Source: a virus
Reading direction: 5' to 3' (one strand)
Virus record (IMG/VR): IMGVR_UViG_3300049259_000169
Span: 1-62,693 of that record
Length of the DNA: 62,693 bases
Shown: positions 1-62,693 of the stretch, piece by piece
How positions within the stretch are numbered: the first letter of the stretch is position 1
How the letters are laid out: each line of letters begins with the position of its first letter
Program-made: the position numbers and the translations under genes
Notes under the pieces: model-generated
What the model saw: the letters and a program-made list of their open reading frames with translations, nothing else
What the model was told of the DNA's origin: nothing
The model's database searches: none

Positions 1-27
1 CTTCTGGTGGGAGGGGGGCGGTCTGGT
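1..27. repeat. 27-base direct repeat, copy at window start
   Basis: These 27 bases match the last 27 bases of the window at 23 positions when aligned without gaps. The window appears to have been opened exactly between two tandem copies lying downstream of the major capsid gene. Bases 31-43 also pair with 62677-62689 as a 13-base inverted repeat, which supports joining the two ends. Confidence 0.7.
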
Positions 28-51
28 GGCGACCGCCCACGTCGTGACAGA

Positions 52-1824
52 TCAGGAGCAGGTGATGTTCGCCGCGCCGACGCGACCGCGGGCGCAGATC
101 GGGATGGTGACCTTCTCCGACCGGGCGTTGGTCATCTTGCGGACCCCGACGCCCTGCTCGGTGAACGTGCCCGTGTAGGTGTTCACCGACAGGCCCGCGG
201 CGTCGTACACCGTCGACAGGCTGATCACGTCCTTGCTGAGTACCAGCCACGTCCCGGCGGGGTAGATCAGCGCGATGAACGTGGTGGGCGCCGACGTCAT
301 CGGGTCGGCGAAGGTCTGCCAGTCGTAGACGAACTCGACCGACAGGTGCCGGGCCGCGAAGTGCGCGGTGATCCAGGAGTCCTGGACCGGCTTCGACGGG
401 TCACCGGTCATCCGGAGCGCGAAGTCCTCACGCAGGTAGGGCAGGACCCAGTAGGGGATCTTGACCTCGAGCACCTCGTTGGGCTCCATGCGGAACAGCT
501 GGCGCTGGTACTCGGCGCGCAGCTCCAGCGAGTGCAGTGTCGACTCGGCGACCGAGGAGACGTCCAGCGCGGTGACCGCCGTGGAGCCCGCGACCACGGC
601 CGCGATCTTCTTCGCGTTCAGCTTGTGCGCGTGCACCGCCAGCGCGCCCTTGGTGATCCGCTCCACGTACTCCGGGTAGCCGGCCTCGGTGAGGATCGGG
701 ATCGACAGGCAGACGCCCGTCACGTCCATCCGGGTCTCGGTGAACGACGGGCAGTCGATCTCGTAGCAGTCCTTGGTCTCTCCGGCGATGGCCTCGGCCT
801 CGGTCTGCTCGAAGTAGCCGACGTTGGCGTCGTAGAGGGTCGAGAAGTCCGGGCCCAGGGTCGACTTGATGCCGCCGCGAGCAGCGTTCATCTCCGGGAA
901 CGACGCGAGGCCCGCGAGGGACTCACCGACCACCGGGATGCCGTAGAGGATCTCGGACGGCGAGCACCAGCCGCCGGCCGCGGTCAGGCCCTGCTCGCCG
1001 TTGAAGCCGACGACCTTGCTCGGGTCCATGGCGGCGGCGATGCGCGGCTCGTCGATCTCCGGGTCACCGGTGAGGGTGTGGTCGTCGTCGCGGGTGATCG
1101 TGAACTGGGCGACCGGGTCGCGCGGCGCCGACTGGAGCCGGGCGAGCCGGGCCTCCTTCGACTGGTCCTTCGCCGAGCCGTTGGGCTTCGGGTAGGACAG
1201 GCCGCGGGCGCCGATCATGGTGGCGACCTGGTCGAGGTCGACCGTGGCGCTGATGCCGATGTTGGCGAGGTTCGCGGACGCGGTGATCGCGACCTGCACG
1301 CCCGCACCGGCGACGGCGTCACCCGGGGTGACCTCGGGACGCGGCACCGGCCGGCGGGTCGGGGTGCCGGCGGCCGTGACGGCCTCCTGCTCCTGCGCGC
1401 TGGCGTTGACCGCGGCGACGATGGCCGCAGCGAGCGCGTCCATCGTGGTGGGCTCGGACACGGGTGCCTCCTCGGCGGGAACCTCGGGCGCCACGGCCTC
1501 CGGAGCGGGGGTCTCCGAGGCGGGCGCCTCGGGAGCGACGGGGGCCGCGGCCTCCGGAGCCTCGGGCTCCGCGGGGGCATCGAGCCGGTTGAGTAGCTCG
1601 TCCTGCTCGGCCTGGGCGGCAGCCTCGGCGGCCTGCACCTCGGCGATCCGGGCGCGGGCAGCGTCGCGGCGGTCGAAGTGACCGGCCAGCTCGGCCCGCT
1701 CAGTGGCGGTCAGCACCTCACCGTCACGGGCGCGCTGGGCGAGGACGTTGGCGGCCTCGGTGGCCTCGGTGGCGGCGGTCTCGAGCTCCTCGACGGAGGT
1801 GATCTCGGAGAAGTCGTGGTCCAT
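52..1824 (-). CDS. major capsid protein with N-terminal scaffold-like region
   Basis: 590 aa. The predicted shell protein of the head. The ATG at 1824 is chosen over a longer open frame because AGGAG sits six bases before it. Residues 1-90 are charged and helical. A long Ala/Pro/Glu-rich stretch follows (about 85-150), like the fused scaffold (delta) region of HK97-type capsid proteins. The remaining ~400 residues are the ordinary capsid-fold part. Position supports the role: terminase, portal and protease lie upstream on the same strand, and connector and tail genes follow across the window ends. Unusually, the opposite-strand lysis cassette separates it from the protease. Confidence 0.85.
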   Translation of the reverse strand: MDHDFSEITSVEELETAATEATEAANVLAQRARDGEVLTATERAELAGHFDRRDAARARIAEVQAAEAAAQAEQDELLNRLDAPAEPEAPEAAAPVAPEAPASETPAPEAVAPEVPAEEAPVSEPTTMDALAAAIVAAVNASAQEQEAVTAAGTPTRRPVPRPEVTPGDAVAGAGVQVAITASANLANIGISATVDLDQVATMIGARGLSYPKPNGSAKDQSKEARLARLQSAPRDPVAQFTITRDDDHTLTGDPEIDEPRIAAAMDPSKVVGFNGEQGLTAAGGWCSPSEILYGIPVVGESLAGLASFPEMNAARGGIKSTLGPDFSTLYDANVGYFEQTEAEAIAGETKDCYEIDCPSFTETRMDVTGVCLSIPILTEAGYPEYVERITKGALAVHAHKLNAKKIAAVVAGSTAVTALDVSSVAESTLHSLELRAEYQRQLFRMEPNEVLEVKIPYWVLPYLREDFALRMTGDPSKPVQDSWITAHFAARHLSVEFVYDWQTFADPMTSAPTTFIALIYPAGTWLVLSKDVISLSTVYDAAGLSVNTYTGTFTEQGVGVRKMTNARSEKVTIPICARGRVGAANITCS

Positions 1825-1927
1825 GGGATGCTCCTGAATGACGAGTAGTTGCACTTCGCCACCGGGCTCCACGGCCTGCGGTGATCCGCCTCCGGCGCCA
1901 CGGCCGGTGATGGATGATCTGGGAGGG

Positions 1928-1956
1928 ACGATACACACGTCGGCGTCGTTGCGGAA
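1928..1956 (-). promoter_or_regulatory. possible minus-strand promoter for the capsid operon
   Basis: On the minus strand TTCCGC and TATCGT are separated by 17 bases, about 100 bases before the capsid ATG. The 188-base gap between the divergent capsid and endolysin genes (1825-2012) must hold a promoter for each direction unless transcription reads through. The match to the sigma-70 consensus is only moderate. Confidence 0.3.
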
Positions 1957-2012
1957 CGACACGCCGAAACTCGGCTACCGTCGAGGGGTTCCGGACAGCA
2001 GAGGAGAGAACC

Positions 2013-2732
2013 GTGGCAACAGCCATCGTCAACGGCGTCGAGTTCGACAGCGACGCCCCGTGCGTCGTCCACCACGTCACCTGGAACGGCTCCACGTTCA
2101 GCGCCGGCAGCTACCTGCTCGCGGCCCTGTTCGCCCTCCAGGACTGGCTCGACCGCAGGCACCCCGGCCTCTACGTCTATGTGATCCAGGGCGCCTGGAA
2201 CACGGGGGTCGAGCTCTCGGCGGGCACCCACGACAAGGACGGCGTGGTCGACGTCGCGATCGTCAGCCGCAGGACCGGACGGAGGGTCTGGCTGCGCGGC
2301 CAGCGGTGGCTGCGGATCAATCACTTCTACGCCTGGTGGCGGCACGCCGGCTCGTGGTTCTCGGCGAGCCTGTGGCACTTCCACATGATCGTCGTCGGCA
2401 TCACCAGCGCCGGGTGCTCGGTCGGGTACCTGATCCCCGGCCAGATCTCCGACGCACAGCAGGGCCGGTCGGGCCTCGTCGGACACGTGCTCGACCCGAC
2501 GTGGAGGCCGAAGCGGTACACCCCATTCCCGTACGCCCGCTGGGTGTCGGACAAGGAGGACGAGATGAGTTCACCGAAGGACTGGACCGACGCCGACTGG
2601 AAGGCGTTCCGTGAGAACGCCGGCTGGGACGCGCCGATGAACATCACCGGCGACGGTGACAAGGCGTTCGCCGGGAAGACGTTCCGGTGGGCGATGAAGC
2701 AGGTCGCGCGCGTGACGGGAGCAGTGAAGTGA
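2013..2732 (+). CDS. endolysin, M15-like zinc peptidase type
   Basis: 239 aa. Predicted to cut peptidoglycan peptide cross-links at lysis. The GTG at 2013 follows GAGGAGAG; earlier in-frame starts lack a ribosome site. A His followed by Asp in the segment GTHDKDGVVD, and a later WHFHM segment, match the H..D..HxH zinc site of M15/VanY-like peptidases found in actinophage lysins. The last ~60 residues form a small extra domain that could bind the wall. It overlaps the holin gene by four bases. No amidase or second lysin gene is visible, so this is probably the only wall hydrolase. Confidence 0.75.
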   Translation: MATAIVNGVEFDSDAPCVVHHVTWNGSTFSAGSYLLAALFALQDWLDRRHPGLYVYVIQGAWNTGVELSAGTHDKDGVVDVAIVSRRTGRRVWLRGQRWLRINHFYAWWRHAGSWFSASLWHFHMIVVGITSAGCSVGYLIPGQISDAQQGRSGLVGHVLDPTWRPKRYTPFPYARWVSDKEDEMSSPKDWTDADWKAFRENAGWDAPMNITGDGDKAFAGKTFRWAMKQVARVTGAVK

Positions 2733-3040
2733 CCACCACGATGACCCGGGCCCTGGCGCTGCTGGGCCTCACCGGGCAGGACGTCAAGATGGCAGTCCGC
2801 TCGTTCGTCTTCACGTTCCTCGCGGTCTTCGTGCCCGGCGCCCTCGGCTGGCTGCACGCCTGGACCGAGTGGTCCCCGGGCAGGCCGTACCCGGACTTCT
2901 CCGCGGTGGCGGCCGCTGCGGTGGCGGGCGTGGTCGCCGCGGCCACCGGCGTCCTGACGCTGATCGTCCGGGCGATCGAGGGCAAGACCGGCAAGGGGTT
3001 CCTGCGCAAGAATCCGCCCAAGGTGTCGCCGAAGCGGTAG
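2729..3040 (+). CDS. holin-like membrane protein
   Basis: 103 aa. It has two predicted membrane segments, about residues 22-42 and 58-82, with a short loop containing Trp and Pro. The C-terminal tail is basic (many Lys/Arg), as in class II holins. The GTG start overlaps the endolysin stop (GTGA), so the two are likely co-translated. Call based on size, topology and position after the endolysin. Confidence 0.7.
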   Translation: MTTTMTRALALLGLTGQDVKMAVRSFVFTFLAVFVPGALGWLHAWTEWSPGRPYPDFSAVAAAAVAGVVAAATGVLTLIVRAIEGKTGKGFLRKNPPKVSPKR

Positions 3041-3053
3041 GCCCGCGAGAGTC

Positions 3054-3092
3054 GAAGAAGCCCCCCGGACCTCAGACCCGGGGGGCTTCTTC
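3054..3092. terminator. bidirectional terminator
   Basis: A perfect 15-base stem (3054-3068 with 3078-3092) around a nine-base loop. Arms begin and end in GAAGAAG/CTTCTTC, giving a pyrimidine-rich tail both ways. It lies between the convergent holin and the minus-strand head gene. Confidence 0.85.
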
Positions 3093-3100
3093 ATGTCCGG

Positions 3101-3244
3101 TCACTGCCTGACGTACGTGCCACCCTTGCTGTTGACCCGGGACTTGGCCTGGACCTCGTTCAGGTTCCTGACCACCTGGCCGCCGTCACTCGACGTCCAG
3201 GTGTACTTGGCCACGGCCGTCTTCTTGCATCCGCAGTCGCCCAT
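3101..3244 (-). CDS. small Cys-containing head-region protein (DUF7196-like)
   Basis: 47 aa. Begins with MGDCGCKKT and has a central YTWTSSDG segment. It resembles a small family encoded beside the capsid protease in many actinophages (DUF7196-like, recalled rather than searched). The Cys pair could bind metal. It lies just after the protease gene and before the terminator. Function unknown. Confidence 0.6.
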   Translation of the reverse strand: MGDCGCKKTAVAKYTWTSSDGGQVVRNLNEVQAKSRVNSKGGTYVRQ

Positions 3245-3256
3245 CGTGCTGTCCTC

Positions 3257-5719
3257 TCACTCACTCCGCGCCAGCAGCGCGGCCGTCTCCTCGCGGTCGA
3301 GCCGGGCGACCAGCGCCTCGGTCTCTCGGCGATCGATCATCCGCTGTTCCACCGCCGCTGCAATGTCGGCGATGCTGCCACCAGCCCAGTCGCCCTGGTG
3401 CTCGCCCTGCACGACACCGGCCGCGACCAGCGAGGTCTGGAGGCCCGCCGCGATGTGGACCCGGGGGATCGGGTAGCCGGGCATGTTCACGCACAGTGCG
3501 GCCATCAGCTCGAGGTCCGGCTGGCCGGCGGGACGCCAGTCGCCGGAGAGCTTCGACGCGCGGGCAGCCACGACCATCTCCGGCGATGTGCCGGGACGGA
3601 CCCAGCCGGCGCACCAGATGCCGAACTCGTCGTCACCGACGGCGACGTCCGCCCAGGCGCTGCACGAGTTGTCGTAGTGCTCCATGGCTGCGCGCATCCC
3701 GAGCCGTACGTCGGCGTGCCCACCGCCGACGGTCAGTGAGCCACAGGGCACCATGCCCTCGGTGGTGAGCACCTGGCCGAGCAGGAAGTAGGCGTAGCCG
3801 GTCGAGGACATCGGAGCCTCGCGGCACACGCCCGGCATCCCGGTGTGACAGGTGCCCCGGGTGGCGATGTGGCCGAAGACCTGACCCTCCTCGGTGACCA
3901 TCAGCGGGGCACCCCAACCACCGGTGTTCGGGTTCTGCACCATCCGCGGGTCGTCGGCGCCGGTGAACTCCGGATCGCGGAACCACGCGGCCGGCGCGAC
4001 CAGCCCAGCACCCGAGGCGGCCAGCGCGATCTCCTCCCGCTCAACGAGCCGGAAGGTCTGGCGCAGGGAGTCGGGCATGTTGACGACCTCGGCCGCTAGC
4101 TCGGACGGAGCATGGCCGGGCCAGTAGCCCAGGGCGTCGTAGTGCCACTGGGCGCAGATCTGGTTGAGGTAGACCAGATCCTCGGGAGAGTTCTCGGCGA
4201 TCTCCTCGCCCACCTGGAGCCGACACCGGTTGAAGTCGCCGCCACCAGGAGCGCCCCAGCCGATCTTGACGTAGCCCTCCTCGCCGGGACGGGTCCAGTA
4301 GTCGTGGATGCGCTTGGTGTCCTCGGGGTTGGTGATCCAGCCGGGCCCACGGCCGAACTCGACGGCGGCGGAGGCGACGACGGCGACCTTCGGGTCGTCC
4401 CAGGCGGAGGTCTCGATCGACTCGCCGTCCATGAAGCCCTCGGGCGCCTCGCCCAGCGCCGACCATGCCTGGAAGAACGCCGGGATGGGACAGCCGGTGG
4501 CGCCGGAGACCCGCGGGTTCTCGTACCAGGTGGTCCCCTGCTCGTCGTCGAAGGCCATGGTGACGTCGTCGCCGTCGATGGAGACACCAAAGCGCGGGAA
4601 GTTCGCTGCGAGCCCGACGAACTGGTCGGCCTCGGTCGTCGGGAACAGTACGCCGGTGGCTCGGACCTCCGAGCCGACCCGGGCGGTGGCGTCGATGCGA
4701 CCGACCACCACCGAGCCCTGGTGTCCCGGGAGGTCTTCCTTCTGCCACCGGAACGGCAGGGGCAGCGGTCGCTGACGGCACGGGGTCATGCCGCGACCGT
4801 CGCCGGACCGGGTGTCCTCGACCAGCAGCACACCGTGCCAGGGGATGTAGCCGTCGCCGGCAGTGACCTCGGCGGAGGCCTCGGGTGCGGTCGGCTCCAT
4901 GTCGCCCTCCTGGGTGATGGTCGCGAACTGCGACCAGTCGGTTTCGTACACCTCGGGCCGCAGCGCGGGGCCGAGGTTCAGGATCTGGTCCAAAGTGAAC
5001 CACGCCGAGACGTCCGGGTTGCGGCGCTGCGGGTCGTCGGGGTTGACCAGCTCAGCTGCGGCGAGGTCCGGGTTCAGCTCGGGGAACGCGGTCGCCTCGA
5101 CCGGCGTGGTGAACACGTAGCCCTGGTAGATCCCGTCCGGCGAGCGCCAGCCACCGGTGACCTCGCCGGCCGGGACCGGCAGGCCGGTCTCCTCGCAGAA
5201 CTCGCGCCGCGCGGCCTCCTCCGCGGTCTCGCCATCCTCGAGTCCGCCACCCGGGAACTCCCAGGTGCCCATGACCTCCGGCGGGTCGTTCTGGTCCAGC
5301 GAACGCTGGATCATCAGCGCTCGGCCGGTGTCGGCGGCCTGCACCGCGAACCCGGCGTGAGTCACGCCGTTCTCCAGCACGTCGTCCGCCGACGTGATCA
5401 CGTCCTCGGGCGCGACACCGGCCAGCTCAGCCTCGTCTCGGTGGCTGATCCCCTGGCCGTCGTTGACATCGAAGGTGAGGGCCGCCCATGCCTCCGGCAG
5501 CTCGACGTCCGGGCACCCGAGCGCCGCTTTCCGCTTCCGAATGTGGGCCTTGGTCCTCGCCGGGTCCTTCGCGCGCCCGATGGCCCGGACCGCATTGCGT
5601 AGGTCGGAGCAGTTGGCGATCGGGTAGGAGCCATCGGGCATCGCGGCGCCAGCGCCTGCGGCCTTCTTGCGCTCCTCGGTGGATACGTCGCGGAAGTCGA
5701 TCATGCGGAACTCGGTCAT
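3257..5719 (-). CDS. fusion: NUDIX hydrolase plus capsid maturation protease
   Basis: 820 aa. ATG at 5719 overlaps the portal stop (ATGA). Three parts are visible. Residues ~25-75 contain a YPIANCSDLRNAV-type segment common in phage head proteases. Residues ~115-260 are a NUDIX domain with a complete box (G-x5-E-x7-REFCEETGL, about 158-180), a fold that hydrolyses nucleoside diphosphates linked to another moiety. From ~290 onwards is a prohead-protease-type region (WHGVLLVEDTRSGDGR, LPLPFRWQ, GSVVVGRID), followed by a long C-terminal extension. An internal ATG at 4900 has AGGAGG just upstream, so a separate 547-aa protease may also be made. The protease role rests on motif resemblance and position between portal and capsid genes. 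Confidence 0.75.
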   Translation of the reverse strand: MTEFRMIDFRDVSTEERKKAAGAGAAMPDGSYPIANCSDLRNAVRAIGRAKDPARTKAHIRKRKAALGCPDVELPEAWAALTFDVNDGQGISHRDEAELAGVAPEDVITSADDVLENGVTHAGFAVQAADTGRALMIQRSLDQNDPPEVMGTWEFPGGGLEDGETAEEAARREFCEETGLPVPAGEVTGGWRSPDGIYQGYVFTTPVEATAFPELNPDLAAAELVNPDDPQRRNPDVSAWFTLDQILNLGPALRPEVYETDWSQFATITQEGDMEPTAPEASAEVTAGDGYIPWHGVLLVEDTRSGDGRGMTPCRQRPLPLPFRWQKEDLPGHQGSVVVGRIDATARVGSEVRATGVLFPTTEADQFVGLAANFPRFGVSIDGDDVTMAFDDEQGTTWYENPRVSGATGCPIPAFFQAWSALGEAPEGFMDGESIETSAWDDPKVAVVASAAVEFGRGPGWITNPEDTKRIHDYWTRPGEEGYVKIGWGAPGGGDFNRCRLQVGEEIAENSPEDLVYLNQICAQWHYDALGYWPGHAPSELAAEVVNMPDSLRQTFRLVEREEIALAASGAGLVAPAAWFRDPEFTGADDPRMVQNPNTGGWGAPLMVTEEGQVFGHIATRGTCHTGMPGVCREAPMSSTGYAYFLLGQVLTTEGMVPCGSLTVGGGHADVRLGMRAAMEHYDNSCSAWADVAVGDDEFGIWCAGWVRPGTSPEMVVAARASKLSGDWRPAGQPDLELMAALCVNMPGYPIPRVHIAAGLQTSLVAAGVVQGEHQGDWAGGSIADIAAAVEQRMIDRRETEALVARLDREETAALLARSE

Positions 5720-7584
5720 GCCTCGATCTCCATCCGCTCGAGCCACTTCGTCATCTCACCCCGGTCGTGTGCGGCACCGGTGGCGACCAGGGCCGCCGTG
5801 TACCGCTGGAGGGTGGGCATCACGTCCGCCGGGTCAGCGAGGCCGTCGAGCATCTCGTTGGCCATCGGGAAGGCGTCGACCAGCAGCGCGGTCGCGTCCA
5901 GCTCGCCCGGCGCGTACGTGTGCACCGAGTAGGTGGCGACGCCCTCGGGCGGGCGGACCTTGCGCTGGATCAGCCGGTTCCCGACCCGGGACAGTGCCTG
6001 GAGGACCATCGCGTTGCACACCGGGATCAGGGACGCGACCCGCTCGGAGGGGTCCCGCGGCCGGATCGGGTGCTCCTCCAGTGACGGCGGAGGCGGAGCC
6101 TGGGTGGTCTCGGCGGTCGGGTCGCTGGCCGGCAGGTTCAGGCCGAACGCGTTGGCTGCGGCTGCGACCTGCTCAGGAGTGTTGGAGCCTCCGGCGATCT
6201 TGAGCATCAGCCAGGTCTTGAGCTCGTCGTCGCTCATCAGGTCGGTGGTGTTGAAGCCCGTCTCCCGGAGCAGGGCGACGCGGTTCAGCACGCCGAGCCC
6301 GTACAGCTCGAGTGCCTCCTTCGACCGGTCCGGGCGCAGCCGCAGCTTGGCGGTCGAGAACTGGACGACCATCTTGGTGCGGGGCACCTGGATGCGGATG
6401 TAGTCCACCGTGAAGGCGGAGACCACCAGCTCCATCGCGGGCTCGATGTGGATCTTGATCGCGGACTCTTCGATCTGCCACGCGCCCCAGTGGGACACGC
6501 CGTTCGAGGAGCCGCCGCCGGTGCCGCCGTTCGAGGCCATGCCCTCGGTGGACTCGTTGGGCAGGTCCATGCCGGACGCGAAGCGGTGTAGCGCGCCCTC
6601 GCGCATCTCCTGCGCCTTCTCGTCGAGCTCCGACCAGAAGGTGGTGACCTTCCCGACGTACTCGATCAGGTTGTCGGGGACCTGGATGATGATCGGCACC
6701 CGCGTAGAGGGGTGGCCCTGATTCCTGAGGGCGGTGGCGCCGGCCTCGGCGATCAGCCGCATCAGCTTCGTGGGCCCGTTCGCGGTCTCCGCCGCGGCCT
6801 TCTCCTCGTCGGTGGCTCCCGGGCCGAGGGGCATGTCCGGGAAGTCGATGCCCTCGGGAACCCACATGATGCCGGCGCCGGCCAGTCGCGAGATCAGCTG
6901 GGCCTGGATGTGCATGGTGAGCTTCTCGATCTCCGCGAGCACCGGAAGCATCGACTTGAACGGCGAGTCGGCGTGGTTGCGCAGGTACGGGTCGGCGCGC
7001 CAGATCCGAATGACGACGTCGAACTCACCGAGCACCAGATCGGGGGCGCCCTCGAACTTGAGGGTCCAGCTCCGGCCCTGGGTGTTGACCTCGAGCGGCG
7101 AGTAGACGCCCCAGATCATCGATCCGTCGCCGGGGGTCGACTGGGCGGCGGCCGCGAGACCGGTCGGCGTCCGGTCGGCGACGTAGCCGATGACGAACAG
7201 CTCGCCACCCACGGTGAGGTGGACGCCGATGCCGTGCAGCATCTCGGACTGGTTGGCCTTGCCGACGAAGACGTCGTCGAGGAACGCGGCCTCGGGAGAG
7301 TCGTACGACGGCTCCCACTTCGGGACCTTGGTCTTCTCGTCGATGACCGGGTTGGCCATGAACATCTCGCACTTGGACAGCGAGTTCCCGTAATACTGGG
7401 CGGCGTACCTGGCCTCGCCGATGATCGAGTAGAAGCGGTAGCACTCGGCCTGCCAGCCCTTGTCGGTCCCGTAGACCAGTGGGGCCTGGGCGCCGGTGTA
7501 GTACGCGGAGGACGCGACGAGCGCCCGGTTGGGGTGCTGGGGGCGGGTCGAGCGAGACGCCCGGGTCCGGGTCCGACCTGCCAT
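5716..7584 (-). CDS. portal protein
   Basis: 622 aa. Forms the ring at the DNA-entry vertex of the head. Length and composition fit SPP1/HK97-type portals: an Arg-rich N-terminus, a helical central stem region, and a C-terminal part rich in Pro/Thr. It lies in the canonical order terminase, portal, protease. Identified mainly by position, size and overall family resemblance; no single motif is decisive. Confidence 0.8.
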   Translation of the reverse strand: MAGRTRTRASRSTRPQHPNRALVASSAYYTGAQAPLVYGTDKGWQAECYRFYSIIGEARYAAQYYGNSLSKCEMFMANPVIDEKTKVPKWEPSYDSPEAAFLDDVFVGKANQSEMLHGIGVHLTVGGELFVIGYVADRTPTGLAAAAQSTPGDGSMIWGVYSPLEVNTQGRSWTLKFEGAPDLVLGEFDVVIRIWRADPYLRNHADSPFKSMLPVLAEIEKLTMHIQAQLISRLAGAGIMWVPEGIDFPDMPLGPGATDEEKAAAETANGPTKLMRLIAEAGATALRNQGHPSTRVPIIIQVPDNLIEYVGKVTTFWSELDEKAQEMREGALHRFASGMDLPNESTEGMASNGGTGGGSSNGVSHWGAWQIEESAIKIHIEPAMELVVSAFTVDYIRIQVPRTKMVVQFSTAKLRLRPDRSKEALELYGLGVLNRVALLRETGFNTTDLMSDDELKTWLMLKIAGGSNTPEQVAAAANAFGLNLPASDPTAETTQAPPPPSLEEHPIRPRDPSERVASLIPVCNAMVLQALSRVGNRLIQRKVRPPEGVATYSVHTYAPGELDATALLVDAFPMANEMLDGLADPADVMPTLQRYTAALVATGAAHDRGEMTKWLERMEIEA

Positions 7585-7631
7585 CTACCTGCTCCTCAGC
7601 TCGACACCGACCCGCTCAGAGTAGAGCCTCA

Positions 7632-7970
7632 TCAGTCGTCTCCGTCGAACGTCACGAGGATCGCTGCGGCGTACGACGCTGCGAGGGGTGCGTTCACCAG
7701 CCACCAGACCAGGTTCCAGTCGGTGAAGTAGCCCCACAGGATGACCCCGAACGCGAGCCACACGCACAGGCAGTAGTGGCAGTGCAGCAGCAGGTTCCAG
7801 CCGTCCTTGTCGGTGCGCTCGGGGACGATCCGGTCCCAGACGCTGCGCAGCCACGAGACCGGCGGCCAGTGGTCGTGGACCAGCAGGCGCCCGAGCCGGG
7901 CGATGGAGCCGACCGACACCAGGGCGATGAATGCCAACTGGACGTCGGTGGGGTGGGGCAGGTCGAACAT
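7632..7970 (-). CDS. membrane protein, DUF1360-like
   Basis: 112 aa. The ATG at 7970 is the only good start in this frame. Two or three hydrophobic segments are visible. The segment HCHYCLCVWLA in the middle is typical of DUF1360-like small membrane proteins, often found between terminase and portal in actinophages. Function unknown. It lies 11 bases after the terminase stop. Confidence 0.65.
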   Translation of the reverse strand: MFDLPHPTDVQLAFIALVSVGSIARLGRLLVHDHWPPVSWLRSVWDRIVPERTDKDGWNLLLHCHYCLCVWLAFGVILWGYFTDWNLVWWLVNAPLAASYAAAILVTFDGDD

Positions 7971-7981
7971 GTGCTGTCCTC

Positions 7982-9526
7982 TCAGAGATCCGCGGGCGAA
8001 GCGTAGGCCCAGTCGCCACCGCCGCCGAGCAGATTGGTGGCCCCGTGGACCAGGGCGTCGACCCGGTTCGGCGACGGGCTCACGCCGGGGATCCAGGTGG
8101 TCTGCTCGGTCTCGAGCTTCTCGAACTTGCCGCGGTTGATGACGCGGCCGTTGATGACGCGGCTGGTGACGTGGAAGACCCGGGTCTTCTGGTACACGGC
8201 CACGATCGGTTCTGCCCGGATCTCCTTGCCACGCCGAGAGGTGACCTCCTTGAAGGCCGGCGCGAGGTAGCCGCTGGGCATCGCGTCGACCTCGGCCTCG
8301 AGCACCCGGAGCACCATGTCGCCGCCGTAGTTCTTCTCGTAGACGACCCGGTCGGCGGAGAACACCTCGACGGCCCGCAGTGCGGCGCGCGCCCAGCCGC
8401 TGGGGCTGTACTTGCCGGACAGGTCCGCGAGCACGTACAGGTTCTTGGCGGCATCCATGCCGATGACGATGATGCCGGTCTCGTCGGAGCGCTTGTTCGC
8501 GGTGCCGGCGGGGTCGATGGCTACCACGATGGTGACCATGTCCGGAAGATTGTCGTCGTCGATCTCGTGGATGTAGTCCCACCTCCACAGCGCGCCCTCG
8601 ACGTCCTCCAAGATCTCGCCGTCGATCTCCTGCTTGCCGAGCCGGGTCTTCCGCTTCGGGTCGATGACGGTCTTGCGGTAGATCGGCGACAGGTTGGTCA
8701 GGTTGGCGTCAGAGGAGACGCGGCGGTCGATGGTGAACTCGCCCGCGATCTGCTCCTTGACCCAGTCGGTGGCCTTCGGGGTCGAGGTGGCCACGATCTT
8801 CGGGTGCCGGCCCTTGCGGAGCCCGTACAGCATGTTGTCCCAGCACAGCTTGACCAGCGCCCAGTGGGCGGGCTCATCGGCCCAGATGTAGCCGGAGTTC
8901 TGGCCACGGAGGCGCTCCGGCTCCTCGGCGGAATAGCCGATCGCCACGCATCCGTTGGGCCACGTCAGCTGCTTCTTCGACGGCTCCCAGACGGGCCGCT
9001 CACCGGGCTTCGCGCACGCCAGGATGCCGGAGTCGCCCTCGACCATGATGTTGCGGATATCGGGGACAGTGGCGCCCACCAGGGTGATGTTGGAGACCTT
9101 CCTCGACACCTGGTTGGTGATCTCGGCGCCGGTCTTGGTCTTGCCCGACCCGCGGCCACCGCGCAGGAACAGCGTCAGCCACAGGCCCGACCAGCGAGGA
9201 GGACGCTGGTCGGCCCTGGCATGGGGGAACGTCCACTCGTCGATCATCGCGCCGGGGACGCCGCAGTGGACGCACCTCACGGCGTTCTTGACGACCAGGA
9301 CGAGGTCCGACTCCTCGTCGCGGAGCCACTCGTGCCCGTACCGGTGCGGGCACTCGCGCTGGTCGACCGGATAAGCGTGCGGCTGGCCGTTGCACCCGTG
9401 GTCGGCGCAGAAGAACGGGCGCCACGGCCGGCGCCCCTCGGACTGGAGGGTGGCCAGCAGCTTCTGCTGGGCGTCCGGGCGCCAGTGCTGGACCTGCTCC
9501 AGGGCCTCGCCGACGTCGATGGTCAT
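7982..9526 (-). CDS. terminase large subunit
   Basis: 514 aa. Packaging motor ATPase and DNA-cutting nuclease. ATG at 9526 overlaps the previous stop. Walker A is GGRGSGKT (about 123-130), Walker B is the YIWADE segment, and STPKATD is a likely coupling motif. The C-terminal nuclease shows an Asp in AIDPAGT, and an Asp in NRVDALVHG near the end. The N-terminus has Cys/His clusters (FFCADHGCNG, ECPHRYGHEW, CVHCG) suggesting a zinc-binding module before the ATPase. Confidence 0.9.
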   Translation of the reverse strand: MTIDVGEALEQVQHWRPDAQQKLLATLQSEGRRPWRPFFCADHGCNGQPHAYPVDQRECPHRYGHEWLRDEESDLVLVVKNAVRCVHCGVPGAMIDEWTFPHARADQRPPRWSGLWLTLFLRGGRGSGKTKTGAEITNQVSRKVSNITLVGATVPDIRNIMVEGDSGILACAKPGERPVWEPSKKQLTWPNGCVAIGYSAEEPERLRGQNSGYIWADEPAHWALVKLCWDNMLYGLRKGRHPKIVATSTPKATDWVKEQIAGEFTIDRRVSSDANLTNLSPIYRKTVIDPKRKTRLGKQEIDGEILEDVEGALWRWDYIHEIDDDNLPDMVTIVVAIDPAGTANKRSDETGIIVIGMDAAKNLYVLADLSGKYSPSGWARAALRAVEVFSADRVVYEKNYGGDMVLRVLEAEVDAMPSGYLAPAFKEVTSRRGKEIRAEPIVAVYQKTRVFHVTSRVINGRVINRGKFEKLETEQTTWIPGVSPSPNRVDALVHGATNLLGGGGDWAYASPADL

Positions 9527-9699
9527 GCGACCACCCGCAACACGTGGGGTGGCCGACAGTGAGCGCACGGCTCAAGGCGGCGCCTCTCGATCTCGCGACG
9601 GCCAACGGCCGACACGTGGGTGACGGTCGAGTTCAGCCCGATGCAGTACGGGTCCTCGTGATACCTCCGCCCGGTGCGCGAGGCGTAGAGGAGCCTCAC
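9523..9699 (-). CDS. small Cys/His protein upstream of terminase
   Basis: 58 aa, GTG start. The pattern Y-H-x4-Y-C ... PCAHC resembles short metal-binding modules that follow the form YH..C.....G..PC..C. Codons are strongly GC3-biased, supporting a real gene. It overlaps the terminase start by four bases, so the two are probably co-translated. Confidence 0.6.
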   Translation of the reverse strand: MRLLYASRTGRRYHEDPYCIGLNSTVTHVSAVGRREIERRRLEPCAHCRPPHVLRVVA

Positions 9700-9711
9700 G
9701 GGGCGGTCCGG

Positions 9712-9870
9712 TCAGACGGAGACGGGGTCGTGCGCGGAGCACCGGGAGCGGTGCTTGATGGCGCAGTCGCTGCACCACCAGCCGCGGTGCAGCTTGAACG
9801 CCTGGGTGCCGACGACGAGCCAGGCACCGCAGCCGCCTGCGCAGCGCTGGGAGAATCGGACCTTGGCCAT
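9712..9870 (-). CDS. small zinc-ribbon protein
   Basis: 52 aa. Two Cys pairs (RCAGGCG and WCSDC) and a later Cys suggest a zinc ribbon. It sits in the packaging operon, ten bases before the next gene on the minus strand. Role unknown. Confidence 0.55.
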   Translation of the reverse strand: MAKVRFSQRCAGGCGAWLVVGTQAFKLHRGWWCSDCAIKHRSRCSAHDPVSV

Positions 9871-9879
9871 GCGGCCATT

Positions 9880-10227
9880 CTACCCATCCTGACTGACTTT
9901 CTCACTTGACTTGCTGCCTGACCCGGCAGTCTCCGGCGGCCACGGTCTGCCGTACCGCTTCGCGATGTACTCCGGCGACGTCGCGCCCTTGCCGTTGCCC
10001 CAGTGTGGCTGACGGGCCAGCAGCGGCTCGTACTCCGCGCCGATCTCGTCGACCAGGGCCTCGATCAGCCGTTGGCGCACCCAGTCGGAGGAATTCTTGA
10101 ACCCGGCCCGGACCGCGGCCTCCCGGACTAGCGCCGGGAAGTCTGCCGAGACGTTCGTCTTGAGGTACGCGGTCAGCTCGATCTCCGGCCCATCCCCCAG
10201 CTCGTCCCCCAGCTCCGGTTCAGGCAT
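9880..10227 (-). CDS. possible ribbon-helix-helix protein of the terminase operon
   Basis: 115 aa, ATG at 10227 overlapping the stop of the terminase small subunit. After an acidic start, residues ~18-60 show a beta strand plus two helices (LKTNVSADFP...VREAAVRAG...SDWVRQRL), consistent with a ribbon-helix-helix fold. The tail is polar. It may help terminase recognise DNA or may regulate the operon; neither can be shown here. Confidence 0.55.
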   Translation of the reverse strand: MPEPELGDELGDGPEIELTAYLKTNVSADFPALVREAAVRAGFKNSSDWVRQRLIEALVDEIGAEYEPLLARQPHWGNGKGATSPEYIAKRYGRPWPPETAGSGSKSSEKVSQDG

Positions 10228-10843
10228 CGACGGGAACCTCCTGCTCGAGGTCACCGACGAGAACGGCGTCCACGATGTCCTCGTCGACCTTGGCCGTGGA
10301 GGACCGGGCCTCCAGCTCGCGGATCTCGTCGTCCGGGGCGTCGTCGCCGAAGATGTCGCCCTCCTCCAGCTGGGGCGCACCCTGCTGCTGGATGCGCAGC
10401 GCGACCTCCATGATCATGTCGCTGGTCGGGTTGGACACGATGACCTGCTGGGGCGCCTGGAGGCCGTAGATCCGGACCCAGTCGTTGATGAGGCCGCGGT
10501 ACTCCCGGACCGCCGCCAGGTGCTCGTCGGAGTCGCCGTTGAGCGCCTTCTTCGACACCGAGCGGAGCACGTTCTCCAGCCGCCGGCCGGCCATGTCCCG
10601 CATCATCGAGATCGACTTGGGGTGCTCGCGGAGCTCGTTCTCCATGTACCGCTCGATCGCGACACGGGCCGCGGTCGCGTCCGGGTAGCCGCACTTCTTC
10701 GCGACCACGTCGAGCGGCTTGTGCTTCTCGACGTAGAGGTCGACCGCCATCGCGGCCTTGCGGTTGCGGGCGATGGTGGTGGCGCGCTGCACGCTCTTCG
10801 AGGTCTCGCGCACGCCGGTCGGGTCGGTCGGGTCCTGCTCCAT
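10220..10843 (-). CDS. terminase small subunit
   Basis: 207 aa. Predicted to recognise phage DNA and hand it to the large subunit. A helix-turn-helix-like segment (HKPLDVVAKKCGYPDATAARVAIERY) lies at about residues 40-65, followed by a helical middle and an acidic C-terminal third, as in many small terminases. It is the first gene of the packaging operon. Call rests on position and this pattern. Confidence 0.7.
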   Translation of the reverse strand: MEQDPTDPTGVRETSKSVQRATTIARNRKAAMAVDLYVEKHKPLDVVAKKCGYPDATAARVAIERYMENELREHPKSISMMRDMAGRRLENVLRSVSKKALNGDSDEHLAAVREYRGLINDWVRIYGLQAPQQVIVSNPTSDMIMEVALRIQQQGAPQLEEGDIFGDDAPDDEIRELEARSSTAKVDEDIVDAVLVGDLEQEVPVDA

Positions 10844-10954
10844 GCCGCGAGGGTACTCGCAAGGCCGCCGGTTTCGGCGTAGCCTGCGCGCAGAGCCGCA
10901 GCCCGCGAGGGGTTAGGCCAGTTGCCCGTGCAGGGCAGAAAGTGAGGGGCAGCC
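10844..10954. promoter_or_regulatory. divergent intergenic control region
   Basis: These 111 bases separate the leftward packaging operon from a rightward gene and must serve both. A TAGCCT element at 10880-10885 on the plus strand looks like the -10 sequences elsewhere in this phage, but a matching -35 is weak. Confidence 0.35.
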
Positions 10955-11446
10955 ATGCCCAGAGAGACCATCGACCCCAAGCAGCTGGACGTCTTGAGGA
11001 TGGACAGTGCCGGAGCTCTCAACATCCGCTCGATCCCGCCGCAGAGCTTCCCGCGGCTCGAGGTCCAGTGGGACCGCCTCGCCGGTGGTGACGTGAATAT
11101 CGGACTCCACACCGCCGCGCCCGCGACCGGCACGTCGGTGGACCTCCATGAGATCAGCGTCGTCCGCCACATGTACGGGCAGAACCTCGCCGACATCGGC
11201 GAGGCGCTGGAGGCCCTGATCGTGAAGCACGGGCGGGCCGTCACTGACGACGAGTTTGACGAGAACGACCCGGATCACGTCGTCGACTTCGATGGGGCAT
11301 TCCTCGGCGAGCTGGTGCTCCAGGCGGTCGAGGCGGCCGGGGCGTACCGCAGCTGGCACACCTACCTGGATCGGCATGGGCTGAACCGACTGATCGCGGT
11401 GCTCAAGAAGGCCGGCGCAGCGGCGTTCGGTCGCGACCAGTGGTGA
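10955..11446 (+). CDS. hypothetical protein
   Basis: 163 aa. AGTGAGGGG before the ATG is a modest ribosome site. The N-terminal half is rich in beta strand; the C-terminal half has two amphipathic helices and an acidic stretch (DEFDENDPDH). No family recognised. First gene of a two-gene plus-strand unit ending at the 11.66 kb terminator, divergent from the terminase operon. Confidence 0.7.
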   Translation: MPRETIDPKQLDVLRMDSAGALNIRSIPPQSFPRLEVQWDRLAGGDVNIGLHTAAPATGTSVDLHEISVVRHMYGQNLADIGEALEALIVKHGRAVTDDEFDENDPDHVVDFDGAFLGELVLQAVEAAGAYRSWHTYLDRHGLNRLIAVLKKAGAAAFGRDQW

Positions 11447-11450
11447 GGTA

Positions 11451-11651
11451 ATGGCCTGCCCGGAGGACCACCTTGAGTACGCGTCGGAGACGCTGGCGGC
11501 TAACGCGTACGTGCTCCACCACTGGGTGAACCCGAGCTGCCAGGCGTTTGCCTGGTTCCCCTGTGGGGACCATTGGCACGTCGGCCACCCGGACCGGGTG
11601 CTGGGCGAGCAGTGCAAGGCCAAGGGTGCCGGCAAGCCCGTCCGGACGTGA
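11451..11651 (+). CDS. small Trp/Cys/His-rich protein
   Basis: 66 aa. Spaced Cys and His residues (MACPEDH, NPSCQAF, FPCGDHWHVGH, EQCK) could bind a metal. Follows the previous gene by four bases and ends at the terminator. No known family recognised. Confidence 0.55.
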   Translation: MACPEDHLEYASETLAANAYVLHHWVNPSCQAFAWFPCGDHWHVGHPDRVLGEQCKAKGAGKPVRT

Positions 11652-11654
11652 CGA

Positions 11655-11696
11655 GACCCCCACCGCCAGTTACTTCCCCGGCTGGCGGTGGGGGTC
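11655..11696. terminator. bidirectional terminator
   Basis: A perfect 15-base stem (11655-11669 with 11682-11696) around a 12-base loop, located between convergent genes. Confidence 0.85.
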
Positions 11697-11727
11697 TTCG
11701 TACCTCCCCGATGAGGGTGTGCCCAGC

Positions 11728-12117
11728 TTACGTGGAGAGCACCACGTAGGAGACGACCGAGGTGTCGGTGTTGTCGGAGGAGGTGATCGTGACCGTGTCC
11801 GCCGACGCGATGGCGATCAGGGCCTTGGGCGCGGCCACCGTTCCGAGAGACCGGACGGTGACGATGACCTCGTCGCCCGCGACGACGCCGGGCACCGCGG
11901 TGGCCTTGGTGCCAGCGACCAGGGTGGCACGGCCCTTGGCCTTGATGTAGCCGCCACCAGAGGCGCCCAGGCTGGCGAACGAGGTGGTGCCGTCGCCGAT
12001 CTTGAGGATCTTCTTGGTGGTGTCGATGCCGAGCTCGCCGTCCCCGAGGACCGGGCCGGAGGCCCAGTCGGTGGTGGTGCCGGACCGGATGTTGGCCCGC
12101 TCGCTGACTACGCTCAT
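11728..12117 (-). CDS. short fibre-like protein with phage-adhesin N-terminal domain
   Basis: 129 aa. ATG at 12117 follows AGGAG. Residues ~10-45 (GTTTDWASGPVLGDGELGID, then KIGDGTTSF) form the small fold seen at the start of many tail fibres and of the Bordetella phage Mtd adhesin. The rest is Ala/Val/Thr-rich and ends in a beta-sandwich-like repeat. The same N-terminal pattern occurs in the tailspike at 56984-59410. It is far from the tail operon, so it may be a head fibre or decoration protein. It has its own upstream gap with a hairpin. Confidence 0.6.
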   Translation of the reverse strand: MSVVSERANIRSGTTTDWASGPVLGDGELGIDTTKKILKIGDGTTSFASLGASGGGYIKAKGRATLVAGTKATAVPGVVAGDEVIVTVRSLGTVAAPKALIAIASADTVTITSSDNTDTSVVSYVVLST

Positions 12118-12237
12118 GGTGTGCTCCTGCTGGTGTGGGTGACTAGTCGAGTGCAGCGTAGACCCAGCGGGTCGCGCTGGCAGGGAGTCAGGTCGATCGG
12201 CTACCGTGTGTGTCGCATGTTCTCTCCGTTCGTGCAA

Positions 12238-12274
12238 GCAGCAGCCCCGGTCCTCCCATAGCCGGGGCTGCTGC
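12238..12274 (-). terminator. hairpin terminator
   Basis: A 13-base perfect stem (12238-12250 with 12262-12274) just after the stop of the 12285-12545 gene on the minus strand. It separates that gene from the fibre-like gene. Confidence 0.65.
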
Positions 12275-12284
12275 AGTTCCGGAG

Positions 12285-12545
12285 CTACTCCCCGTCGGGG
12301 ATGCCCTCGAACGTGATCGCCACATCCTTGCCGAGCAGCTCCTCGAACTCCTCGTACGCGCCGCCCGGGGTCTCGAACACGACCATGCTGATGGTCCCCT
12401 GCGGCGTGTACTTCGACCAGTCGACATTGTCGGGCGTACCGCTCCGGGTGACCGCGTTCAGGATCACGGTCGCGACCTTCCCGTCCGCGTTGGCCTGCCG
12501 CTTGTTGAACTCCGCGACCCGGAACCGGGCCAGAATCTTCGCCAT
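12285..12545 (-). CDS. hypothetical beta-rich protein
   Basis: 86 aa. ATG at 12545 is preceded by GAGAGG. A single compact domain: alternating strands (TISMVVFETPGG, DVAITFEG) with one polar helix. No family recognised. Last gene of its minus-strand unit, followed by a hairpin. Confidence 0.65.
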   Translation of the reverse strand: MAKILARFRVAEFNKRQANADGKVATVILNAVTRSGTPDNVDWSKYTPQGTISMVVFETPGGAYEEFEELLGKDVAITFEGIPDGE

Positions 12546-12648
12546 CTTTTTACCTCTCGGGTTGGGGGGCAACCGGAGTCGCCGCACCTATGAACCAACG
12601 GGACTGCAACGGCTGCGAGCACCCAGTACGAGTCGCCCGACCTGCGTA

Positions 12649-12882
12649 TCAAGATACGGCATCGGCAGGGCTGCTCCGGTGGAACGCGCACACGTAGCCG
12701 GGCTCGCACAGCCAGCACGGGGTGTGCGGGTCGGCGATCACAGCCGACCAGGGGACATGCACCGTCCCGGACTTGGCCTTGATGGCGCTGCCCTCGGGGC
12801 CACCGGGTCTCCAGTCGCGCTCGTCGAGGCCATCGCCGGGGCCGCGGGTCTCGTAGATCGACTGCAACGCGCCATGCCTCAC
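12649..12882 (-). CDS. hypothetical protein with Cys-rich end
   Basis: 77 aa, GTG at 12882 overlapping the upstream gene by four bases. The C-terminal part PCWLCEPGYVCAFH could form a zinc site. Role unknown. Confidence 0.5.
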   Translation of the reverse strand: MRHGALQSIYETRGPGDGLDERDWRPGGPEGSAIKAKSGTVHVPWSAVIADPHTPCWLCEPGYVCAFHRSSPADAVS

Positions 12883-13172
12883 GGGATCACCTGACTGGCG
12901 TCGGCATCGAGCAGCGCCACGATCTCCTCGTCTCCGACCTCGCGGCCGCACACGTGCAGGTTCTCGTCGATCTCCGGCAGGTTCCAGATGCCCACCCCAG
13001 CCGCGCAGTACGCGACCAGCGTCGGGATGCTCACGTCGGTCAGGGTGCCGTCGAGCACGACGTCGCCGCAGTGCGTGCAGGCCATGGTGGAGCCCCTGAG
13101 CCAGACCTGACCCTTGACGCCGCAGCCCGGCGCGTGCTCCTCAAGGGCCAGGTAGCCGATGTAGATCGTCAC
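12879..13172 (-). CDS. hypothetical protein carrying the duplicated 97-base segment
   Basis: 97 aa. Has a CTHCG motif near residue 33 and a C-terminal ~32 residues (WNLPEIDENLH ... LLDADASQV) encoded by a DNA segment that recurs at 35696-35792. There the surrounding gene is read from the opposite strand. Comparing the two copies, changes are mostly silent or conservative in this minus-strand frame, which suggests that this is the original coding sense. Function unknown. Confidence 0.55.
   Translation of the reverse strand: MTIYIGYLALEEHAPGCGVKGQVWLRGSTMACTHCGDVVLDGTLTDVSIPTLVAYCAAGVGIWNLPEIDENLHVCGREVGDEEIVALLDADASQVIP
12890..12986. repeat. 97-base dispersed repeat, copy 1
   Basis: Aligns without gaps to 35696-35792 in the same DNA orientation at about 81 of 97 positions (hand count). 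Here it encodes the end of a minus-strand gene. Confidence 0.8.
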
Positions 13173-13175
13173 GAC

Positions 13176-13334
13176 TCACCGCCGAATCGTCGCCAGGACC
13201 GCGGCCACCGCGATGCAGCCGAGGCCGATCAGCAGGAACGGCAGCAGCAGGATCGGCATGAGGACGGCGGCGGCGACCACGAAGACCGTCATGGGCAGCG
13301 CGGTGGAGGCCCCGCCATAGTGGCCGGTGCTCAT
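13176..13334 (-). CDS. small membrane protein
   Basis: 52 aa. After a short polar start there are one long or two short hydrophobic helices (about residues 14-48), ending in TIRR. ATG overlaps the upstream stop (ATGA). Function unknown. Confidence 0.55.
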   Translation of the reverse strand: MSTGHYGGASTALPMTVFVVAAAVLMPILLLPFLLIGLGCIAVAAVLATIRR

Positions 13335-13582
13335 TCCGACACCTCCAAACCCGGCAGACCCGGCAGACCCGGCAGACCCGGCAGACCCGGCAGCAGCGAC
13401 TGGAGGGTGAGCATGGCGGATGCGAACAGCGTCTCGCTGTCGACGAAGCAGCAGAACGTGCCCGCCTCGTCGTAGCCGGCCAAGATCCGCCCCTGCGGGT
13501 CGACCAGGGCCTGCGCCCACCTCTTGCCGGTCGTGTCGGTGTCGCCGGTGGCGACGTCGCGGTCGATGCTGGGCTGGTTCAC
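13331..13582 (-). CDS. hypothetical protein with LPG repeat tail
   Basis: 83 aa, GTG start overlapping the upstream stop. The middle (RWAQALVDPQGRILAGYDEA) looks like a small beta-rich fold. The end is a Leu-Pro-Gly tripeptide repeat encoded by five copies of a nine-base unit. Function unknown. Confidence 0.55.
   Translation of the reverse strand: MNQPSIDRDVATGDTDTTGKRWAQALVDPQGRILAGYDEAGTFCCFVDSETLFASAMLTLQSLLPGLPGLPGLPGLPGLEVSE
13349..13393. repeat. five tandem copies of a 9-base unit
   Basis: ACCCGGCAG repeated five times, in frame, coding a Pro-Gly-Leu repeat near the protein end. Such repeats change copy number easily. Confidence 0.9.
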
Positions 13583-14070
13583 CGGTCCCGCCTTCCGGAG
13601 CCGCCCGCCGGGAGGGCCAGTAGTGACGGCGGCATCTTGCCGGTGGCGTAGGACTCGGCGATCTGCGGGACGACCCAGTCCCCCACCGTGGACCCGTTGG
13701 GCAGCACCATGTGCATGGCGAACTCCTCCTCGAAGGTGACGATGCCCGCCTCGACGGCCTCGAGCTTGGCCTTGATGACCAGGGCGAGCGCCCGCCACCG
13801 CTGCCGGACCGCCTGCTCGTACGCCGCCTCGACCTGCGAGTCGGACCGGCGGTTGTTGCGGGTCGGCGTGTGGGTGAACTCCCGGTCCTCGCGGTCGGGC
13901 AGCGGCAGGACGAACCGGATCTGCCGGTCGGCGGCGACGAAGCCGACCATCGCGCGCTCCTGCTCCCACCCGTAGGCGAACGAGGTGGCGCCGTACCGGG
14001 CGAGGGTCCGCTCGATCTCGCTGCGTGACTTGTCCGAGCTGACCGAGGTGTCGGCCGCATAGGTGCCCAT
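13579..14070 (-). CDS. conserved phage hypothetical protein
   Basis: 163 aa. The N-terminal segment (MGTYAADTSVSSDKSR, then IERTLARYGA) and a following FVLPLP core look like a family common in actinophages, recalled from general knowledge; no function is assigned to it. Helical middle, mixed C-terminus. It is the longest gene in this minus-strand block. Confidence 0.7.
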   Translation of the reverse strand: MGTYAADTSVSSDKSRSEIERTLARYGATSFAYGWEQERAMVGFVAADRQIRFVLPLPDREDREFTHTPTRNNRRSDSQVEAAYEQAVRQRWRALALVIKAKLEAVEAGIVTFEEEFAMHMVLPNGSTVGDWVVPQIAESYATGKMPPSLLALPAGGSGRRDR

Positions 14071-14228
14071 CAGTTCTTCTCCGTTCGGGTGCCGGGAGCG
14101 CCGACGCGCTCCACGTGGATGTGGACATCGCAGGTGTGCAGGAGCGGCTCGAGAAGGTGCGCGGTGAACGCCTGGAGGATCGCGCCGCCGCTGTTCACCT
14201 CGATCGTCACGTCGATCCGGGGCCTCAC
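14070..14228 (-). CDS. small hypothetical protein
   Basis: 52 aa, GTG start overlapping the upstream stop. One beta strand (IDVTIEV), an amphipathic helix and a VHIHVERV strand. No family recognised. Confidence 0.5.
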   Translation of the reverse strand: MRPRIDVTIEVNSGGAILQAFTAHLLEPLLHTCDVHIHVERVGAPGTRTEKN

Positions 14229-14455
14229 CAGTCCTCCACTCGCTGTACGGTCTCGACGCGGACGGCGCGCCACTCCTGCTCGGACACGTTCTCCCGCAGC
14301 GAGACGAGCACGGCCCGCGTCGACTGCCCGGTGGCGGTGAACGACGGATCGGCGGGGTAGCGCTCCCAGGGCGTGACTGCCGCCTCGGGTGTCGCCGGCC
14401 TCCGGTGCTGGATGACCCACTGGGTGGAGCGGTGGCCGCCGGCTGGGGTCTTCAC
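14225..14455 (-). CDS. hypothetical protein
   Basis: 76 aa, GTG start. A polar N-terminus then an alternating strand/helix core (RAVLVSLREN, EWRAVRVETV). No family recognised. Overlaps neighbours by four bases on both sides. Confidence 0.55.
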   Translation of the reverse strand: MKTPAGGHRSTQWVIQHRRPATPEAAVTPWERYPADPSFTATGQSTRAVLVSLRENVSEQEWRAVRVETVQRVEDW

Positions 14456-14661
14456 GACGCCTCTCCCATCATCTTGAGAGTCGCAACGAGGTCACGGTCG
14501 TGCTTGACGGCCACCGCGAGTGATGCGCGGATGACGTCGGAGCGACTCAGTCCGTGGTGCTTGGCGGTCTGGTCGAGCCAGTCCCTGGACGAGGGGCGGA
14601 TGAGGACGGTGATCGGGACCCTGGGCTCCTTGGCCGGCGGTCCGGTGAGGTTCTCTGCCAT
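14452..14661 (-). CDS. ribbon-helix-helix DNA-binding protein
   Basis: 69 aa. The pattern VPITVLIRPSSRDWLDQTA followed by GLSRSDVIRASLAVAV is a typical ribbon-helix-helix: a strand, then two helices. Such proteins bind DNA as dimers. A perfect inverted repeat lies 12 bases before its ATG, suggesting autoregulation. Confidence 0.7.
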   Translation of the reverse strand: MAENLTGPPAKEPRVPITVLIRPSSRDWLDQTAKHHGLSRSDVIRASLAVAVKHDRDLVATLKMMGEAS

Positions 14662-14672
14662 GCCCGAACCCT

Positions 14673-14713
14673 ACCACTTATGTTCCGATGTGGTTATGCG
14701 GAACATAAGTGGT
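14673..14713. promoter_or_regulatory. 15-base perfect inverted repeat, probable operator
   Basis: Arms ACCACTTATGTTCCG (14673-14687) and its exact complement (14699-14713) are separated by 11 bases. Arms are AT-rich compared with the surroundings and there is no T-run, so an operator is likelier than a terminator. It fills the gap between two ribbon-helix-helix-like genes. Confidence 0.65.
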
Positions 14714-14892
14714 CAGTCCTTCTCCTCGAGCTGCCGGCGGACCTTGGCGAGCTCGGCGAGCGCCACGTCGCGCAACCAGGTGCCGGGTGCTCGGGCGCCG
14801 CGGGCGATCTCGATGGCGGCGAGCTCGTTGGGAGTGAACCGGGCCCCGACGACCTTGCCCTTGAGCAGCTGCGGACTGACCTTCGATCCCAT
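14713..14892 (-). CDS. second ribbon-helix-helix-like protein
   Basis: 59 aa. ATG at 14892 begins a compact frame: basic start (MGSKVSPQLLKGKVVG), strand ARFTPNELAAIEIA, then helix WLRDVALAELAKV. Resembles relaxosome/MobC-type or other ribbon-helix-helix proteins. First gene of the minus-strand block; an upstream extension to 15042 is low-quality sequence. Confidence 0.6.
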   Translation of the reverse strand: MGSKVSPQLLKGKVVGARFTPNELAAIEIARGARAPGTWLRDVALAELAKVRRQLEEKD

Positions 14893-15340
14893 GGCGGGTC
14901 CTCTCGTGGTGTGCAGCGTGGTGTGCTGGCGCCCTGACCGCCACAGTCCGGTGGTCGGTGCTGGCGGTGGGCCGGTTCTGGTGCTGGTGGCAGTCGACCA
15001 TCTTCCGTCTGCGGGCCTGTTAACGATCCGGTGGGCCTCCACCCTGCCTGATGCCCTGTTCGGCGCTCACAGGCCGGTTTCTGGCCTCCCAGCGAGATGT
15101 TAACGCACCCTCTGGCGAAACAGAACGCATCTGGGGAGACGACCAGCGTGTATCGGGGGCCCGGCGCCTGGGGAACGGGGTGACCGGGGGGTGGGTTACC
15201 TCGGGTAACCGAGGGCCCGCCTCGGCCAGAGTCCCCCTCCTGACTGACCCGGCTGACTTGACTGACCCGGCTGACAGGTGTTGACTCAGGTCTGAGGCCC
15301 CCGCATGGCGCGGACCGGCCTGTGAGAGAAGGGCAGCATC
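14893..15340. promoter_or_regulatory. 448-base divergent intergenic region
   Basis: Separates the leftward small-gene block from the rightward early region. It contains palindrome site 1 (15194-15210) and a tandem duplication TGACTGACCCGGCTGAC at 15241-15275. No good open frame is seen; likely the main early control region, by analogy with divergent immunity regions. Confidence 0.5.
15194..15210. promoter_or_regulatory. palindrome site 1
   Basis: GGTTACCTCGGGTAACC. First of twelve dispersed sites, in the divergent region. Confidence 0.8.
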
Positions 15341-15526
15341 ATGACGGACTCCGGACTCAGCAGGTTCCAGCGGACGCACCTTGCGTTGGCTCGGGAGGCG
15401 GCACAGGTCCACGTCGCCTCGGTCCACGGCGACACTCTCGACAGTGACTGTGAGCGGTGCGTGGCGCTGGCGGCGGCGCTGGGGTTGGACATCGTCCACC
15501 GGCATCACACTCGCCGCGTGCACTGA
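15341..15526 (+). CDS. small hypothetical protein
   Basis: 61 aa, ATG after GAAGGG. His-rich C-terminus (VHRHHTRRVH) and two Cys (CERC) could bind metal. First gene of the rightward early block. Confidence 0.5.
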   Translation: MTDSGLSRFQRTHLALAREAAQVHVASVHGDTLDSDCERCVALAAALGLDIVHRHHTRRVH

Positions 15527-15536
15527 GGAACGGCAC

Positions 15537-15581
15537 TGCCCCGCCGTGCAGGCGGCACCCGGTTCACGACCGGGCGGGGCA
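15537..15581 (+). other. leader hairpin
   Basis: TGCCCCGCC pairs with GGCGGGGCA around an inner CCGGT/ACCGG hairpin, in the gap before the helix-turn-helix gene. May be a terminator or attenuator. Confidence 0.4.
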
Positions 15582-15622
15582 CGACCGGACGACTGGTCCG
15601 GCACAACTGAATGGAGAGAGTC

Positions 15623-16306
15623 ATGTCGGAAGACACGAAGACCCCGAAGTCTCTGACCTCGGCGCAGCACGTGTCCGCGATCAAGCGGGCGCACGTCGCG
15701 GCGGGGAAGGGACAGCACTCGGCGGGCCTCGCGGTGTTCGCGGCGGAGTCGGCGGGCATGCTGACGTTCGACCGGGCCACCAAGGGCAACCCGATCGCGG
15801 AGGGTGTCGTCACCCGCTCAGGGCTGGCCAAGACCCTCGGGTGCTCGCCCACGCTGGTCAGCAAGTACCGGTCCATCGGTCGCCTGTCGGCGGTCCACGG
15901 GGTCACCCCCGATCACGCCGACTCAACGTTCGCGTACGCCTCGGGTGCCACCGCGTGGATGACCGAGGCGCTGGACACCGGCGACACGGCGGCGGTCCTC
16001 AGGGCCATCGCCGATCACCGGCCGGGCAGCAAGTCCGGCAGCGGTGGCGTCAAGGGCAAGAACGTCAAGGGCAAGAAGGCCAGCGCCGCGTCTGAGAAGG
16101 GGCCGGTTGTCCCGGTCGTCACCCGGGCCACGCTGGAGCAGGAGGTCACCCGCGTCACCACGTGGATGACCGCCAACTCCGGCAAGCGCCTCGACGGGCT
16201 GACGGCGGAGTCGCTGGCCACGATCAGGGCATTGCTGGTCGCGGCGACCGAGAGCGTCGAGGCCGCGCAGGTTCGCAAGTCGGGCACCGTCGAGGCGGCG
16301 GCCTGA
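15623..16306 (+). CDS. helix-turn-helix DNA-binding protein
   Basis: 227 aa. ATG follows GGAGAGAG. Residues ~70-95 (SGLAKTLGCSPTLVSKYRSI) form a clear helix-turn-helix. A Lys/Gly-rich linker (KGKNVKGKK) leads to a helical C-terminal domain. First sizeable gene of the early block, close to palindrome sites 1 and 2, so it is the best in-window candidate for the protein binding those sites. That link is inference; a replication or partition role is possible. Confidence 0.65.
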   Translation: MSEDTKTPKSLTSAQHVSAIKRAHVAAGKGQHSAGLAVFAAESAGMLTFDRATKGNPIAEGVVTRSGLAKTLGCSPTLVSKYRSIGRLSAVHGVTPDHADSTFAYASGATAWMTEALDTGDTAAVLRAIADHRPGSKSGSGGVKGKNVKGKKASAASEKGPVVPVVTRATLEQEVTRVTTWMTANSGKRLDGLTAESLATIRALLVAATESVEAAQVRKSGTVEAAA

Positions 16307-16345
16307 CCCGGCCTGACCCGGTCTGAACACGGTGCCAGCACGACA

Positions 16346-16380
16346 GAGAGGGTCCCCGCGCAGTCGGCGGGGGCCCTCTC
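16346..16380 (+). terminator. terminator after helix-turn-helix gene
   Basis: 14-base stem (16346-16359 with 16367-16380) with a single T-G pair, seven-base loop. Lies 40 bases after the stop and just before palindrome site 2. Confidence 0.75.
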
Positions 16381-16388
16381 AGCGCGTC

Positions 16389-16405
16389 GGTTACCCCGGG
16401 TAACC
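16389..16405. promoter_or_regulatory. palindrome site 2
   Basis: GGTTACCCCGGGTAACC, just after the terminator. A second looser inverted repeat CCGGTTGTTAACCGG follows at 16419-16433. Confidence 0.8.
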
Positions 16406-16499
16406 GAGCCTCCCTCGACCGGTTGTTAACCGGGTCGCGCTTTCCCGTACCGGACCCTCCGGTGCGGGTGAGTGAGACCAAGCGAGACGGAGAAGTGAG

Positions 16500-16970
16500 A
16501 TGGACAAGTCAATGAACCAATCAGCCAGCCAGTCAGTGGGCCGGTCAGTGGGCCGCCGCGCTGGTAGCGCGGCCCGCCTGGCGCTGGCCACGATCGCGGT
16601 CGGAGCCGCCGTTGCTGGAGCGCTGATCGCGACCGGTGACGGAGCCCAGTCGGCAGGCGGGTCGGCAGATGGGTCGGCCAATGGGCCGGCCAATCAGCAC
16701 GTGGCGTGCGACCGGATCTGGTTCCACGGCCACACGGTGGCCGACGAGGACCGGTGCCGCGACAACGGCTGGAAGGTGCGGCCGCTGTACGTGATCTCGG
16801 CGACCGGTGACCGGATGTGGACCGGTGTCGGACCGTGCCCGACCGAGGACAGCAGGCGCTGCTACTGGAACGCCCGCAGGCGGGGCAACCACCGCGGCCA
16901 CTCGTTCGTCCAGCTCGGTCGGCTCGGCACCTTCTACGGGCTGGTCGAGATCAACGGGCGCAAGGCGTGA
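16500..16970 (+). CDS. secreted or membrane-anchored protein with repeats
   Basis: 156 aa. A repetitive Ser/Gln/Val/Gly start (SQSVGRSVGR), one hydrophobic helix (about 27-46), then a second low-complexity stretch (SADGSANGPAN) and a Cys-containing domain with four Cys. Likely exported, with disulfides. No family recognised. A good GACGGAGAAG ribosome site precedes the ATG. Confidence 0.6.
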   Translation: MDKSMNQSASQSVGRSVGRRAGSAARLALATIAVGAAVAGALIATGDGAQSAGGSADGSANGPANQHVACDRIWFHGHTVADEDRCRDNGWKVRPLYVISATGDRMWTGVGPCPTEDSRRCYWNARRRGNHRGHSFVQLGRLGTFYGLVEINGRKA

Positions 16971-17002
16971 GGACCCAGCGCCGAGGGTGATCGGCGCAGC
17001 CT

Positions 17003-17024
17003 GGCCACGGGTCACACCGTGGCC
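17003..17024 (+). terminator. short hairpin
   Basis: GGCCACGG and CCGTGGCC with a six-base loop, 32 bases after the previous stop. No T-run. Confidence 0.4.
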
Positions 17025-17060
17025 GGGCACTCAGTCCGCTCAATCGGTGAGCGGCCAGAC

Positions 17061-17076
17061 GGTTACTCAGGTAACC
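17061..17076. promoter_or_regulatory. palindrome site 3
   Basis: GGTTACTCAGGTAACC, ending 19 bases before an ATG and followed by GAGAACGGAGA. Identical to site 7. Confidence 0.8.
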
Positions 17077-17095
17077 GAGAACGGAGATGGTCCCC

Positions 17096-17245
17096 ATGGG
17101 ACGCAAGAACAGCAGCACCAGGAATCGGGTCGGCGACCGCCGGCCGCAGTCCAGCAAGCGCAGCCGGGCGATGACCCCGGAGCTCGACCTCATGGTGCGG
17201 TTCAGCATGAGCCGCGACCGTGACCGGGAGGGGATGGGCCGATGA
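17096..17245 (+). CDS. small basic protein
   Basis: 49 aa, very Arg-rich (RNRVGDRRPQSSKRSR ... SRDRDRE). ATG at 17096; an in-frame ATG at 17087 is also possible. May bind nucleic acid. It follows palindrome site 3 directly. Confidence 0.5.
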   Translation: MGRKNSSTRNRVGDRRPQSSKRSRAMTPELDLMVRFSMSRDRDREGMGR

Positions 17246-17463
17246 GCAGCCACACCGGGATGCACGCGCTTGGGTCCGCCGGACGGGCGGTGGAGTCGGT
17301 CGACCGGTCGGTCAATCAGCCGGTCAGCCAGCAGGCGCAGCGGCACGTCCACAACTTCCGCTCGGACATCGGCGACTGGTGGTGTCGCGACTGCGGCACG
17401 GTCACTGACTTCTGCGAGCAGCTGAACCCGGGCGCGAGCTCGGCCAAGGAGGGTCCGCAGTGA
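17242..17463 (+). CDS. small Cys-pair protein with repeat-rich N-terminus
   Basis: 73 aa. Ser/Val/Gln repeats (VESVDRSVNQPVSQQ) precede HNFRSDIGDWWCRDCGTV, a likely zinc knuckle. ATG overlaps the upstream stop. Function unknown. Confidence 0.55.
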   Translation: MSSHTGMHALGSAGRAVESVDRSVNQPVSQQAQRHVHNFRSDIGDWWCRDCGTVTDFCEQLNPGASSAKEGPQ

Positions 17464-17588
17464 TGGGCCTACTGATCCTCGCCACGTACGTGGCGGAGGC
17501 GGTCGGGGCGGTCGGGATCGTGGCCGGTGTCGTGATGCTGGTGCTGTCCGGGCCCCCGTCGGACGGAGGTGGTAGCAGGCTTGACTGA
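17463..17588 (+). CDS. single-pass membrane peptide
   Basis: 41 aa, almost wholly one hydrophobic helix (LLILATYVAEAVGAVGIVAG) followed by a short Gly/Ser tail. ATG overlaps the upstream stop (TGATG). Function unknown. Confidence 0.5.
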   Translation: MGLLILATYVAEAVGAVGIVAGVVMLVLSGPPSDGGGSRLD

Positions 17589-17609
17589 CCGGGCAGACCT
17601 GCCTAGTCT
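17581..17609 (+). promoter_or_regulatory. sigma-70-type promoter
   Basis: TTGACT (17581-17586), 17-base spacer, TAGTCT (17604-17609). Palindrome site 4 starts ten bases further on, so it covers the expected transcription start. Confidence 0.7.
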
Positions 17610-17618
17610 GATGTCCTG

Positions 17619-17634
17619 AGTTACCCGAGTAACC
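17619..17634. promoter_or_regulatory. palindrome site 4
   Basis: AGTTACCCGAGTAACC. Overlaps the start site of the 17.6 kb promoter and ends 20 bases before the next ATG, the same geometry as site 9. Confidence 0.85.
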
Positions 17635-17654
17635 CAACCGAACGGAGAGAGCAG

Positions 17655-19241
17655 ATGGACGAGGTCGATGAAGAGGTCAATGAAGAGGCCGGCGAAGAGG
17701 CCGAGCGGGATGGTGTGGGTCTTCTCGCGGGGCTGACGCTGATCGAGGAGGGCACCGGCTGGAACGTCTACCTCGACGAGGGCAACGAGTACGTGTACCT
17801 CCAGCACGGGACGGGGCTGAGGCTGGTCGAGTTCGACGAGATCGACCTGGCGGCGGCGTGGAGCGACTTCGAGGGCGGCGGGTTCGACCGGTACAGCACG
17901 TTCCTCGACTGGCTGCGGACGCAGACCTACGAGCCGGACGCCGTCGATGGCGTCGCGTGGTGCGAGGACTGCTGGCGGATCGGGCTCGGCGAGGACATGT
18001 GTTCGGTCGGCGCCAACGGGGACCGCCGTGTCTGCGAGGGGTGCGACGAGGACTACCGGTCCTGCAACCGGTGCGACGGGCGGTTTCAGCACACGACCAC
18101 GACGCTGAGCGAGGAGGAGATCTGCGCACGCTGCCGGGACTCGTACTACTCGTACTGCGAGGAGTGCGACGGCTACTACAACACCGTCGATGCGGGCAAC
18201 CACCGCCACCGAGAGGGGTGCGATCACAATCGCGGTTCCGATTGCGTATCCCCGCAGCTGGAGTTCGCGGTGCGCAACGACGGGGCGGAGCCGCTGGCCA
18301 ACGACCGCGGGGTCACGATCACACTGGCCGCCGGGACGATCACCAACGAGGGGATCGCCGAGATCGCCGACCACTTGCGCAGCGTGGCGCGGAGTCAGCA
18401 GGCCCCGTTCGGAGTGCCCTGCTCGCCGGAGCAGGACGACGCATTCAGCAGGTGGTGGACCCTCGCCGGGGACCTCGAGCCGCTGGGTGCGCAGTGGCAG
18501 ACCAAGGGGGGCAACTACACCAAGCGGCTGAGCCGCCACGCCCACAAGGCGCACGGGCTCAAGATCCCCCCGGACGTGCTGTCCGCAGTGGGCAACATCG
18601 CGTCCGCCCACTCCCAGGCGGTGGACGTGAAGATCTCGGTCACCCGGGACCTGAACATGGACCCGGCGGAGTTCGCCCACGAGGACTCGTGCTGGTGGCA
18701 GAGCTACTACCACGGTCGGTGCGCGCTCAAGACCAACGGCGGGTTCGGCCTCCGCACCTTCGACGACTACGACGTGACCGGCCGGGCGTGGGTGCTCCCG
18801 CTGCGCCAGGTCGCGCCGTACCAGTCGATGAGATCGGTGCCGCGGTGCGGCCGACCCGGGTGTGACGGGTGCCCGACCGAGGTCCGCACCGGTGGTGGCG
18901 ACCTGTCCCCGACGTTCGACACCCTGACCCCGGACGCCTTCGTGGTGTTCAACGGCTACGGCACCCTGTTCGACTACGCCCCAGCCCGGGTGCTGGCCCA
19001 CATGGCGGGGTGGACCTACCGCAAGATCGCGTTCACGTGCTCGCCGATGTACGTGAACGCGGAGGCCGGATACCTGGTCGCGCCGGAGGCGCTGGCCCAG
19101 TCATACACCGACGGGTCGCTGCACATGACGGTCGACCAGCACTCCACCCTGTTCGAGGACGAGCAGGCCGCCCAGTCCTGCAACCACCCCGCCACCGACA
19201 CCAATACCGATACCGACAGTAGGGAGTACGTCCATGCCTGA
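17655..19241 (+). CDS. large Cys-rich (multi zinc ribbon) protein
   Basis: 528 aa. An acidic repeat start (VDEEVNEEAGEEAE) is followed by a beta-rich region. A dense Cys block lies at about residues 98-195 (WCEDCWR, CEGCDEDYRSCNRCDG, CARCRDSYYSYCEECDGYY), several zinc ribbons in a row. A helical/beta domain of ~200 residues follows, then a CGRPGCDGC motif near 400. Codon bias is strong throughout, so it is certainly expressed. It leads an operon with its own promoter and palindrome site. Zinc ribbons suggest nucleic-acid or protein binding; no enzyme motif is recognised. Confidence 0.75.
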   Translation: MDEVDEEVNEEAGEEAERDGVGLLAGLTLIEEGTGWNVYLDEGNEYVYLQHGTGLRLVEFDEIDLAAAWSDFEGGGFDRYSTFLDWLRTQTYEPDAVDGVAWCEDCWRIGLGEDMCSVGANGDRRVCEGCDEDYRSCNRCDGRFQHTTTTLSEEEICARCRDSYYSYCEECDGYYNTVDAGNHRHREGCDHNRGSDCVSPQLEFAVRNDGAEPLANDRGVTITLAAGTITNEGIAEIADHLRSVARSQQAPFGVPCSPEQDDAFSRWWTLAGDLEPLGAQWQTKGGNYTKRLSRHAHKAHGLKIPPDVLSAVGNIASAHSQAVDVKISVTRDLNMDPAEFAHEDSCWWQSYYHGRCALKTNGGFGLRTFDDYDVTGRAWVLPLRQVAPYQSMRSVPRCGRPGCDGCPTEVRTGGGDLSPTFDTLTPDAFVVFNGYGTLFDYAPARVLAHMAGWTYRKIAFTCSPMYVNAEAGYLVAPEALAQSYTDGSLHMTVDQHSTLFEDEQAAQSCNHPATDTNTDTDSREYVHA

Positions 19242-20202
19242 CCCCAAGTCCCCGTTCAAGCGGGTGCGCCGCCGCTTCGACAGGCCCGCGCTCAAGCGGG
19301 TGTGCGAGATGCACGAGACGGAGTTCGCCGGCTTCTACGACATGTCGGTTACCGAGGTAACCGAGCAGCCGCACCCGGACAACTTCTACGCCTTCCTCGA
19401 CCGCGGCTCCGACATTCTGGCGGTGGCCCATCTCGACACGGTGATGCCGCACGAGCGGCGGACCGCCAACTTCATCGACACCGCGGCCGGCCCGGTCGTC
19501 TACTCGGGTGCGCTCGACGACCGGCTCGGTGCGTACACCATCCTCGAGCTGCTGCCCAAGCTCGGCGTCAACGTGGACGTGCTGCTCACCGTGGGGGAGG
19601 AGAGCGGCATGTCGACGGGGGCATTCTTCGAGGCCAGCGCGCACCACGACCGGGAGTACAACTGGATGATCGAGTTCGACCGGGGCGGGGTCGACGTCGT
19701 GATGTACCAGTACGAGGACTACGACACCGTCGACCTGGTCCGGGCGGCCGGCGCGAGGGTGGGGTCGGGGTCGTTCTCGGACATCGCGTTCCTCGAGCAC
19801 CTCGAGATCAAGGGGTTCAACTGGGGCGTCGGCTACCAGGACTACCACGGGCCGCGTTCGCACGCGTACCTGGAGGACTACTGGATGATGGTGGGTCACT
19901 TCCTGGAGTTCCACGAGGCCAACGCGGAGGTCTACCTGCCGCATGAGGACGCTGGGTGGTGGGGCCGGTCTCGCTCGCGGTCCAACTGGTGGTCGGGCTA
20001 CGGCGGCTATGGGCTGGATGAGCTGGAGCCGGGTGAGAGCGACCTCGACCCGTACGCCGCCGAGGCTGAGGCGGAGCTGGCCGAGGCCGAGCTCCTCGAC
20101 GAAGCGCTGTTCGAGCGCGAGGTGTTCGACGACGACGTTGTCAGCGACGACTTCAACGTGGTCAACGCGCGGCTCCTCGCGACCGAGACGGTCGACTCAT
20201 GA
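19234..20202 (+). CDS. M20/M28/M42-like zinc metallopeptidase
   Basis: 322 aa. Shows the ligand order of co-catalytic zinc exopeptidases: AHLDT (H66, D68), ALDDRLGAY (D95/D96), VGEES (E122, E123), EFDRGG (D149), and a late His in the HGPRSHAYLED segment. This fold removes amino acids or acyl groups. After ~residue 245 comes an acidic, helical tail not typical of the family. ATG overlaps the Cys-rich gene by eight bases. Palindrome site 5 lies within its coding sequence. A host peptide, nucleotide conjugate or cell-wall precursor could be the target; unproven. Confidence 0.65.
   Translation: MPDPKSPFKRVRRRFDRPALKRVCEMHETEFAGFYDMSVTEVTEQPHPDNFYAFLDRGSDILAVAHLDTVMPHERRTANFIDTAAGPVVYSGALDDRLGAYTILELLPKLGVNVDVLLTVGEESGMSTGAFFEASAHHDREYNWMIEFDRGGVDVVMYQYEDYDTVDLVRAAGARVGSGSFSDIAFLEHLEIKGFNWGVGYQDYHGPRSHAYLEDYWMMVGHFLEFHEANAEVYLPHEDAGWWGRSRSRSNWWSGYGGYGLDELEPGESDLDPYAAEAEAELAEAELLDEALFEREVFDDDVVSDDFNVVNARLLATETVDS
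19347..19362. promoter_or_regulatory. palindrome site 5 (inside a gene)
   Basis: GGTTACCGAGGTAACC, inside the metallopeptidase gene where it codes VTEVTE. No promoter seen nearby. Confidence 0.75.
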
Positions 20203-20462
20203 ACCGCTATCCGACTGAGGCGGCGGACGGCACGCCGCACCTGTCCTACTTCGCGGGCGACACGTCGTTCGTCTGGTCGGGCAGCGCGGAGCGTCCGGTC
20301 CAGGTGTGCCCCGGTGGCTACGGCGAGCCAGTGCGCGACACGTTCTGGCTGGGGCTTCGTCCCGGCGGACTGGACCGGGGGTGGCGAGTGCCCTTGCACA
20401 TCATGCTCGACGAGTTCCGACGGGCATGTGAGCAGTACCTGCACGAGAGGAGCGAGACATGA
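20199..20462 (+). CDS. hypothetical protein
   Basis: 87 aa, ATG overlapping the upstream stop. Mixed beta strands then a C-terminal helix (LDEFRRACEQYLHERS). No family recognised. Confidence 0.6.
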   Translation: MNRYPTEAADGTPHLSYFAGDTSFVWSGSAERPVQVCPGGYGEPVRDTFWLGLRPGGLDRGWRVPLHIMLDEFRRACEQYLHERSET

Positions 20463-20926
20463 ACGGCGGCCGGGCCCGGCATCCCTTCGAGCCACCGCCC
20501 ACCTCCGAGTGGGGCGACATCTGCTGGGCGCGGGTCGAGGATGGCCGGTGCGGCTGGCCGGCGGCGGACCACGGCGGAGAGATGAACGCGCTGGAGTCGG
20601 CGATCGACGCGGCGCTGGCCGAGTACGACTGGATCACCGACGAGACTCGGGAGTCGATGGCCGAGCACCTCGCCGCGGTCGTGGACGTGGTGCCGGTGAT
20701 GCCGCAGATCCCCGGCAACGGGTCGATGGACGGGGTCACCCCGATCCTCTTTTTCGAGGCGGGGTCGCGAGCGATGGCACACCTGTCCACCTCCCTCGCC
20801 GCCGCCCAGGTGCACCGCGAGAGCATCCGGGTCACGATCGACGACGGCCTGCTCAAGTGGAAGGTCGGCGAGGACCGGTGGAGCTCCGGCTACCCGACCG
20901 AACGACCGAACGGAGGGAACGGATGA
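20459..20926 (+). CDS. hypothetical protein
   Basis: 155 aa. A CGWPAADH segment near residue 31 is a possible Cys/His site, followed by two long helices and a small beta end. ATG overlaps the upstream stop. No family recognised. Confidence 0.6.
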   Translation: MNGGRARHPFEPPPTSEWGDICWARVEDGRCGWPAADHGGEMNALESAIDAALAEYDWITDETRESMAEHLAAVVDVVPVMPQIPGNGSMDGVTPILFFEAGSRAMAHLSTSLAAAQVHRESIRVTIDDGLLKWKVGEDRWSSGYPTERPNGGNG

Positions 20927-21227
20927 GCGAGGTGCTGATGACCTACGTGACGCGCGCGCTCGATGCCGTGCTTGATGCGAGCGAGGGGAACGGCGGGTCC
21001 TACACCTGCTACGAGGCGGACGAGAGATCGCAGACCTGTTCGAGCACGTCGGCCGGCACACGGACGCCGACGAGTTCCTGCTCAACCATGCGATGGGTGA
21101 CGACGAAGGCGACAGCCACCACGCCTGTTCGCAGTGCACCGAGGCGTTGGCGGAGGAGCACGGCATGTGCGGGTCGTGCCTGCACGACGCGAAGCGCTCG
21201 GGCTGGGAGCCGGGGACCGATGGCTAG
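20923..21227 (+). pseudogene. frameshifted Cys-containing gene
   Basis: The frame from ATG 20923 codes MSEVLMTYVTRALDAVLDA and runs well to about 21021. The reading then continues sensibly only in the -1 frame (IADLFEHVGRHTDADEF, then ACSQCTEAL, CGSCLHDAK) to a TAG at 21225-21227. The break is at GAGAGATC, where removing one AG restores a single 100-residue protein. The downstream frame has no start codon of its own. A true mutation, a sequencing error or a programmed shift are all possible. Confidence 0.7.
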
Positions 21228-21240
21228 GCCCGTGGCCTGC

Positions 21241-21273
21241 GCCCACGTGCGGCGAGACGCGCCGCACGTGGGC
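21241..21273 (+). terminator. strong hairpin, probable terminator
   Basis: GCCCACGTGCGGCG pairs perfectly with 21260-21273 over a five-base loop. No T-run. Lies between the frameshifted gene and palindrome site 6. Confidence 0.5.
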
Positions 21274-21342
21274 GCTGTGGAGGCGGATCGTCGACCTCGG
21301 CAGGCCCGTCGTCTGCTGCTTGATCGAGGGCCTCGACGACTG

Positions 21343-21358
21343 AGTTACCCGGGTAACC
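21343..21358. promoter_or_regulatory. palindrome site 6
   Basis: AGTTACCCGGGTAACC, 41 bases before an ATG that has the CAACGAACGGAG leader. Confidence 0.8.
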
Positions 21359-21399
21359 GAGAGACAATGTGTGAATCATCGACAACGAACGGAGTGGAG

Positions 21400-21825
21400 A
21401 TGGCGATCAGCGAGGAGGAGCTCCAAGCGGTGCGCGAGCAGCTGCGCCTGGCGCTCGAGAAGAAGGGTGAGGGGTATGTGTACACGGAACCGCTGGTTCC
21501 GTTCTTCAACGAGGAGACTGGCGAGACCGAGCTGATGCGGGCGGACGAGTGCCAGTACACGGAGCCCGACGGCGACGGCGGGCTCCGTGCCTCATGCCTG
21601 TGGGGGCACGTCCTGGTCGGGCTCGGCTTCGAGATCGACGCCCTCTCCAAGATGGAGGGGGCCGGCATCGCCGACCTGGGCGTGCCGTGGAATGACGAGG
21701 TCATCTCGGCCGCGGCGAAGTGCAGCCAGCAGGTGCAGGACCGGGGCTGGTCCTGGGGGGCGGCGGTCGAGGTCTTCGAGGCCGTCATCAGGGACGAGGG
21801 CGAGACCAGGGGAGTGGACCTATGA
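21400..21825 (+). CDS. hypothetical protein
   Basis: 141 aa. ATG has GGAGTGGAG just upstream. Residues ~45-75 (RADECQYTEPDGDGG, ASCLWGHVLVGLG) with two Cys look like a small fold found in phage hypothetical proteins, then two helices. Leads a long gene string. No function assigned. Confidence 0.65.
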   Translation: MAISEEELQAVREQLRLALEKKGEGYVYTEPLVPFFNEETGETELMRADECQYTEPDGDGGLRASCLWGHVLVGLGFEIDALSKMEGAGIADLGVPWNDEVISAAAKCSQQVQDRGWSWGAAVEVFEAVIRDEGETRGVDL

Positions 21826-22223
21826 GGTTCGAGATGGACATTCCGATCGGCGGCGACACGTTGGCCGATGACGAGTGCGGTTCAGGCGAGCTCGGCCGGC
21901 TGTTGCAGGTCGCGCAGTTCGCGGTGCTGACGAACAAGCTGGCGCGGGCAGGTGACGTGCTGACCCTGCTGGACGCGAACGGGGCCGTGGCGGGCACCGC
22001 CCGGATGGTCCCGGACTGGGCGGTGGACGACTTGGTGTGGGTGACCACCGCCGAGGGGTCGTTGCTCAAGTCGGTGATCGCGCTGGTGGCGCCGCAGGGC
22101 GCCGACTACACCGTGGTGCGGTGCCGGTTTCTGGCGTCGCACGAGCTGTTGTCCGCCGTGGTGGTGGACCACCACGGGCGTGACCACAAGGGCCGGCCGG
22201 TGTTGTCGCGGGTGCCGTCGTGA
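21822..22223 (+). CDS. hypothetical protein
   Basis: 133 aa, ATG overlapping the upstream stop. Mostly beta strand in the second half (VDDLVWVTTAEGSLLKSVIA, YTVVRCRFLAS). No family recognised. Overlaps the DprA-like gene by four bases. Confidence 0.6.
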   Translation: MRFEMDIPIGGDTLADDECGSGELGRLLQVAQFAVLTNKLARAGDVLTLLDANGAVAGTARMVPDWAVDDLVWVTTAEGSLLKSVIALVAPQGADYTVVRCRFLASHELLSAVVVDHHGRDHKGRPVLSRVPS

Positions 22224-22579
22224 ACCGCGAGGACGACCGGGTCTCCCGGCTCTGGCTGTCGCACATGGTCGAGCCGGGAGACCCCTCCGTGGTCTCGGAG
22301 GTCCCGCTGTCGACAGCGGCGTCCCGGCGACGGTTCCTCGCGCGCAACCGGCTGATCGCCGCGCTGTCGTGCGGCATGGTGGTGGTCGAGGCTGCGGTCA
22401 GGTCGGGGGCGATCAACGCCGCGGGCTGGGCGTCGGGCATCGGGTCACCGGTGTACGGGGTGCCGGGACCGGTCACCAGCGCGGCGTCGCAGGGTGTGCA
22501 CCAGCTGATCCGCGCAGGTGCGGCGGGGCTAGTGACCTCGGGTGAGGACGTGCTCGAGGCGCTGGAGATGCTGGCATGA
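22220..22579 (+). CDS. DprA-like protein, short form
   Basis: 119 aa, GTG start. Matches the second half of the DprA/Smf Rossmann domain: FLARNRLIAALSCGMVVVEA, RSGAINAAGWA, VYGVPGPVTSAASQG, HQLIRAGA and EDVLEAL follow the family order. DprA binds single-stranded DNA and loads RecA. Full DprA is about 300 aa; the first half of the fold, including the nucleotide-binding Gly loop, is missing. DprA-like genes occur in many actinophages. It may help recombination or protect incoming DNA. Confidence 0.75.
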   Translation: MNREDDRVSRLWLSHMVEPGDPSVVSEVPLSTAASRRRFLARNRLIAALSCGMVVVEAAVRSGAINAAGWASGIGSPVYGVPGPVTSAASQGVHQLIRAGAAGLVTSGEDVLEALEMLA

Positions 22580-22935
22580 GCGACCAGCGTTTGCCCGAGA
22601 AAGACGTGCTCCGCCTCGACCAGGTCGTGGCGATGGAGTACGAGGGCTATCTGCGCTCCGATGGCCTCGACCCCGCGTGGGTCGCTGGGTGGCACGCCGC
22701 GATTAACCACGCGGTCCACGCGCTCCGCAAGCACTTGGGGGGGACGCATGAGCGAACGCCCGAGAACGACTACACGCCGTGCCCGCTCACCGACATGGGC
22801 CTACCGCACTCAGAGCACTGGTGGCAGTCGCGTGACGGCGACGGTCGGACTCGCCTGAACTGCCGAGGGATAGACAAGTTCCTCTCGGACCGGACGCTGA
22901 GCAGTCCGCCCGAAGAGGGGGTCACCGATGGCTGA
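22576..22935 (+). CDS. hypothetical protein
   Basis: 119 aa. The first ~50 residues are helical (VAMEYEGYLRSDGL...WHAAINHAVHALRKHLG), the rest is polar with CPL and HSEHWWQS segments. It looks like two small modules joined at TPENDYTP. Function unknown. Confidence 0.55.
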   Translation: MSDQRLPEKDVLRLDQVVAMEYEGYLRSDGLDPAWVAGWHAAINHAVHALRKHLGGTHERTPENDYTPCPLTDMGLPHSEHWWQSRDGDGRTRLNCRGIDKFLSDRTLSSPPEEGVTDG

Positions 22936-23122
22936 GCCAGTGATCCCAGAGGAACTCGCGACGGCATCGGTGGACCGGCTGCTCACCCTGTTCGCCCACC
23001 TGGTGCACCGCATCCACGCCTACGAACTGGAGCACGGGCGCAACACGGCGACGATGGACCGGGGGAAGCGGGACGTGGTGCGCCGGGAGATCCTGCGCCG
23101 ATGCGACGAGGTGGGTCGGTGA
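22928..23122 (+). CDS. small helical protein
   Basis: 64 aa, ATG overlapping the upstream stop by eight bases. Two helices (VDRLLTLFAHLVHRIHAYELE and RDVVRREILRRCDE). No family recognised. Confidence 0.55.
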   Translation: MAEPVIPEELATASVDRLLTLFAHLVHRIHAYELEHGRNTATMDRGKRDVVRREILRRCDEVGR

Positions 23123-23349
23123 TCCGCCTGTACGGAGGCAGTGTCCGTGATGTGGTGACGTCGATCGTGCCATTGCCCCCGGTGGTGCAGCGGGCCACGG
23201 ACGACGTCGCGTTGCGGGTGACGAACGCGGACGGCCACTCGGCCGTCCGCTACTACCGGTCGGGCATGAGCGCGTACCTCCTCGCGAGGTACGCGCTGCC
23301 GACCAGCGAGTCCGGCCTGCTGTGGCAGGTCGAGAGAACGGAGGGGTGA
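23119..23349 (+). CDS. small hypothetical protein
   Basis: 76 aa, GTG start overlapping the upstream stop (GTGA). Mixed strands and one helix. No family recognised. Confidence 0.5.
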   Translation: MIRLYGGSVRDVVTSIVPLPPVVQRATDDVALRVTNADGHSAVRYYRSGMSAYLLARYALPTSESGLLWQVERTEG

Positions 23350-23351
23350 CC

Positions 23352-23981
23352 ATGGGATACGACATGACGATGGTCCAGCGGGACGAGTCGCTGGACGCCG
23401 AGCTCGCCGCGGCTACGGCCGCGTTCGACGCTGCGGTCAGGGAGCGGGAGGGGTTCGAGCGTGGTACCCCGGAGCGGGACACCGCGCAGGCTGCGGTGTC
23501 GACGGCGTTCGCGGCGAGGGAGAAGGCAGACCTGAACTACTTCCGGCTGAACATCTGGGACATGGGCCATGCTCGGGATGACATGGACGCGCTGGGAATG
23601 CTGGCCACCGAGTACTCCCAGCCGCCGTGGCCGCTGCCGGCCGAGTTCGGGATCACCCAGGACGAGTGGTGGAACTACGACCACGACTTGCCGACCACCG
23701 ACGAGCGCCTCCTCAAGATGCAGGCCGCGGTCGACGCCATGCTCTCGTGGTCCCCTCCGGACGAGCCCGGCATCCCGATGCACAAGCTCGGGAGCAACGA
23801 CGGCTGGGTTGTCACGGCTCTCGATCTGACGGGTGCGCTCGCGCTCTACGACAGAGCGCCGATCCACGAGCGGGAACGGGTGCGCGACTCGTGGGTCGGC
23901 GACGACGGAGGCTGCTACTGGGACGAGTGGATCGCCTTCCTTCGCAGGGCCGAGGCGCTGGCCGGCTTCCGGGTGTACTGA
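23352..23981 (+). CDS. hypothetical protein
   Basis: 209 aa. Starts MGYDMTM; an N-terminal helix rich in Ala/Glu, then a segment (YFRLNIWDMGHARDDMDALG) common to phage proteins that begin MGYDM. Role unknown. ATG follows GGAGGGG. Confidence 0.65.
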   Translation: MGYDMTMVQRDESLDAELAAATAAFDAAVREREGFERGTPERDTAQAAVSTAFAAREKADLNYFRLNIWDMGHARDDMDALGMLATEYSQPPWPLPAEFGITQDEWWNYDHDLPTTDERLLKMQAAVDAMLSWSPPDEPGIPMHKLGSNDGWVVTALDLTGALALYDRAPIHERERVRDSWVGDDGGCYWDEWIAFLRRAEALAGFRVY

Positions 23982-24124
23982 TGACGTACCCGGCAGATGT
24001 GCAGGCCGCGCTGGACCATGCGGCCACCGAGGGTTGGACGATCGAGCGGTACCAGGCGGTGCTCGGTATCGCGCTGCACCACCTCGAAGGAGCAGGCTGC
24101 ACAGAAGGTGTCGCCGCCGACTAA
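23981..24124 (+). CDS. small hypothetical protein
   Basis: 47 aa. ATG overlaps the upstream stop. One helix-rich domain. Followed by a 68-base gap with a possible promoter (CCGACT, 17 bases, TAGCCT at 24140-24145) and the GAACGGAGA leader. Confidence 0.45.
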   Translation: MTYPADVQAALDHAATEGWTIERYQAVLGIALHHLEGAGCTEGVAAD

Positions 24125-24192
24125 CCTGCCTGCCCGTGCTAGCCTGACGGTCTCGGCAGACAGTACCCGAGACGGAGAGAACGGAGAGCCTG

Positions 24193-24519
24193 ATGGACGA
24201 TCCTTTGGGTGACCAGCTGGCGATGCTGGCGGTGCCACTGACGACCCTTGCGGTGCTCGTGGTCGACGCGATCGAAGCGCACCGACGGATGGTCGACGCT
24301 GGCGGTCACGACGTGAGGGTGCGGCTGCTGATGGCCCAGTCGGGGTCGGTGTGGGGGATGCGCCGCTGGGGCGAGGGCGCGCTGACGGTGGACCAGGCGA
24401 TCGACGGTCCGTCGATCGAGCGCGACGCCCGCCAGTGGCTGGCCGACCACCCGGCCGAGATGGCCGAGTACGAGCAGATGCTCGCGGCGTACGCCGACGA
24501 GCAAGTGAGGGGAGAGTGA
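24193..24519 (+). CDS. hypothetical protein with hydrophobic N-terminus
   Basis: 108 aa. Residues 8-25 (QLAMLAVPLTTLAVLVVDAI) could be a membrane helix; the rest is an amphipathic helical domain (VRVRLLMAQSGS, DARQWLADHPAEMAEYEQML). The leader GAGAACGGAGAGCCTG matches other early genes. Function unknown. Confidence 0.6.
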   Translation: MDDPLGDQLAMLAVPLTTLAVLVVDAIEAHRRMVDAGGHDVRVRLLMAQSGSVWGMRRWGEGALTVDQAIDGPSIERDARQWLADHPAEMAEYEQMLAAYADEQVRGE

Positions 24520-24869
24520 TGGGCAGAGCAGCAGGCCGGTCGGCGAAGCGTCCGGCGCACAAGGTGCAGTTCGGGACGCCGCCACCGCAGCGCCGGGACT
24601 ACCACTGGACGGAGGTGGCCGAGCAGCTCCGGGCGCAGCCCGGGGTGTGGGCCAAGGTCCACGCGGACCTGCCGTCGTCGGTGGTGTGGACGATCAACCG
24701 GGGCAGGGTCGCCCCGGTGGCGCCACACCGGGGGTTCGAGACCCGGACGGTGGGCAACAGGCCCGACGAGAAGGGCAAGCGGTGGTGCGCCGAGCTGTGG
24801 ATGGTGTACCTGCCGGAGAACGACACGACGCTGGAGAAGAAGGCCAAGCGGAACGGAGCGAAGACATGA
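24519..24869 (+). CDS. hypothetical basic protein
   Basis: 116 aa. Basic N-terminus (GRAAGRSAKRPAHK), then a fold with W-T-I and WCAELWMVYLP strands and a Lys-rich tail. May bind nucleic acid. ATG overlaps the upstream stop. Confidence 0.6.
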   Translation: MGRAAGRSAKRPAHKVQFGTPPPQRRDYHWTEVAEQLRAQPGVWAKVHADLPSSVVWTINRGRVAPVAPHRGFETRTVGNRPDEKGKRWCAELWMVYLPENDTTLEKKAKRNGAKT

Positions 24870-25384
24870 CGGAGACGGCGAGTGATGCGGTGCTCGAGCA
24901 GGTGGCCGGCCAGACCTACCACCAGCAGATGCTCAACGCCTATTGGCAGGCGGGCGAGCAGATCACCCTGAACGCGTTGGTGATGCTGTGCCTGGCGGCG
25001 AGGCGGTTCGACGGGCGGGTCAAGTACGTGATCCTCGACGACTCGGACCAGGGCGACTGGCAGTGCGTGGCGGGTCTGTGCGCCGCGCTGCCGATGCGGC
25101 CGGGCGACTACTCGGAGGTCTCGGACCTCGACGAGGACGACGAGTTCGACGACGAGGGCTGGGCGTCGTCGGTCGACGACCGGACCGAGCACTCATGGGG
25201 TCCGTACCTGGTGCTCTCGGAGGCGATGCCGCACTGGAAGTTCCTCGACGTGGACCGAGTACTGGCCGAGGTGCACCTGCCGTGGCGCCCGGTTACTCAG
25301 GTAACCCAGAAGTTCACGGACTTGCCCACCGGATTCCACGACAACAAACGCGAGCGTGACGCCAACACCGTCGGAGGTGCCTGA
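24866..25384 (+). CDS. hypothetical protein upstream of SSB
   Basis: 172 aa. Helical N-terminal half ([33 protein letters not shown]), an acidic loop ([12 protein letters not shown]) and a beta end. Overlaps the SSB start by one base. Palindrome site 7 lies in its last part, coding VTQVTQ. Function unknown. Confidence 0.6.
25291..25306. promoter_or_regulatory. palindrome site 7 (inside a gene)
   Basis: GGTTACTCAGGTAACC, identical to site 3. It lies 78 bases before the SSB start. Confidence 0.8.
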
Positions 25385-25878
25385 TGTCGGGTGAGACCGT
25401 GGTCTGCGTGGTCGGCAATCTGGTCGACGATCCGGAGCTGAGGTTCACGCCGAGCGGTGCGGCGGTGTCGAACTTCCGGATCGCGTCGACTCCGCGGATC
25501 TTCGACAGGCAGTCCAACGAGTGGCGGGATGGCGACCCGCTGTTCTTGTCGTGCTCGGTCTGGCGGCAAGCGGCGGAGAACGTGGCGGAGTCGCTGACCC
25601 GGGGGATGCGGGTGATCGTGCAGGGCCGGCTCAAGCAACGTTCCTACGAGACCCGTGACGGTGAGAAGCGGACGGTGGTGGAGCTCGACGTGGACGAGGT
25701 CGGCCCGTCGCTGGCGTTCGCGAGCGCAAAGGTGACCAAGACGTCTCGTCAGGCTGGCGGGGGCGGGGGTTCACGGCCCCAGCAGGGTTCCGGTGGGAGC
25801 CAGGCAGGTGGTGACCCCTGGAGTGCGCCAGCGGGCGGCGCTGATCCGTGGAGTGGTGGCGATGAGCCTCCCTTCTGA
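25384..25878 (+). CDS. ssb: single-stranded DNA-binding protein
   Basis: 164 aa. OB-fold with the classic motifs [45 protein letters not shown] and [17 protein letters not shown] Gly/Gln-rich linker leads to the acidic-hydrophobic tip GGDEPPF, which in bacterial SSBs docks partner proteins. Protects single-stranded DNA during replication and recombination. One of two OB-fold genes here. Confidence 0.95.
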
Positions 25879-26185
25879 AGTGACGCCCGAGTTTGACCAG
25901 ATCGCCGAGTGGCTCGGGGACATGCCCGAGGCGTACAACGTCACGGACTACGCCAACGAGCAGGCGACCTCCATTGACATTGACGTGGAGGCCTTGGCTC
26001 ACCGGATCGTCGAGCGTATCGGCACACGTCAGTTCCGGGCGCGCGTCGAGGCAGCGCTTCCCGAGTGCACCAAGGTTGGTGGTTGCGCGTCCGTACCCGC
26101 CATGCCGCGTAGCGAATGGTGTGTCACTTGCTGCGTCCGCGCGGCCTTTGACGAGGGCGTTCTGGAGGCTGACCATGATGGCTAG
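25862..26185 (+). CDS. hypothetical Cys-containing protein
   Basis: 107 aa, ATG 17 bases before the SSB stop. N-terminal [12 protein letters not shown] helix, then a Cys-rich second half ([17 protein letters not shown]). Function unknown. Confidence 0.55.
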
Positions 26186-26558
26186 CCGTCGGGTGGTATT
26201 GGGTGCCGTCGCGCTCGGCGTGGTCACGGCTTCCGTGGCGCGTCGCCTCGCTCCAGCGGTCGCTGCCACGCCACAGTTCCGCGAGGCGCGAGGTCGCGCT
26301 GACCGCGCTCTCCACGTCCTGCGGGGGCGACCGATCATGTACCGGCTGCGCGTGGAGGACGGCTCGATCCACATCGAGGACGACTACGCACGCATCGACA
26401 CCGTCACTGTGATCGGTGGACCGCCGCGAGTCGCGATGACCGATATCGAGGCGATCCTCGCCGACGCGCTGGACCGCGCTCGGGAGGTCGTCCACCAGTC
26501 GTCGGCGATCTACGTCGGTGCAACCGCTCCACCTGCAAAGGGGTCGTCCGATGGCTGA
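26175..26558 (+). CDS. membrane-anchored hypothetical protein
   Basis: 127 aa. A basic start then a hydrophobic helix (VVLGAVALGVVTASVA, about 6-22) suggests a membrane anchor or export signal. The rest is a small alpha/beta domain. No family recognised. Confidence 0.55.
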   Translation: MMASRRVVLGAVALGVVTASVARRLAPAVAATPQFREARGRADRALHVLRGRPIMYRLRVEDGSIHIEDDYARIDTVTVIGGPPRVAMTDIEAILADALDRAREVVHQSSAIYVGATAPPAKGSSDG

Positions 26559-26697
26559 TCCTCAGGCCGAGAGCGACGTGCAGGTCTGCGCGGTGTGCGA
26601 GCTTCCCATCGTGCGCCGTGACGAGCCCGGACTCTGGCCGTGGGCGCACACCGAGCCCGCCAACCACATGGCCTATCCGCCCGGAGGGCGTACCTAG
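26551..26697 (+). CDS. small zinc-knuckle protein
   Basis: 48 aa. CAVCELPI and a later AHTEPANH give a plausible C-x2-C...H...H metal site. ATG overlaps the upstream gene. Function unknown. Confidence 0.55.
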   Translation: MADPQAESDVQVCAVCELPIVRRDEPGLWPWAHTEPANHMAYPPGGRT

Positions 26698-26704
26698 AGA
26701 ACGG

Positions 26705-26853
26705 CCGGCGGCCTCCGCTGAGTGGGCCGCCGGAAGTGAGGGCACTGCTGGCCTCCCAGCTCTCACTGCCCCCGCGTCGCGGACCCCGGGTATGACGGGG
26801 TCCGCGCCGGGGGTCACCCCGGCAGCGAACTTCCCGGCCGACGAGCGGCCGGG
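26705..26853 (+). other. array of five hairpins in a gene-free gap
   Basis: The 175-base gap between two small genes holds, in order: CCGGCGGCC/GGCCGCCGG (26705-26733); GCTGG/CCAGC flanked by GTGAG/CTCAC; an 11-base perfect stem (26778-26788 with 26796-26806); CCGGGG/CCCCGG (26807-26822); and CCCGGCCG/CGGCCGGG (26833-26853). No open frame with good codon bias covers it. Candidates are a structured RNA, an attenuator, or a replication origin near the two SSB genes. Confidence 0.5.
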
Positions 26854-26872
26854 TGAACGAGAGGACAGCAAC

Positions 26873-27040
26873 ATGGCGCGTTACGAGGTGAAGCGGACGG
26901 TTGAGGAGATCGACGACCTCCTCAACGCGGTCATCGAGGACGAGGGTCCCCGCTTCCCGGGCATGACGTTCGAGCAGGGACTCAAGGACGGGATCGACTG
27001 GGTGACCGGCGAGACCGACGAGCACCCGCTCGGCGAGTAG
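26873..27040 (+). CDS. small acidic protein
   Basis: 55 aa after the hairpin array; GAGAGG precedes the ATG. Helical with an acidic end. No family recognised. Confidence 0.55.
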   Translation: MARYEVKRTVEEIDDLLNAVIEDEGPRFPGMTFEQGLKDGIDWVTGETDEHPLGE

Positions 27041-27070
27041 CACACCACCAACAGGAAGAAGGACAGCATC

Positions 27071-27343
27071 ATGGGAGTGAAGAAGGCAGAGTCGCAGCGC
27101 AAGACCGCGGCCGAGCGGGCGCAGGAGCAGCTGGACACGGCGGACCGGGTGATCGCCCGGTTGGTCAAGCGGGTGGAGGCGGCCAAGGCCGACGTGGTGA
27201 CGCTCGAGGACGAGCTCGAGGCTGCGCGGGCGCGGCGGGACTACCTCGCGCAGAACCCGGCGCTGCTGCCGGAGCGGCGAGTCGACACCCCGATCCCGGG
27301 CGTCGACTCGCCCGATCCGGCCGGCTCGACCGAGGAGGGCTGA
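27071..27343 (+). CDS. coiled-coil protein
   Basis: 90 aa. Residues ~8-60 form one long charged helix with heptad spacing (AAERAQEQLDTADRVIARLV, then VEAAKADVVTLEDELEAARA), a coiled coil. The tail is Pro/Asp-rich. Function unknown. Confidence 0.65.
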   Translation: MGVKKAESQRKTAAERAQEQLDTADRVIARLVKRVEAAKADVVTLEDELEAARARRDYLAQNPALLPERRVDTPIPGVDSPDPAGSTEEG

Positions 27344-27344
27344 G

Positions 27345-27437
27345 ATGTCGGGCGGCCAGCTGGCGGCGATCGCCTTCGTGGGCGTCTTCCTGGTCGGCCT
27401 CTACGTGGGCTGGACGGCGGCGCTGCTGACCCGCTGA
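27345..27437 (+). CDS. 30-residue membrane peptide
   Basis: 30 aa with one transmembrane helix (LAAIAFVGVFLVGLYVGW). ATG is one base after the upstream stop. Function unknown. Confidence 0.5.
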   Translation: MSGGQLAAIAFVGVFLVGLYVGWTAALLTR

Positions 27438-27440
27438 ACC

Positions 27441-27481
27441 CCGGTGGGGTGGGGGTGTTCCGAGAGTCACTGCCCCACCGG
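27441..27481 (+). other. inverted repeat before site 8
   Basis: CCGGTGGGG (27441-27449) and CCCCACCGG (27473-27481) pair over a 23-base loop, overlapping the first bases of palindrome site 8. May terminate the preceding unit. Confidence 0.35.
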
Positions 27482-27495
27482 TTACCCGAGTAACC
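27480..27495. promoter_or_regulatory. palindrome site 8
   Basis: GGTTACCCGAGTAACC, 50 bases before the start of a secreted-protein gene. Confidence 0.8.
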
Positions 27496-27545
27496 CAGCG
27501 CCCGTCCGGAGTTGGGCAACGTTGGACAACCAGAAGGGAACACCC

Positions 27546-28148
27546 ATGAAGAAGGCACTCATCGTGCTGCTCGTCATCCTCGGGCTGATCATGCTCGGGA
27601 CCACGAGGAGTACCGCCGCGCAGCTGCGGCACACCCCCAGTGGGGGAGCGGACTGCTCCCACGTCTGGGCGCAGGGCACCAGCTACGAGGCGGGCGACAC
27701 CAACACGCTGACCGTCTCGGTCGACGGCGACACCGACACGGTCGACTTCGCGACCGACGGCTACCTGGACATGGCGATCCCCAACGACGGGGTCGAGCAC
27801 ACGTGGTCATGGGCGGTGGATACCACCAACCCGGACCCGGCGTATTCGGACAGCGGGTCCGGCACCATCACGTGCGGCGATCGGCCGGTCACAAGGATCG
27901 CGGTGGTGCGGGTCGGGAAGTACGACTCGTGTGCGTGGCAGGCGGACCTCGTCTACTTCACGCTCCGCCGGCACGTGCACGGCGCCCACATCGCCCAGCC
28001 CACGCACACCAGGTGGGTCGTGACCGCGAAGGCGGACACCGGCTACGTGCTGCACAAGTTCCGGCACGGTGGCCCGCTGGTGAAGCGCATCCGCTGGGTG
28101 CTGCACACCCGCAACCAGCAGCCGTGCGATGGAGGTGGCTCGCAGTGA
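27546..28148 (+). CDS. secreted protein
   Basis: 200 aa. Clear signal peptide: MKK, hydrophobic core (ALIVLLVILGLIML), likely cleavage after a small-residue AA pair near residue 25. The mature part is beta-rich with four Cys, likely disulfide-bonded. Acts outside the membrane; may alter the lysogen or infected-cell surface. No family recognised. Confidence 0.65.
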   Translation: MKKALIVLLVILGLIMLGTTRSTAAQLRHTPSGGADCSHVWAQGTSYEAGDTNTLTVSVDGDTDTVDFATDGYLDMAIPNDGVEHTWSWAVDTTNPDPAYSDSGSGTITCGDRPVTRIAVVRVGKYDSCAWQADLVYFTLRRHVHGAHIAQPTHTRWVVTAKADTGYVLHKFRHGGPLVKRIRWVLHTRNQQPCDGGGSQ

Positions 28149-28513
28149 ATGCCGCCGCTGACCGGGACCTCGCCGACCTCGCCGTCAACGAGGTGCGGCT
28201 GATCGGCCGGATCTCCCAGGCGCCCGAGGAGAGGGTGCTCCTGGGCGGCGGCATCGTGGTCACGTTCCGGGTGGTGGTGCCTCGCGCTTCCACCCGGAAC
28301 GTGACGCGGCAGACCGTCGACGCGCTCGACTGCCAGGTGAGACGGGGGCCCACGGCGAAGCGGGTCATGGGCTGGCACGCGGACGACGTGGTCGAGGTGT
28401 CGGGCTCGATCCGCCGTGTCTTCATGCGAGCGCGCGGTGCGGTCTTCTCCCGCGTGACGGTCGACGTGACCAAGGGCAAGGTGGTCAAGGCCGCGGTCAC
28501 CTCGTCGCAGTAA
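28145..28513 (+). CDS. second SSB-like OB-fold protein
   Basis: 122 aa from GTG 28145 (GTGA overlap). VNEVRLIGRISQAPEERVLL, IVVTFRVVVPR, DALDCQVR, DDVVEVSGSIRRVFMRARG and TVDVTKGKV follow the SSB strand order. It has no acidic tip. Differs strongly from the SSB at 25.4 kb, so it is not a recent copy. May act as a special-purpose SSB. Confidence 0.7.
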   Translation: MNAAADRDLADLAVNEVRLIGRISQAPEERVLLGGGIVVTFRVVVPRASTRNVTRQTVDALDCQVRRGPTAKRVMGWHADDVVEVSGSIRRVFMRARGAVFSRVTVDVTKGKVVKAAVTSSQ

Positions 28514-28544
28514 CCCAGCTGAACCGAACGAACGGAGAGAACGA

Positions 28545-29780
28545 ATGACGATCGCAACGACGGCCCGGAACGCCGGGCTCCAGGATCTGGTCACGATGCT
28601 GCGCGAGCAGCACGTGCGCAAGGTCGACATGGTGGTCCCGGCCAGCGCGCTGCGCTCGGTGGACGGCCAGGTGCAGGTGTCCGGTGTGGAACCGATCCTG
28701 CTCGACGACGGGGTGCAGGAGGCCAACGGCCTCTACGCCCCCACGCAGGTCTTCGACGAGGGGTTGAGCGACAAGCTCGACATCCCGTTGAAGTACGTGC
28801 GCCGGTTGCGGGAGTCGCGACCGGACCTGATGGACGCCAACGTGAACGGCTGGCTGCGCGGCCGGGGCGCGACGATGGAGAAGGGTCCCGACTGGGACGG
28901 GGCGAACCCCGGCGCCGGGTGGGTGGAGAAGACGGTCGCCATCCCCGGCGACTCGCGCTCGTTCATGCTGCGCACCTTCCGGAGTGACGACGACTCCGGC
29001 ATCGCCCGCGCGCTGCTGAGCAACTCCTACTCGATCGTCGACAACCTCGACGTGCTGATGGAGGCGCTCGGTGCGGTGCGCGAGGCAGGTGTGGAGGCGT
29101 ACGTCGACCGGGCGAACCTGACCGAGCGCCGGATGTCGGTGGAGATCGTGGTGCCGGAGATCGAGGTGCTGGCCACCGAGCTGCTGCGCGGGTACCGCAA
29201 CCCGTTCGGCTCGGACTTCGAGCGGTGGCGCGGGATCGCGGACCGGGAGGGCCTGGGCTACGGCGGCGAGGAGCCGGTCGTGTGGGCCGGGTTCAAGATC
29301 ACCAACTCCGAGACCGGTGGTGGTGCGTTCACGATCACCCCGCAGGCCAAGGTCAAGGTGTGCGCGAACGGGCTGACCCTGTCCAACGACGTGGTCCGGG
29401 CGGTGCACCTGGGCGGCCGGCTCGAGACCGGGGTGGTGAACTGGTCGGCGGAGACGCAGCGCCAGAACCTCGAGCTGATCAAGGCCAAGACCCGGGACGC
29501 GGTGGCGACGTTCATCGACATCGACTACATGACGGCGGCCATCGCGAAGATCACCGAGAAGGCGATGGTCGAGGTCGGCTCGGACGAGGTCAAGGTGATC
29601 ACCAAGAGGGCGAAGTTCACCGAGCCCGAGCAGGACATGATCCTCGACTTCTTCATCCGGGGTGGGCAGACCACCCGGGGTGGGATCATGCAGGCGGTGA
29701 CCGCGGCCAGCCAGATGGTCGACGACGCCGACCAGGCGCACGACATGGAGGCCAAGGCGCTGGCGGTGCTGACGGCATGA
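28545..29780 (+). CDS. DUF932-type phage/plasmid protein
   Basis: 411 aa. Central sequence matches the DUF932 family (phage/plasmid-like protein): KLDIPLKYVRRLRE, FRSDDDSGIARALLSNSYSI, VWAGFKITNSETGGGAFTI, and VCANGLTLSNDVVRAVHLGG. Many phages and plasmids carry it near replication genes, but its activity is unknown. The leader CCGAACGAACGGAGAGAACG plus a half palindrome (GTAACCC at 28510) precedes the ATG. Confidence 0.8.
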   Translation: MTIATTARNAGLQDLVTMLREQHVRKVDMVVPASALRSVDGQVQVSGVEPILLDDGVQEANGLYAPTQVFDEGLSDKLDIPLKYVRRLRESRPDLMDANVNGWLRGRGATMEKGPDWDGANPGAGWVEKTVAIPGDSRSFMLRTFRSDDDSGIARALLSNSYSIVDNLDVLMEALGAVREAGVEAYVDRANLTERRMSVEIVVPEIEVLATELLRGYRNPFGSDFERWRGIADREGLGYGGEEPVVWAGFKITNSETGGGAFTITPQAKVKVCANGLTLSNDVVRAVHLGGRLETGVVNWSAETQRQNLELIKAKTRDAVATFIDIDYMTAAIAKITEKAMVEVGSDEVKVITKRAKFTEPEQDMILDFFIRGGQTTRGGIMQAVTAASQMVDDADQAHDMEAKALAVLTA

Positions 29781-29953
29781 GACTCCGGGTGCACTGGACG
29801 GTGGTCGAGGACCACTCGGCGGAGATCGAGGTGGACGACGACTTCGATCCGGAGCACGACCTCACCGATGAGATCGTGGCCGAGCAGGAGGACGCCCGGT
29901 CCTACCTCCGCACGACGGACCGGACCATCGAGTCCTGGGTGCCCGTCACCTGA
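29777..29953 (+). CDS. small acidic protein
   Basis: 58 aa. Strand (RLRVHWTVVEDHSAEIEVDD) then an acidic helix. ATG overlaps the DUF932 stop; ends just before a terminator. Function unknown. Confidence 0.6.
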   Translation: MRLRVHWTVVEDHSAEIEVDDDFDPEHDLTDEIVAEQEDARSYLRTTDRTIESWVPVT

Positions 29954-29955
29954 TC

Positions 29956-29999
29956 GCCCAGGACTGGGGTCGTACGTCAGACCGGCCCCAGTCCTGGGC
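29956..29999 (+). terminator. terminator
   Basis: Perfect 14-base stem (29956-29969 with 29986-29999), 16-base loop, immediately after the preceding stop. Confidence 0.8.
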
Positions 30000-30022
30000 T
30001 CCCACTCACGAATGGAGATGAG

Positions 30023-30229
30023 ATGACTTCACAGGATTGGACGCCGGCGGTCGGCGATCCCGTGGTGTACCGGGCGTTCCCGGGGGCCCAGCCGGAGGAC
30101 GGCGTGATCACGAAGCTGTCGACAGACCCGACCCTGGTGTTCGTGCGCTACGTCGGTCAGCGGCCGGACGCCGCGGGCCAGGCCACCCGGGTCAGGGGCC
30201 TCGAGCTCGCGGGGCCCCGCCGGGTGTAG
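30023..30229 (+). CDS. small beta-barrel-like protein
   Basis: 68 aa. WTPAVGDPVVYRAF and GVITKLSTDPTLVFVRYVG resemble small SH3/KOW-like folds. GAATGGAGATGAG precedes the ATG. Function unknown. Confidence 0.55.
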   Translation: MTSQDWTPAVGDPVVYRAFPGAQPEDGVITKLSTDPTLVFVRYVGQRPDAAGQATRVRGLELAGPRRV

Positions 30230-30248
30230 TCTGCCCGAGCAAGTAAGA

Positions 30249-30278
30249 GCCCCCGCGGAGCGGTGAACTCCCGGGGGC
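30249..30278 (+). other. leader hairpin with upstream -10-like element
   Basis: GCCCCCG pairs with CGGGGGC over 16 bases. A TAGTCT element at 30227-30232 may be a -10 box, placing the hairpin at the start of the transcript. Confidence 0.4.
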
Positions 30279-30302
30279 GTGACCATCAGACCTTGAGGAG
30301 TG

Positions 30303-30365
30303 ATGACGGCGATGCCGATCGTACCGAATGCTGGGCCGCTTGCGAAGCGGTGGTCCTGTGCGTGA
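30303..30365 (+). CDS. possible 20-residue leader peptide
   Basis: ATG with AGGAG two bases upstream; 20 codons, stop overlapping the next gene's GTG. Its main role may be translational coupling. Poor codon bias. Confidence 0.3.
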   Translation: MTAMPIVPNAGPLAKRWSCA

Positions 30366-30594
30366 GCAGACGTGGTGCTCCGACTGTGCCTCGACGCAGC
30401 ACGTCGAGGACCAGTTCGTCGACGACACCGGCGACTCGCGGGCCACGGTCGAGGAGTACTCGGTGACCGTGCTGTCGTGCGGCCACACCATCGAGCGGAC
30501 CACCCGGACCTACTGGTCGCCGCTCCAACAGGCGGGGCTGCCGCGGTCTGCGTCGCTTCCCGACCCGTTCGAGCTGGAGGGGGAGAGCCGATGA
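30358..30594 (+). CDS. small Cys protein
   Basis: 78 aa from GTG 30358. WCSDC near the start and LSCGH in the middle are a likely zinc site between beta strands. Function unknown. Confidence 0.55.
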   Translation: MREQTWCSDCASTQHVEDQFVDDTGDSRATVEEYSVTVLSCGHTIERTTRTYWSPLQQAGLPRSASLPDPFELEGESR

Positions 30595-30679
30595 TCGCGC
30601 GCGCCGCAACTGGAACAAGCGGCTCAAGGATATCTGCCCGAGCTGCAACCCCCTATCCCGAAGACACGAGGAGGACTGA
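30591..30679 (+). pseudogene. frameshifted small zinc-knuckle gene
   Basis: From ATG 30591 the frame is good for only a few codons (MIAR). After GCGCGCGC, sensible coding continues in another frame (RNWNKRLKDICPSCNPLSRR, then HEED) to TGA 30677-30679. Removing one GC pair restores a 28-residue CPSC protein. The downstream frame lacks its own start. Confidence 0.55.
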
Positions 30680-30880
30680 ATGACCACGGACAGAGAGGCG
30701 CTGGCGCGAGACGTCATCGAGCGCATGGATGTAGCCCGGCTACGACTGGATGAGGCCGGGATCCTGATGGACCGAGCGAAGGCCGTGCTGATCGACACCA
30801 TCGCCGAGCACAACGCGGCGCTGGAGGCGCTGGCGGCGATCACCGACGAGGCCGCCACACTGCTGGAGGAGGCACCGTGA
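30680..30880 (+). CDS. small helical protein
   Basis: 66 aa, one or two long helices (VIERMDVARLRLDEAGILMD, VLIDTIAEHNAALEALAAIT). Overlaps the initiator gene start. Function unknown. Confidence 0.55.
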   Translation: MTTDREALARDVIERMDVARLRLDEAGILMDRAKAVLIDTIAEHNAALEALAAITDEAATLLEEAP

Positions 30881-31683
30881 GCGGCCGGCCGCGGCGAGCA
30901 TTCGGCATCGTGTCCAAGGTGGTGATGCGGACGCCCGGCATCCCGCTGGGGAGCAAGGCGCTGTACGCGTTGCTCTGCTCGTACGCCGATGACGACGGCT
31001 GCTGCCATCCGTCGAACGAGACGCTGGCGGCCGACCTGGGGGTGTCCGAGTCCTCGGTCGCGAGGGGTCTGCGGACGCTGGCGGACTGGAAGCTGATCGT
31101 CCGGGAGGACCGGTTCGTCGAGAACCGGCAGACCACTTCGGTCACTCGGATCACTGATCTGGACGTCGCTGAGATGACTACCCGCCCTGTCACTGACGAC
31201 ACCCCCGAGGGTGGCATGGGTGACAACCCCGGGGGTGTCACTGGTGACAACCAGAACAACACCACCATGAACGGAACCAGTACGAACACACCGTCACCTG
31301 CCGGTGACGAAGGGTCGCAGGACGGACTCTCCAGCGAGGACGAGCTGTTCGAGGACTTCTGGACCCACTACCCGAGGAAGGTCTCGAAGAAGGATGCGAG
31401 GGCGGCGTTCGCGAAGGCGTTGAAGGCCGTCGACTACCTCACCATCCGGGCCGGTCTCGTCGGTGCGATCAAGGCGTGGCGAGCGGAGGGCAAGGTCGTG
31501 GTCGAGAAGGTCGGCGACGACCTCAAGGTCAAGGCCGAGGTCGGCGAACTGGGCAAGGGCATTCCCCATGCTGCGACCTGGCTCAACGGGGAGCGGTGGA
31601 ATGACGAGCACCCGGAGGCCAAGGTGGCCGCCGGACAGAACGGAGAGGATGAGAACGCATGGATGACGCGGAGAGCGGACTGA
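30877..31683 (+). CDS. helix-turn-helix replication initiator-like protein
   Basis: 268 aa, GTG start. Residues ~10-75 form a winged helix-turn-helix (GSKALYALLCSYADDDGCC, LAADLGVSESSVARGLRTL, WKLIVRED) as in phage and plasmid replication initiators. A disordered Thr/Asp/Asn linker follows. The C-terminal module (FWTHYPRKVSKKDARAAFAK ... ATWLNGERW) is typical of phage replisome-loading proteins. Likely binds the origin and recruits the helicase encoded 1.5 kb downstream. Confidence 0.8.
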   Translation: MSGRPRRAFGIVSKVVMRTPGIPLGSKALYALLCSYADDDGCCHPSNETLAADLGVSESSVARGLRTLADWKLIVREDRFVENRQTTSVTRITDLDVAEMTTRPVTDDTPEGGMGDNPGGVTGDNQNNTTMNGTSTNTPSPAGDEGSQDGLSSEDELFEDFWTHYPRKVSKKDARAAFAKALKAVDYLTIRAGLVGAIKAWRAEGKVVVEKVGDDLKVKAEVGELGKGIPHAATWLNGERWNDEHPEAKVAAGQNGEDENAWMTRRAD

Positions 31684-31892
31684 CCCCGCTCATGGACCCA
31701 ACGCCCGAGCGTTCGCCCGAGTTTGCGCATCCCCACAACCCACCTAAGGAGATGAAGCGCCTCGTGCCGACCTGCGTCTGCGACTTCGCTGACGGGTCGC
31801 ACTGGTGGTCGTGCCCCGACCGGCCGGGTGGGCAGCAGGAGCCGTTCCCTGAGTTTGGAATCGTTGCGCCGATCGGCGGCCGTCATGGCTGA
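31659..31892 (+). CDS. small Cys/Trp protein
   Basis: 77 aa. N-terminus PTPERSPEFAHPHNPPKEM, then LVPTCVCDFADGSHWWSCPD. Overlaps the initiator by 25 bases; a later ATG at 31692 is an alternative start. Function unknown. Confidence 0.5.
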   Translation: MDDAESGLTPLMDPTPERSPEFAHPHNPPKEMKRLVPTCVCDFADGSHWWSCPDRPGGQQEPFPEFGIVAPIGGRHG

Positions 31893-32223
31893 CCGTCAGT
31901 CCGAGAGAGACCACCTCGCCGAGGCGCGCCACCTCCACCGTCCTCGCATCGAGGAGGGCGTCGCGCGGTCGTGTGCCGAGGGCGAGTGCGAGCACGAGCA
32001 GTGCCACAACGGCGACGAGCTGATGACCTCCGACTTCAAGGTCTGCGCTCACTGCGTGGAACTGGCCGACCTGAGCGGGCTGCTCGACGAGTTCTGGCCG
32101 AACTGGGTGCTCTGGCCCTGCAAGACGGCCGAGGCGCTGTACGACCAGCCCCGGTTCATTCTGCCGTCCGAAATCCCCACACCGCCCGGAGAAGCCGCCC
32201 AACTGAGAGGGACGACGCCATGA
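31885..32223 (+). CDS. Cys/His-rich hypothetical protein
   Basis: 112 aa. The middle CAEGECEHEQCHNGDE ... KVCAHC segment should bind zinc. The C-terminus is Trp/Pro-rich. Overlaps the nuclease gene by four bases. Confidence 0.55.
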   Translation: MADRQSERDHLAEARHLHRPRIEEGVARSCAEGECEHEQCHNGDELMTSDFKVCAHCVELADLSGLLDEFWPNWVLWPCKTAEALYDQPRFILPSEIPTPPGEAAQLRGTTP

Positions 32224-32855
32224 GGAAGCTCGCAGGAACACCGTTCGCCACCGTCAACGTCAACAATCACCGGAAGATGTCCCAGCAGATGGAGTGGATC
32301 GGCCAGATGGTCGACGCGGGAGCGAGGGTGCTCCACATCCAGGAACTGGCCGGCGAGCTGGTGCTGCCGGGCTTCCACGTGGTGCAGCCGCGCCGTGAGA
32401 ACGGCGCGTGGGCCGGGGAGGCGGTGGCGGTCCACCATGACCTCCGCCGGGGCCGTGAGGGGGCTCGACAGACCGCCTGGGCGGCCGATTCGGGGAAGGG
32501 GCACCCGATCAGCGACCGGTTCGCGCCGTGGGTCTGGGTGGACCTCGGTGACGGAAGGCTCACGAAGCTCGTCACCTACCACGGCCCGCCGCGGAACTAC
32601 CCGGCCACGATCGTGTCCAGGTCGGAGGCCGCGCTGCGGGCTGTCACCCGGTGCGCGCGGTTCGAGGTGTCCGGCGACTTCAACAAGACACTGCCGGCGG
32701 CACAGATCGTGGGCGAGCACGTGGCCGGGAACCGGATCGACCTGACGTTCGGGTCGCCCCTGCTCGCACCCACCATGCGGCCCTGGAAAACGATCCGATT
32801 CCCGGACCGCGACGACGACCACGTCGGCGTCATCGCGCTGGCACTGGCGGGGTGA
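32220..32855 (+). CDS. endonuclease/exonuclease/phosphatase-fold protein
   Basis: 211 aa. Follows the order of the EEP (DNase I-like) family: N in ATVNVNNH, E in HIQELAGE, H in VTYHGPP, GDFN in EVSGDFNKTL, and a final Asp-His in DRDDDHVGVIAL. These residues bind the metal and attack phosphodiester bonds. Shorter than DNase I (~260 aa). Likely a phage nuclease acting on host or replicating DNA; substrate unknown. Confidence 0.65.
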   Translation: MRKLAGTPFATVNVNNHRKMSQQMEWIGQMVDAGARVLHIQELAGELVLPGFHVVQPRRENGAWAGEAVAVHHDLRRGREGARQTAWAADSGKGHPISDRFAPWVWVDLGDGRLTKLVTYHGPPRNYPATIVSRSEAALRAVTRCARFEVSGDFNKTLPAAQIVGEHVAGNRIDLTFGSPLLAPTMRPWKTIRFPDRDDDHVGVIALALAG

Positions 32856-32858
32856 GCG

Positions 32859-33149
32859 GTGGGCAAGAAGGACGAGGTCCCCAAGCCGGAGGGCTTCGAC
32901 ACCCACCCGCTGGTGGTGTGCATCGACGGACCGAAGGCGGCGTCCTGGTACTTCGAGGACTACGGGTCGGGATCGTGGGCCGAGCAGGTGCGGCTGGCGG
33001 CGCTGGGCCAGACGCCCCGTTCCACGATCCTCGGCTACGTCGACTCGGGGAAGTCGGTGCCGCACCCGCGGTGGCCGGAGGTCAGTGGCAAGGCGCTGGT
33101 GTGGCGTCCCGAGCAGCAGGGAGGAGGAGCGAGTGGATCAAACCCATGA
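32859..33149 (+). CDS. hypothetical protein before helicase
   Basis: 96 aa, GTG start. Small alpha/beta protein (VVCIDGPKAASWYFEDYG) resembling short proteins often placed before phage helicases. Overlaps the helicase start by 17 bases. Function unknown. Confidence 0.6.
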   Translation: MGKKDEVPKPEGFDTHPLVVCIDGPKAASWYFEDYGSGSWAEQVRLAALGQTPRSTILGYVDSGKSVPHPRWPEVSGKALVWRPEQQGGGASGSNP

Positions 33150-34380
33150 CGGCGCGGCGGAGAAGGCGGTACTGGCCTGCTGCCTGGGCTCGAAGCTGGC
33201 TCGCGACAGGACCCGCGCCGCACTGTCCGGCGGCGACTTCTACGAACCGCTGCACGAGGAGGTGTGGGACGCCATGAACCGGCTCGACCGTCAGGACATG
33301 GCGGTCGACGGGCCGGCGCTGCTGGCGGTGGTTCCGCAGCACAATCGTCAGCGGGCGGGCCAGTTGCTGGTCGACCTGGTCACCTACCCGGTGTCCGCGG
33401 AGTCGGTGACCACGCACTGCGCCCACGTCCGGCAGTGGGCACAGAAGCGGCGACTGTGGGGGGAGACGCTGCGGGCTCAGCAGGAGATCATGCGCGACAA
33501 CGTCGACATCGTCGGCCTCGCGGCCTCCACGGCGGCGAGGTTCGCGGCCGTCCGAGATGCGGGTGGTGTCGACGACGACATCGAGGCGATGACGCTCGAT
33601 GAGATCATGCTCGAGGTGCCGGAGGACCCGGACTGGGTCATTCCCGGATTCCTGGAACGTGGCGATCGGTTTCTCTTGACCGCCGCCGAGGGCGCGGGCA
33701 AGTCGCACTGGACCCGGCAGGTAGCGATCATGGCGTCCGCGGGCCTCGACCCGTTCCGGCCATGGCGGCACATCCGACCGGTGCGCGGGATGATCATCGA
33801 CTTCGAGAACAGCAAGCGGCAGATCCGGCGCCGGACCGAGGCGACGTACGGCTACGCGGTCAACCACGGCCGCGGAGCAGCGGGCCTGGCGACGGTGCTG
33901 AACATGGGTCGGTCCGACATCACCCAGGACCGGGTGCTGAACAAGATCCACCGCGAGCTCGATGCCTGCCAGCCGGAGGTGCTGGCCATCGGGCCGCTCT
34001 ACAAGATGTCCCCGAAGGCGTTGCAGACCGACGACGAGGCGGGACCGGTGCTGGCAGCACTGGACACCATCCGGGAGCGAGGGATCGCGATCCTGATCGA
34101 GGCGCACGCGGGCCACGTGATGGGCGCCGGACGGAGGCGGGACCTGCGGCCGCGCGGTTCGGCGGCGCTGATGGGCTGGCCGGAGTTCGGCTACGGCATG
34201 ACCCGGGTGGGGGAGAAGTCCGCGGTGCTGACGGCGTGGCGCGGCGACCGTGACGAGCGGACCTTCCCGATGGCGCTGGTGGAGAACGGATGGGGGTGGG
34301 AGGAGGAGCGGGCCACGACCGTGCAGGACGTGTGGCGACCGCGACAGGACTGGACCGATCTGGCGTACGACGAGGAGTGA
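33133..34380 (+). CDS. replicative helicase, DnaB-N plus RepA-type ATPase
   Basis: 415 aa from GTG 33133, which has GGAGGAGCGA upstream. Residues 1-120 match the DnaB N-terminal helical domain (EKAVLACCLGS, FYEPLHEEVWDAM). The ATPase has Walker A AAEGAGKSHW (about 184-193), Walker B MIIDFEN (~218) and a further VLAIGPLYKM strand. The core is closer to RepA/AAA_25 than to full DnaB. Unwinds DNA at the phage fork; works with the initiator and SSB. Confidence 0.8.
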   Translation: MDQTHDGAAEKAVLACCLGSKLARDRTRAALSGGDFYEPLHEEVWDAMNRLDRQDMAVDGPALLAVVPQHNRQRAGQLLVDLVTYPVSAESVTTHCAHVRQWAQKRRLWGETLRAQQEIMRDNVDIVGLAASTAARFAAVRDAGGVDDDIEAMTLDEIMLEVPEDPDWVIPGFLERGDRFLLTAAEGAGKSHWTRQVAIMASAGLDPFRPWRHIRPVRGMIIDFENSKRQIRRRTEATYGYAVNHGRGAAGLATVLNMGRSDITQDRVLNKIHRELDACQPEVLAIGPLYKMSPKALQTDDEAGPVLAALDTIRERGIAILIEAHAGHVMGAGRRRDLRPRGSAALMGWPEFGYGMTRVGEKSAVLTAWRGDRDERTFPMALVENGWGWEEERATTVQDVWRPRQDWTDLAYDEE

Positions 34381-34388
34381 CAGCACGA

Positions 34389-34417
34389 GTGACCCACCGT
34401 GGCAGACCCGGTAGGCT
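34389..34417 (+). promoter_or_regulatory. sigma-70-type promoter
   Basis: GTGACC (34389-34394), 17 bases, TAGGCT (34412-34417). Site 9 starts ten bases later, as for the 17.6 kb promoter. Confidence 0.65.
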
Positions 34418-34426
34418 AGGCAAGCC

Positions 34427-34443
34427 GGTTACCTCGAGTAACC
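34427..34443. promoter_or_regulatory. palindrome site 9
   Basis: GGTTACCTCGAGTAACC, over the expected transcription start, 20 bases before an ATG. Confidence 0.85.
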
Positions 34444-34463
34444 GAACGGAGAACGGAGAACGC

Positions 34464-35063
34464 ATGACCGAGAACGGAACCCCCGAGGCTCAGCCGACCC
34501 GGCTGAGCGCCAACGGCATCACCATCGACGTCGACCTGGGCGCAATCCTCACGGCCGTCGACCCCCGAGGTCGCTATCGCAGCTACGACCCCGACTCTGA
34601 CGAGGACGTCTACGAGGCGTCCTCGCTCGAGCACCAGATCGTGGACGCCTGCGCGGCCCTGTTGGTCAAGTCGCTCCGCAAGGACATCAAGGAGTCGATC
34701 GTGGCGGCCGTCAGACCCACGATCGAGGCCGAGATCGAGGCCATCGTCCGGGAGACCATGAACGCACCGGTCCAGCAGACCTCCGAGTGGGGGAGCCCGG
34801 TCGGGACGGCGGTGCCGCTGCGCGAGCTCATCGGGAAGCAGGTGCAGGACGCGCTCAAGGTGCCCGAGTTGCGCGACGGCTACAGCGCCGGCCGCGGGAA
34901 GACGATGGTCCAGAGGATCATCGACGCGGAGGTCAACATGGCCTTCAAGAAGGAGCTGGCGGCGGTCGTCGCCGAGGCTCGAACCCAGACCCTGGCCGCG
35001 GTGAAGAACTCCGCCGCCGAGGTGCTCACCGAGACCATTGCCCGCGCAACGCGCGGCGTCTGA
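34464..35063 (+). CDS. hypothetical helical protein
   Basis: 199 aa. Mostly amphipathic helices (IVDACAALLVKSLRKDIKES, IEAEIEAIVRETMN, VVAEARTQTLAAVKN). Leader GAACGGAGAACGGAGAACGC. First gene of a promoter-led unit. No family recognised. Confidence 0.6.
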   Translation: MTENGTPEAQPTRLSANGITIDVDLGAILTAVDPRGRYRSYDPDSDEDVYEASSLEHQIVDACAALLVKSLRKDIKESIVAAVRPTIEAEIEAIVRETMNAPVQQTSEWGSPVGTAVPLRELIGKQVQDALKVPELRDGYSAGRGKTMVQRIIDAEVNMAFKKELAAVVAEARTQTLAAVKNSAAEVLTETIARATRGV

Positions 35064-35088
35064 TCCACCACCCCGAACGGAGAGAAGG

Positions 35089-35583
35089 ATGACCCACCGC
35101 ATTCCCGAGCAGGTGATCGTGCCCGTCGTGTGGAACGACGTCGAGCACATCTGGGAGCTCGACCATGACGCACTGACGGACGGACCGCTGCGAGTGGCTG
35201 ACAACGCCCACCATGACGACCGCCGGTGCACGCACGACGACCTACACCTCGCGCAGCAGTGCGACGAGATCTGGGGCAGGTCTTCGGCCGCGGACATGCC
35301 CACCGCCGAAGACCTCACTCACATGCTGGGGTTCGCGATGGTGCGGACCACTGCCCGCGTCCACCCGCCGACCGAGGCCGGCTCGTACCGTCCGGCGTCG
35401 CCGGGCCTGGTCGACATGCTCGACGGGGCGATCAAGGACACGGTGCCCACGCTCGAGGACACCTACGTGCGCGGTCTGATCCGGCGGCTGCTGCCGATCT
35501 TCGCCTCGGTCGACGAGAACGGCCACCGGCGCGGTGCCTGGGAGCAGCGGTCCGGCGAGCCGGTCAAGAGCGACTCCTCGTGA
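35089..35583 (+). CDS. hypothetical protein
   Basis: 164 aa. GAACGGAGAGAAGG leader. His/Asp-rich first half (AHHDDRRCTHDDLHLAQQCD), then helices. Could bind metal. No family recognised. Confidence 0.6.
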   Translation: MTHRIPEQVIVPVVWNDVEHIWELDHDALTDGPLRVADNAHHDDRRCTHDDLHLAQQCDEIWGRSSAADMPTAEDLTHMLGFAMVRTTARVHPPTEAGSYRPASPGLVDMLDGAIKDTVPTLEDTYVRGLIRRLLPIFASVDENGHRRGAWEQRSGEPVKSDSS

Positions 35584-35816
35584 AGCGCTGGGTCAAGGCG
35601 GGGCGGAGTGGGATCGGCGTCACCTCCGTCACCGTGACGTTGCAGGAGGGGATCGCCTCGGCGAAGTGGGCGGTGAAGTCCGCGCCCGGTCACGACCTGA
35701 CTGGCGTCCGCGTCGAGCAGGGCCACGATCTCCTCATCGTCGACCTCGCGACCACACCTGTGCAGGTCCGCGTCGAGCTCCGGAACGTGCCACCTGCCGG
35801 TGACGCCGATGGTTGA
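35580..35816 (+). CDS. hypothetical protein overlapping the duplicated segment
   Basis: 78 aa, GTG start overlapping the previous stop. Its second half (LTGVRVEQGHDLLIVDL, VQVRVELRNVP) is encoded by the 97-base repeat shared with 12890-12986, where the coding sense is the other strand. In this plus frame the two copies differ by about 11 residues and only two silent changes, so the segment may have been adopted into a new frame. GC3 bias and tight overlaps favour expression here. Confidence 0.5.
   Translation: MKRWVKAGRSGIGVTSVTVTLQEGIASAKWAVKSAPGHDLTGVRVEQGHDLLIVDLATTPVQVRVELRNVPPAGDADG
35696..35792. repeat. 97-base dispersed repeat, copy 2
   Basis: Partner of 12890-12986, same DNA orientation, no gaps. 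Confidence 0.8.
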
Positions 35817-36099
35817 GTCAACGCCCGAGACAGCGCAGGTCGAGTGGCAGGTCGCCAGCGACAGCGCGACGGCCCACGTCATCGACCCGAGCAAGCCGTC
35901 GTGGCACAACCCAGACGGCTCACGCCGCCGCAACGGACCCCGCTCACTGTGCGGGCGCTACCCGCAGCGCAACGCCGACGGGACGTGGTGGGAGTGGCCC
36001 GTCGCCGAGACTCGCGCCGACAGCGGACGTGGCTTCGGGATCAACTTCTGTGACGGCTGCGCCGGACTGATCAGTTCACGCGGTGAGGTCGCATCGTGA
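35809..36099 (+). CDS. Cys-containing hypothetical protein
   Basis: 96 aa, ATG 35809 (a GTG at 35800 is also possible). RSLCGRYP and NFCDGCAGLI give three Cys for a likely zinc site. Begins with the STPE-type start seen in several neighbours. Function unknown. Confidence 0.55.
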   Translation: MVESTPETAQVEWQVASDSATAHVIDPSKPSWHNPDGSRRRNGPRSLCGRYPQRNADGTWWEWPVAETRADSGRGFGINFCDGCAGLISSRGEVAS

Positions 36100-36470
36100 A
36101 CTTGGGGTTCTCGACCCGGGATCGGGCGTTGATCGACATCAGGGACGTCGGCGGGTGTGTGGCCTGTGGCGGCATCGGCCAGGAGAAGCACCATCGTCGA
36201 CGCCGGCGCGAGAACGGCGACGGCAAGGCGCACACTCCGGCCAACGGGATTCTGCTCTGTGGCTGGGGCAACCAGACCGGGTGTCACGGCCGCGTCCACT
36301 CCGATCCCCGATGGGCTAGGCCGAGGGGTTACGTCGTCAGGCCCGGCGTCGATCCTGCGACGGTGCCGGTGTGGCACCACTCGCGCGGGTGGATCATGCT
36401 CGACGAGGACGGCGGCTGGAAGGCTGCGGACGGTGGCGCGGCGATGGAGCGGGGAGGATCGCGCGGATAG
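36096..36470 (+). CDS. HNH endonuclease-like protein
   Basis: 124 aa, GTG start overlapping the previous stop. Shows CVACGG, EKHHRRRR, NGILLCGWG and CHGRVHSDP: two Cys pairs around an H-N-H core. HNH enzymes cut DNA. Could be a recombination or Holliday-type nuclease, or a free-standing homing enzyme; position before the ERF gene favours recombination. Confidence 0.7.
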   Translation: MNLGFSTRDRALIDIRDVGGCVACGGIGQEKHHRRRRRENGDGKAHTPANGILLCGWGNQTGCHGRVHSDPRWARPRGYVVRPGVDPATVPVWHHSRGWIMLDEDGGWKAADGGAAMERGGSRG

Positions 36471-36500
36471 TCGACCCTGTCGGCGGTCGGTAGGACACTG

Positions 36501-36516
36501 GGTTGCCTGAGTAACC
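36501..36516. promoter_or_regulatory. palindrome site 10
   Basis: GGTTGCCTGAGTAACC, one half-site altered. 28 bases before the ERF start, with GAACGGAGATGGAGC between. Confidence 0.75.
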
Positions 36517-36544
36517 CAGATTCAACGATGAACGGAGATGGAGC

Positions 36545-37306
36545 ATGACGACGACTGAAACGGTTCCTGCGGCCGCCGCGGTGCCCACGGTGTACGAGGC
36601 GTGGGCACGGGTGATGCAGCAGGCGCTGGCGCTCGGCAAGGGACAGCAGTACGACGGCGGCGAGGGCGGTGGCCGGTTCCGCTTTCGCGGCATCGACGAC
36701 GTGATGAACCTCGTGGGCCCGATCCTTCGACTCGAGGGAGTCTCGGTGATCCCGTCGGTGCGGACCGCGAACTACCGGGACGTGATGACCCGGGGCAACA
36801 AGCCGTCGCGGGAGGTGACGGTGCTGGTGGACTATACGATCACCGGTCCGGCCGGCGACACCATGTTCGGCTCCGCCCCCGGCGAGTCGATGGACACCGG
36901 CGACAAGGGCACTGCCAAGGCGATGTCGGTGGCGTTCCGGGTGTTCCTCCTCCAGGCCCTGTGCCTGCCCACCGACGAGCCCGACCCTGACTCGGAGGTC
37001 TTCCAGCGCGCTGCCGGCCCGACCCCGGAGCAGCAGGCCCAGAAGGTCGCCGACGGCCTGCCCGAGTCGGTGTCGTTCGCGCAGGTCGACGGGGTGAAGC
37101 GCTGGGCCGCTGAGCGTGGTCTGCTCGACGTCCCGGTGACCGACCCGGACGGCAACCGACTCGCGCCGCTGCTGGTCCTGCTGAACGCGAAGCTCGATGA
37201 GCACGCAGCCAACGAGCCGGCGATGCAGCAGGCCCGGCAGGCCAACGTGGACAAGGCCCTCGGCGGGGGCGGCGAGCCGACCGCCGATCACACGGAGGCG
37301 AACTGA
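36545..37306 (+). CDS. erf: ERF-family single-strand annealing protein
   Basis: 253 aa. ERF core: VYEAWARVMQQALALGKGQQ, FRFRGIDDVMNLVGPILR, VTVLVDYTITGPAG, GESMDTGDKGTAKAMSVAFR. Anneals complementary single strands in phage recombination. The C-terminal ~80 residues form a separate helical domain with a Gly/Glu-rich end. Works with the Cas4/RecB-like nuclease 1.3 kb downstream and the SSBs. Confidence 0.85.
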   Translation: MTTTETVPAAAAVPTVYEAWARVMQQALALGKGQQYDGGEGGGRFRFRGIDDVMNLVGPILRLEGVSVIPSVRTANYRDVMTRGNKPSREVTVLVDYTITGPAGDTMFGSAPGESMDTGDKGTAKAMSVAFRVFLLQALCLPTDEPDPDSEVFQRAAGPTPEQQAQKVADGLPESVSFAQVDGVKRWAAERGLLDVPVTDPDGNRLAPLLVLLNAKLDEHAANEPAMQQARQANVDKALGGGGEPTADHTEAN

Positions 37307-37671
37307 TGACTGAGCTGAGCGAGAGCATCGAGGCCATCCTGGAACGCCGTCAGGCCAACGGCAGTATCACGGTTGGCGACGCGGACACCGTGCGCGAGTT
37401 CGCCGAGTTCCTTTCGGAAGTCGGACCGCCGACGTCGGTCGACCCGGAAGACCGGGGTCGGCGGCGTCGCGCACTGATCAAGCACGCGGAGTACTGCGGC
37501 CTGACGGCGGCCGACGTCGCCGCTCTCCAGGCCGCAGAGGACAGGGCGAACGCCGGCGGCTTCGTCTGCCCGGAGTGTGCAGCTGGGAAGTGCGGGATCT
37601 GCGCCCGCCAGGCGCTGGACACCGCCAACGGCCTGATCGTGGACTGCTCGTGCCGTCACGGCGGTGCGTGA
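37306..37671 (+). CDS. hypothetical protein with Cys cluster
   Basis: 121 aa. Helical N-terminal two thirds, then FVCPECAAGKCGICAR ... CSCR, six Cys, likely zinc-bound. One-base overlap with ERF. Confidence 0.6.
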   Translation: MTELSESIEAILERRQANGSITVGDADTVREFAEFLSEVGPPTSVDPEDRGRRRRALIKHAEYCGLTAADVAALQAAEDRANAGGFVCPECAAGKCGICARQALDTANGLIVDCSCRHGGA

Positions 37672-37829
37672 TGGGCGAGCAGCCGCAGATCCCGCTGGAC
37701 CGGATGTCCTCGGGCCAGCTCCAACGAGCGTGGTCACTGATGCTGGTGCGGTCGCTCTGGCCCACCATCGACCCAGCTCAGGGTCACCGAATTGCTCAGT
37801 GGGTCTACGCGCAGAGGAGCCAAGCGTGA
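37671..37829 (+). CDS. small hypothetical protein
   Basis: 52 aa, one compact helical domain (SSGQLQRAWSLMLVRSLWP). Overlaps neighbours by one and four bases. Confidence 0.5.
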   Translation: MGEQPQIPLDRMSSGQLQRAWSLMLVRSLWPTIDPAQGHRIAQWVYAQRSQA

Positions 37830-38155
37830 GAGCCACGCCGAAGGTCGCGCCCACGGCGCGCCCGAGCGGAGCGCTCTACCGGCCCCGCAAGCCCCTCCGA
37901 GCTCAGACGGTGATGTGGGACGAGGACTACTGGGTGGTCCTGGTCTACGGAACCCACGACGCCGAGTTGGCTCGAGAGGTCGCGCTGGCCGAGTGGGTTC
38001 CGGAGATGGAGGCGCCGCTCCCCGAACCGCGGCGGATCTGGACCAAGGTGGTGCCATGGGACCCGTTCGGCTACGGCTACGACCGCACCGTCATGGAGGT
38101 CCCGGGCGACACCAAAGGCTCGACACCCACATTGCAGTACGGAGGTGACGACTGA
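37826..38155 (+). CDS. hypothetical protein
   Basis: 109 aa, GTG start. Basic Pro-rich start, then YWVVLVYGTHDAELAREVAL strand-helix. No family recognised. One-base overlap with the next gene. Confidence 0.55.
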   Translation: MRATPKVAPTARPSGALYRPRKPLRAQTVMWDEDYWVVLVYGTHDAELAREVALAEWVPEMEAPLPEPRRIWTKVVPWDPFGYGYDRTVMEVPGDTKGSTPTLQYGGDD

Positions 38156-38604
38156 TGATCTGGTTGCTGTACGTCTCCGAGGCGGCGTTGGTGGTGGCCG
38201 CCATTGCGCTGGTGCCATGGATGAAGCGGGAGGGGGACCGCAGCTGGCGGGCTCACTGTGTGGCTACGCGCTTCCGGACCATGATGGCCGGAGTGACCGA
38301 GCGGATGGGACACCTCGCCGCCGAGATGCAGAAGATGACCGAGCCTGCGCGACGCGCGGCGGATCGTCTCGGTGCACTGGTGCTGACATTCGCGAGCGCG
38401 ACCGTCCCGCCTCCTGGGCTGCGCCCACGGGGACTGCGCGCCGGGCGGGTTGTGGCCGGCCGACGGCTGACCCGGGTGGAGGTGACCCATCGCGAGCTGG
38501 TGACGGCGCTGGGCTACACCGAGTCGCCCACCATGGCAGCGGAGATGTGGCCGATCGCTGAACGGATCGCGACCGCGATTCGAGTGAACGAGAGGGAGGG
38601 CTGA
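38155..38604 (+). CDS. membrane-anchored helical protein
   Basis: 149 aa. Residues 2-21 (IWLLYVSEAALVVAAIALV) form a membrane anchor; the rest is helical and basic. Function unknown. Confidence 0.55.
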   Translation: MIWLLYVSEAALVVAAIALVPWMKREGDRSWRAHCVATRFRTMMAGVTERMGHLAAEMQKMTEPARRAADRLGALVLTFASATVPPPGLRPRGLRAGRVVAGRRLTRVEVTHRELVTALGYTESPTMAAEMWPIAERIATAIRVNEREG

Positions 38605-40676
38605 TGGCGGTCGAGATCTGCCTGCCGTGCAGGAACGAGCGGCACCTCGACTGCGTGCTGACGGTCGAGGAGAACGAGGCTCCGTGTGACTGTTCGCACG
38701 GGGTGATGTCGGAGGACGAGCACCTGCTGGCCAAGCAGATCTACGAGGCGATCCAGCAGCACGCGGCCGACACGGACCGGTCGCGGCACGCGGCCGAGTT
38801 CAAGCTCGGCATCTCCGACGTCGGGTACTGCCCGGAGCGGCTGCGCCGGACCCTCGACAATCAGGTCCCGGAGGGCACCGACATGCTGGCGGCGGTCATC
38901 GGACAGGCGGTCGGCAAGGAGGTGGAGGAGGCGCTCAAGGCCCAGCTGTGGCCCGACGCGATCCTCCAGGCGGAGGTGATGCTGCGGCTACGCATCCAGG
39001 GCAAGGTCTACAACCTGCCCGGCCACCCGGACATCATCCGGCCGGACTGGGGGATCCTCGACGGAAAGGGTCTCGCGCTCAACACGCTCCTGCCCGTCCC
39101 GAACGGCTGGACCGCGATGGGCGACCTCCGGGTGGGCGATGAGGTCTACGACCGTGACGGAGCGCGGACCCGCGTGACGTTCAAGTCGGAGGTCAAGAAC
39201 ATCGACTGTTGGCGGGTCACGTTCCGTACCGGCGAGCAGGTGATCTGCGACGACGAGCACCGGTGGGTCGTGGTTGACCGCAAGGGTCACGAGCGCGTCG
39301 AGACCGCGTCGTGGATCGCCGAACAGCGGCAGGCGGGTCGCGCGGTCACGGTGCCCGTGCTCGCGGACGCCTGCGCGGGCGACCCCGGGGTGCCGGCGTT
39401 GGATCCATGGCTGCTGGGCTACTGGGTCGGCAATGGCCAGCGCTGCATGCCCCGGGTGACCGCGAACCTCGCGGACGCTGAGGAGGTCCACCGGCGCGTG
39501 ACGAGGCTCGGGTGGCGGGCGACTGTGACCCCCGACAAGAGAGGCTCTCAGGCCGCGTTGCTCACCATCCAGACGAACGAGGTGAAGCGGCGTGCCGATG
39601 GCCGAATGGTACGCAGTAACCAGTTCCGCCTGGAGCTGGAGGCGCTGGGCATCTTCGAGACTAAGGGCTTCCCGGTCCAGTACCTCCGGGCATCGCCCTC
39701 CGACCGGAAGATGCTGCTGCGGGGACTCATGGACTCCGACGGAACCTGGAACAAGGCACGTCGTCGGGTGTCGTTCACATCCACGACCGAGTCGGTAGCG
39801 CTCGGGCTCGCCGAGCTGGCGCGATCGCTCGGCGAGCGAGTTCAGTACAACGCCCACCTCGCGCACGGCTACGGGAAAGAGGTCCAGGCGCATGTCGTCG
39901 AGTGGACGCCGTCGTTCAATCCGTTCGCGCTGACCAGGAAGGGATCGAAGGTGCAGGTTCGTGAGGCTCAGCGCCACGCCATCGCGTCGGTCGAGCGGGT
40001 CGAGTCGGTACCAACTCAGTGCATCGCGGTGGACTCGCCGACCAAGACCTATCTGTGTTCGGAGGGGTGGATCCCGACCCACAACACCGACTTCGGCCTG
40101 TCCGCGATCGAGAGGGACGGCCCGTCGTTCCAGCAGCAGTTCCAGCGGCACGCCTATGGGCTGGCCGCGTTCGAGGCCGGCCACTTCCCGGACCTCGCAC
40201 TGGAGGACGTCATGGTCGGGAACTTCTGGCTCGACCGGGGCGCCGTGGAGAAGCGGGTCCACGTCCAGTTCGAATCCTTCAACCCGGAGATCATCGACCG
40301 TGGGATCGACGAGCTCGAGTCGGTGGTCTACGCCTACCTGAACGAAGAGGAAGCGGAGAAGCGGCCCCCTCGGGAGGTTTGCCGGGTGACCTGTGGCTAC
40401 TTCGCGAAGTGCCGGGAGTGGGAGACTGACGTGTCGGGCCTGCTCGACGACCCGGACGCGGTGTCGGCGATCCTCGCGTACGTCGAGGGCCGCAACCTGA
40501 CCACCCGCGGTGACAAGCTCAAGCGGGAGGCAAAGGCGAAGCTGGACGGGATCTCTGGGTCCACGGGAGAGTGGCTGCTGCGGCAGACGTGGACGAACCC
40601 GACCGAGGTCCCAGCGTCGAAGCGCAAGGGCCACTACCGGATCGACATCAAGCCGGTGCGGAAGGTCGACGGATGA
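38604..40676 (+). CDS. Cas4/RecB-type nuclease interrupted by a class 3 intein
   Basis: 690 aa precursor, about 353 aa after splicing. The N-terminus has a Cys cluster (CLPCRNERHLDC ... CDC). GHPDII and ILDGK are the PD-(D/E)xK nuclease residues, with the intein right after the Lys motif. Cys in GYCPERLRR and the late CRVTCGYFAKCREW likely hold an iron-sulfur cluster as in Cas4/AddB. Predicted to resect DNA ends and feed ERF. The intein runs from A158 to N494. Confidence 0.85.
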   Translation: MAVEICLPCRNERHLDCVLTVEENEAPCDCSHGVMSEDEHLLAKQIYEAIQQHAADTDRSRHAAEFKLGISDVGYCPERLRRTLDNQVPEGTDMLAAVIGQAVGKEVEEALKAQLWPDAILQAEVMLRLRIQGKVYNLPGHPDIIRPDWGILDGKGLALNTLLPVPNGWTAMGDLRVGDEVYDRDGARTRVTFKSEVKNIDCWRVTFRTGEQVICDDEHRWVVVDRKGHERVETASWIAEQRQAGRAVTVPVLADACAGDPGVPALDPWLLGYWVGNGQRCMPRVTANLADAEEVHRRVTRLGWRATVTPDKRGSQAALLTIQTNEVKRRADGRMVRSNQFRLELEALGIFETKGFPVQYLRASPSDRKMLLRGLMDSDGTWNKARRRVSFTSTTESVALGLAELARSLGERVQYNAHLAHGYGKEVQAHVVEWTPSFNPFALTRKGSKVQVREAQRHAIASVERVESVPTQCIAVDSPTKTYLCSEGWIPTHNTDFGLSAIERDGPSFQQQFQRHAYGLAAFEAGHFPDLALEDVMVGNFWLDRGAVEKRVHVQFESFNPEIIDRGIDELESVVYAYLNEEEAEKRPPREVCRVTCGYFAKCREWETDVSGLLDDPDAVSAILAYVEGRNLTTRGDKLKREAKAKLDGISGSTGEWLLRQTWTNPTEVPASKRKGHYRIDIKPVRKVDG
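39075..40085 (+). mobile_element. class 3 intein with LAGLIDADG homing endonuclease
   Basis: 337 residues. It starts with Ala (A158), not Cys or Ser, has Trp in the block-B segment DDEHRW (W221), a block-F Cys in PTQCIAVDSP (C473), and Thr as the first residue after the THN end. This W-C-T set defines class 3 inteins. LLGYWVGNG (270-278) and LLRGLMDSDG (371-380) are the two LAGLIDADG helices; the first has lost its usual acidic residue, the second keeps Asp. It sits in the nuclease active-site motif. Confidence 0.85.
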
Positions 40677-40876
40677 TCGAGCGTTCGCCCGAGAGTGACC
40701 ACATCCGAGTGACCGCGACCGACCCCGCAACCGGCGACAGCGACACGATGCAGATCGGCAATGACTACTGCCTCGTCACGGCCGGGAGCGCCGAGGTCAC
40801 GGGCGTCACAGTCCACCACAAGTCGGACGGCACGCAGACCCACGTCATCACTGTCAAGGGAGTCCGCCGTGGCTGA
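40673..40876 (+). CDS. small beta-rich protein
   Basis: 67 aa, ATG overlapping the nuclease stop. Alternating strands (HIRVTATDPATGD, VTGVTVHHKSDGTQTHVIT). Begins IERSPES, like other STPE/RSPE-start genes here. Function unknown. Confidence 0.55.
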   Translation: MIERSPESDHIRVTATDPATGDSDTMQIGNDYCLVTAGSAEVTGVTVHHKSDGTQTHVITVKGVRRG

Positions 40877-41162
40877 GCTGTACCGCCTGACGTTCGAGAT
40901 CGTCAGCCAGACCCACCTGCACCTCTACTGCAACGGGGACCCGATGTTCTACAAGAACGTCACCCAGACCGTCCCCAACAGCGAGATCCCGGACGAGCAC
41001 TGGCAGGAGGTTTCTAAGGAGGACTCGAACCCGTGGCAGCAGTACAACGCCCTGCGCCAGTGGGCGGGTGAGGACCGCGGGTTCGTGCGCAACGTGCGCC
41101 TGGAGAAGCAGGTCAGCATGCCCGAGTGGGAGCCAGTTGAGGAGGTCGGCCGTGCCGAATGA
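40869..41162 (+). CDS. hypothetical protein
   Basis: 97 aa, GTG start. Two strands (YRLTFEIVSQTHLHLYCNG) then a helix with Trp. Overlaps neighbours. No family recognised. Confidence 0.55.
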   Translation: MAELYRLTFEIVSQTHLHLYCNGDPMFYKNVTQTVPNSEIPDEHWQEVSKEDSNPWQQYNALRQWAGEDRGFVRNVRLEKQVSMPEWEPVEEVGRAE

Positions 41163-41487
41163 CCACAACCCCAAGACCGAGAGTGCGGAGTCCGTACTGC
41201 TGGACGCTCTGCGTTGGCGCGAGGACATGCAGGTCACCAATCACGAGGGCGAGGGGGTGTGGCTTCGCCCTTCGCTCAACGCTTCTGACGAGCGGACGGG
41301 TGTCACGGACTGTTGCTTCGCGGAAGCGCCGTGCGACAGGCATCGCCACGTCCCCCTTCGCAACGGCTGGGGGGCGTGCCGTCACGGTAACGGCTTCCCG
41401 TGCCCCATCTGCTGCGGCGTCCCGGCACGCCAGCGCGGCGGCCAGCCGTGGGGATGTGTAGTCATTTCACCCGAAGGGCGTACCTGA
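41152..41487 (+). CDS. Cys-rich hypothetical protein
   Basis: 111 aa, GTG start. Seven Cys in its second half (DCCFAEAPCDRHRH, ACRHGNGFPCPICCG) suggest a double zinc site. Its stop touches palindrome site 11. Confidence 0.55.
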   Translation: MPNDHNPKTESAESVLLDALRWREDMQVTNHEGEGVWLRPSLNASDERTGVTDCCFAEAPCDRHRHVPLRNGWGACRHGNGFPCPICCGVPARQRGGQPWGCVVISPEGRT

Positions 41488-41502
41488 GTTACCCGAGTAA
41501 TC
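41487..41502. promoter_or_regulatory. palindrome site 11
   Basis: AGTTACCCGAGTAATC, then GAACGAACGGAGAACACC and the ATG of the Topo VI-A-like gene 18 bases on. Confidence 0.75.
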
Positions 41503-41520
41503 GAACGAACGGAGAACACC

Positions 41521-42444
41521 ATGAAGGAGCGTTTCATCACGAGACGGTTCAAACCGTCCACTCTCGAGATCATCGAGCGGGCGGTCGAGATCTGTGAGGA
41601 CTACCGGGCTCAGGGCTACAGCCTGACGCTCCGGCAGCTGTACTACCGGTTCGTCAGCACGATGCCCGACTTCGAGAACACCAGCCGCAGCTACAAGAAC
41701 CTGGGCTCGGCGATCAACGATGCCCGACTGGCGGGACTCATGGACTGGTCGCACATCGAGGACCGCACCCGCAGTGTCGGCGGCGGCTACTACCCGGCCA
41801 CCACACCGGGCGACTCGATCGCTCGGTACGCCTCGTACTACACCGAGCCGTTGTGGAAGGGACAGGACTACCGGCCCGAGGTGTGGGTCGAGAAGGAGGC
41901 GCTGGCCGACGTGGTCCGCCAAGCCGCCGGCGGATACCGGGTGCCGACGTTCGCATGCCGAGGCTACGTGTCGCAGACCGCGATGTACGACGCCGCCAAG
42001 CGGTTCGAGCGGCGCCGCGACCAGGGACTGATGCCGGTGGTGATCCACCTGGGCGACCACGACCCGTCGGGCATCGACATGACCCGGGACATTCGTGACC
42101 GGCTCGAGCAGATGTCGTGGGGCGATGTCGAGGTGCGGCGCATCGCGCTGAACATGGATCAGATCCGCCAGTACGACCCGCCACCGGACCCGGCCAAGGT
42201 CACCGACTCCCGCGCACTCGGCTACATCGCCACCTACGGCGACTCGTCATGGGAGCTGGACGCCCTGGAGCCCCGGGTCCTGACGGCGCTGATCGAGTCG
42301 GAGATCGAGTCGGTCCTCGACCGCGACCTGTTCGACAGCCAGGTTCTGCTGGAGGAGGAGCGGCGGGCGCAGATCGTGGAGATCGCCGAACGGTACGACG
42401 ACCTGCGCGCGAACTGGGACGACATCCTGGGCGTGATCAGCTGA
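41521..42444 (+). CDS. topoisomerase VI-A/Spo11-like protein (Mini-A type)
   Basis: 307 aa. The N-terminal winged-helix carries SLTLRQLYYRFVS, matching the RxxYY catalytic motif of Topo VI subunit A and Spo11 (Y42 the likely nucleophile). A Toprim domain follows: E124 in WVEKEALADV and D179/D181 in HLGDHDPSGID. No B (GHKL ATPase) subunit is encoded nearby. Stand-alone A-like proteins of this size have been described as Mini-A. It may make protein-linked double-strand breaks or nicks; activity unknown. Has its own palindrome site and leader. Confidence 0.75.
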   Translation: MKERFITRRFKPSTLEIIERAVEICEDYRAQGYSLTLRQLYYRFVSTMPDFENTSRSYKNLGSAINDARLAGLMDWSHIEDRTRSVGGGYYPATTPGDSIARYASYYTEPLWKGQDYRPEVWVEKEALADVVRQAAGGYRVPTFACRGYVSQTAMYDAAKRFERRRDQGLMPVVIHLGDHDPSGIDMTRDIRDRLEQMSWGDVEVRRIALNMDQIRQYDPPPDPAKVTDSRALGYIATYGDSSWELDALEPRVLTALIESEIESVLDRDLFDSQVLLEEERRAQIVEIAERYDDLRANWDDILGVIS

Positions 42445-42722
42445 TGGCCGCCATGAGGAAGGTTGAGACGGCGAGGGAGTTCCGTGACGTCCTGAACGAG
42501 CGACAGGTGCGGATCACGTTCGGCTTCGCGTTCGGAGTCAAGGGCACCATGCTGACGGCCCATCTGGAGGTCGGCGAGATCGGTCCCGGCGGTCGTCAGC
42601 GGTGGACGAAGGTCACGCCCATGCTGGTCGAACGCGACAGCGGAGGCCGCGCAGACCTGCTCCAGCAGATGGTCGACGTCCTGACAATGGATCAGGCAGA
42701 GGAGGTGGAGAGCGATGAGTGA
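42444..42722 (+). CDS. hypothetical protein
   Basis: 92 aa. One-base overlap with the Topo VI-A-like gene. Strand-rich first half (VRITFGFAFGVKGTMLTAHL), acidic helix at the end. Could be a partner of the upstream protein, on proximity only. Confidence 0.55.
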   Translation: MAAMRKVETAREFRDVLNERQVRITFGFAFGVKGTMLTAHLEVGEIGPGGRQRWTKVTPMLVERDSGGRADLLQQMVDVLTMDQAEEVESDE

Positions 42723-43239
42723 GCACGCGACGGAGTACGTCGTGAACAACCGCACCGGCGAGGTTCACGAGGCCAACTGCCCACGAGTGAAGGTGATCGC
42801 GTCGAAGTCGCCATGGGATCCGGCCAAGGCGGCACTGACGCCCGGGGTGTACGCGGACCGAATCTGCCTGGTCGACGGACTGCCACTGCGGGGCGGAGTC
42901 TCTCGACCCACGACCAGCGAGGTGATCCGCCAGATCTCGGACGCAGTCGACAACTCCTACGCGGTCAAGCTCGATCCGGAAGCCCACATGTGGCGACGAC
43001 TGATGAAGATGGTCGAGGAGTCGGGCGAGGTGGTGACTGCGATCCTGGGTCAGCTCGGCGAGAACCCCCGGAAGGGGCAGACGCACTCGCTGGCGGATAT
43101 CGAGTACGAGCTGCTGGACGTGGCGCTCGCCGCCCTCGGGGCGCGGGCCTTCCTGGGTGATCCCGAACCGGCCGAGAGCCTCGACCGGCATGCTCGGCTG
43201 GTGTGGGAGCGGCTCTCGGCGGCGATCGCCGATGGCTGA
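42715..43239 (+). CDS. MazG-like nucleotide pyrophosphohydrolase
   Basis: 174 aa. The N-terminal ~60 residues contain VHEANCPRVKVIA, a short Cys module. From ~residue 85 the MazG pattern appears: WRRLMKMVEESGEVVTAI and later DIEYELLDVALAAL, giving the E-E-x2-E and E-x2-D metal residues. MazG enzymes hydrolyse NTPs to NMPs; phage forms may clean the pool or lower alarmone levels. Confidence 0.75.
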   Translation: MSEHATEYVVNNRTGEVHEANCPRVKVIASKSPWDPAKAALTPGVYADRICLVDGLPLRGGVSRPTTSEVIRQISDAVDNSYAVKLDPEAHMWRRLMKMVEESGEVVTAILGQLGENPRKGQTHSLADIEYELLDVALAALGARAFLGDPEPAESLDRHARLVWERLSAAIADG

Positions 43240-43417
43240 CCTGCGGCTGCTGTCCTCGACGGTGCCGGCGGAGGTCGGCATCAGCTGCGACCGTTGCCCG
43301 GCCAGCCTGGCCTCGGCGACGCTGACGATGCCCGAGCTGGAGGATCTGCTGCGCTCGAGCGGCTGGCTGATCCGGGACGGTGTCGACGTGTGCCCGGTGT
43401 GTCGGGCGAAGATCTAG
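43232..43417 (+). CDS. small zinc-ribbon protein
   Basis: 61 aa. ISCDRCPAS and VCPVCRAKI form a four-Cys zinc ribbon. Overlaps the MazG-like gene by eight bases. Function unknown. Confidence 0.6.
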   Translation: MADLRLLSSTVPAEVGISCDRCPASLASATLTMPELEDLLRSSGWLIRDGVDVCPVCRAKI

Positions 43418-43428
43418 AGGGGGCTCCG

Positions 43429-43752
43429 GTGACGAACCACGTGACGGCAGTGAAGAGGTCCGGCGACGGCGTCATCGGGACCTGTTCGTGCAAGAAGAAG
43501 CAGGCGCAGCCCGTGAAGTCGAGCCAGGAGGCGGAGGACTGGAACCTGCGCCACCTGGAGCAGGTGCGGCGGGCCCAGGCCGGGGCGGAGCCGGTGCCGC
43601 GGCTGTCGACGGTGCTCAAGGCGTACCGGGAGAGCGCAGCCGACACCGCCCTGTCGCAGCGGGAGCGGGACCAGTGGGCCCGACTCGCCGACGAGATCGC
43701 CACTCGGCTGGGCCTGAATGCCCCACCGTCCGAGCAGCTGCCGCTGTTCTGA
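43429..43752 (+). CDS. hypothetical protein ending in a clamp-binding-like motif
   Basis: 107 aa, GTG start. Short CSCKKK motif, then helices, and the last five residues QLPLF match the QL-x-LF type motif that binds the bacterial DNA sliding clamp. With no phage polymerase seen, a clamp-binding protein would be a natural link to the host replisome. The match is short. Confidence 0.55.
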   Translation: MTNHVTAVKRSGDGVIGTCSCKKKQAQPVKSSQEAEDWNLRHLEQVRRAQAGAEPVPRLSTVLKAYRESAADTALSQRERDQWARLADEIATRLGLNAPPSEQLPLF

Positions 43753-43766
43753 GCCGCGCCTGACGG

Positions 43767-43804
43767 CTCCTGCGCCGCAGGTCCGATACCCTGCGGCGCA
43801 GGAG
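43767..43804 (+). terminator. strong hairpin between genes
   Basis: Perfect 15-base stem (43767-43781 with 43790-43804), eight-base loop. Terminator or attenuator before the last plus-strand genes. Confidence 0.65.
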
Positions 43805-43825
43805 TTCGTCAAGGGAGGTCGGCCG

Positions 43826-44095
43826 ATGCGACGAGTAGCGAAGGCAGCGCAGCAGCTGCTCAGTCAGGTGGACGAGCGACCCACCCGGGTCTCCTCGTGC
43901 GTGGTCGGCGACCCGGACGGCTACGGGGTGTACCGGTCGGTGCAGGTCGATGCGGTCGCGATCCGGGGACCACTCGCCGACGACCCGCGGATACGGGCCA
44001 TCGCCGTGCTCAACTCGGCGGCCGGCCCGGTGGCGATCGTGACGTTCGTGGCCGGCACGGCGGCGGACCGCACGGAGCCCTTTGACCTCGGATGA
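43826..44095 (+). CDS. hypothetical protein
   Basis: 89 aa after AAGGGAGG. A helix, then three strands (VSSCVVGDPDGYGVYRSVQV, IRAIAVLNSAAGPVAIVTFV). No family recognised. Confidence 0.6.
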   Translation: MRRVAKAAQQLLSQVDERPTRVSSCVVGDPDGYGVYRSVQVDAVAIRGPLADDPRIRAIAVLNSAAGPVAIVTFVAGTAADRTEPFDLG

Positions 44096-44478
44096 TCGCG
44101 CTCGCCGCCTGGGCGGTCGTCGACGGGGTCGGCCTGCCGGCGATCGGCTGGTCGACCGGCTGGGCCGCGTTCATCTTCGTCGGCATCCTGTTCGCGCGCG
44201 GCAAGATCCTCACCGAGAAGGACCATCTCGAGCGGATGGCGATCCTGACCACCGCGCACGAGGCGGCCATCGGGGCGAAGGACCGGGAGATCGACCGGAA
44301 CGACCACGACCGCCAGGAGTGGCGCACCGAGTCGCGAATCAAGGACGCGCAGATGGCTGAGAAGGATGCCCAGCTCGCCGAGCAGGCGAAGCAGCTCGCG
44401 GCGGTCGCCGAGATCGGGCGTACGCTGGACTCCGTCCTGACCGCTATCCGCCCTGAATCCACTGGAGGGGCGTCGTGA
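44092..44478 (+). CDS. membrane protein with coiled coil
   Basis: 128 aa. One or two N-terminal membrane helices (about 3-35, including AFIFVGILFA), then ~70 residues of charged coiled coil. Resembles small phage membrane proteins placed near tail or lysis genes. ATG overlaps the previous stop. Confidence 0.6.
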   Translation: MIALAAWAVVDGVGLPAIGWSTGWAAFIFVGILFARGKILTEKDHLERMAILTTAHEAAIGAKDREIDRNDHDRQEWRTESRIKDAQMAEKDAQLAEQAKQLAAVAEIGRTLDSVLTAIRPESTGGAS

Positions 44479-44735
44479 AGCTGTGGCACCGCTCGAAGCC
44501 CCCGGTCGAGGTGTCGATCCCGGAACCGCGTACGGACGTGCCGATGGAGGGACCCACGGAGGGGGAGCTGGCCCGACACCGGGCGGAGTCGGCGCTGAAC
44601 CGGGAGATCCAGCGCACCCGGACGGTCCGCGCGCAGACGCCGGCGTACGAGACGCTGGGGGCCCGGCTCGGCGCTCTCCGGGAGCGCAACCACATCCGCG
44701 AGGACATCCTCCGGTCGATCATGGGAGGCTCGTGA
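44475..44735 (+). CDS. small phage structural-region protein
   Basis: 86 aa, GTG start. Starts MKLWHRSKPPVEVSIPEPR, then a helical segment. This form is common in actinophage genomes close to membrane proteins. Function unknown. Confidence 0.55.
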   Translation: MKLWHRSKPPVEVSIPEPRTDVPMEGPTEGELARHRAESALNREIQRTRTVRAQTPAYETLGARLGALRERNHIREDILRSIMGGS

Positions 44736-45085
44736 TGATGGACTGGCTCTCCGACGCGCTCCTGTACGTCGCGTTCGTCGCCACCACCGCGCTGCTGCTG
44801 CTGTACGGCCTGCTCCAGCCGTGGTGGCGGTCGTGGTTCGGGATCGCAATGGTCCTGACCCTCGTGTCGCTGTGGCAGGTCGAGGTGCGGGGGCTGCTGA
44901 TGCTCTGGTTCGGGGAGGACTACGCGGTCCGTGACCTGGCGCTTCTTCTCGGCCGCGCTGGGATGGCCACCGGCGCCACCATCGCCGTCATCGGCCTTGG
45001 CCGCCAGCTGCTGCGGACCTGGCGGGCCACCAGGAGCGTGGAGTGGGACCCCTGGACGCCGCGCGACGGCTCCCGCGAGTCCTAG
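44735..45085 (+). CDS. three-helix membrane protein
   Basis: 116 aa. Membrane helices at about 6-26, 33-55 and 65-90. Overlaps the previous stop (TGATG). Last plus-strand gene before the terminator. A holin-related role is possible by topology but unproven. Confidence 0.6.
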   Translation: MMDWLSDALLYVAFVATTALLLLYGLLQPWWRSWFGIAMVLTLVSLWQVEVRGLLMLWFGEDYAVRDLALLLGRAGMATGATIAVIGLGRQLLRTWRATRSVEWDPWTPRDGSRES

Positions 45086-45145
45086 GCCGCCGAACCGCTC
45101 CGAGGCCCGCAGATCGGCTCTCAGCGATCCGCCAAGATCCGGCCA

Positions 45146-45186
45146 GAAGGCCCCCGACCCGTTCTCGATGCGGGTCGGGGGCCTTC
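45146..45186. terminator. bidirectional terminator
   Basis: Perfect 16-base stem (45146-45161 with 45171-45186), nine-base loop, between convergent early and late units. Confidence 0.85.
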
Positions 45187-45206
45187 CGTGCGTCCGGATG
45201 GCGCTC

Positions 45207-45222
45207 GGTTACCTAGGTAACC
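45207..45222. promoter_or_regulatory. palindrome site 12
   Basis: GGTTACCTAGGTAACC, extended to a perfect 22-base palindrome (45204-45225). It lies between convergent genes, next to a terminator and far from any start codon. Confidence 0.85.
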
Positions 45223-45228
45223 GAGCAT

Positions 45229-45495
45229 TCAGCTCGGGCGGACCGAGCGGCGATCGAGGCCGTCGCCCCAGGACACCTGGAGGCCCGCCTCGTGATTGAG
45301 GCGCCGGGTCATGGCCAGGATGTCCTTGCGGGAGTGCCGGCGCAGGTCCATCGCGGCGTCGATCTGGCCGGTGAGCCGTGCGTCGAAGTACGCGCGGCTG
45401 TACGCGGCCTCCAGCTCCCGCTCCACCAGCTGTTCGATCTCCAGCAGGTAGAGCAGCCGCTCCAGCGGGTCGTCCGGCGGATCGAGTTCCAGCAT
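45229..45495 (-). CDS. hypothetical helical protein
   Basis: 88 aa from ATG 45495. Acidic helical start (LERLLYLLEIEQLVERELEA), basic end. Last gene of the late minus-strand operon. Function unknown. Confidence 0.55.
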   Translation of the reverse strand: MLELDPPDDPLERLLYLLEIEQLVERELEAAYSRAYFDARLTGQIDAAMDLRRHSRKDILAMTRRLNHEAGLQVSWGDGLDRRSVRPS

Positions 45496-45767
45496 CACTC
45501 GGTCTGCGACTCGGTCTGCGACTCGGTCTGCGACTCGGTCTGCGACGCGGCGGTCGATCGTGCCAGCTCCTCGGCGTGACGTCGGAGCTCGGCGTTCTCG
45601 GCCAGCAGGCCGTCCACCTGAACGGCCAGCTGGACGGCCAGGTCCAGTATCGCGACCAGCCGGTCGGCGTCCTCGCGGTGGCGCTTGGCGACCCCCAGGT
45701 CGCTGCGCAGCTGGTCGGCGAGGCCGGCCCTCGGCTTGCTCGGGGGGCTGCTCGGGGGATTGTTCAC
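45495..45767 (-). CDS. coiled-coil protein with SQTE repeats
   Basis: 90 aa from GTG 45767 (GGAGG upstream). Pro/Ser start, coiled-coil middle (VDGLLAENAELRRHAEELA), and a C-terminal Ser-Gln-Thr-Glu repeat of four copies. Overlaps the next gene by one base. Confidence 0.6.
   Translation of the reverse strand: MNNPPSSPPSKPRAGLADQLRSDLGVAKRHREDADRLVAILDLAVQLAVQVDGLLAENAELRRHAEELARSTAASQTESQTESQTESQTE
45497..45544. repeat. four exact copies of a 12-base unit
   Basis: ACTCGGTCTGCG four times in frame, coding the SQTE tail on the minus strand. Confidence 0.9.
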
Positions 45768-45817
45768 GGGTACCTCCGGAGTGTGCGTTCGACCCAGCCT
45801 GTCACGACGGCGCGCGC

Positions 45818-46012
45818 TCAACCATCCAGCTCGCCGAGCGTCGCCTGGAGGGTGGCGAGGTTGCCGCCGTCCGAGAGGTACTGCTGGGCGATCATCCGCA
45901 GGTCGTCCGGAGCCTTGGAGACCCGGTTGCGCTGCGCCTGGAGGGCCGCGATGTCGCCGGCCAGCGTGGCCAGCTCCTCGTCGGTGTACCCCGAGAAGTC
46001 GATGTCGTCCAT
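45818..46012 (-). CDS. small hypothetical tail-operon protein
   Basis: 64 aa from ATG 46012. Helical with DDIDFSGYTDEELATLAGDI. Directly follows the collar-domain gene. May be a chaperone or accessory for it; unproven. Confidence 0.55.
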   Translation of the reverse strand: MDDIDFSGYTDEELATLAGDIAALQAQRNRVSKAPDDLRMIAQQYLSDGGNLATLQATLGELDG

Positions 46013-46028
46013 GCCTGCCCGCTCCTGT

Positions 46029-47699
46029 CTACCTTGCCCTGATGATGAAGTTGACGCCGTAGTACCCGGCCGTGTTGGTCCCGGTGGTGTCGTCCTCAAT
46101 GGCGGTCTGTCCGCCGTGGTCATGGGTGCCCCCGTTGCTGATCGGGTGGGTGTGGTTCGGACCGGCGGCGGCGACTCCACCGGCCGCGCGGTCCACCGTG
46201 CCCGAGGGGTCGCCGGTGTTGCCACCGTGGTCGTGGCTGCCATCGTCGGCGATGTCGTGGCGGTGCCCGAGGGTGATGTGGCTGTGGGCGACCGGGTTGC
46301 GCAGCCCCAGCGCACGGCCCTCGGTGCCGCCCAGAGCCACCTCGGTGCCGACACCGACCGGCTGGCGGTCGCGCAGGTCCGGGAGGACGTTGGTCCCGAG
46401 CAGGGCGTACAGGTCGGGATAGGTGGACGACGAGAACGTCGACCCGTCGCACTTGAGCCAGCCCGACGGGATGCTCGAGATGACCCACGCCACGATCCCG
46501 CCGACCGGGATCGTGCCCCGGCCGACGAACACGGGCGCCTGGAACTCCACCGTCGTGGCGAGTACGCCGGTACCGCCGGCCAGGAAGCTGTCGATGGCGC
46601 CGGTGTCGTCGTACCAGATGATGGTGGCGGAGTCGAAGAACGGGCGGCCGATCTCGATGTGCGCGTCGGAGGCGTCGCCGGTCTGGAGCCACCCGCCGGC
46701 CCACAGTCCCCCGCGCAGGAGAATCGACCCGTCGGTCGCCGAGATCAGGACCGTCTCGTCGCCCGCCGCGTCGAAGGCGAGGAACCCGAGGTTGTTCATC
46801 TTGACTCCGACGTCCGGGTCGGCGTCGGTCTGCACGGTTCCGCCGGTCACGGTCGAGCCGGAGATGTCGGCACCCGCGAAGATGGAGCCGGTGGTGGTCA
46901 GGAAGCCGTCGGAGGAGTCGATGGTGGTGACCGCGACCCCGGAGGCGTCGTAGGCGACCAGGCCGAAGGGCGAGATCACCACGTTCGGAAAGGTGGTGGT
47001 CGGGTTGGAGATCAGCCACGACTGGGTCGCGTCCACCCAGGCGGACCCGTTCCACCGGTAGGGCCGGTTGGTGTCGTCGCTGTCGAACCACGTGTCGTTG
47101 GTGACCAGCACGCGGCCGTTGCTGTCGGGGTCGGTCGGTGGGGTTGCCTGCTGGTAGCGCTTGTTCAGCGACTCGGCCAGGTGGAGGGCGTTCCCACCGT
47201 CCTCGAGCGCCTGGTCGATGTCGTCGCGGACGTCGGGGTGGAGGTCGTCCTCCTCGACGAACCCGGACCGGGTGGCGAACCGCTGCCACTCCCCGAAGAT
47301 GGGCGGCCCGTCCGGGTCGACGGGGTTCGGGGCGTAGTTGCGGACCCGGAAGTACATGGACCCCGGGTCATCGGTGTTCCACATCTGCTGGGTGCCGGTG
47401 CCGTCCTGGCGGGCGATCACCGTGCCGATCCAGGAGAGCAGGATCGGCTCGTCGTCCTCGTCAAGGATCACGGGCGCGTTCTGGCCCCCGGCGCTGACGT
47501 AGAAGAAGCCGTTGAAGGTAGCGACTTCGTCGTTCAGGTCGAGGATGTGCACCGCCTGCGAAGACATGCCGGGGCCCAGCAGGTCGGCGGCCGAGATCGG
47601 CGAGGCGTTGCGGGCCTGCCGGTCGACCCGGCGGGTCAGCAGCCGCAGGGAGTCGTACCCAGTGACGGCAATGGGCCATGAGCTACTGCTGCTCGACAT
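46029..47699 (-). CDS. minor tail protein with tail-collar domain
   Basis: 556 aa. The C-terminal third is a phage tail collar domain: IPVGGIVAWVISSIPSGWLK, DGSTFSSSTYPDLYALLG and DLRDRQPVGVG, then His-rich repeats (HSHITLGHRHDI, HDHGGNT, HTHPISNGGTHDHGG) that may bind iron. The middle is beta-rich. Likely a distal fibre or baseplate tip protein. Lies next to the glycine-rich tail protein. Confidence 0.75.
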   Translation of the reverse strand: MSSSSSSWPIAVTGYDSLRLLTRRVDRQARNASPISAADLLGPGMSSQAVHILDLNDEVATFNGFFYVSAGGQNAPVILDEDDEPILLSWIGTVIARQDGTGTQQMWNTDDPGSMYFRVRNYAPNPVDPDGPPIFGEWQRFATRSGFVEEDDLHPDVRDDIDQALEDGGNALHLAESLNKRYQQATPPTDPDSNGRVLVTNDTWFDSDDTNRPYRWNGSAWVDATQSWLISNPTTTFPNVVISPFGLVAYDASGVAVTTIDSSDGFLTTTGSIFAGADISGSTVTGGTVQTDADPDVGVKMNNLGFLAFDAAGDETVLISATDGSILLRGGLWAGGWLQTGDASDAHIEIGRPFFDSATIIWYDDTGAIDSFLAGGTGVLATTVEFQAPVFVGRGTIPVGGIVAWVISSIPSGWLKCDGSTFSSSTYPDLYALLGTNVLPDLRDRQPVGVGTEVALGGTEGRALGLRNPVAHSHITLGHRHDIADDGSHDHGGNTGDPSGTVDRAAGGVAAAGPNHTHPISNGGTHDHGGQTAIEDDTTGTNTAGYYGVNFIIRAR

Positions 47700-47702
47700 G
47701 GC

Positions 47703-50618
47703 TCACCCCGCCTCTTCGGCCGCAGCCTCGTCGGCGTCCGGGTCGTTCCCGTCGTTCGGCGCCGCCGACATGGTGACCGCGATCTTCTCGCCGTTCGCGT
47801 CCTGGGTGACGCCGATCGCGTCGAGCTTCTGCCACTGCGCCACGTCGCGGACCCCGCTCGAGGACCGGACCGGAATCCAGACGCCCGGGATCAGCTGGTT
47901 GATGCCCAGGTTGACGTCCGGCGACAGGGTCGAGTTGTCGGGGACGCGCACCACCAGCGGCGCCGGGCCGTAGGTGGTGTAGCGGCCGCCGATGTTGCGG
48001 GTCGCCTGCGCGGTCAGCGTCGCCACCAGGCGCTTGCGGGCCTCGCGAGTGAGGGTCTGCTCGGTGCCGGCGCCCTCGGACTCGCCGTACGCCGAGTCGA
48101 GCATCTCGACGAAGCCCTCGGGGCCGAGGGGGACGTGGTCGGCATCGACGCCGCGGTAGGCGATGCCGTAGATCCCGTTGTTGTTGGTCACCGCCAGCAC
48201 GTTGGCGAGCTCCATCCCGTACTCGGTCACCACCGGCGGGTCGGAGAAGTCGCCGTCGCCCATCTCGGGCAGCCGGCCGACGGGCCGATGGGTGTCGTTC
48301 AGGAGGATCCGGCGCCCGGCAGTGGTGTAGTCGAGGCCGGCGTGCGCGGCGAGGTCGTCGACCTCCTCCCATGCGGTGGACGAGAAGTCCTTGCGGACCC
48401 GGGAGTTCTTGGCGTCGCCGACGTTGTCGAGGATCGTCAGGTAGGGCAGCACGTTCGGGTCGTCGTACGCCAGCGCGTTGAGGATGATCTGCGCACCCCG
48501 GTTCACCACCGTGGTGAGGCCCAGCTGCTCGCCATTGACGACCTGGTAGTTGTCGGCGTACCCCTGGCGCATGATGCGGCGGTAGACGTAGGCCATCACG
48601 TCCTTGAACTCGATCTCGATGCGGTCCTTCGACGCCGCGATCCGGGTGATCGGCCCCTCGAAGACCCGGACGCTGTCCCGGAAGACCACGACCTCGTGCT
48701 GCCACGTTCGCAGCGAACCGAGGAACAGCCGACCCTCGTCGTCCCACTGGTTGATGATCAGGGAGCCGCCGGAGATGTCGTCGCGCTTGCGGTTCCAGTT
48801 GATCGTGGTGAGGGGCTTGAGCTCGCCGATCAGGGTCTCGCCGCCGCGCGCGTAGACGAACGCCCGGTTGGCGCCCATCCCCAGCGGGTCCTGGGGCCGG
48901 CCCGAGGAGATGACCTCGAGACCGGCGCCGGAGCCGGGGGTGCGGGCGGTCCAGAAGTAGGCTTCCTCGGACCAGTCGGAGGTCTTGGCCGTGGTGCCGA
49001 TGGTGCGGACCTGGTAGGCGTAGAGGAACTCGGTCTCGAACGTGCCGGGGTCCATGTCCCAGAACTGGTCGGAGCCCGGGGTGGTCACGTCGCCGAAGAT
49101 GGTCTCCCAGTCGCCCGGGATGCCGCCGAAGACGCGGTAGCGGAAGTCGGCGTGGTGCTGGCTGACCCCGACCTCGGGGTCCCGGAACTTCCACCGGAAC
49201 CGGTTGGTGCGGCTCGCGACGATCGCCGTGCCCTTGTCGGGGGAGAGGATCAGCGGGGGCGTGGTGCTGGCCAGGACGTAGAACGACCGCGGGAACGCCC
49301 ACTCGCCCCAGGCGTTCTGCGCGTCTCGGGTGCGGACCTGCCACTCGTAGAAGGTGTTGCCCTTGAAGGTGCCGGCGTCGATGGTCCACGTCTCGTCGTC
49401 GCCGGTGTGCACGTCGGTGGCGACCCACTCGCCCGCGTCCGAGATCGGGGTCGCGGCCTTGCGGTAGCGCAGCTGCCAGGCGGCCTGAGGGTCGGAGGGG
49501 TCCGGGTCAGAGGCGTTCCAGGTGAAGGTGACGTTCAGCAGTGCCGAGACCTGCGAGTTGTCGGCGGGACTGGTCAGGGCGGGCGCGTTCGGCGGCCGGT
49601 TGGTCCAGAAGTTCGTCGACGTGTAGTCGTGGGAGAGGCGGCCGTTGATGTCCTGGGTGTAGATCCGCAGGTAGTACCGGGTGTTCTGGTCGAGGCCGGT
49701 GATCGTGGCCTTGTCCCGCTCCTCGGACTCGTCGTAGGTGCCGTGCCAGACGGAGTGGTCGGCGAAGTCGCTGGTCTTCGACCGCCAGATCAGCATCCGC
49801 ACGCCACGGGTCGAGTTCGGGTCGTTCGGGGTGCCGCGCACCACCACCTGGGTGGTGGCCTTGGTCGCCAGTCCATCGGCTATCGGGTGGCCGTCGATGG
49901 TGATGCTCGCGGGCGGGACCGGCGGGTTCACGGCCGACCAGGTCAGGGTGACCGAGCCGTGGGTGTCGGCGCCGCTGCTGCCACGGAACGACGCAGCGCC
50001 GAACATGCCCTCGATGTAGTTCGAGCCCCCGGCGCCGCCGACGCCCGGGGCATCCCCGGCCCTGCCTGCGGCTCCACCACCGCCCGGGTAGAACCCGCCA
50101 CCGCCGCCACCGCCGCCGCGTACGTCCGCGGCGTTCGGCTGAGCGCCGCCGCCACCGTCCCCGAGACGGGCCTGCTCTCCGTCGCCACCCCAGTACGCCT
50201 TGCCCAGCTCGGAGGTGCCGCCCTTGCCGGCCTGGTTCTGGGTGCCGCCCGTCGACGCGGCGGTGTCACCGGCTCCAGCGCCGCCACGGGAGCCACCCTC
50301 GCCCTGGCCGGCACCGCCTCGTCCGCCCTCGCCACCGTCGCCCGAGGCCCCGCCGGCACCGCCGGCCACCGCCCGGATGGTCCCGGTGCGCTTGTTGAGC
50401 CGGATCGAGGAGGCGCCACCGCCGCCCCAGCCGCCGGCCGAGCCGCCGTCACCGTCGCCACCACGGCCGCCGCCACCGAAGCACTTCCCGCCGCCGTTGC
50501 GGCCCGAGGGTGCGAACCCCTTGCGTCCGACCTCGATCCAGAGTGCGTCCTGGCCCTTGACCCGGATGGAGCCGGTGACCTTGCCGCCCTGGGTGTTGTG
50601 CGAGTCCCCACCGCGCAC
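47703..50618 (-). CDS. glycine-rich minor tail protein with fibronectin-like domains
   Basis: 971 aa from GTG 50618. The first ~200 residues are extremely Gly-rich; then two to three fibronectin type III-like units (SPADNSQVSALLNVTFTWNA, WQVRTRDAQNAWGEWAF), then a tail-protein domain of ~450 residues. Forms part of the tail tip. The usual family opening, a strand before the Gly part (THTFEYTGEGVRWAIPDDVE), is encoded upstream of this GTG, in frame, but only an ATC follows the previous TAG. See findings. Confidence 0.75.
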   Translation of the reverse strand: MRGGDSHNTQGGKVTGSIRVKGQDALWIEVGRKGFAPSGRNGGGKCFGGGGRGGDGDGGSAGGWGGGGASSIRLNKRTGTIRAVAGGAGGASGDGGEGGRGGAGQGEGGSRGGAGAGDTAASTGGTQNQAGKGGTSELGKAYWGGDGEQARLGDGGGGAQPNAADVRGGGGGGGGFYPGGGGAAGRAGDAPGVGGAGGSNYIEGMFGAASFRGSSGADTHGSVTLTWSAVNPPVPPASITIDGHPIADGLATKATTQVVVRGTPNDPNSTRGVRMLIWRSKTSDFADHSVWHGTYDESEERDKATITGLDQNTRYYLRIYTQDINGRLSHDYTSTNFWTNRPPNAPALTSPADNSQVSALLNVTFTWNASDPDPSDPQAAWQLRYRKAATPISDAGEWVATDVHTGDDETWTIDAGTFKGNTFYEWQVRTRDAQNAWGEWAFPRSFYVLASTTPPLILSPDKGTAIVASRTNRFRWKFRDPEVGVSQHHADFRYRVFGGIPGDWETIFGDVTTPGSDQFWDMDPGTFETEFLYAYQVRTIGTTAKTSDWSEEAYFWTARTPGSGAGLEVISSGRPQDPLGMGANRAFVYARGGETLIGELKPLTTINWNRKRDDISGGSLIINQWDDEGRLFLGSLRTWQHEVVVFRDSVRVFEGPITRIAASKDRIEIEFKDVMAYVYRRIMRQGYADNYQVVNGEQLGLTTVVNRGAQIILNALAYDDPNVLPYLTILDNVGDAKNSRVRKDFSSTAWEEVDDLAAHAGLDYTTAGRRILLNDTHRPVGRLPEMGDGDFSDPPVVTEYGMELANVLAVTNNNGIYGIAYRGVDADHVPLGPEGFVEMLDSAYGESEGAGTEQTLTREARKRLVATLTAQATRNIGGRYTTYGPAPLVVRVPDNSTLSPDVNLGINQLIPGVWIPVRSSSGVRDVAQWQKLDAIGVTQDANGEKIAVTMSAAPNDGNDPDADEAAAEEAG

Positions 50619-50708
50619 GACGACGTCTACGACCTCGACGTCGTCGGGGATGGCCCAGCGAACGCCTTCGCCGGTGTACTCGAACGTGTGGGTGGGGATG
50701 GCGGGCTC

Positions 50709-52082
50709 CTAGTAGTTCCGGGGCGTGAGCGACAGGTCGATGACCGGCACCGCCTCGTCCTCGAGCATGTCGAAGGTGACCACGTACCCGTAGCCGCAGG
50801 AGAGCACCGGCCAGCGGACCGGTGTCGAGTCGTTGGCGAACACCAGGGAGTCGGCGCGACGTCGGTGACCGAGGGAGTCGATGACGTAGATCTCCTCACC
50901 GGGCCCGTCGAAGACCAGGGTGCCGCCGACCGGGATGTAGGACAGGACGAAGTCGCCGATGTAGTCGCACGGATTCTCCTCCGGGTCGAAGTCACCGTCC
51001 GGGTCCGGGTAGAAGCGGACGCGGAGGTTCCGCAGACCCTCCTCGGAGTGCACGGTGATCGTCGGGGCGACCATGCCCCACAGGGGGATGTTCAGCTCCG
51101 GGATCGCCAGCTTGACGCGCTGCCACGTCTCCGGCGGCGTGTAGCACCCGATCGGCACCGACGGCGGAGTCGGCGGCTCGACCATCGCGTTGCACAGCGG
51201 GTCGTAGATGGGTGCCCAGAGGTCGGTGCCGCACTCGACCTCGGTGAACAGGTACGGCTCGGTGGTGTAGAAGCCCTGGATGGCCCCGGGGACCCAGGGG
51301 TTCTCGACATCGGGGTCCAGGTACCCCTGCACGAGTCCCTTCTCGGCCCCGAAGGTGTACGCCGACCCGGCGACCCCGGTGAACTGCACGATCCACATCG
51401 CGCCGCCGCAGCCGCTCATGTTGGTCTTGCGCTGCACGATGGGGCCGGCGTTGAAGACGACGTTGCGCCAGAACCGCTGGTAGTCCCGCAGTACCGCGTC
51501 CACCTCGACGGGCTCGGGGGCGATGTCCCAGGGGAATCCGCCGTCGACGTAGCCGACACCGTCGGTGGTGGGGTCGATCAGGTCCACACCGTCCGGGAGC
51601 ACCGGGCTGGCCGAGAGGAAGCCGAGCTGCTTGCCGAACGAGTTGGTGGTGACCAGCTGGCTGGAGCACAGTGCCCCGAGCAACGCGCGGCGCAGCCAGG
51701 CCGCCCCGTAGTCGCAGGCGTCGTCGTCGGACCCCAGCAGCATGGCCTGGATCACGACCGCCTTGGTGCCGTGGCGGAGCCGGCCCGGGGAGCCGCCGTC
51801 GGTGGTGAACTCGGTGACGGTGGAGCCGCGGGAGGAGTCGTCGAGCCCGTCGATCGAGATCGGGTAGACGCCCCAGAAGTTGCCGGACCGCGGGTCGTCC
51901 GCGTCGTACCAGGGGGCCGGGTCGAACACCGGGGTCGAGTACGGGTCCTGGCCGAGCAGGGTCGGGATGACCTCGTTCTTGAAGGCGGGGTAGAACCACG
52001 ACGCGCGAGCGGCGTACGCCTCCGTGCGCGTGGTGTTGATGATCTCCGTGTCGTCGAAGAACAGCAGACCGTCCCAGCTCAT
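50709..52082 (-). CDS. distal tail/minor tail protein
   Basis: 457 aa. Starts MSWDGLLFFDDTEIINTTRT; the fold and position directly after the tape measure match the minor tail (Dit-like) proteins of actinophages. Several Cys residues. Its TAG stop is in the same frame as the downstream glycine-rich gene. Confidence 0.7.
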   Translation of the reverse strand: MSWDGLLFFDDTEIINTTRTEAYAARASWFYPAFKNEVIPTLLGQDPYSTPVFDPAPWYDADDPRSGNFWGVYPISIDGLDDSSRGSTVTEFTTDGGSPGRLRHGTKAVVIQAMLLGSDDDACDYGAAWLRRALLGALCSSQLVTTNSFGKQLGFLSASPVLPDGVDLIDPTTDGVGYVDGGFPWDIAPEPVEVDAVLRDYQRFWRNVVFNAGPIVQRKTNMSGCGGAMWIVQFTGVAGSAYTFGAEKGLVQGYLDPDVENPWVPGAIQGFYTTEPYLFTEVECGTDLWAPIYDPLCNAMVEPPTPPSVPIGCYTPPETWQRVKLAIPELNIPLWGMVAPTITVHSEEGLRNLRVRFYPDPDGDFDPEENPCDYIGDFVLSYIPVGGTLVFDGPGEEIYVIDSLGHRRRADSLVFANDSTPVRWPVLSCGYGYVVTFDMLEDEAVPVIDLSLTPRNY

Positions 52083-52090
52083 CCGTCCTC

Positions 52091-54580
52091 CTAGAACAGG
52101 GCCTTGGCGGCGAAGTCGTTGATGACCTCGCGAGCCACGATGTACGGGTTGGGCCCCTGCGTGACGATCGTCCAGCCGGAGGCGTCGACACCCCGGTGAC
52201 CCATGCCCTGGGCGATGGCCGAGAGTGCGCGGACCGAAGGATCGACCATGCCGAGAGGCCGGTTCAGGGGCACGATGGCCTCGGGCCCGTCCTCACCGAT
52301 CCACCGCAGCTGCGGGCCGCTGGTGACGCCACCGAGGCCACCCGAGGCGTTGCCCTTGATGCCGTCGATCGCGCCGTGGATGAAGTCACCGAGGCCGCCG
52401 CCAGGAGCCTTGATCAGCGAGCCGATATCGATGGTCCCGATGGCGGACAGGATCTTGCCCGCCAGCCCGACGAAGCTGGCCGCGATGTCCTCCACGATCC
52501 CCTTCGCGTTGTCCACGATGTCGGTGAACAGGTGCTTGATCTCCGACCAGATGCTGCCGATGGCGTTGCCGATGCGGACCGGCAGCTTACCGAACCAGTC
52601 GGCGATCCGGCCGGAGATGGAGATTGCCCGGTCGACCAGCCGGGAGAACAGAGACGCAGCCCGGCCGGGCAGGTCGGCGAGGAAGGACATGATCTTGCCC
52701 GGCAGCAACGCGAACCAGCGGATGATGCGGCCGACAACGAGGCCCGCGTTGTAGGCGAGGTTGTCGGTGACCCGGTGCCACAGGCCGGGGATCTTGGAGA
52801 TGATCCCCTCGATCTGGCCCGGAAGCCGGCGGAAGAAGCCGACGATCCGGTGGGTGGCGTCGCCGACGACGGAGGCAGCGTGGGAGATGACCCCACCGAG
52901 GTCGTGGAACAGGTCGATCACCTTGCCCCACCCCTCGAGAATCCAGGCAGCCGCCGTGCCGAAGTAGGTCCGGATGGCCTCGCCCACGGTGGACACGATC
53001 GGAGCCAGATCGGTAAGGACGACCAGAACCTTCTCGAAGGTGTCGAACAGGAAGGCCAGGAACTCGCGCGACTCGGGAGTGTCCAGCCTGCCGATGGCCT
53101 CGCCGATGTCGACGATGGCGTTGCCGATCTGCTCAGCGACATCGATCCCGTTGGAGAAGAAGTCCTTGATCGCGTCCTGGTTCTTCGGGTCCGTCAGGTA
53201 CTCGGTGAACCGCTGGAGCTGGTCACCGGCCTCTCGGAACAGGGAGTCGCCGGACCGCTTGCCGGCCGAGAGCAGCTGGGCGGTGGCCTCGATCGCGTCG
53301 TGGATGAACCCACCGATGGCCTTGGCGGAGACGGCCGCCCGGTGGAAGAAGTCGGCGAGCTCGCTCTGCCCCGACTTGCTGTTGGCCCACTCGTTGAAGC
53401 GGTCGGCGGCATCGGTCAGGAAGCCCAGGAACCGCTGGGTGATCGGGATCGCGGCGCGCATGATGCCGCCGATACCGCCCAGGGTGTCCCCAGCGATGGC
53501 CCCCAGCTTGCGCAGGGCGTGGGGGATGAAGTCGGAGAAGGCCGCCATGAACTGCTTGAAGCCGCTGGACTGGGTCATCTCGGCCCAGCCGTCGACGACG
53601 TCACCGAGAGCCGAACCGACCCGGCGGAAGAAGGGGGCCAGCCCGTCTAGCGCCGGCCCAGCCTTGTCGAGAGCCGCGGCGAGCTTGGGCCCGAAGGCTT
53701 CGCCGGCGGCATCCCCGGCCTCCTTGAACTTCTTGATCAGCGGGTTGACCGACTTGAAGATCGTCTTCCGGGTCTGGTCGTCCATGCCGACCAGGGCGGC
53801 GACCACGACCCCGATGCCGACGGCAAGGGGGCCGACCAGCGCGAGGGCCACGGCGCCGATGGCGCCGGCCGCAAAGGTGGCCGAGGCGACCAGCCCGATC
53901 AAGGCGGCGGCAAGCCCGGAGACCAAGGTGGCGGCGGCTCCGAGGACCGTGATCAGGGCGCCGACGCCGACCACGATGCCGACGATCGAGGTGCCCACCT
54001 GGGTGGCGATCTTGGCGAGGTCCATCCCCTCGCCGGAACTCTTGCCGGTGAAGACGCCGACCAGCTTCTCCGCGACCTTGGGTGCCACGGCGCCGAGCCG
54101 GGAGAGGCCCTCGATCGCGGCGCCGATGAAGTTGACCAGGTCGTTGCGGGACCCCTTGCCGAACATCTTCCCGGTCCGCGCGGCCGACCTGTCCAGCTCC
54201 TCGTTCACCAGCACCAGCTTGGAGTGGAAGCGCTGCAGCCAGTTGTGGTCGACCCGGTCGTTGTCCTCGGCGATGGCCTTGAGTCGCTGGAGCCCCATCT
54301 CGAGGCGCTGGGCAGCATCCTTCGTCTGGTCCCAGTCCTTGAGGCCCTTGGCCAGCTCGTCGCGGAAGCCGCCGAGGAAGGTGTCGGCGGACGTGCGGCT
54401 ATTCTTCTTCGACTCCCGGTCGAACCACTCGGAGTACGCCTTGGAGTGCTCCTCCCCGGCCTCCTTGAACTTCGGGGTCATCTTGTCGAGGGCGTCGCCG
54501 ATGTCGTCCGGGACATCGTCGCCGTTGGCGTGCAGCGACACAAAGGCCCGGCCCACGTTCTCACCGCCGAGTCCGAACAC
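52091..54580 (-). CDS. tape measure protein
   Basis: 829 aa. Sets tail length and crosses the membrane at DNA entry. Long helical sequence, a hydrophobic segment at about 195-265 (VGVGALITVLGAAATLVSGL, AALIGLVASATFAAGAIG), and heptad-like repeats later. It lies between the tail chaperones and the minor tail proteins as expected. By its length the tail should be medium-long (~100 nm, rough inference). Confidence 0.9.
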   Translation of the reverse strand: MFGLGGENVGRAFVSLHANGDDVPDDIGDALDKMTPKFKEAGEEHSKAYSEWFDRESKKNSRTSADTFLGGFRDELAKGLKDWDQTKDAAQRLEMGLQRLKAIAEDNDRVDHNWLQRFHSKLVLVNEELDRSAARTGKMFGKGSRNDLVNFIGAAIEGLSRLGAVAPKVAEKLVGVFTGKSSGEGMDLAKIATQVGTSIVGIVVGVGALITVLGAAATLVSGLAAALIGLVASATFAAGAIGAVALALVGPLAVGIGVVVAALVGMDDQTRKTIFKSVNPLIKKFKEAGDAAGEAFGPKLAAALDKAGPALDGLAPFFRRVGSALGDVVDGWAEMTQSSGFKQFMAAFSDFIPHALRKLGAIAGDTLGGIGGIMRAAIPITQRFLGFLTDAADRFNEWANSKSGQSELADFFHRAAVSAKAIGGFIHDAIEATAQLLSAGKRSGDSLFREAGDQLQRFTEYLTDPKNQDAIKDFFSNGIDVAEQIGNAIVDIGEAIGRLDTPESREFLAFLFDTFEKVLVVLTDLAPIVSTVGEAIRTYFGTAAAWILEGWGKVIDLFHDLGGVISHAASVVGDATHRIVGFFRRLPGQIEGIISKIPGLWHRVTDNLAYNAGLVVGRIIRWFALLPGKIMSFLADLPGRAASLFSRLVDRAISISGRIADWFGKLPVRIGNAIGSIWSEIKHLFTDIVDNAKGIVEDIAASFVGLAGKILSAIGTIDIGSLIKAPGGGLGDFIHGAIDGIKGNASGGLGGVTSGPQLRWIGEDGPEAIVPLNRPLGMVDPSVRALSAIAQGMGHRGVDASGWTIVTQGPNPYIVAREVINDFAAKALF

Positions 54581-54589
54581 CTGCCGCTC

Positions 54590-54883
54590 CTACGTGTAGT
54601 CCCCGATGAAGTCCTGGTCGTCCTCCGGCTCGCTGCCCCCGGGGAGAGCGGCGTTCAGGAGGTAGTCAAACTCGGCGAAGGTCGGCTCCGGACCCGCCTC
54701 CCCGCGCAGCTCGCGCTCGTGCTGGTACCAGCGACGCGCGTTCTCCACGTAGAGGATGTTGAGGAGCTTGCGCCACGGCAGCCGCAGCAGGTCCACGGTC
54801 GGGTGCTCGGCGTCGAGCGTGATCCAGTTGGCGTCGGCGAACGCCAGGAGTCGGATCACGCCTTGGTAGGGCGCGCACTCCAC
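54590..54883 (-). CDS. tail assembly chaperone, frameshift part
   Basis: 97 aa open frame from a GTG at 54883, in the -1 frame relative to the upstream chaperone, overlapping its last 28 bases. In siphoviruses this part is made as a fusion by a programmed -1 shift. No classic slippery heptamer is visible in the overlap; the shift may use the stretch CGCGCCCTACCAAGG. A separate start is possible. Confidence 0.7.
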   Translation of the reverse strand: MECAPYQGVIRLLAFADANWITLDAEHPTVDLLRLPWRKLLNILYVENARRWYQHERELRGEAGPEPTFAEFDYLLNAALPGGSEPEDDQDFIGDYT

Positions 54884-55206
54884 TCCTCGAGCATGTCGGC
54901 CAAGATCCCGTCGTCGCCGTGCTCGCCGAACAGGGTCTTGGGTCCGAGCAGGCCGTTCTGGACCATCTGGATGATCCAGTCCTGGTCCTTCGGTTCGATC
55001 ACGGTGGCGAACAGGTCGACGATCGCCGCCAGCTTCTGGATGGGGGGTACGTGCCGTCCGGTGGCCGCGAGCAGCAACAGGGCCTCACCGGCGCCGGGCT
55101 TGCGGTAGTTCACGACGCGGTCGTCGAGGGTGAAGTCGTAGGGGTACTCGAGGTCGATGGCTTCGGCGGTGACGTCAGCGACCTCGCTGGTGAATACCTT
55201 GCCCAT
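54856..55206 (-). CDS. tail assembly chaperone
   Basis: 116 aa. MGKVFTSEVADV..., then FTLDDRVVNYRKPGAGEALL and a helical end. Size and place just before the tape measure are those of lambda gpG-type chaperones, which keep the tape measure soluble. AGGAG precedes the ATG. Confidence 0.75.
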   Translation of the reverse strand: MGKVFTSEVADVTAEAIDLEYPYDFTLDDRVVNYRKPGAGEALLLLAATGRHVPPIQKLAAIVDLFATVIEPKDQDWIIQMVQNGLLGPKTLFGEHGDDGILADMLEEWSARPTKA

Positions 55207-55264
55207 GTCGTGCTCCTCCGTTGGTGGCTGTCCGAGCAGCAGGGTACGGCGGCCGAGCCGTTGC

Positions 55265-55297
55265 GCGCGCCTGCCCCCGAATCGGGGGGAGGCGCGC
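55265..55297 (-). terminator. strong nested hairpin
   Basis: GCGCGCCT/AGGCGCGC enclosing CCCCCGA/TCGGGGG, beginning at the stop codon of the 55297-55785 gene. No T-run. Could lower expression of downstream tail genes. Confidence 0.5.
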
Positions 55298-55785
55298 TAG
55301 TAGAGGGCGAACCGACCCATGGAGGAGTGGGCGCGTGCGGTCTCGTTCCATGCGCGCCGCAGGAACGGGTTGGCGGACTGGCCGCGGACGCGCTGGCGCC
55401 ACCGGGCGGCACCGTAGCCGGGGTTCGCCGGCAGGTAGAGGCCCTCGCCGGCCGAGGCCGCCCCGAACTGGCCGCCGGCCCGCCGGGCGAAGATCATGCC
55501 GGTGCCCTCGTGGACGTAGGCGGCGTAGTCGGTGTTCGCGGAGAACTCGATGTTGTAGCGGCGCAGCGTCACCTGCTGGAGCTCGGACCGGATCGACGCC
55601 TTGAGCGACCCGACCGGGGGCTGGCCGTAGGTCTTGTTCTGCCGCTTGTTCAGCGGCGCCTCGCGGAAGCCGTAGGAGAGCAGCGAGTGCTCGATCGAGC
55701 GCGCCCAGCGACCGAAGGCGCCGGTCGGGGTGAACAGCACCTCGTCGGTGACGACCTTGCCGGTGAGGACGTACGTGAAGCCCAT
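55297..55785 (-). CDS. HK97 gp10-like neck/tail-completion protein
   Basis: 162 aa. The pattern ...YVHEGTGMIF...G...ARRAWNE near the end fits HK97 gp10-type neck proteins (YAAYVHEGTG, PFLRRAWNETARAH). Joins head and tail. Five bases after the preceding gene. Confidence 0.65.
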   Translation of the reverse strand: MGFTYVLTGKVVTDEVLFTPTGAFGRWARSIEHSLLSYGFREAPLNKRQNKTYGQPPVGSLKASIRSELQQVTLRRYNIEFSANTDYAAYVHEGTGMIFARRAGGQFGAASAGEGLYLPANPGYGAARWRQRVRGQSANPFLRRAWNETARAHSSMGRFALY

Positions 55786-55789
55786 CGGG

Positions 55790-56287
55790 TCACTCGATCT
55801 GCATCGCGATGGAGATCGCGCCGCCGTAGAGGTCGCCCTCGGGGCCGATCGGCCGGTAGTTGCCGACCACGAACTGGTTCGCGTCCCACGACGCTCCGGT
55901 GCAGCACGCCAGGGCCCGCTCCATGGAGCCGATGTCCTCCATCTGCCGGGTCGACATGGCCAGCAGCTGGTCGCTGGTGTAGTTCCCGTTCTTGGGGACC
56001 GAGTGGCAGCGCAGGACGCCCATCTCGATCAGGACGGTGCGGCCGTGGGTGGCGTTGTACGGCAGCAGGGACTGGACGCCGGGAGTGTTCGAGGGGAAGT
56101 AGTCGGCCACCCGCGCCCAGGCCAGCTCCTGGCCAACGCCGGCGTACGCCTGGCCTGGGTAGACGCCCGGGATCGGGATGCACAGGCACAGTGGCGGCCC
56201 CTCGGCACCCTCCGGCGTCAGCTGGGCGCAGAGACAGCCCTGGAGGTCGGTGAGCAGCGCGATGATCTTGTCGTCCGGCTCGGGCAT
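55790..56287 (-). CDS. head-tail connector, possibly tail terminator
   Basis: 165 aa. Begins with a helix and two Cys pairs (GCLCAQ, LCLCIPIPG). Alternating strands in the second half. Position between neck genes suggests tail terminator or head closure; not certain which. Confidence 0.5.
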   Translation of the reverse strand: MPEPDDKIIALLTDLQGCLCAQLTPEGAEGPPLCLCIPIPGVYPGQAYAGVGQELAWARVADYFPSNTPGVQSLLPYNATHGRTVLIEMGVLRCHSVPKNGNYTSDQLLAMSTRQMEDIGSMERALACCTGASWDANQFVVGNYRPIGPEGDLYGGAISIAMQIE

Positions 56288-56312
56288 GGTCGCAGTCTCC
56301 CACCCTGAGGGC

Positions 56313-56984
56313 TCAGATCGGCACTCCCCAGCCGGTGAATCCGGAGGAGATGACGCCGGGCGGTTGGATCACGAGCAGTTGGGCCGCCCAGTTCCCGGAC
56401 GCCGAGGCTGTGGCCGCGCGGGTGCCGGTGGCCGTGGCTGAGGTGAGCGTCTCGTGCGCGAGCGCGTTGACCGGCGCTGCCGTTGGGGCGCCGGTACAGA
56501 CGAAGGACCAGTCGGACGTCGCACCGCCGGGGTTCGTGACGGTTGCCGAGCCGGTGCCGTGCCCGAAGCACTCCAGGAGCAGTGTCGCGGCCGAGCTTGG
56601 GGTGACGCTCGCGGCCACGAGGCTCGTGCCGGCGGTGCCGGAGGCTGAGGAGTGGACGTCGACCGGCGTGGTCATGTTCGCGCCGGTGATGCGGGCGATG
56701 CCGGCGGCCTGCCTGCCGGCGGTCGTGGTGAACGTGTAGTTGGACGGCTCCGACCCGCCCGCGATCTTCCAGTACGTCGCCAGCGTTATCGAGGACGCGC
56801 CACCCGACGCGATCAGCGTCCACCCGGCCGGTGGGGTGATGGACGCTCCGGTGAGCCGCAGGGCGACGACTGCGACGAGCAGGTCGCCCGACGCCGTACC
56901 GGTGGGCTTCGTGACCGTGATCGTGGTCGCGGTGTTGCTGGCGTCGCTCGCCGTGGCGATTGCTGCGAGGGCCGGCGTCGACAT
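56313..56984 (-). CDS. beta-sandwich virion surface protein
   Basis: 223 aa. Ala/Thr/Ser-rich beta repeat (SNTATTITVTKPTGTASGDL, GWTLIASGGASS) resembling domains on tail fibres and head decorations. Overlaps the tailspike by one base, so the two are likely coupled and may form one adsorption structure. Confidence 0.6.
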   Translation of the reverse strand: MSTPALAAIATASDASNTATTITVTKPTGTASGDLLVAVVALRLTGASITPPAGWTLIASGGASSITLATYWKIAGGSEPSNYTFTTTAGRQAAGIARITGANMTTPVDVHSSASGTAGTSLVAASVTPSSAATLLLECFGHGTGSATVTNPGGATSDWSFVCTGAPTAAPVNALAHETLTSATATGTRAATASASGNWAAQLLVIQPPGVISSGFTGWGVPI

Positions 56985-59410
56985 TAGACCGCCCGGATCT
57001 GCACGGTCAGGTCTGCCGCGACCACGTCCACCTGATCGACATCGACCGTGATGTACGACCCGGCAGGTACCAGCGCCGTGTCAGGGGTGCCGCCTGTGAG
57101 CACCGGAGCCACTGCGCCTGAGGTGTTCCCGGCGACCGCGATCGTGGGCCGCCGCGACGACGCCCCGAAGATCGACGTCCCGTCCTTGTTGATGTCCACA
57201 ATGACGGCGGTCGTAGTCGGCGCGGTGCCGACACTGGCGCGCACCGACAGGATGGTGAAGTCGCGCTCGGCGTAGATCCGGTGCGCACCGGCGGCAACCG
57301 TGAGGACCCCGCTCTTGGAGAAGGCCATCGGCGGGGGGGCCGAGGTGGTCACCTGCGTGACGACGACGTTCCCCGCAACGAGGTCGAACCGGATCAGGAA
57401 CCGGCCCGGCCCACCGAGGTTGGCGAAGGTGACAGGACCGGCGCCACCGTTGATCGTGTAGCCCGCCGGGGCGGGGAACGTGACCGTCCCCGTGGGCGCG
57501 CTGTTGCTGCCAGTGCCGACGACGACAAGTTGGGCGCTGTCGTAGCCGGTGAGCCGGTGGATGTCCGGGTTGAGCGTGTAGTTCGCGGTCAGGGTGTTCC
57601 CGGCGAAGACGTCGACCTGGTCGGTGCGGGTGATGTCGAACGTCTGGGCGCTGGACCCATAGGCGGCCCCCCTGGACGCCTTGATGCCGGAGTAGATCCG
57701 GCCGCCGTAGCTGAATCGGCCGCCGACGAGGGACTGGTAGTTGGTCGACTCGGTGCCGTCGGCCGCCCGGTTGTTGCCGACGACTCGCATCTTGGCGGGG
57801 TCGAGGGCGTAGTCGGAGCTGATCTCCCAGGTGACGTTGCTCCCCGGCCGCGGGACGAGCAGGACGTCCATGCGGTTGTTCTCGGGGTAGAACCCACTGA
57901 GCTTGGTGCCTCGGTGGGCGCCCCCCGGTGCGCCGCCGAGGATGATCCCGGCGCCGCAGTTCTGGGTGGTGGGGCGGCTCCCGACGGGGCCGTACAGGCC
58001 CGAGGCGGTGATCGCGCTGGCGCAGCGAATGGCGTCGATCTGGTCGAAGTGGTGCAGGTTCCCGTCGCTGCCGTGGGTGTAGATGGCGCCGCCGTACAGG
58101 TAGTCGGCGGCGACGGCGGTGTCGGTGTCGGTGCCGACCCAGGGGTAGACGGTGAGGCGGCTGTTCGGGATGTCGACGGCCTTGATGTAGAACTCGCGGG
58201 TCGCGCCGGAGAGCAGGGTCAGGACGATCATGACCGGCGAGGAGTCGAGGGCGCCGTAGAGCAGGCCGTCAGTGATGAACGTCGGCGGCGGGGTGGTGAC
58301 GTCGATGGTGCTGGTCTGGGTGACCGAGGTGGCCGACCCGGTCCGGGTGATGTTCGAGACCATCGTGGTGAGCCCGTAGGGGCTGGTGCCGTTGCGGGCA
58401 CCAGAGCCGACGTCGGAGCCCTTGACGTTGCCCCAGCTGACCTTGGAGCAGGTGTTGTTCATCGCGCCCACGGCGAAGGCCAGGTGGGTGCCGCGAAGCC
58501 GGCGGAACGAGATCCCGGACGTAGTTTCGAGGTAGACCGCTGTCTGCCATCCGCGCGAGGTGTAGGAGCCGGTGGTGCCGGTGCCGAGGCCCTCGACGCT
58601 GTCCCAGATGGTGTAGTGGGCGTTGGTCAGCCACAGCAGGTGGGTGCCGGTCGAGGCGGCCTGGGCCTGGAGGAAAAGGTAGCCGGAGAACTGGCGGGTC
58701 TGGATCTGGGTTGCGTGCGTGAGGTGGATCGGCTGGTCGACGAGGAACTGCCCACCGACGTCAGCGATCCCGACGTCGTAGGTGGACACGAACGTCGCGA
58801 ACGCCTGGAGCGCGGCCGTGTCGACGGTCGCGAGGTCTCCGACCGCGCCGAACATGAAGGCGTTGACCCGGGACGGGATGAGCTTGAACCCGCGTCCGTC
58901 GGCGGCCAGGAAGGACGAACGCGGATTGGCGGTCACGTAGGCGCCATTGACGGCCGCGTCGTAGGCGTAGTTGGCGGCGCCGATGCCACCGAGTGCGTAG
59001 CCGTCGGTGCGGACGAAGACGATCGAGGAGGGAACCTCGGGGGCTGCGCCCGAGAAGTCGTCGAACAGGCCGACACGGCCCACGAAGGCGTTCCCGAGTC
59101 GCAGATCCTGCTGGACGCGGAAGTCGGAGCCCGGGTCGGTGTCGATGACGGTCATCCGGCCGTCGTCGAGGTCTGTGACCGAGGCGAGCAGGATCTCGAT
59201 CTCGGCCAGGTCGGCGGCGTCGAGGGAGGCCCACGGGAGGTCGTTCCACGGGGTCTCTCCGTCGCCGACCTTCATGCGCCGGAGATCCTCGTCCCAGCCC
59301 GGCTCCGCGAGCAGCAGCACAGTGTTGGCGGACGTCCATGTCGCGGTGGTGCCGCGCTTCCACTGGACCCGCCAGCGCAGCAGCGCCTGGCGCCAGTCCA
59401 TGTTGTTCAC
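56984..59410 (-). CDS. tailspike-like receptor-binding protein
   Basis: 808 aa, GTG start (an ATG at 59401 is also possible). Residues ~18-60 (GTTATWTSANTVLLLAEPGW, MKVGDGETPW) form the adhesin N-terminal fold seen in Mtd and many fibres. Residues ~150-560 look like a right-handed beta-helix of the pectate-lyase/tailspike type, with FMFGAVGDLATVDTAALQAF, the usual entry to such helices. The end is a beta-sandwich. May bind or cut host surface sugar. It stands in the connector module, not with the tail-tip genes. Confidence 0.7.
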   Translation of the reverse strand: MNNMDWRQALLRWRVQWKRGTTATWTSANTVLLLAEPGWDEDLRRMKVGDGETPWNDLPWASLDAADLAEIEILLASVTDLDDGRMTVIDTDPGSDFRVQQDLRLGNAFVGRVGLFDDFSGAAPEVPSSIVFVRTDGYALGGIGAANYAYDAAVNGAYVTANPRSSFLAADGRGFKLIPSRVNAFMFGAVGDLATVDTAALQAFATFVSTYDVGIADVGGQFLVDQPIHLTHATQIQTRQFSGYLFLQAQAASTGTHLLWLTNAHYTIWDSVEGLGTGTTGSYTSRGWQTAVYLETTSGISFRRLRGTHLAFAVGAMNNTCSKVSWGNVKGSDVGSGARNGTSPYGLTTMVSNITRTGSATSVTQTSTIDVTTPPPTFITDGLLYGALDSSPVMIVLTLLSGATREFYIKAVDIPNSRLTVYPWVGTDTDTAVAADYLYGGAIYTHGSDGNLHHFDQIDAIRCASAITASGLYGPVGSRPTTQNCGAGIILGGAPGGAHRGTKLSGFYPENNRMDVLLVPRPGSNVTWEISSDYALDPAKMRVVGNNRAADGTESTNYQSLVGGRFSYGGRIYSGIKASRGAAYGSSAQTFDITRTDQVDVFAGNTLTANYTLNPDIHRLTGYDSAQLVVVGTGSNSAPTGTVTFPAPAGYTINGGAGPVTFANLGGPGRFLIRFDLVAGNVVVTQVTTSAPPPMAFSKSGVLTVAAGAHRIYAERDFTILSVRASVGTAPTTTAVIVDINKDGTSIFGASSRRPTIAVAGNTSGAVAPVLTGGTPDTALVPAGSYITVDVDQVDVVAADLTVQIRAV

Positions 59411-60192
59411 AGGGTGCTCCCCTGGATGGTCGGGTCGGGGAGGTCGAGGGAGAGCAACCGGGTCTGGCCCTTGCGGCCGGCGGGGTTGACGATGGAGATC
59501 CAGGCGTCGACCTGGCGGATGCCGGTGAATCCGTCGGGCCAGATGCCGGCGTTGAACTCCATCGCGACCCCGGTGCGGGTGATCGAGGTGACGTTCGAGG
59601 GCAGCGCGCAGCCGTCGTCGTCGATGCAGGCCAGCGCGAACTGGTAGGCGAGCTTGGCGCAGGCGGCGAGGGCCAGCCCGTCGGGCTCGATCGCGTTGAG
59701 GTACGTCACCGACCAGGTGCCGGCCGCGGTGTCGGGCAGCTGGAGATCCTGGGCGCCATTCAGCGGGCAGTCACCGGTGCCCTGGTAGACGAGACGGTCG
59801 CCGTTGTCGACCCGGAAGTCCGACAGGGTCTGCTCGACGCCGTCGACCCGGATGGAGTCGAGCCGTCCGACCGGCCCAGGAAGCCGCACGGAGCAGCCTG
59901 CGGGCTCCGCAGCCGCCCAGAGCGGGTCCGTGCACGCCGGGCGGTACAGAGGCCCGTACGGGCCGTAGAGGCCGTACGGGTTGCAGGGGGGGCAGTCGGT
60001 GGGGGTCGTGACCGGCCGGAGGATGATCGGACAGCCGCCCACCCGGTAGCCGGACAGCATGTTCAGGGAGGCGGAGGCCAGCGCGACCGCATACTCCCGG
60101 ACCTCGTCGGAGAAGCGCTCGTCGTCGTTCCAGTCGTCGGGGACGCACGCTTCCACGGACTCGATGTCCCACGGACATCCGTTGAAGACCAT
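59407..60192 (-). CDS. head-to-tail adaptor-like protein
   Basis: 261 aa from ATG 60192. CPWDIESVEACVPDDW and VREYAVALASASLNMLSGYR, VGGCPIILRP match the small-helical adaptor proteins of actinophages, with an extra C-terminal domain. Binds between portal and tail. Confidence 0.65.
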   Translation of the reverse strand: MVFNGCPWDIESVEACVPDDWNDDERFSDEVREYAVALASASLNMLSGYRVGGCPIILRPVTTPTDCPPCNPYGLYGPYGPLYRPACTDPLWAAAEPAGCSVRLPGPVGRLDSIRVDGVEQTLSDFRVDNGDRLVYQGTGDCPLNGAQDLQLPDTAAGTWSVTYLNAIEPDGLALAACAKLAYQFALACIDDDGCALPSNVTSITRTGVAMEFNAGIWPDGFTGIRQVDAWISIVNPAGRKGQTRLLSLDLPDPTIQGSTL

Positions 60193-60212
60193 CGGGTCCC
60201 TCCTCTCCTGAG

Positions 60213-60256
60213 ACTGGCCTCGCCGCCCCGGACAGCTACGGAGCGGCGAGGCCAGT
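60213..60256 (-). terminator. hairpin after major tail gene
   Basis: Perfect 14-base stem (60213-60226 with 60243-60256), 16-base loop. Just after the major tail protein; may trim transcripts so that capsid and tube genes are expressed most. Confidence 0.7.
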
Positions 60257-60271
60257 GACTGAGTACCGCGG

Positions 60272-61156
60272 TTACGCCGGGCCAGCCACCCAGGCGGTGG
60301 AGGACCAGTGCGCCGTGGAGCCGTCGCCGAGCACCACGCGCTGACCTGTGGTCCATGCCGTGGCCGGAGACGCCGTGACCCCGGCGAGGGCCGCGAGGTT
60401 CGCCGGCACCCACGAGCCCGACGGGGTGAATGCGCCCGGCGTGCCCGCCGTCGCGCCCGTCGGAGCTGAACCGACCGCGACGGCCCCACACTCGTCGGCC
60501 GGAGGTGCGAGGCTGACGAGATCCTGAAGGAAGTGCTTGCGGGTGCCCAGCGCCTGCCGCAGCGGAGCCGCCTCGCCGTCCTCGTCGAGGGTGACGTCCC
60601 ACGGGCCGACTCCCCAGTCGTTCGGGGCCAGCGTGGTCATGCCGGTGACGGTGAAGTTGATCGCGTCGTTGGCCCAGGTGATCGCGTCGACCTGACCACC
60701 GCCGAGCCAGGGCGTCAGGAAGTACCCGTACTGGACCACGCCGCCCTGGCAGACCTGACCGTGCAGGCCCGACCACAGCTCCATCGCGAGGTTGGCATCG
60801 TCGGGATCGGCGTCGTCGCCGATGGTGAACCCGGTGACGGTGCCGTCCACGACACCCTCCCAGGTCTCCTGGCTGGTCAGCATCGCGACGAGCAGCGGGT
60901 TCACCCGGGTCATCGCGGCCGCCACGGTGAAGTACTGGAACTTCGGCCGCGGGACGTCGTTGACCTCGGTCGAGCCGCTCGCGTTGACGACGTTGATCGA
61001 GGTCCCCGGGTCGTTGGTCGGGGTCAGGGTCACCGTGAGCAGGCCCTCGGTGACCACCGCGTTCAGCGGACCCGGAACGACCGAGCCGCAGCGGTCGAGC
61101 GTGGTGAACCGACCCATCTTCCCGCGGACCAGCTTTGCGCACTCAGCACCGGACAT
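60272..61156 (-). CDS. major tail tube protein
   Basis: 294 aa. GRFTTLDRCGSVVPGP, LTVTLTPTNDPGTSI, VPRPKFQYFTV and RVNPLLVAMLT follow the order of a tube-protein family of actinophages. The C-terminal ~80 residues form a separate beta domain (FTPSGSWVPANLAALAGVTA, WTTGQRVVLGDGS), probably on the tail surface. Precedes a hairpin, typical for an abundant product. Confidence 0.75.
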   Translation of the reverse strand: MSGAECAKLVRGKMGRFTTLDRCGSVVPGPLNAVVTEGLLTVTLTPTNDPGTSINVVNASGSTEVNDVPRPKFQYFTVAAAMTRVNPLLVAMLTSQETWEGVVDGTVTGFTIGDDADPDDANLAMELWSGLHGQVCQGGVVQYGYFLTPWLGGGQVDAITWANDAINFTVTGMTTLAPNDWGVGPWDVTLDEDGEAAPLRQALGTRKHFLQDLVSLAPPADECGAVAVGSAPTGATAGTPGAFTPSGSWVPANLAALAGVTASPATAWTTGQRVVLGDGSTAHWSSTAWVAGPA

Positions 61157-61159
61157 GGG

Positions 61160-61735
61160 CTACTCCTTGCTGTTCTGGTGCTCGGCGAGCCGAGCCTGCT
61201 TGTCGGCGACCTTGCCGGACTTGGAGAGCCCTGCCTTCTCCAGCGCCTCGTTCAGCGCCTTGCCGATCAGGGGCTCGGGGTCCGAGTCCGAGCCGTCGTC
61301 CTCGGGAGTCGAACCGTGCACCGCGGCGGTGAGGTTCGCGTTGAGCTCCTCGACCTCGTCGTCGGTGAGGCCGCCGGTCTCGACCTCGTGCAGGTGCACA
61401 GCGTTCGCGCGCTTCGTGCGCTCCGACTCGTCCTCGCCCTCGGCGACCCACGCGACCCGCTCCTCGAGCGTGCCGGCCGGGACTTCGAGGTCGGCGGGCG
61501 CGTTGTCGTCCGGGTCGATCGGGGTGTCCTCCCCAACCTTCTCCTCGACCGGTTCGGTGTCCTCGTGCTCGTAGGAGAGACCGGCCTCGTCGGCGACCTC
61601 CTCGGGCACCAGGAAGACGCCGTCGGAGGTGGTCTGCACGACCGAGGTCTCCAGGTCCAGGCTGCGCGCAGCAGCGAGCAGCTGGGACGCGACGCCAGCC
61701 GCGTTGTCGCCGTACTTGACCTTGACGTTGCTCAT
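61160..61735 (-). CDS. virion connector protein with SAP-like end
   Basis: 191 aa. N-terminal VKVKYGDNAAGVASQLLAAA fold, a long acidic middle, and a C-terminal SAP/HeH-like helix-extended-helix (ALNEALEKAGLSKSGKVADK). Lies between two virion genes. Probably head-associated. Confidence 0.55.
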   Translation of the reverse strand: MSNVKVKYGDNAAGVASQLLAAARSLDLETSVVQTTSDGVFLVPEEVADEAGLSYEHEDTEPVEEKVGEDTPIDPDDNAPADLEVPAGTLEERVAWVAEGEDESERTKRANAVHLHEVETGGLTDDEVEELNANLTAAVHGSTPEDDGSDSDPEPLIGKALNEALEKAGLSKSGKVADKQARLAEHQNSKE

Positions 61736-61744
61736 CGTTCTCTC

Positions 61745-62653
61745 CTAGCCGTTCGCGTAGGCGGTCACGAGGACCGCTGCCTTGTAGCAGTCGATGGAGA
61801 CCAGGTACAGGCTCTCGGTGAGCGCACCCTGGTCGTTGGGATCGAGGCCCGAGATGTAGTTCGGCTCCTGGTCGTCGGCCTGCTGGGAGAAGATGTTGAA
61901 GAACTCCCGCACGTCCATCTTCTGTCGGGTGATCGAGACCGCGCCGGTGGCGTAGATCCACTTCTCGCCCTCGTCGCCCTCGCCGCCGTCGGGGCCCGTG
62001 TTCGGCAGGTCGTACCCGCCACCGGCCGCGACCGGGGTTCGCAGGCCCGTGTACAGCACCGAGGACTCCATCTTGAGCGCCCCGCGCTGGTCCAGCAGCG
62101 TCGCGACCAGGCGCGGCATGTGCAGGAGGCCCTTGCCGGCGTAGTTCACGGCCATGTGGGACTCCAGCAGGCCGAGGCCGACCACCGGGTCCACCGCGGT
62201 GCCCGGTGTCGGCGTGATGTCCACCGCCGCGTCCCAGCCGCCCAGCGTGCTGGTGGCCGTCTGCTCGACGAACAGGCCCGCCATGATCGCGGCCTCGACG
62301 ATCCGGGACTCGGCGCGCGAGTAGGACCGCTCGACACCCTCGCGGAGCACTGCCGGGTCGGCGAGCTTGCAGATCACCGCGCCGTACGCGCCGAACCCAA
62401 GTCCGTCCTGCCAGACCGGGTTCACGGCCTCGTCGAACTTCGACCCGTCGGTCGGGCCGCACAGGGCGCCCAGCTCGAAACCGGTGTCGAGGCAGTTGAA
62501 GGACGGGAACAGCCCGATGCCGCCCGGGATGCGGCGACGTCCGTCGCTGGTCTCGACCGGGGTGACGATGTTCAGCAGGGTGCCCTCGATCGGGTCCGGC
62601 TGCGGTGCGGTCGGGTACTCCGCCCGCACCAGCTCGCTCTCGGCGACGCTCAT
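61745..62653 (-). CDS. conserved virion protein following the capsid gene
   Basis: 302 aa. The ATG at 62653 is chosen because GGGAGG lies eight bases upstream; a GTG at 62662 is too close to it. Internal segments (GLGLLESHMAVNYAGKGLLH, TGLRTPVAAGGGYDLP, WIYATGAVSI) match a family that follows the major capsid gene in many actinophages. Exact role unknown (head accessory or portal-side protein). Confidence 0.6.
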   Translation of the reverse strand: MSVAESELVRAEYPTAPQPDPIEGTLLNIVTPVETSDGRRRIPGGIGLFPSFNCLDTGFELGALCGPTDGSKFDEAVNPVWQDGLGFGAYGAVICKLADPAVLREGVERSYSRAESRIVEAAIMAGLFVEQTATSTLGGWDAAVDITPTPGTAVDPVVGLGLLESHMAVNYAGKGLLHMPRLVATLLDQRGALKMESSVLYTGLRTPVAAGGGYDLPNTGPDGGEGDEGEKWIYATGAVSITRQKMDVREFFNIFSQQADDQEPNYISGLDPNDQGALTESLYLVSIDCYKAAVLVTAYANG

Positions 62654-62666
62654 GCTGTCCACCTCC

Positions 62667-62693
62667 CTTCTGGTCGGACGTGGGCGGTCAGGT
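62667..62693. repeat. 27-base direct repeat, copy at window end
   Basis: Pairs with bases 1-27 (23 of 27 identical). Includes 62677-62689, inverted relative to 31-43. Confidence 0.7.

Follow-up and report, generated by a model that had tools for sequence, protein, structure and literature searches.

A class 3 intein, its homing endonuclease probably disabled, between the catalytic lysine and a threonine of a phage PD-(D/E)XK exonuclease

A 690-codon open reading frame at positions 38604-40676 (plus strand) of the window, by which we mean the whole stretch of viral DNA analysed here (IMG/VR record IMGVR_UViG_3300049259_000169, 62,693 nt), contains a class 3 intein that interrupts a PD-(D/E)XK exonuclease. 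The locus raises the question of how an intein came to occupy a catalytic motif, whether it is still mobile, and whether its position serves the phage or only the intein. An earlier note on this DNA had described a class 3 intein in the active-site motif of a Cas4/RecB-like nuclease and had suggested that splicing could time the exonuclease. Our analysis confirms that the gene product belongs to the Cas4/RecB/RecE superfamily of PD-(D/E)XK exonucleases and that the class 3 intein in it is complete and includes a LAGLIDADG endonuclease domain. We consider it very probable that this is a phage exonuclease precursor with a spliceable intein between Lys155 and Thr495, that the intein arrived by homing and its endonuclease is probably disabled, and that an ERF protein is the probable partner of the nuclease. 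The features on which the discussion draws, all on the plus strand, are the following.

36545-37306, plus strand: single-strand annealing protein of the ERF type, lying 1.3 kb upstream (Pfam ERF, 9.4e-13; PHROG 155, 4e-30)
38604-39068, plus strand: N-extein, residues 1-155, with nuclease motifs GHPD (D143) and LDGK (D153, K155) and the first conserved cysteine, C76
39069-40085, plus strand: class 3 intein, residues 156-494, 339 aa (boundaries from intein-free relatives and same-site inteins; profile; structural model)
39258-39266, plus strand: motif B, with H219 (B:10), R220 and W221 (B:12, the W of WCT); H and W invariant in 81/81 class 3 inteins
39405-39872, plus strand: LAGLIDADG homing endonuclease domain, approximately residues 268-423 (Pfam Hom_end and LAGLIDADG_3; PI-SceI aligned over 265-420; AlphaFold, Foldseek)
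39432-39434, plus strand: Asn277, which replaces the catalytic Asp of the first LAGLIDADG motif (LLGYWVGNG) in the alignment to PI-SceI (D218)
39738-39740, plus strand: Asp379 of the second LAGLIDADG motif (LLRGLMDSDG), intact; D in 81/81 inteins
40020-40022, plus strand: Cys473, motif F:4, the class 3 initiating nucleophile; invariant in 81/81
40077-40085, plus strand: T492-H493-N494, motif G:5-G:7 (the T of WCT and the terminal Asn); invariant in 81/81
40086-40673, plus strand: C-extein, residues 495-690, starting with Thr+1, with QxxxY (Q514, Y518), cysteines C593, C597 and C603 and the PHROG exonuclease match

The identity of the intein is borne out by several lines of evidence. A profile built from 40 class 3 inteins matches the open reading frame over all 336 model positions (E 1.8e-103), a match that is partly circular as the profile includes the present intein. 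When the translated frame was compared with PDB sequences using phmmer, class 3 DnaB inteins ranked first (6rix, E 7.6e-19), and the top matches comprised the class 3 DnaB inteins 6rix, 6riy and 6bs8 together with the PI-SceI endonuclease. Class 3 inteins are defined by Trp at B:12, Cys at F:4 and Thr at G:5 and by the lack of a nucleophile at position 1 (PMC3196547, PMC5050341). The WCT triplet is present here as W221, C473 and T492, and position 1 is Gly156, with no Cys, Ser or Thr nucleophile there. W221 and C473 lie where the earlier note had placed them, whereas the class-defining threonine is not the Thr+1 that it had named but T492 (G:5) of the THN motif; T495 is the +1 nucleophile (acceptor) and the first residue of the C-extein. 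None of H219, W221, C473, T492, H493 and N494 varies across the 81 class 3 inteins in the comparison. The AlphaFold model of the intein has a pLDDT of 94.1 and a pTM of 0.91, and with Foldseek it matched PI-SceI at E 1.1e-18 and, at E about 1e-8, class 3 DnaB inteins, the HINT splicing fold matching 6bs8 and 6rix at TMt 0.81-0.86. A search of the whole 62,693-nt window with the class 3 intein profile revealed no second intein.

Both halves of the nuclease flank the intein, with D143, D153 and K155 on one side and Q514 and Y518 on the other. Their assignment to a Cas4/RecB-like nuclease holds: comparison of the spliced sequence with PHROG gives exonuclease families at 1.1e-30 and 7e-9, and Pfam Cas_Cas4 and PDDEXK_1 score above cut-off for the intein-free relative L010, although a Pfam search with the window's own spliced nuclease sequence gave no match. 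In the family alignment the residues of motifs D, DxK and QxxxY (D143, D153, K155, Q514, Y518) are invariant, and so are four cysteines, one N-terminal (C76) and three C-terminal (C593, C597, C603), which are candidate ligands of a putative Fe-S cluster of the Cas4 type. The fold matches RecE, LHK-Exo, lambda Exo, Cas4 and AddAB; the model compared is that of the intein-free relative L104 rather than of the window's exteins, and is of moderate quality (pLDDT 69.5). Since the ERF annealing protein is encoded upstream of the nuclease, the two likely form an exonuclease/annealing-protein recombination pair like RecE/RecT. The surroundings also encode a replication initiation protein (30877-31683) and a DnaB-like helicase (33085-34380), which, though a common intein host, contains no intein according to the profile search of the window. 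The protein encoded at 41521-42444 matches PHROG 6247 'DNA topoisomerase' (6e-99) with no Pfam match, and its nearest relative, from L111, is 73% identical. Positions 45378-62692 hold large plus-strand open reading frames (767, 1319, 541, 444, 788 and 720 aa), but long antisense frames are also open across this region and both the gene calls and the functions are uncertain; these plus-strand frames have no PHROG match at 1e-3 and no Pfam match.

Looking for intein-free alleles among relatives, as the earlier note had proposed, proved fruitful. All other members of the window's nuclease subfamily that we found lack the intein: 15 GenBank records of phages whose match runs along the gene (five of them inspected by alignment), and 18 IMG/VR loci (L101-L110 and L010-L017). 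The DxK-S/T sequence is intact at the insertion point (marked here and below by the hyphen after Lys) in the 18 IMG/VR loci, in the Arthrobacter Tank-like phages and in Kithara. A search of genome contigs with the extein alignment retrieved no relative, and the contig of L111, with the topoisomerase-like neighbour, ends at extein residue 228. Intein-free relatives read DGK-SK, DLK-SK or DWK-TS at the junction, where the window's frame reads DGK, then the intein (GLALNT...THN), then TD. As intein-free relatives align without gaps across DGK-TD (Ranunculus DGK-SK, L010 DWK-TS) and same-site inteins (Frankenweenie, Traft412, L021-L027, L031) begin with GLxLDT right after D-x-K, the intein starts at Gly156. 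The insertion therefore does follow the conserved DGK directly, at the K155/G156 junction, as had been proposed; the start at Ala158, however, was two residues too late, for GL would then remain between DGK and T, two residues that no intein-free relative has there. The expected products, previously put at about 337 and 353 aa, become a 339-aa intein and a 351-aa spliced nuclease. Two other readings of the gene were rejected. It is not a terminase gene: its PHROG terminase matches cover the intein only, because those profiles contain intein-bearing terminases. The designation 'HNH endonuclease', which GenBank gives to the C1 mycobacteriophage intein-bearing nuclease (L004:2620-4383 and other C1 homologues), is not supported either, and the search for an HNH motif in PMC5050341 was likewise negative.

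With these boundaries, a splicing pathway can be proposed from the known class 3 chemistry, all residues required for it being present. C473 would attack the K155-G156 bond, Thr495 would then take over the N-extein, and cyclisation of Asn494 would release the 339-aa intein. The exteins would join as ...LDGK-TDFGL..., giving the predicted junction peptide ILDGKTDFGLSAIER and an intact 351-aa nuclease. That the unspliced precursor is inactive is a sound inference from the layout, as the insert separates the DxK strand (D143/D153/K155) from the QxxxY helix (Q514/Y518). Splicing is a prediction from sequence, and no observation contradicts the intein itself.

How did the intein reach this site? 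Class 3 inteins at DxK-T are also found in other phage nucleases, namely those of Frankenweenie and Traft412 and of loci L021-L027, L031, L037 and L043. Counting L031 (CDWK) and L037 (TDWK) as DxK-site inteins, all of these form one clade with the window's intein, with support of 97/92 without L037 and 88/94 with it. Because the window's branch is long (1.57), its membership in the clade is less certain than these values suggest, and trees of the endonuclease or the splicing domain alone neither confirm nor reject the clade (p-AU 0.94 and 0.87). The exteins of the DxK-site inteins are mostly unalignable by BLASTP. The RecB intein of C1 mycobacteriophages occupies the equivalent site but belongs to another lineage, being sister to L044 (100/99); inteins have therefore entered the position between the catalytic Lys and Thr at least twice, independently. 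More broadly, the intein lies between Lys and Thr/Ser in 63 of the 80 IMG/VR class 3 loci (L021-L100), mostly at Walker A-like GK-T/S or nuclease DxK-T sites, and it is tempting to speculate that shared Lys-Thr codons may let one intein lineage move between unrelated hosts. The window's intein most likely arrived by homing, from a class 3 lineage specialised on the DxK-T codons of phage nucleases.

Whether the intein can still home depends on its endonuclease. Pfam Hom_end and LAGLIDADG_3 both score above cut-off within the intein, indicating a two-motif LAGLIDADG domain. Asn277 of motif 1 aligns with D218 of PI-SceI (chain numbering of the printed alignment), which we take to be the catalytic aspartate, so that only the second motif, with Asp379, retains its acidic residue. 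Asp occupies the motif-1 position in 76 of 81 class 3 inteins, the exceptions being the window, L076, L095 and L096 (all Asn) and L100 (Ala). We found no publication naming D218N of PI-SceI. In the PhoVMA intein, loss of the Block C/E acids in both motifs accompanied loss of cleavage, and grafting the acids back restored some activity (PMC8966425). The domain has also diverged: identity to the clade averages 51.5% in the splicing domain, as among other members, but only 34.7% in the endonuclease, a ratio of 0.67 compared with 0.80-0.93 in ten clade members. By median path in single-part trees the window ranks second of 81 in endonuclease divergence and 27th in splicing-domain divergence; by the ratio of the two it ranks ninth of 81, so its endonuclease divergence is high but not unique. 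This pattern is suggestive of relaxed constraint, although an endonuclease of different origin could possibly produce it too. Taken together, the endonuclease is probably inactive or much weakened through the change of D to N in its first motif. The Asn may leave some activity, and an intein kept mobile by cleavage or nicking with Asn277 is an alternative to which we would give a minor but real chance: the fold of the domain is predicted intact with high confidence, Asp379 is in place, and Asn recurs at this position in L076, L095 and L096. Yet the replaced residue is at the position of a catalytic acid of the kind missing from the inactive PhoVMA endonuclease, and the domain is far more diverged than the splicing domain next to it.

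Decay of the endonuclease should not be confused with decay of the whole element. A splicing-dead relic in a pseudogene has a precedent in the class 3 intein of Arthrobacter FB24, which lost C F:4 and H B:10 (PMC3196547). Here none of the splicing residues has been lost, the reading frame runs uninterrupted over its 690 codons, the splicing domain has retained a normal identity to the clade and both exteins keep all their motifs; a relic is thus the least credible reading of the locus, its chance close to nil. Given a probably disabled endonuclease, the present copy of the intein has probably been inherited vertically and no longer homes. The flanks of the insertion site are identical to the intein-free alleles in hand at only 16-26 of 42 nt, too diverged for a homing partner to be named. 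In other lineages, the inteins of L076, L095, L096 and L100, where Asn or Ala replaces the motif-1 Asp, may likewise carry a disabled homing endonuclease.

An intein that has stayed in an active site although its endonuclease looks disabled invites a regulatory explanation, in which the intein is kept because it splices slowly, or only on a signal such as redox state or metal, and so holds back the exonuclease until it is required. An unspliced precursor should indeed be inactive, and mycobacterial DnaB inteins that splice conditionally have been described (PMC6195587, PMC7360933, PMC8557812). On the other hand, all splicing residues, including the penultimate His, are consensus, and splicing was fast in those terminase inteins that were assayed in PMC5050341. 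The intein is also dispensable, intein-free relatives being the rule in the window's nuclease family, and once the endonuclease is lost the intein should persist in any case, since its imprecise excision would ruin the nuclease. We therefore regard such a switch as quite improbable, and the narrower proposal, that a homing-dead class 3 intein was retained at a nuclease active site since conditional splicing regulates the nuclease, as slightly more so. Nothing in these data supports the suggestion that splicing serves as a timer of the exonuclease. That a homing element settled on the codons conserved most strongly is enough to account for where the intein sits, with no regulatory role needed.

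Class 3 inteins in this nuclease site are already known. Kelley et al. (mBio, 2016) reported 40 inteins in the PD-(D/E)XK motif of Cas4/RecB-like exonucleases of C1 mycobacteriophages, treated them among class 3 and discussed regulation (PMC5050341). These exonucleases (for example Ronan gp210, L004) likewise carry a class 3 intein with a LAGLIDADG domain after the catalytic Lys and before Thr. They differ from the window in that their intein falls outside its clade, grouping with L044, whose intein is not at a DxK site, in that the motif-1 Asp is intact, and in that the C1 extein is not alignable to the window's by BLASTP. Closer in lineage are the inteins of two Cas4-family exonucleases, Mycobacterium phage Traft412 gp72 and Streptomyces phage Frankenweenie gp79, which share the insertion point (D-Y/W-K-T) and the clade, at about 40% identity, but retain an intact GDG motif and reside in other nuclease subfamilies with no BLASTP match to the window's extein. 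The Frankenweenie record (L002:2680-4515) notes 'Cas4 exonuclease and intron'; the insert there is an intein. The class 3 DnaB inteins of Mycobacterium (PDB 6bs8, 6rix) have the same splicing blocks and fold, whereas their host is the DnaB helicase and their solved chains, of 139-146 residues, have no endonuclease domain. The exteins, in turn, belong to the same nuclease subfamily as Arthrobacter Tank gp60, Rizwana gp60 and Ranunculus gp72, to which they are 31-32% identical over the whole length; those exonucleases carry no intein and read D-G/L-K-S at the site. What is new in the window is therefore a different nuclease subfamily, to which occupation of the DxK catalytic motif by inteins is now extended, and a probably disabled homing endonuclease. 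The D to N change makes this intein a candidate for an element that has stopped homing while still able to splice, with which one could examine why such elements persist.

What the first reader, a model, noticed from the sequence alone, without database searches (positions are those of the whole stretch)
41521..42444. Phage-encoded Spo11/Topo VI-A-like protein without a B subunit
It has the RxxYY-type motif and complete Toprim acidic residues, so catalysis looks intact. No GHKL partner is seen. Such stand-alone A proteins (Mini-A) have no known function. Placement with ERF, exonuclease, SSBs and a MazG-like protein suggests programmed DNA breaks that start recombination-driven replication or destroy host DNA.
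Basis: partly seen in the sequence, partly recalled or inferred. Interest (0 to 1): 0.8.

Follow-up and report, generated by a model that had tools for sequence, protein, structure and literature searches.

The report
Phage Mini-A, a stand-alone Spo11-like DNA cutter
This phage gene encodes a complete, conserved DNA-cutting enzyme of the family that starts meiotic recombination (Spo11/topoisomerase VI-A) but has no ATPase partner; it is a new example of the known but functionally untested Mini-A family, and what it does for the phage is still open.

Summary
ORF 41521-42444 (+, 307 aa) is a real gene and a member of the known Mini-A family: phrog_6247, E 6e-99, and 45% identity to the Pseudomonas phage NP1 protein that a review shows as its Mini-A example. 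The predicted structure (pLDDT 94) matches only topoisomerase VI-A chains in the PDB at E<0.001. Six residues of the Topo VI-A/Spo11 active site and its regulatory clasp (R38, Y42, E124, D179, D181, E245) are invariant in 158 aligned relatives; the first tyrosine, Y41, is not. No GHKL ATPase was found in this record or in 50 other Mini-A records, and no neighbour gene is conserved as a partner. Purified mouse SPO11 cuts DNA without its partner, so lone cleavage is plausible. The proposed role is weaker. The exonuclease/Mini-A/MazG order recurs in close relatives, but recognisable annealing recombinases occur in only 12 of 50 Mini-A records, and helicases are the commonest neighbours. Carriage by prophages and small plasmids argues against host-DNA destruction. 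Verdict: new member of a known kind, function unsolved; sharp tests (E245Q, Y42F, E124A) are available.

The parts
41521..42444 (+). Mini-A gene (Topo VI-A/Spo11-like winged helix + Toprim), 307 aa
   Evidence: phrog_6247 E 6e-99; AF2 pLDDT 94.2, Foldseek to Topo VI-A 1d3y E 1.9e-5
41511..41514 (+). GGAG, likely ribosome binding site of Mini-A
   Evidence: read directly; inference
41632..41646 (+). codons R38-Y42 (RQLYY): clasp Arg and catalytic Tyr, equivalent to M. mazei Top6A R102/Y106 and mouse SPO11 Y138
   Evidence: invariant R38 and Y42 in 158/158, Y41 replaced by H or F in 4; residue roles from PMC13040014 and PMC11922746
41890..41892 (+). codon E124, Toprim metal-binding Glu (Top6A E202, SPO11 E224)
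   Evidence: 158/158
42055..42063 (+). codons D179-D181, Toprim DxD (Top6A D254/D256, SPO11 D277/D279)
   Evidence: 158/158
42253..42255 (+). codon E245 in WELDAL, proposed equivalent of the Top6A clasp E342 (ExxAL/F motif)
   Evidence: 158/158; E342 and Exx[AS][FL] conserved in 42 Topo VI-A; equivalence inferred from motif and order
42443..42722 (+). small ORF overlapping the Mini-A stop (TGATG), no family match
42715..43239 (+). MazG-like pyrophosphatase (weak match)
   Evidence: PRA-PH E 0.0025, below cut-off; same order as Microbacterium phage Fizzles
38604..40676 (+). RecB/Cas4-like exonuclease interrupted by an intein
   Evidence: phrog_35747 E 2e-29 and phrog_1674 for the exteins
39069..40085 (+). 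intein (residues 156-494) with LAGLIDADG homing domain, inserted after the DGK motif
   Evidence: Hom_end E 1.7e-6, LAGLIDADG_3 E 2.5e-5; junction LDGK|TDFGLS
36545..37306 (+). ERF-family single-strand annealing protein
   Evidence: PF04404 E 9e-13; phrog_155
33085..34380 (+). DnaB-like/AAA_25 replicative helicase
   Evidence: AAA_25 E 4e-21, DnaB N-terminal domain E 9e-11
30877..31683 (+). replication initiation protein
   Evidence: phrog_270 E 2e-39
25384..25878 (+). single-strand DNA binding protein
   Evidence: phrog_44 E 3e-47

Best explanation
The protein is a Mini-A: a Topo VI-A/Spo11-type DNA transesterase that works without a B subunit. Two copies are expected to pair on DNA. Y42 of each would attack one strand, with the Toprim metal site (E124, D179, D181) of the partner copy completing the active site, giving a double-strand break (or a nick) with the enzyme left on the 5' ends. 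R38 and E245 probably form the same salt-bridge clasp that restrains cleavage in Topo VI. With no GHKL ATPase there is no ATP-gated strand passage, so the output is cleavage, with or without resealing. In the phage it most likely acts on replicating phage DNA as part of the early replication/recombination operon, making breaks that are resected and repaired. Shown here: family, fold, residue conservation, lack of GHKL, operon position. Inferred: dimerisation, chemistry, clasp. Least certain: the target DNA and the use made of the break.
For: PHROG match and 45% identity over 97% to NP1 Mini-A (NP1 named as Mini-A in PMC7614492). Model pLDDT 94.2, pTM 0.85; the only PDB matches below 1e-3 are Topo VI-A chains, over about 306 columns, prob 1.00. 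Six active-site and clasp residues invariant in 158/158 Mini-A, their counterparts in 42/42 Topo VI-A. Purifying selection: dN/dS 0.04-0.35. No HATPase_c in 50 Mini-A records. Mouse SPO11 cuts without any partner by hybrid dimer active sites (PMC11922746). Co-directional with both neighbours in most loci: 133/159 and 132/159. Exonuclease/Mini-A/MazG order shared by the window, L002 and phage Fizzles. Helicases are the commonest neighbouring families.
Against: Whole-protein TM-score to Topo VI-A is only 0.36, so fold order and domain content match but not domain orientation. Sequence profile comparison with Topo VI-A is not significant by itself (hhalign probability under 3%, E 0.02-0.03). Annealing recombinases are found in only 12/50 Mini-A records and PDDEXK exonucleases in 9/50, so coupling to phage recombination is not general. 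No biochemistry of any Mini-A was found in the papers read.
Confidence: 0.5

Rival explanations
1. Reversible topoisomerase: the Mini-A dimer nicks or cuts and reseals, relaxing or unlinking replicating phage DNA without ATP, instead of leaving programmed breaks.
For: Neighbours are often helicases and replication genes. SPO11 can reseal nicks and make topoisomers (PMC11922746). Some topo VIII enzymes relax or cleave DNA without ATP (PMC7614492).
Against: No strand-passage ATPase in any of 50 records; bacterial hosts already have gyrase and topo IV (established knowledge).
Confidence: 0.22
2. Weapon: cuts host chromosome or competing plasmids and phages, like the MksG/JetD branch of Topo VI-A relatives.
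For: MksG, a Topo VI-A-like Toprim nuclease, degrades plasmids (PMC10123090). Mini-A is patchily distributed and its neighbours vary, as for an accessory gene.
Against: Found in chromosomal prophages, a temperate phage and small plasmids; no PADLOC match; keeps the winged-helix Tyr that MksG lacks.
Confidence: 0.12
3. Initiator or end-maker: cleavage at a specific phage site gives a 3'-OH primer and a 5' protein-capped end for replication, as HUH initiators or terminal proteins do.
For: The expected chemistry leaves a free 3'-OH and a 5' protein (inference from SPO11); Mini-A is also present on small plasmids.
Against: The window already has a replication initiator and a DnaB-like helicase; no conserved site was sought or found.
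Confidence: 0.08
4. Catalytically idle remnant or mere DNA-binding protein.
For: Some phage records annotate it only as 'DNA binding protein'.
Against: Six catalytic/clasp residues invariant in 158/158; dN/dS well below 1.
Confidence: 0.04

Closest known systems
Mini-A proteins of phages, archaeal viruses and plasmids (Takahashi et al. 2020, cited in PMC8185306, PMC7614492 and PMC11302465; example Pseudomonas phage NP1; phrog_6247)
   Same: 45% identity over 97% to NP1, same length, motifs, no B subunit, mobile-element host
   Different: High-GC phage whose terminase relatives infect Actinomycetes; sits beside an intein-bearing exonuclease; no difference in kind
Topoisomerase VI A subunit (M. 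jannaschii 1d3y, M. mazei 9o0g)
   Same: Winged helix then Toprim; R, Y, E, D, D, E in the same order with R-Y and D-D spacing identical
   Different: About 64 fewer residues before the catalytic Tyr; no B subunit; insignificant sequence profile score
Spo11
   Same: Same catalytic set; cleavage by the A-type subunit alone is shown for mouse SPO11
   Different: Eukaryotic, has a B-like partner in vivo; no direct phylogenetic tie tested
Topoisomerase VIII
   Same: Type IIB, carried by mobile elements
   Different: Topo VIII carries the ATPase in the same enzyme; here only the A-like part, 307 aa
MksG/JetD nucleases of MksBEFG/Wadjet
   Same: Topo VI-A-like Toprim, no ATPase of its own
   Different: They lack the winged-helix Tyr and act with SMC partners; Mini-A keeps the Tyr in 158/158

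Membership tests
Mini-A | Sequence relationship to known Mini-A (NP1, archaeal plasmid 'Topo mini-A') | tested here: met
   45% to NP1, E 9e-68; 30% to archaeal plasmid Topo Mini-A, E 4e-23; phrog_6247
Mini-A | Truncated Topo VI-A: winged helix with Tyr plus Toprim, no ATPase domain | tested here: met
   Model, fold search, residues
Mini-A | Carried by a mobile element or virus, with no B subunit gene | tested here: met
   Virus record; HATPase_c absent here and in 50 relatives. The record is linear and may be incomplete
Topoisomerase VI | A2B2 holoenzyme with GHKL B subunit | tested here: not met
   No GHKL; no conserved partner gene
Topoisomerase VI | TP6A_N profile match | tested here: inconclusive
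   Window 0; 5 of 120 relatives match weakly, best E 0.024
Topoisomerase VIII | A-like and ATPase (B-like) parts in one enzyme | tested here: not met
   307 aa, no GHKL
Spo11 | Makes 5'-linked double-strand breaks to start recombination | not testable with these tools
   Needs biochemistry; residues compatible
MksG/JetD | Toprim nuclease without winged-helix catalytic Tyr, in an SMC operon | tested here: not met
   Y42 invariant; no PADLOC match to the protein

The most novel reading that the evidence does not exclude
Mini-A is a self-sufficient prokaryotic counterpart of Spo11: a partner-free A-type dimer, held in check by the R38-E245 clasp, with which phages and plasmids make programmed double-strand breaks in their own DNA. 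Programmed Spo11-type breakage would then be widespread outside meiosis and would not need a B subunit.
Probability: 0.3. Interest if true: 0.8.

Novelty: new member of a known kind. Interest (0 to 1): 0.45.

Why it matters
Mini-A has been listed since 2020 without a known function. The evidence here makes it testable: it is catalytically intact across a very wide family, has no ATPase partner in any of 50 records, and keeps the newly described Topo VI clasp, so specific mutants have specific predicted outcomes. If it cuts alone, it is a small model for Spo11-type cleavage and a new way for phages to start recombination or replication.

Tried and rejected
First AF2 model from 16 sequences (pLDDT 83) gave no PDB match below 1e-3 and was replaced by a 120-sequence model. 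The BFVD search gave one partial, unnamed match and nothing useful. A profile search of PDB sequences with 120 Mini-A found nothing; hhalign against Topo VI-A was insignificant as a score, though with alignment confidence relaxed it put Y42, E124 and D179/D181 on the right residues. A conserved partner gene next to Mini-A was sought by clustering and PHROG scans and not found: the largest neighbour cluster is in 15 of 161 loci. A general tie to annealing recombinases or exonucleases was tested and not found; no matched control set of Mini-A-free phages was run, so enrichment was not measured. Holliday-junction resolvase replacement is unlikely: phages Fizzles and BKO1-3 carry a resolvase as well. 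The original Mini-A paper (10.1093/nargab/lqz021) is not held, so its definitions come from later reviews.

Full report
What was checked. The ORF 41521-42444 on the + strand is real: 307 aa, ATG start preceded by GGAG, strongly coding third positions, and a stop that overlaps the next start codon (TGATG). The window is an IMG/VR virus record of 62,693 bases, linear, with no end repeats, so it may or may not be a full genome. Relatives of its terminase are phages of Gordonia, Microbacterium, Arthrobacter and Curtobacterium among others.

Identity. Pfam, NCBIfam, PADLOC and the PDB sequence file give nothing for the protein alone, but PHROG 6247, 'DNA topoisomerase', matches over its whole length at E 6e-99. 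Relatives occur in 76 phage records, including Pseudomonas phage NP1 at 45% identity. A review draws NP1 as the example Mini-A and describes Mini-A as truncated homologues of Top6A in archaeoviruses and bacteriophages (PMC7614492). Two archaeal plasmids that annotate 'Topo mini-A' also match. Scans found at least 568 viral stretches and 186 genome stretches encoding relatives, across many bacterial phyla and some archaeal assemblies.

Fold. With 120 aligned relatives AlphaFold2 gives pLDDT 94.2 and pTM 0.85. In the PDB only Topo VI-A chains score below E 0.001: 1d3y at 1.9e-5, probability 1.00, about 306 columns, and M. mazei cryo-EM chains. The whole-chain TM-score is only 0.36 with rmsd 17.6, so the match is in the order and content of domains, and the model's domain orientation differs from the solved dimers. 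A sequence-profile comparison with Topo VI-A is not significant; the family tie to Topo VI-A rests on fold plus active-site residues.

Active site. In M. mazei Top6A the catalytic Tyr is Y106, the metal residues are E202, D254, D256, and R102 with E342 form a clasp that restrains cleavage (PMC13040014). In mouse SPO11 the second of two tyrosines, Y138, is catalytic, with E224, D277 and D279 (PMC11922746). In 42 Topo VI-A sequences collected here R102, Y106, E202, D254, D256 and E342 are invariant. In 158 Mini-A sequences R38, Y42, E124, D179, D181 and E245 are invariant, while Y41 is H or F in four. R-to-Y spacing (4) and D-to-D spacing (2) are identical, and E245 sits in ExxAL as E342 sits in Exx[AS][FL]. 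The E245=E342 equation is inferred from motif and order, not from a superposition. E124 and D179/D181 lie in the search patterns, so their invariance is partly selected; the other three do not. The Tyr is at position 42, against 106 in Top6A, so about 64 N-terminal residues are missing. Pairwise dN/dS is 0.04-0.35 (dS is uncertain in high-GC genes).

No partner. HATPase_c is absent from this record and from 50 other Mini-A records, with 14 of 14 controls positive. The genes before and after Mini-A in 161 representative loci are mostly co-directional (133/159 and 132/159) and often within 30 bases (74 and 70), so it is normally in an operon, but no neighbour family recurs: the largest cluster is in 15 of 161 loci. 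The commonest identifiable neighbours are DNA helicases (phrog_16, phrog_62, phrog_1967); integrases also recur.

Context in this phage. Early genes on the + strand include a replication initiator, a DnaB-like helicase, an HNH protein, ERF, a RecB/Cas4-like exonuclease split by an intein, Mini-A, a small ORF and a MazG-like gene. The exonuclease/Mini-A/MazG order recurs in the nearest relative L002 (73% identical Mini-A) and in Microbacterium phage Fizzles, where a recombinase and a RuvC-like resolvase are also close. In other phages Mini-A lies by ThyX, DNA polymerase, terminase or lysis genes.

Does it go with recombination? Across 50 Mini-A records ERF was found in 2, RecT in 5, Sak4-type AAA_24 over cut-off in 5 (12 records in all), PDDEXK_1 in 9. 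Some records are fragments and other recombinase families were not tested, so these are lower bounds, but a general dependence on a phage annealing protein is not supported. Conversely 321 phage records hold relatives of this ERF, mostly Mycobacterium phages, while Mycobacterium is not among the ten commonest names of the Mini-A list.

Mechanism. Mouse SPO11 cleaves DNA without any partner, through dimer-shared active sites, leaves protein on 5' ends, and can reseal nicks (PMC11922746). Some topo VIII enzymes cleave or relax DNA without ATP (PMC7614492). A partner-free Mini-A dimer that cuts DNA is therefore chemically plausible; I give about 0.85 to Y42-dependent cleavage. What the break is for is open. 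I favour breaks in replicating phage DNA that feed repair and replication, then ATP-free topology control, then a weapon role, then site-specific initiation. Carriage by chromosomal prophages, a Listeria phage with an excisionase, and small plasmids argues against wholesale host-DNA destruction.

Novelty. An already named family, so a new member of a known kind. What is added: the clasp Glu/Arg conservation, the family-wide lack of GHKL, the lack of any fixed partner gene, and evidence that the recombination neighbourhood is a feature of some lineages only.

Noticed in passing
window 39069-40085: A 339-residue intein with a LAGLIDADG homing domain interrupts the RecB/Cas4-like exonuclease directly after its DGK motif; it starts GLALNTLLP with no Cys/Ser/Thr at position 1 and ends THN|T, which suggests a class 3 intein (class from general knowledge).
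   Followed up: partly
window 3257-5746 (-): An 829-aa head protein matches portal (phrog_859), head maturation protease (phrog_18402) and a NUDIX hydrolase (phrog_1198, residues 132-256) in separate parts, an unusual fusion.
   Followed up: no
plasmid hits H63-H99: Distant Mini-A relatives on Streptomyces/Kitasatospora plasmids lie closer to record ends than uniform placement predicts (median 0.16 of length, P about 0.02); record ends may be arbitrary and records related, so this is only a lead about linear-plasmid telomeres.
   Followed up: partly
L018 (phage NP1), L019 (phage Pam3): Some Mini-A phages also carry genes for hypermodified bases (queuosine-type genes in NP1, aGPT-Pplase and Nmad5 in Pam3); whether Mini-A goes with modified DNA was not tested.
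   Followed up: no
window 28545-29780 (+): A 411-aa protein of PHROG 1362, unknown function (E 1e-82), sits in the early region without any Pfam match.
   Followed up: no
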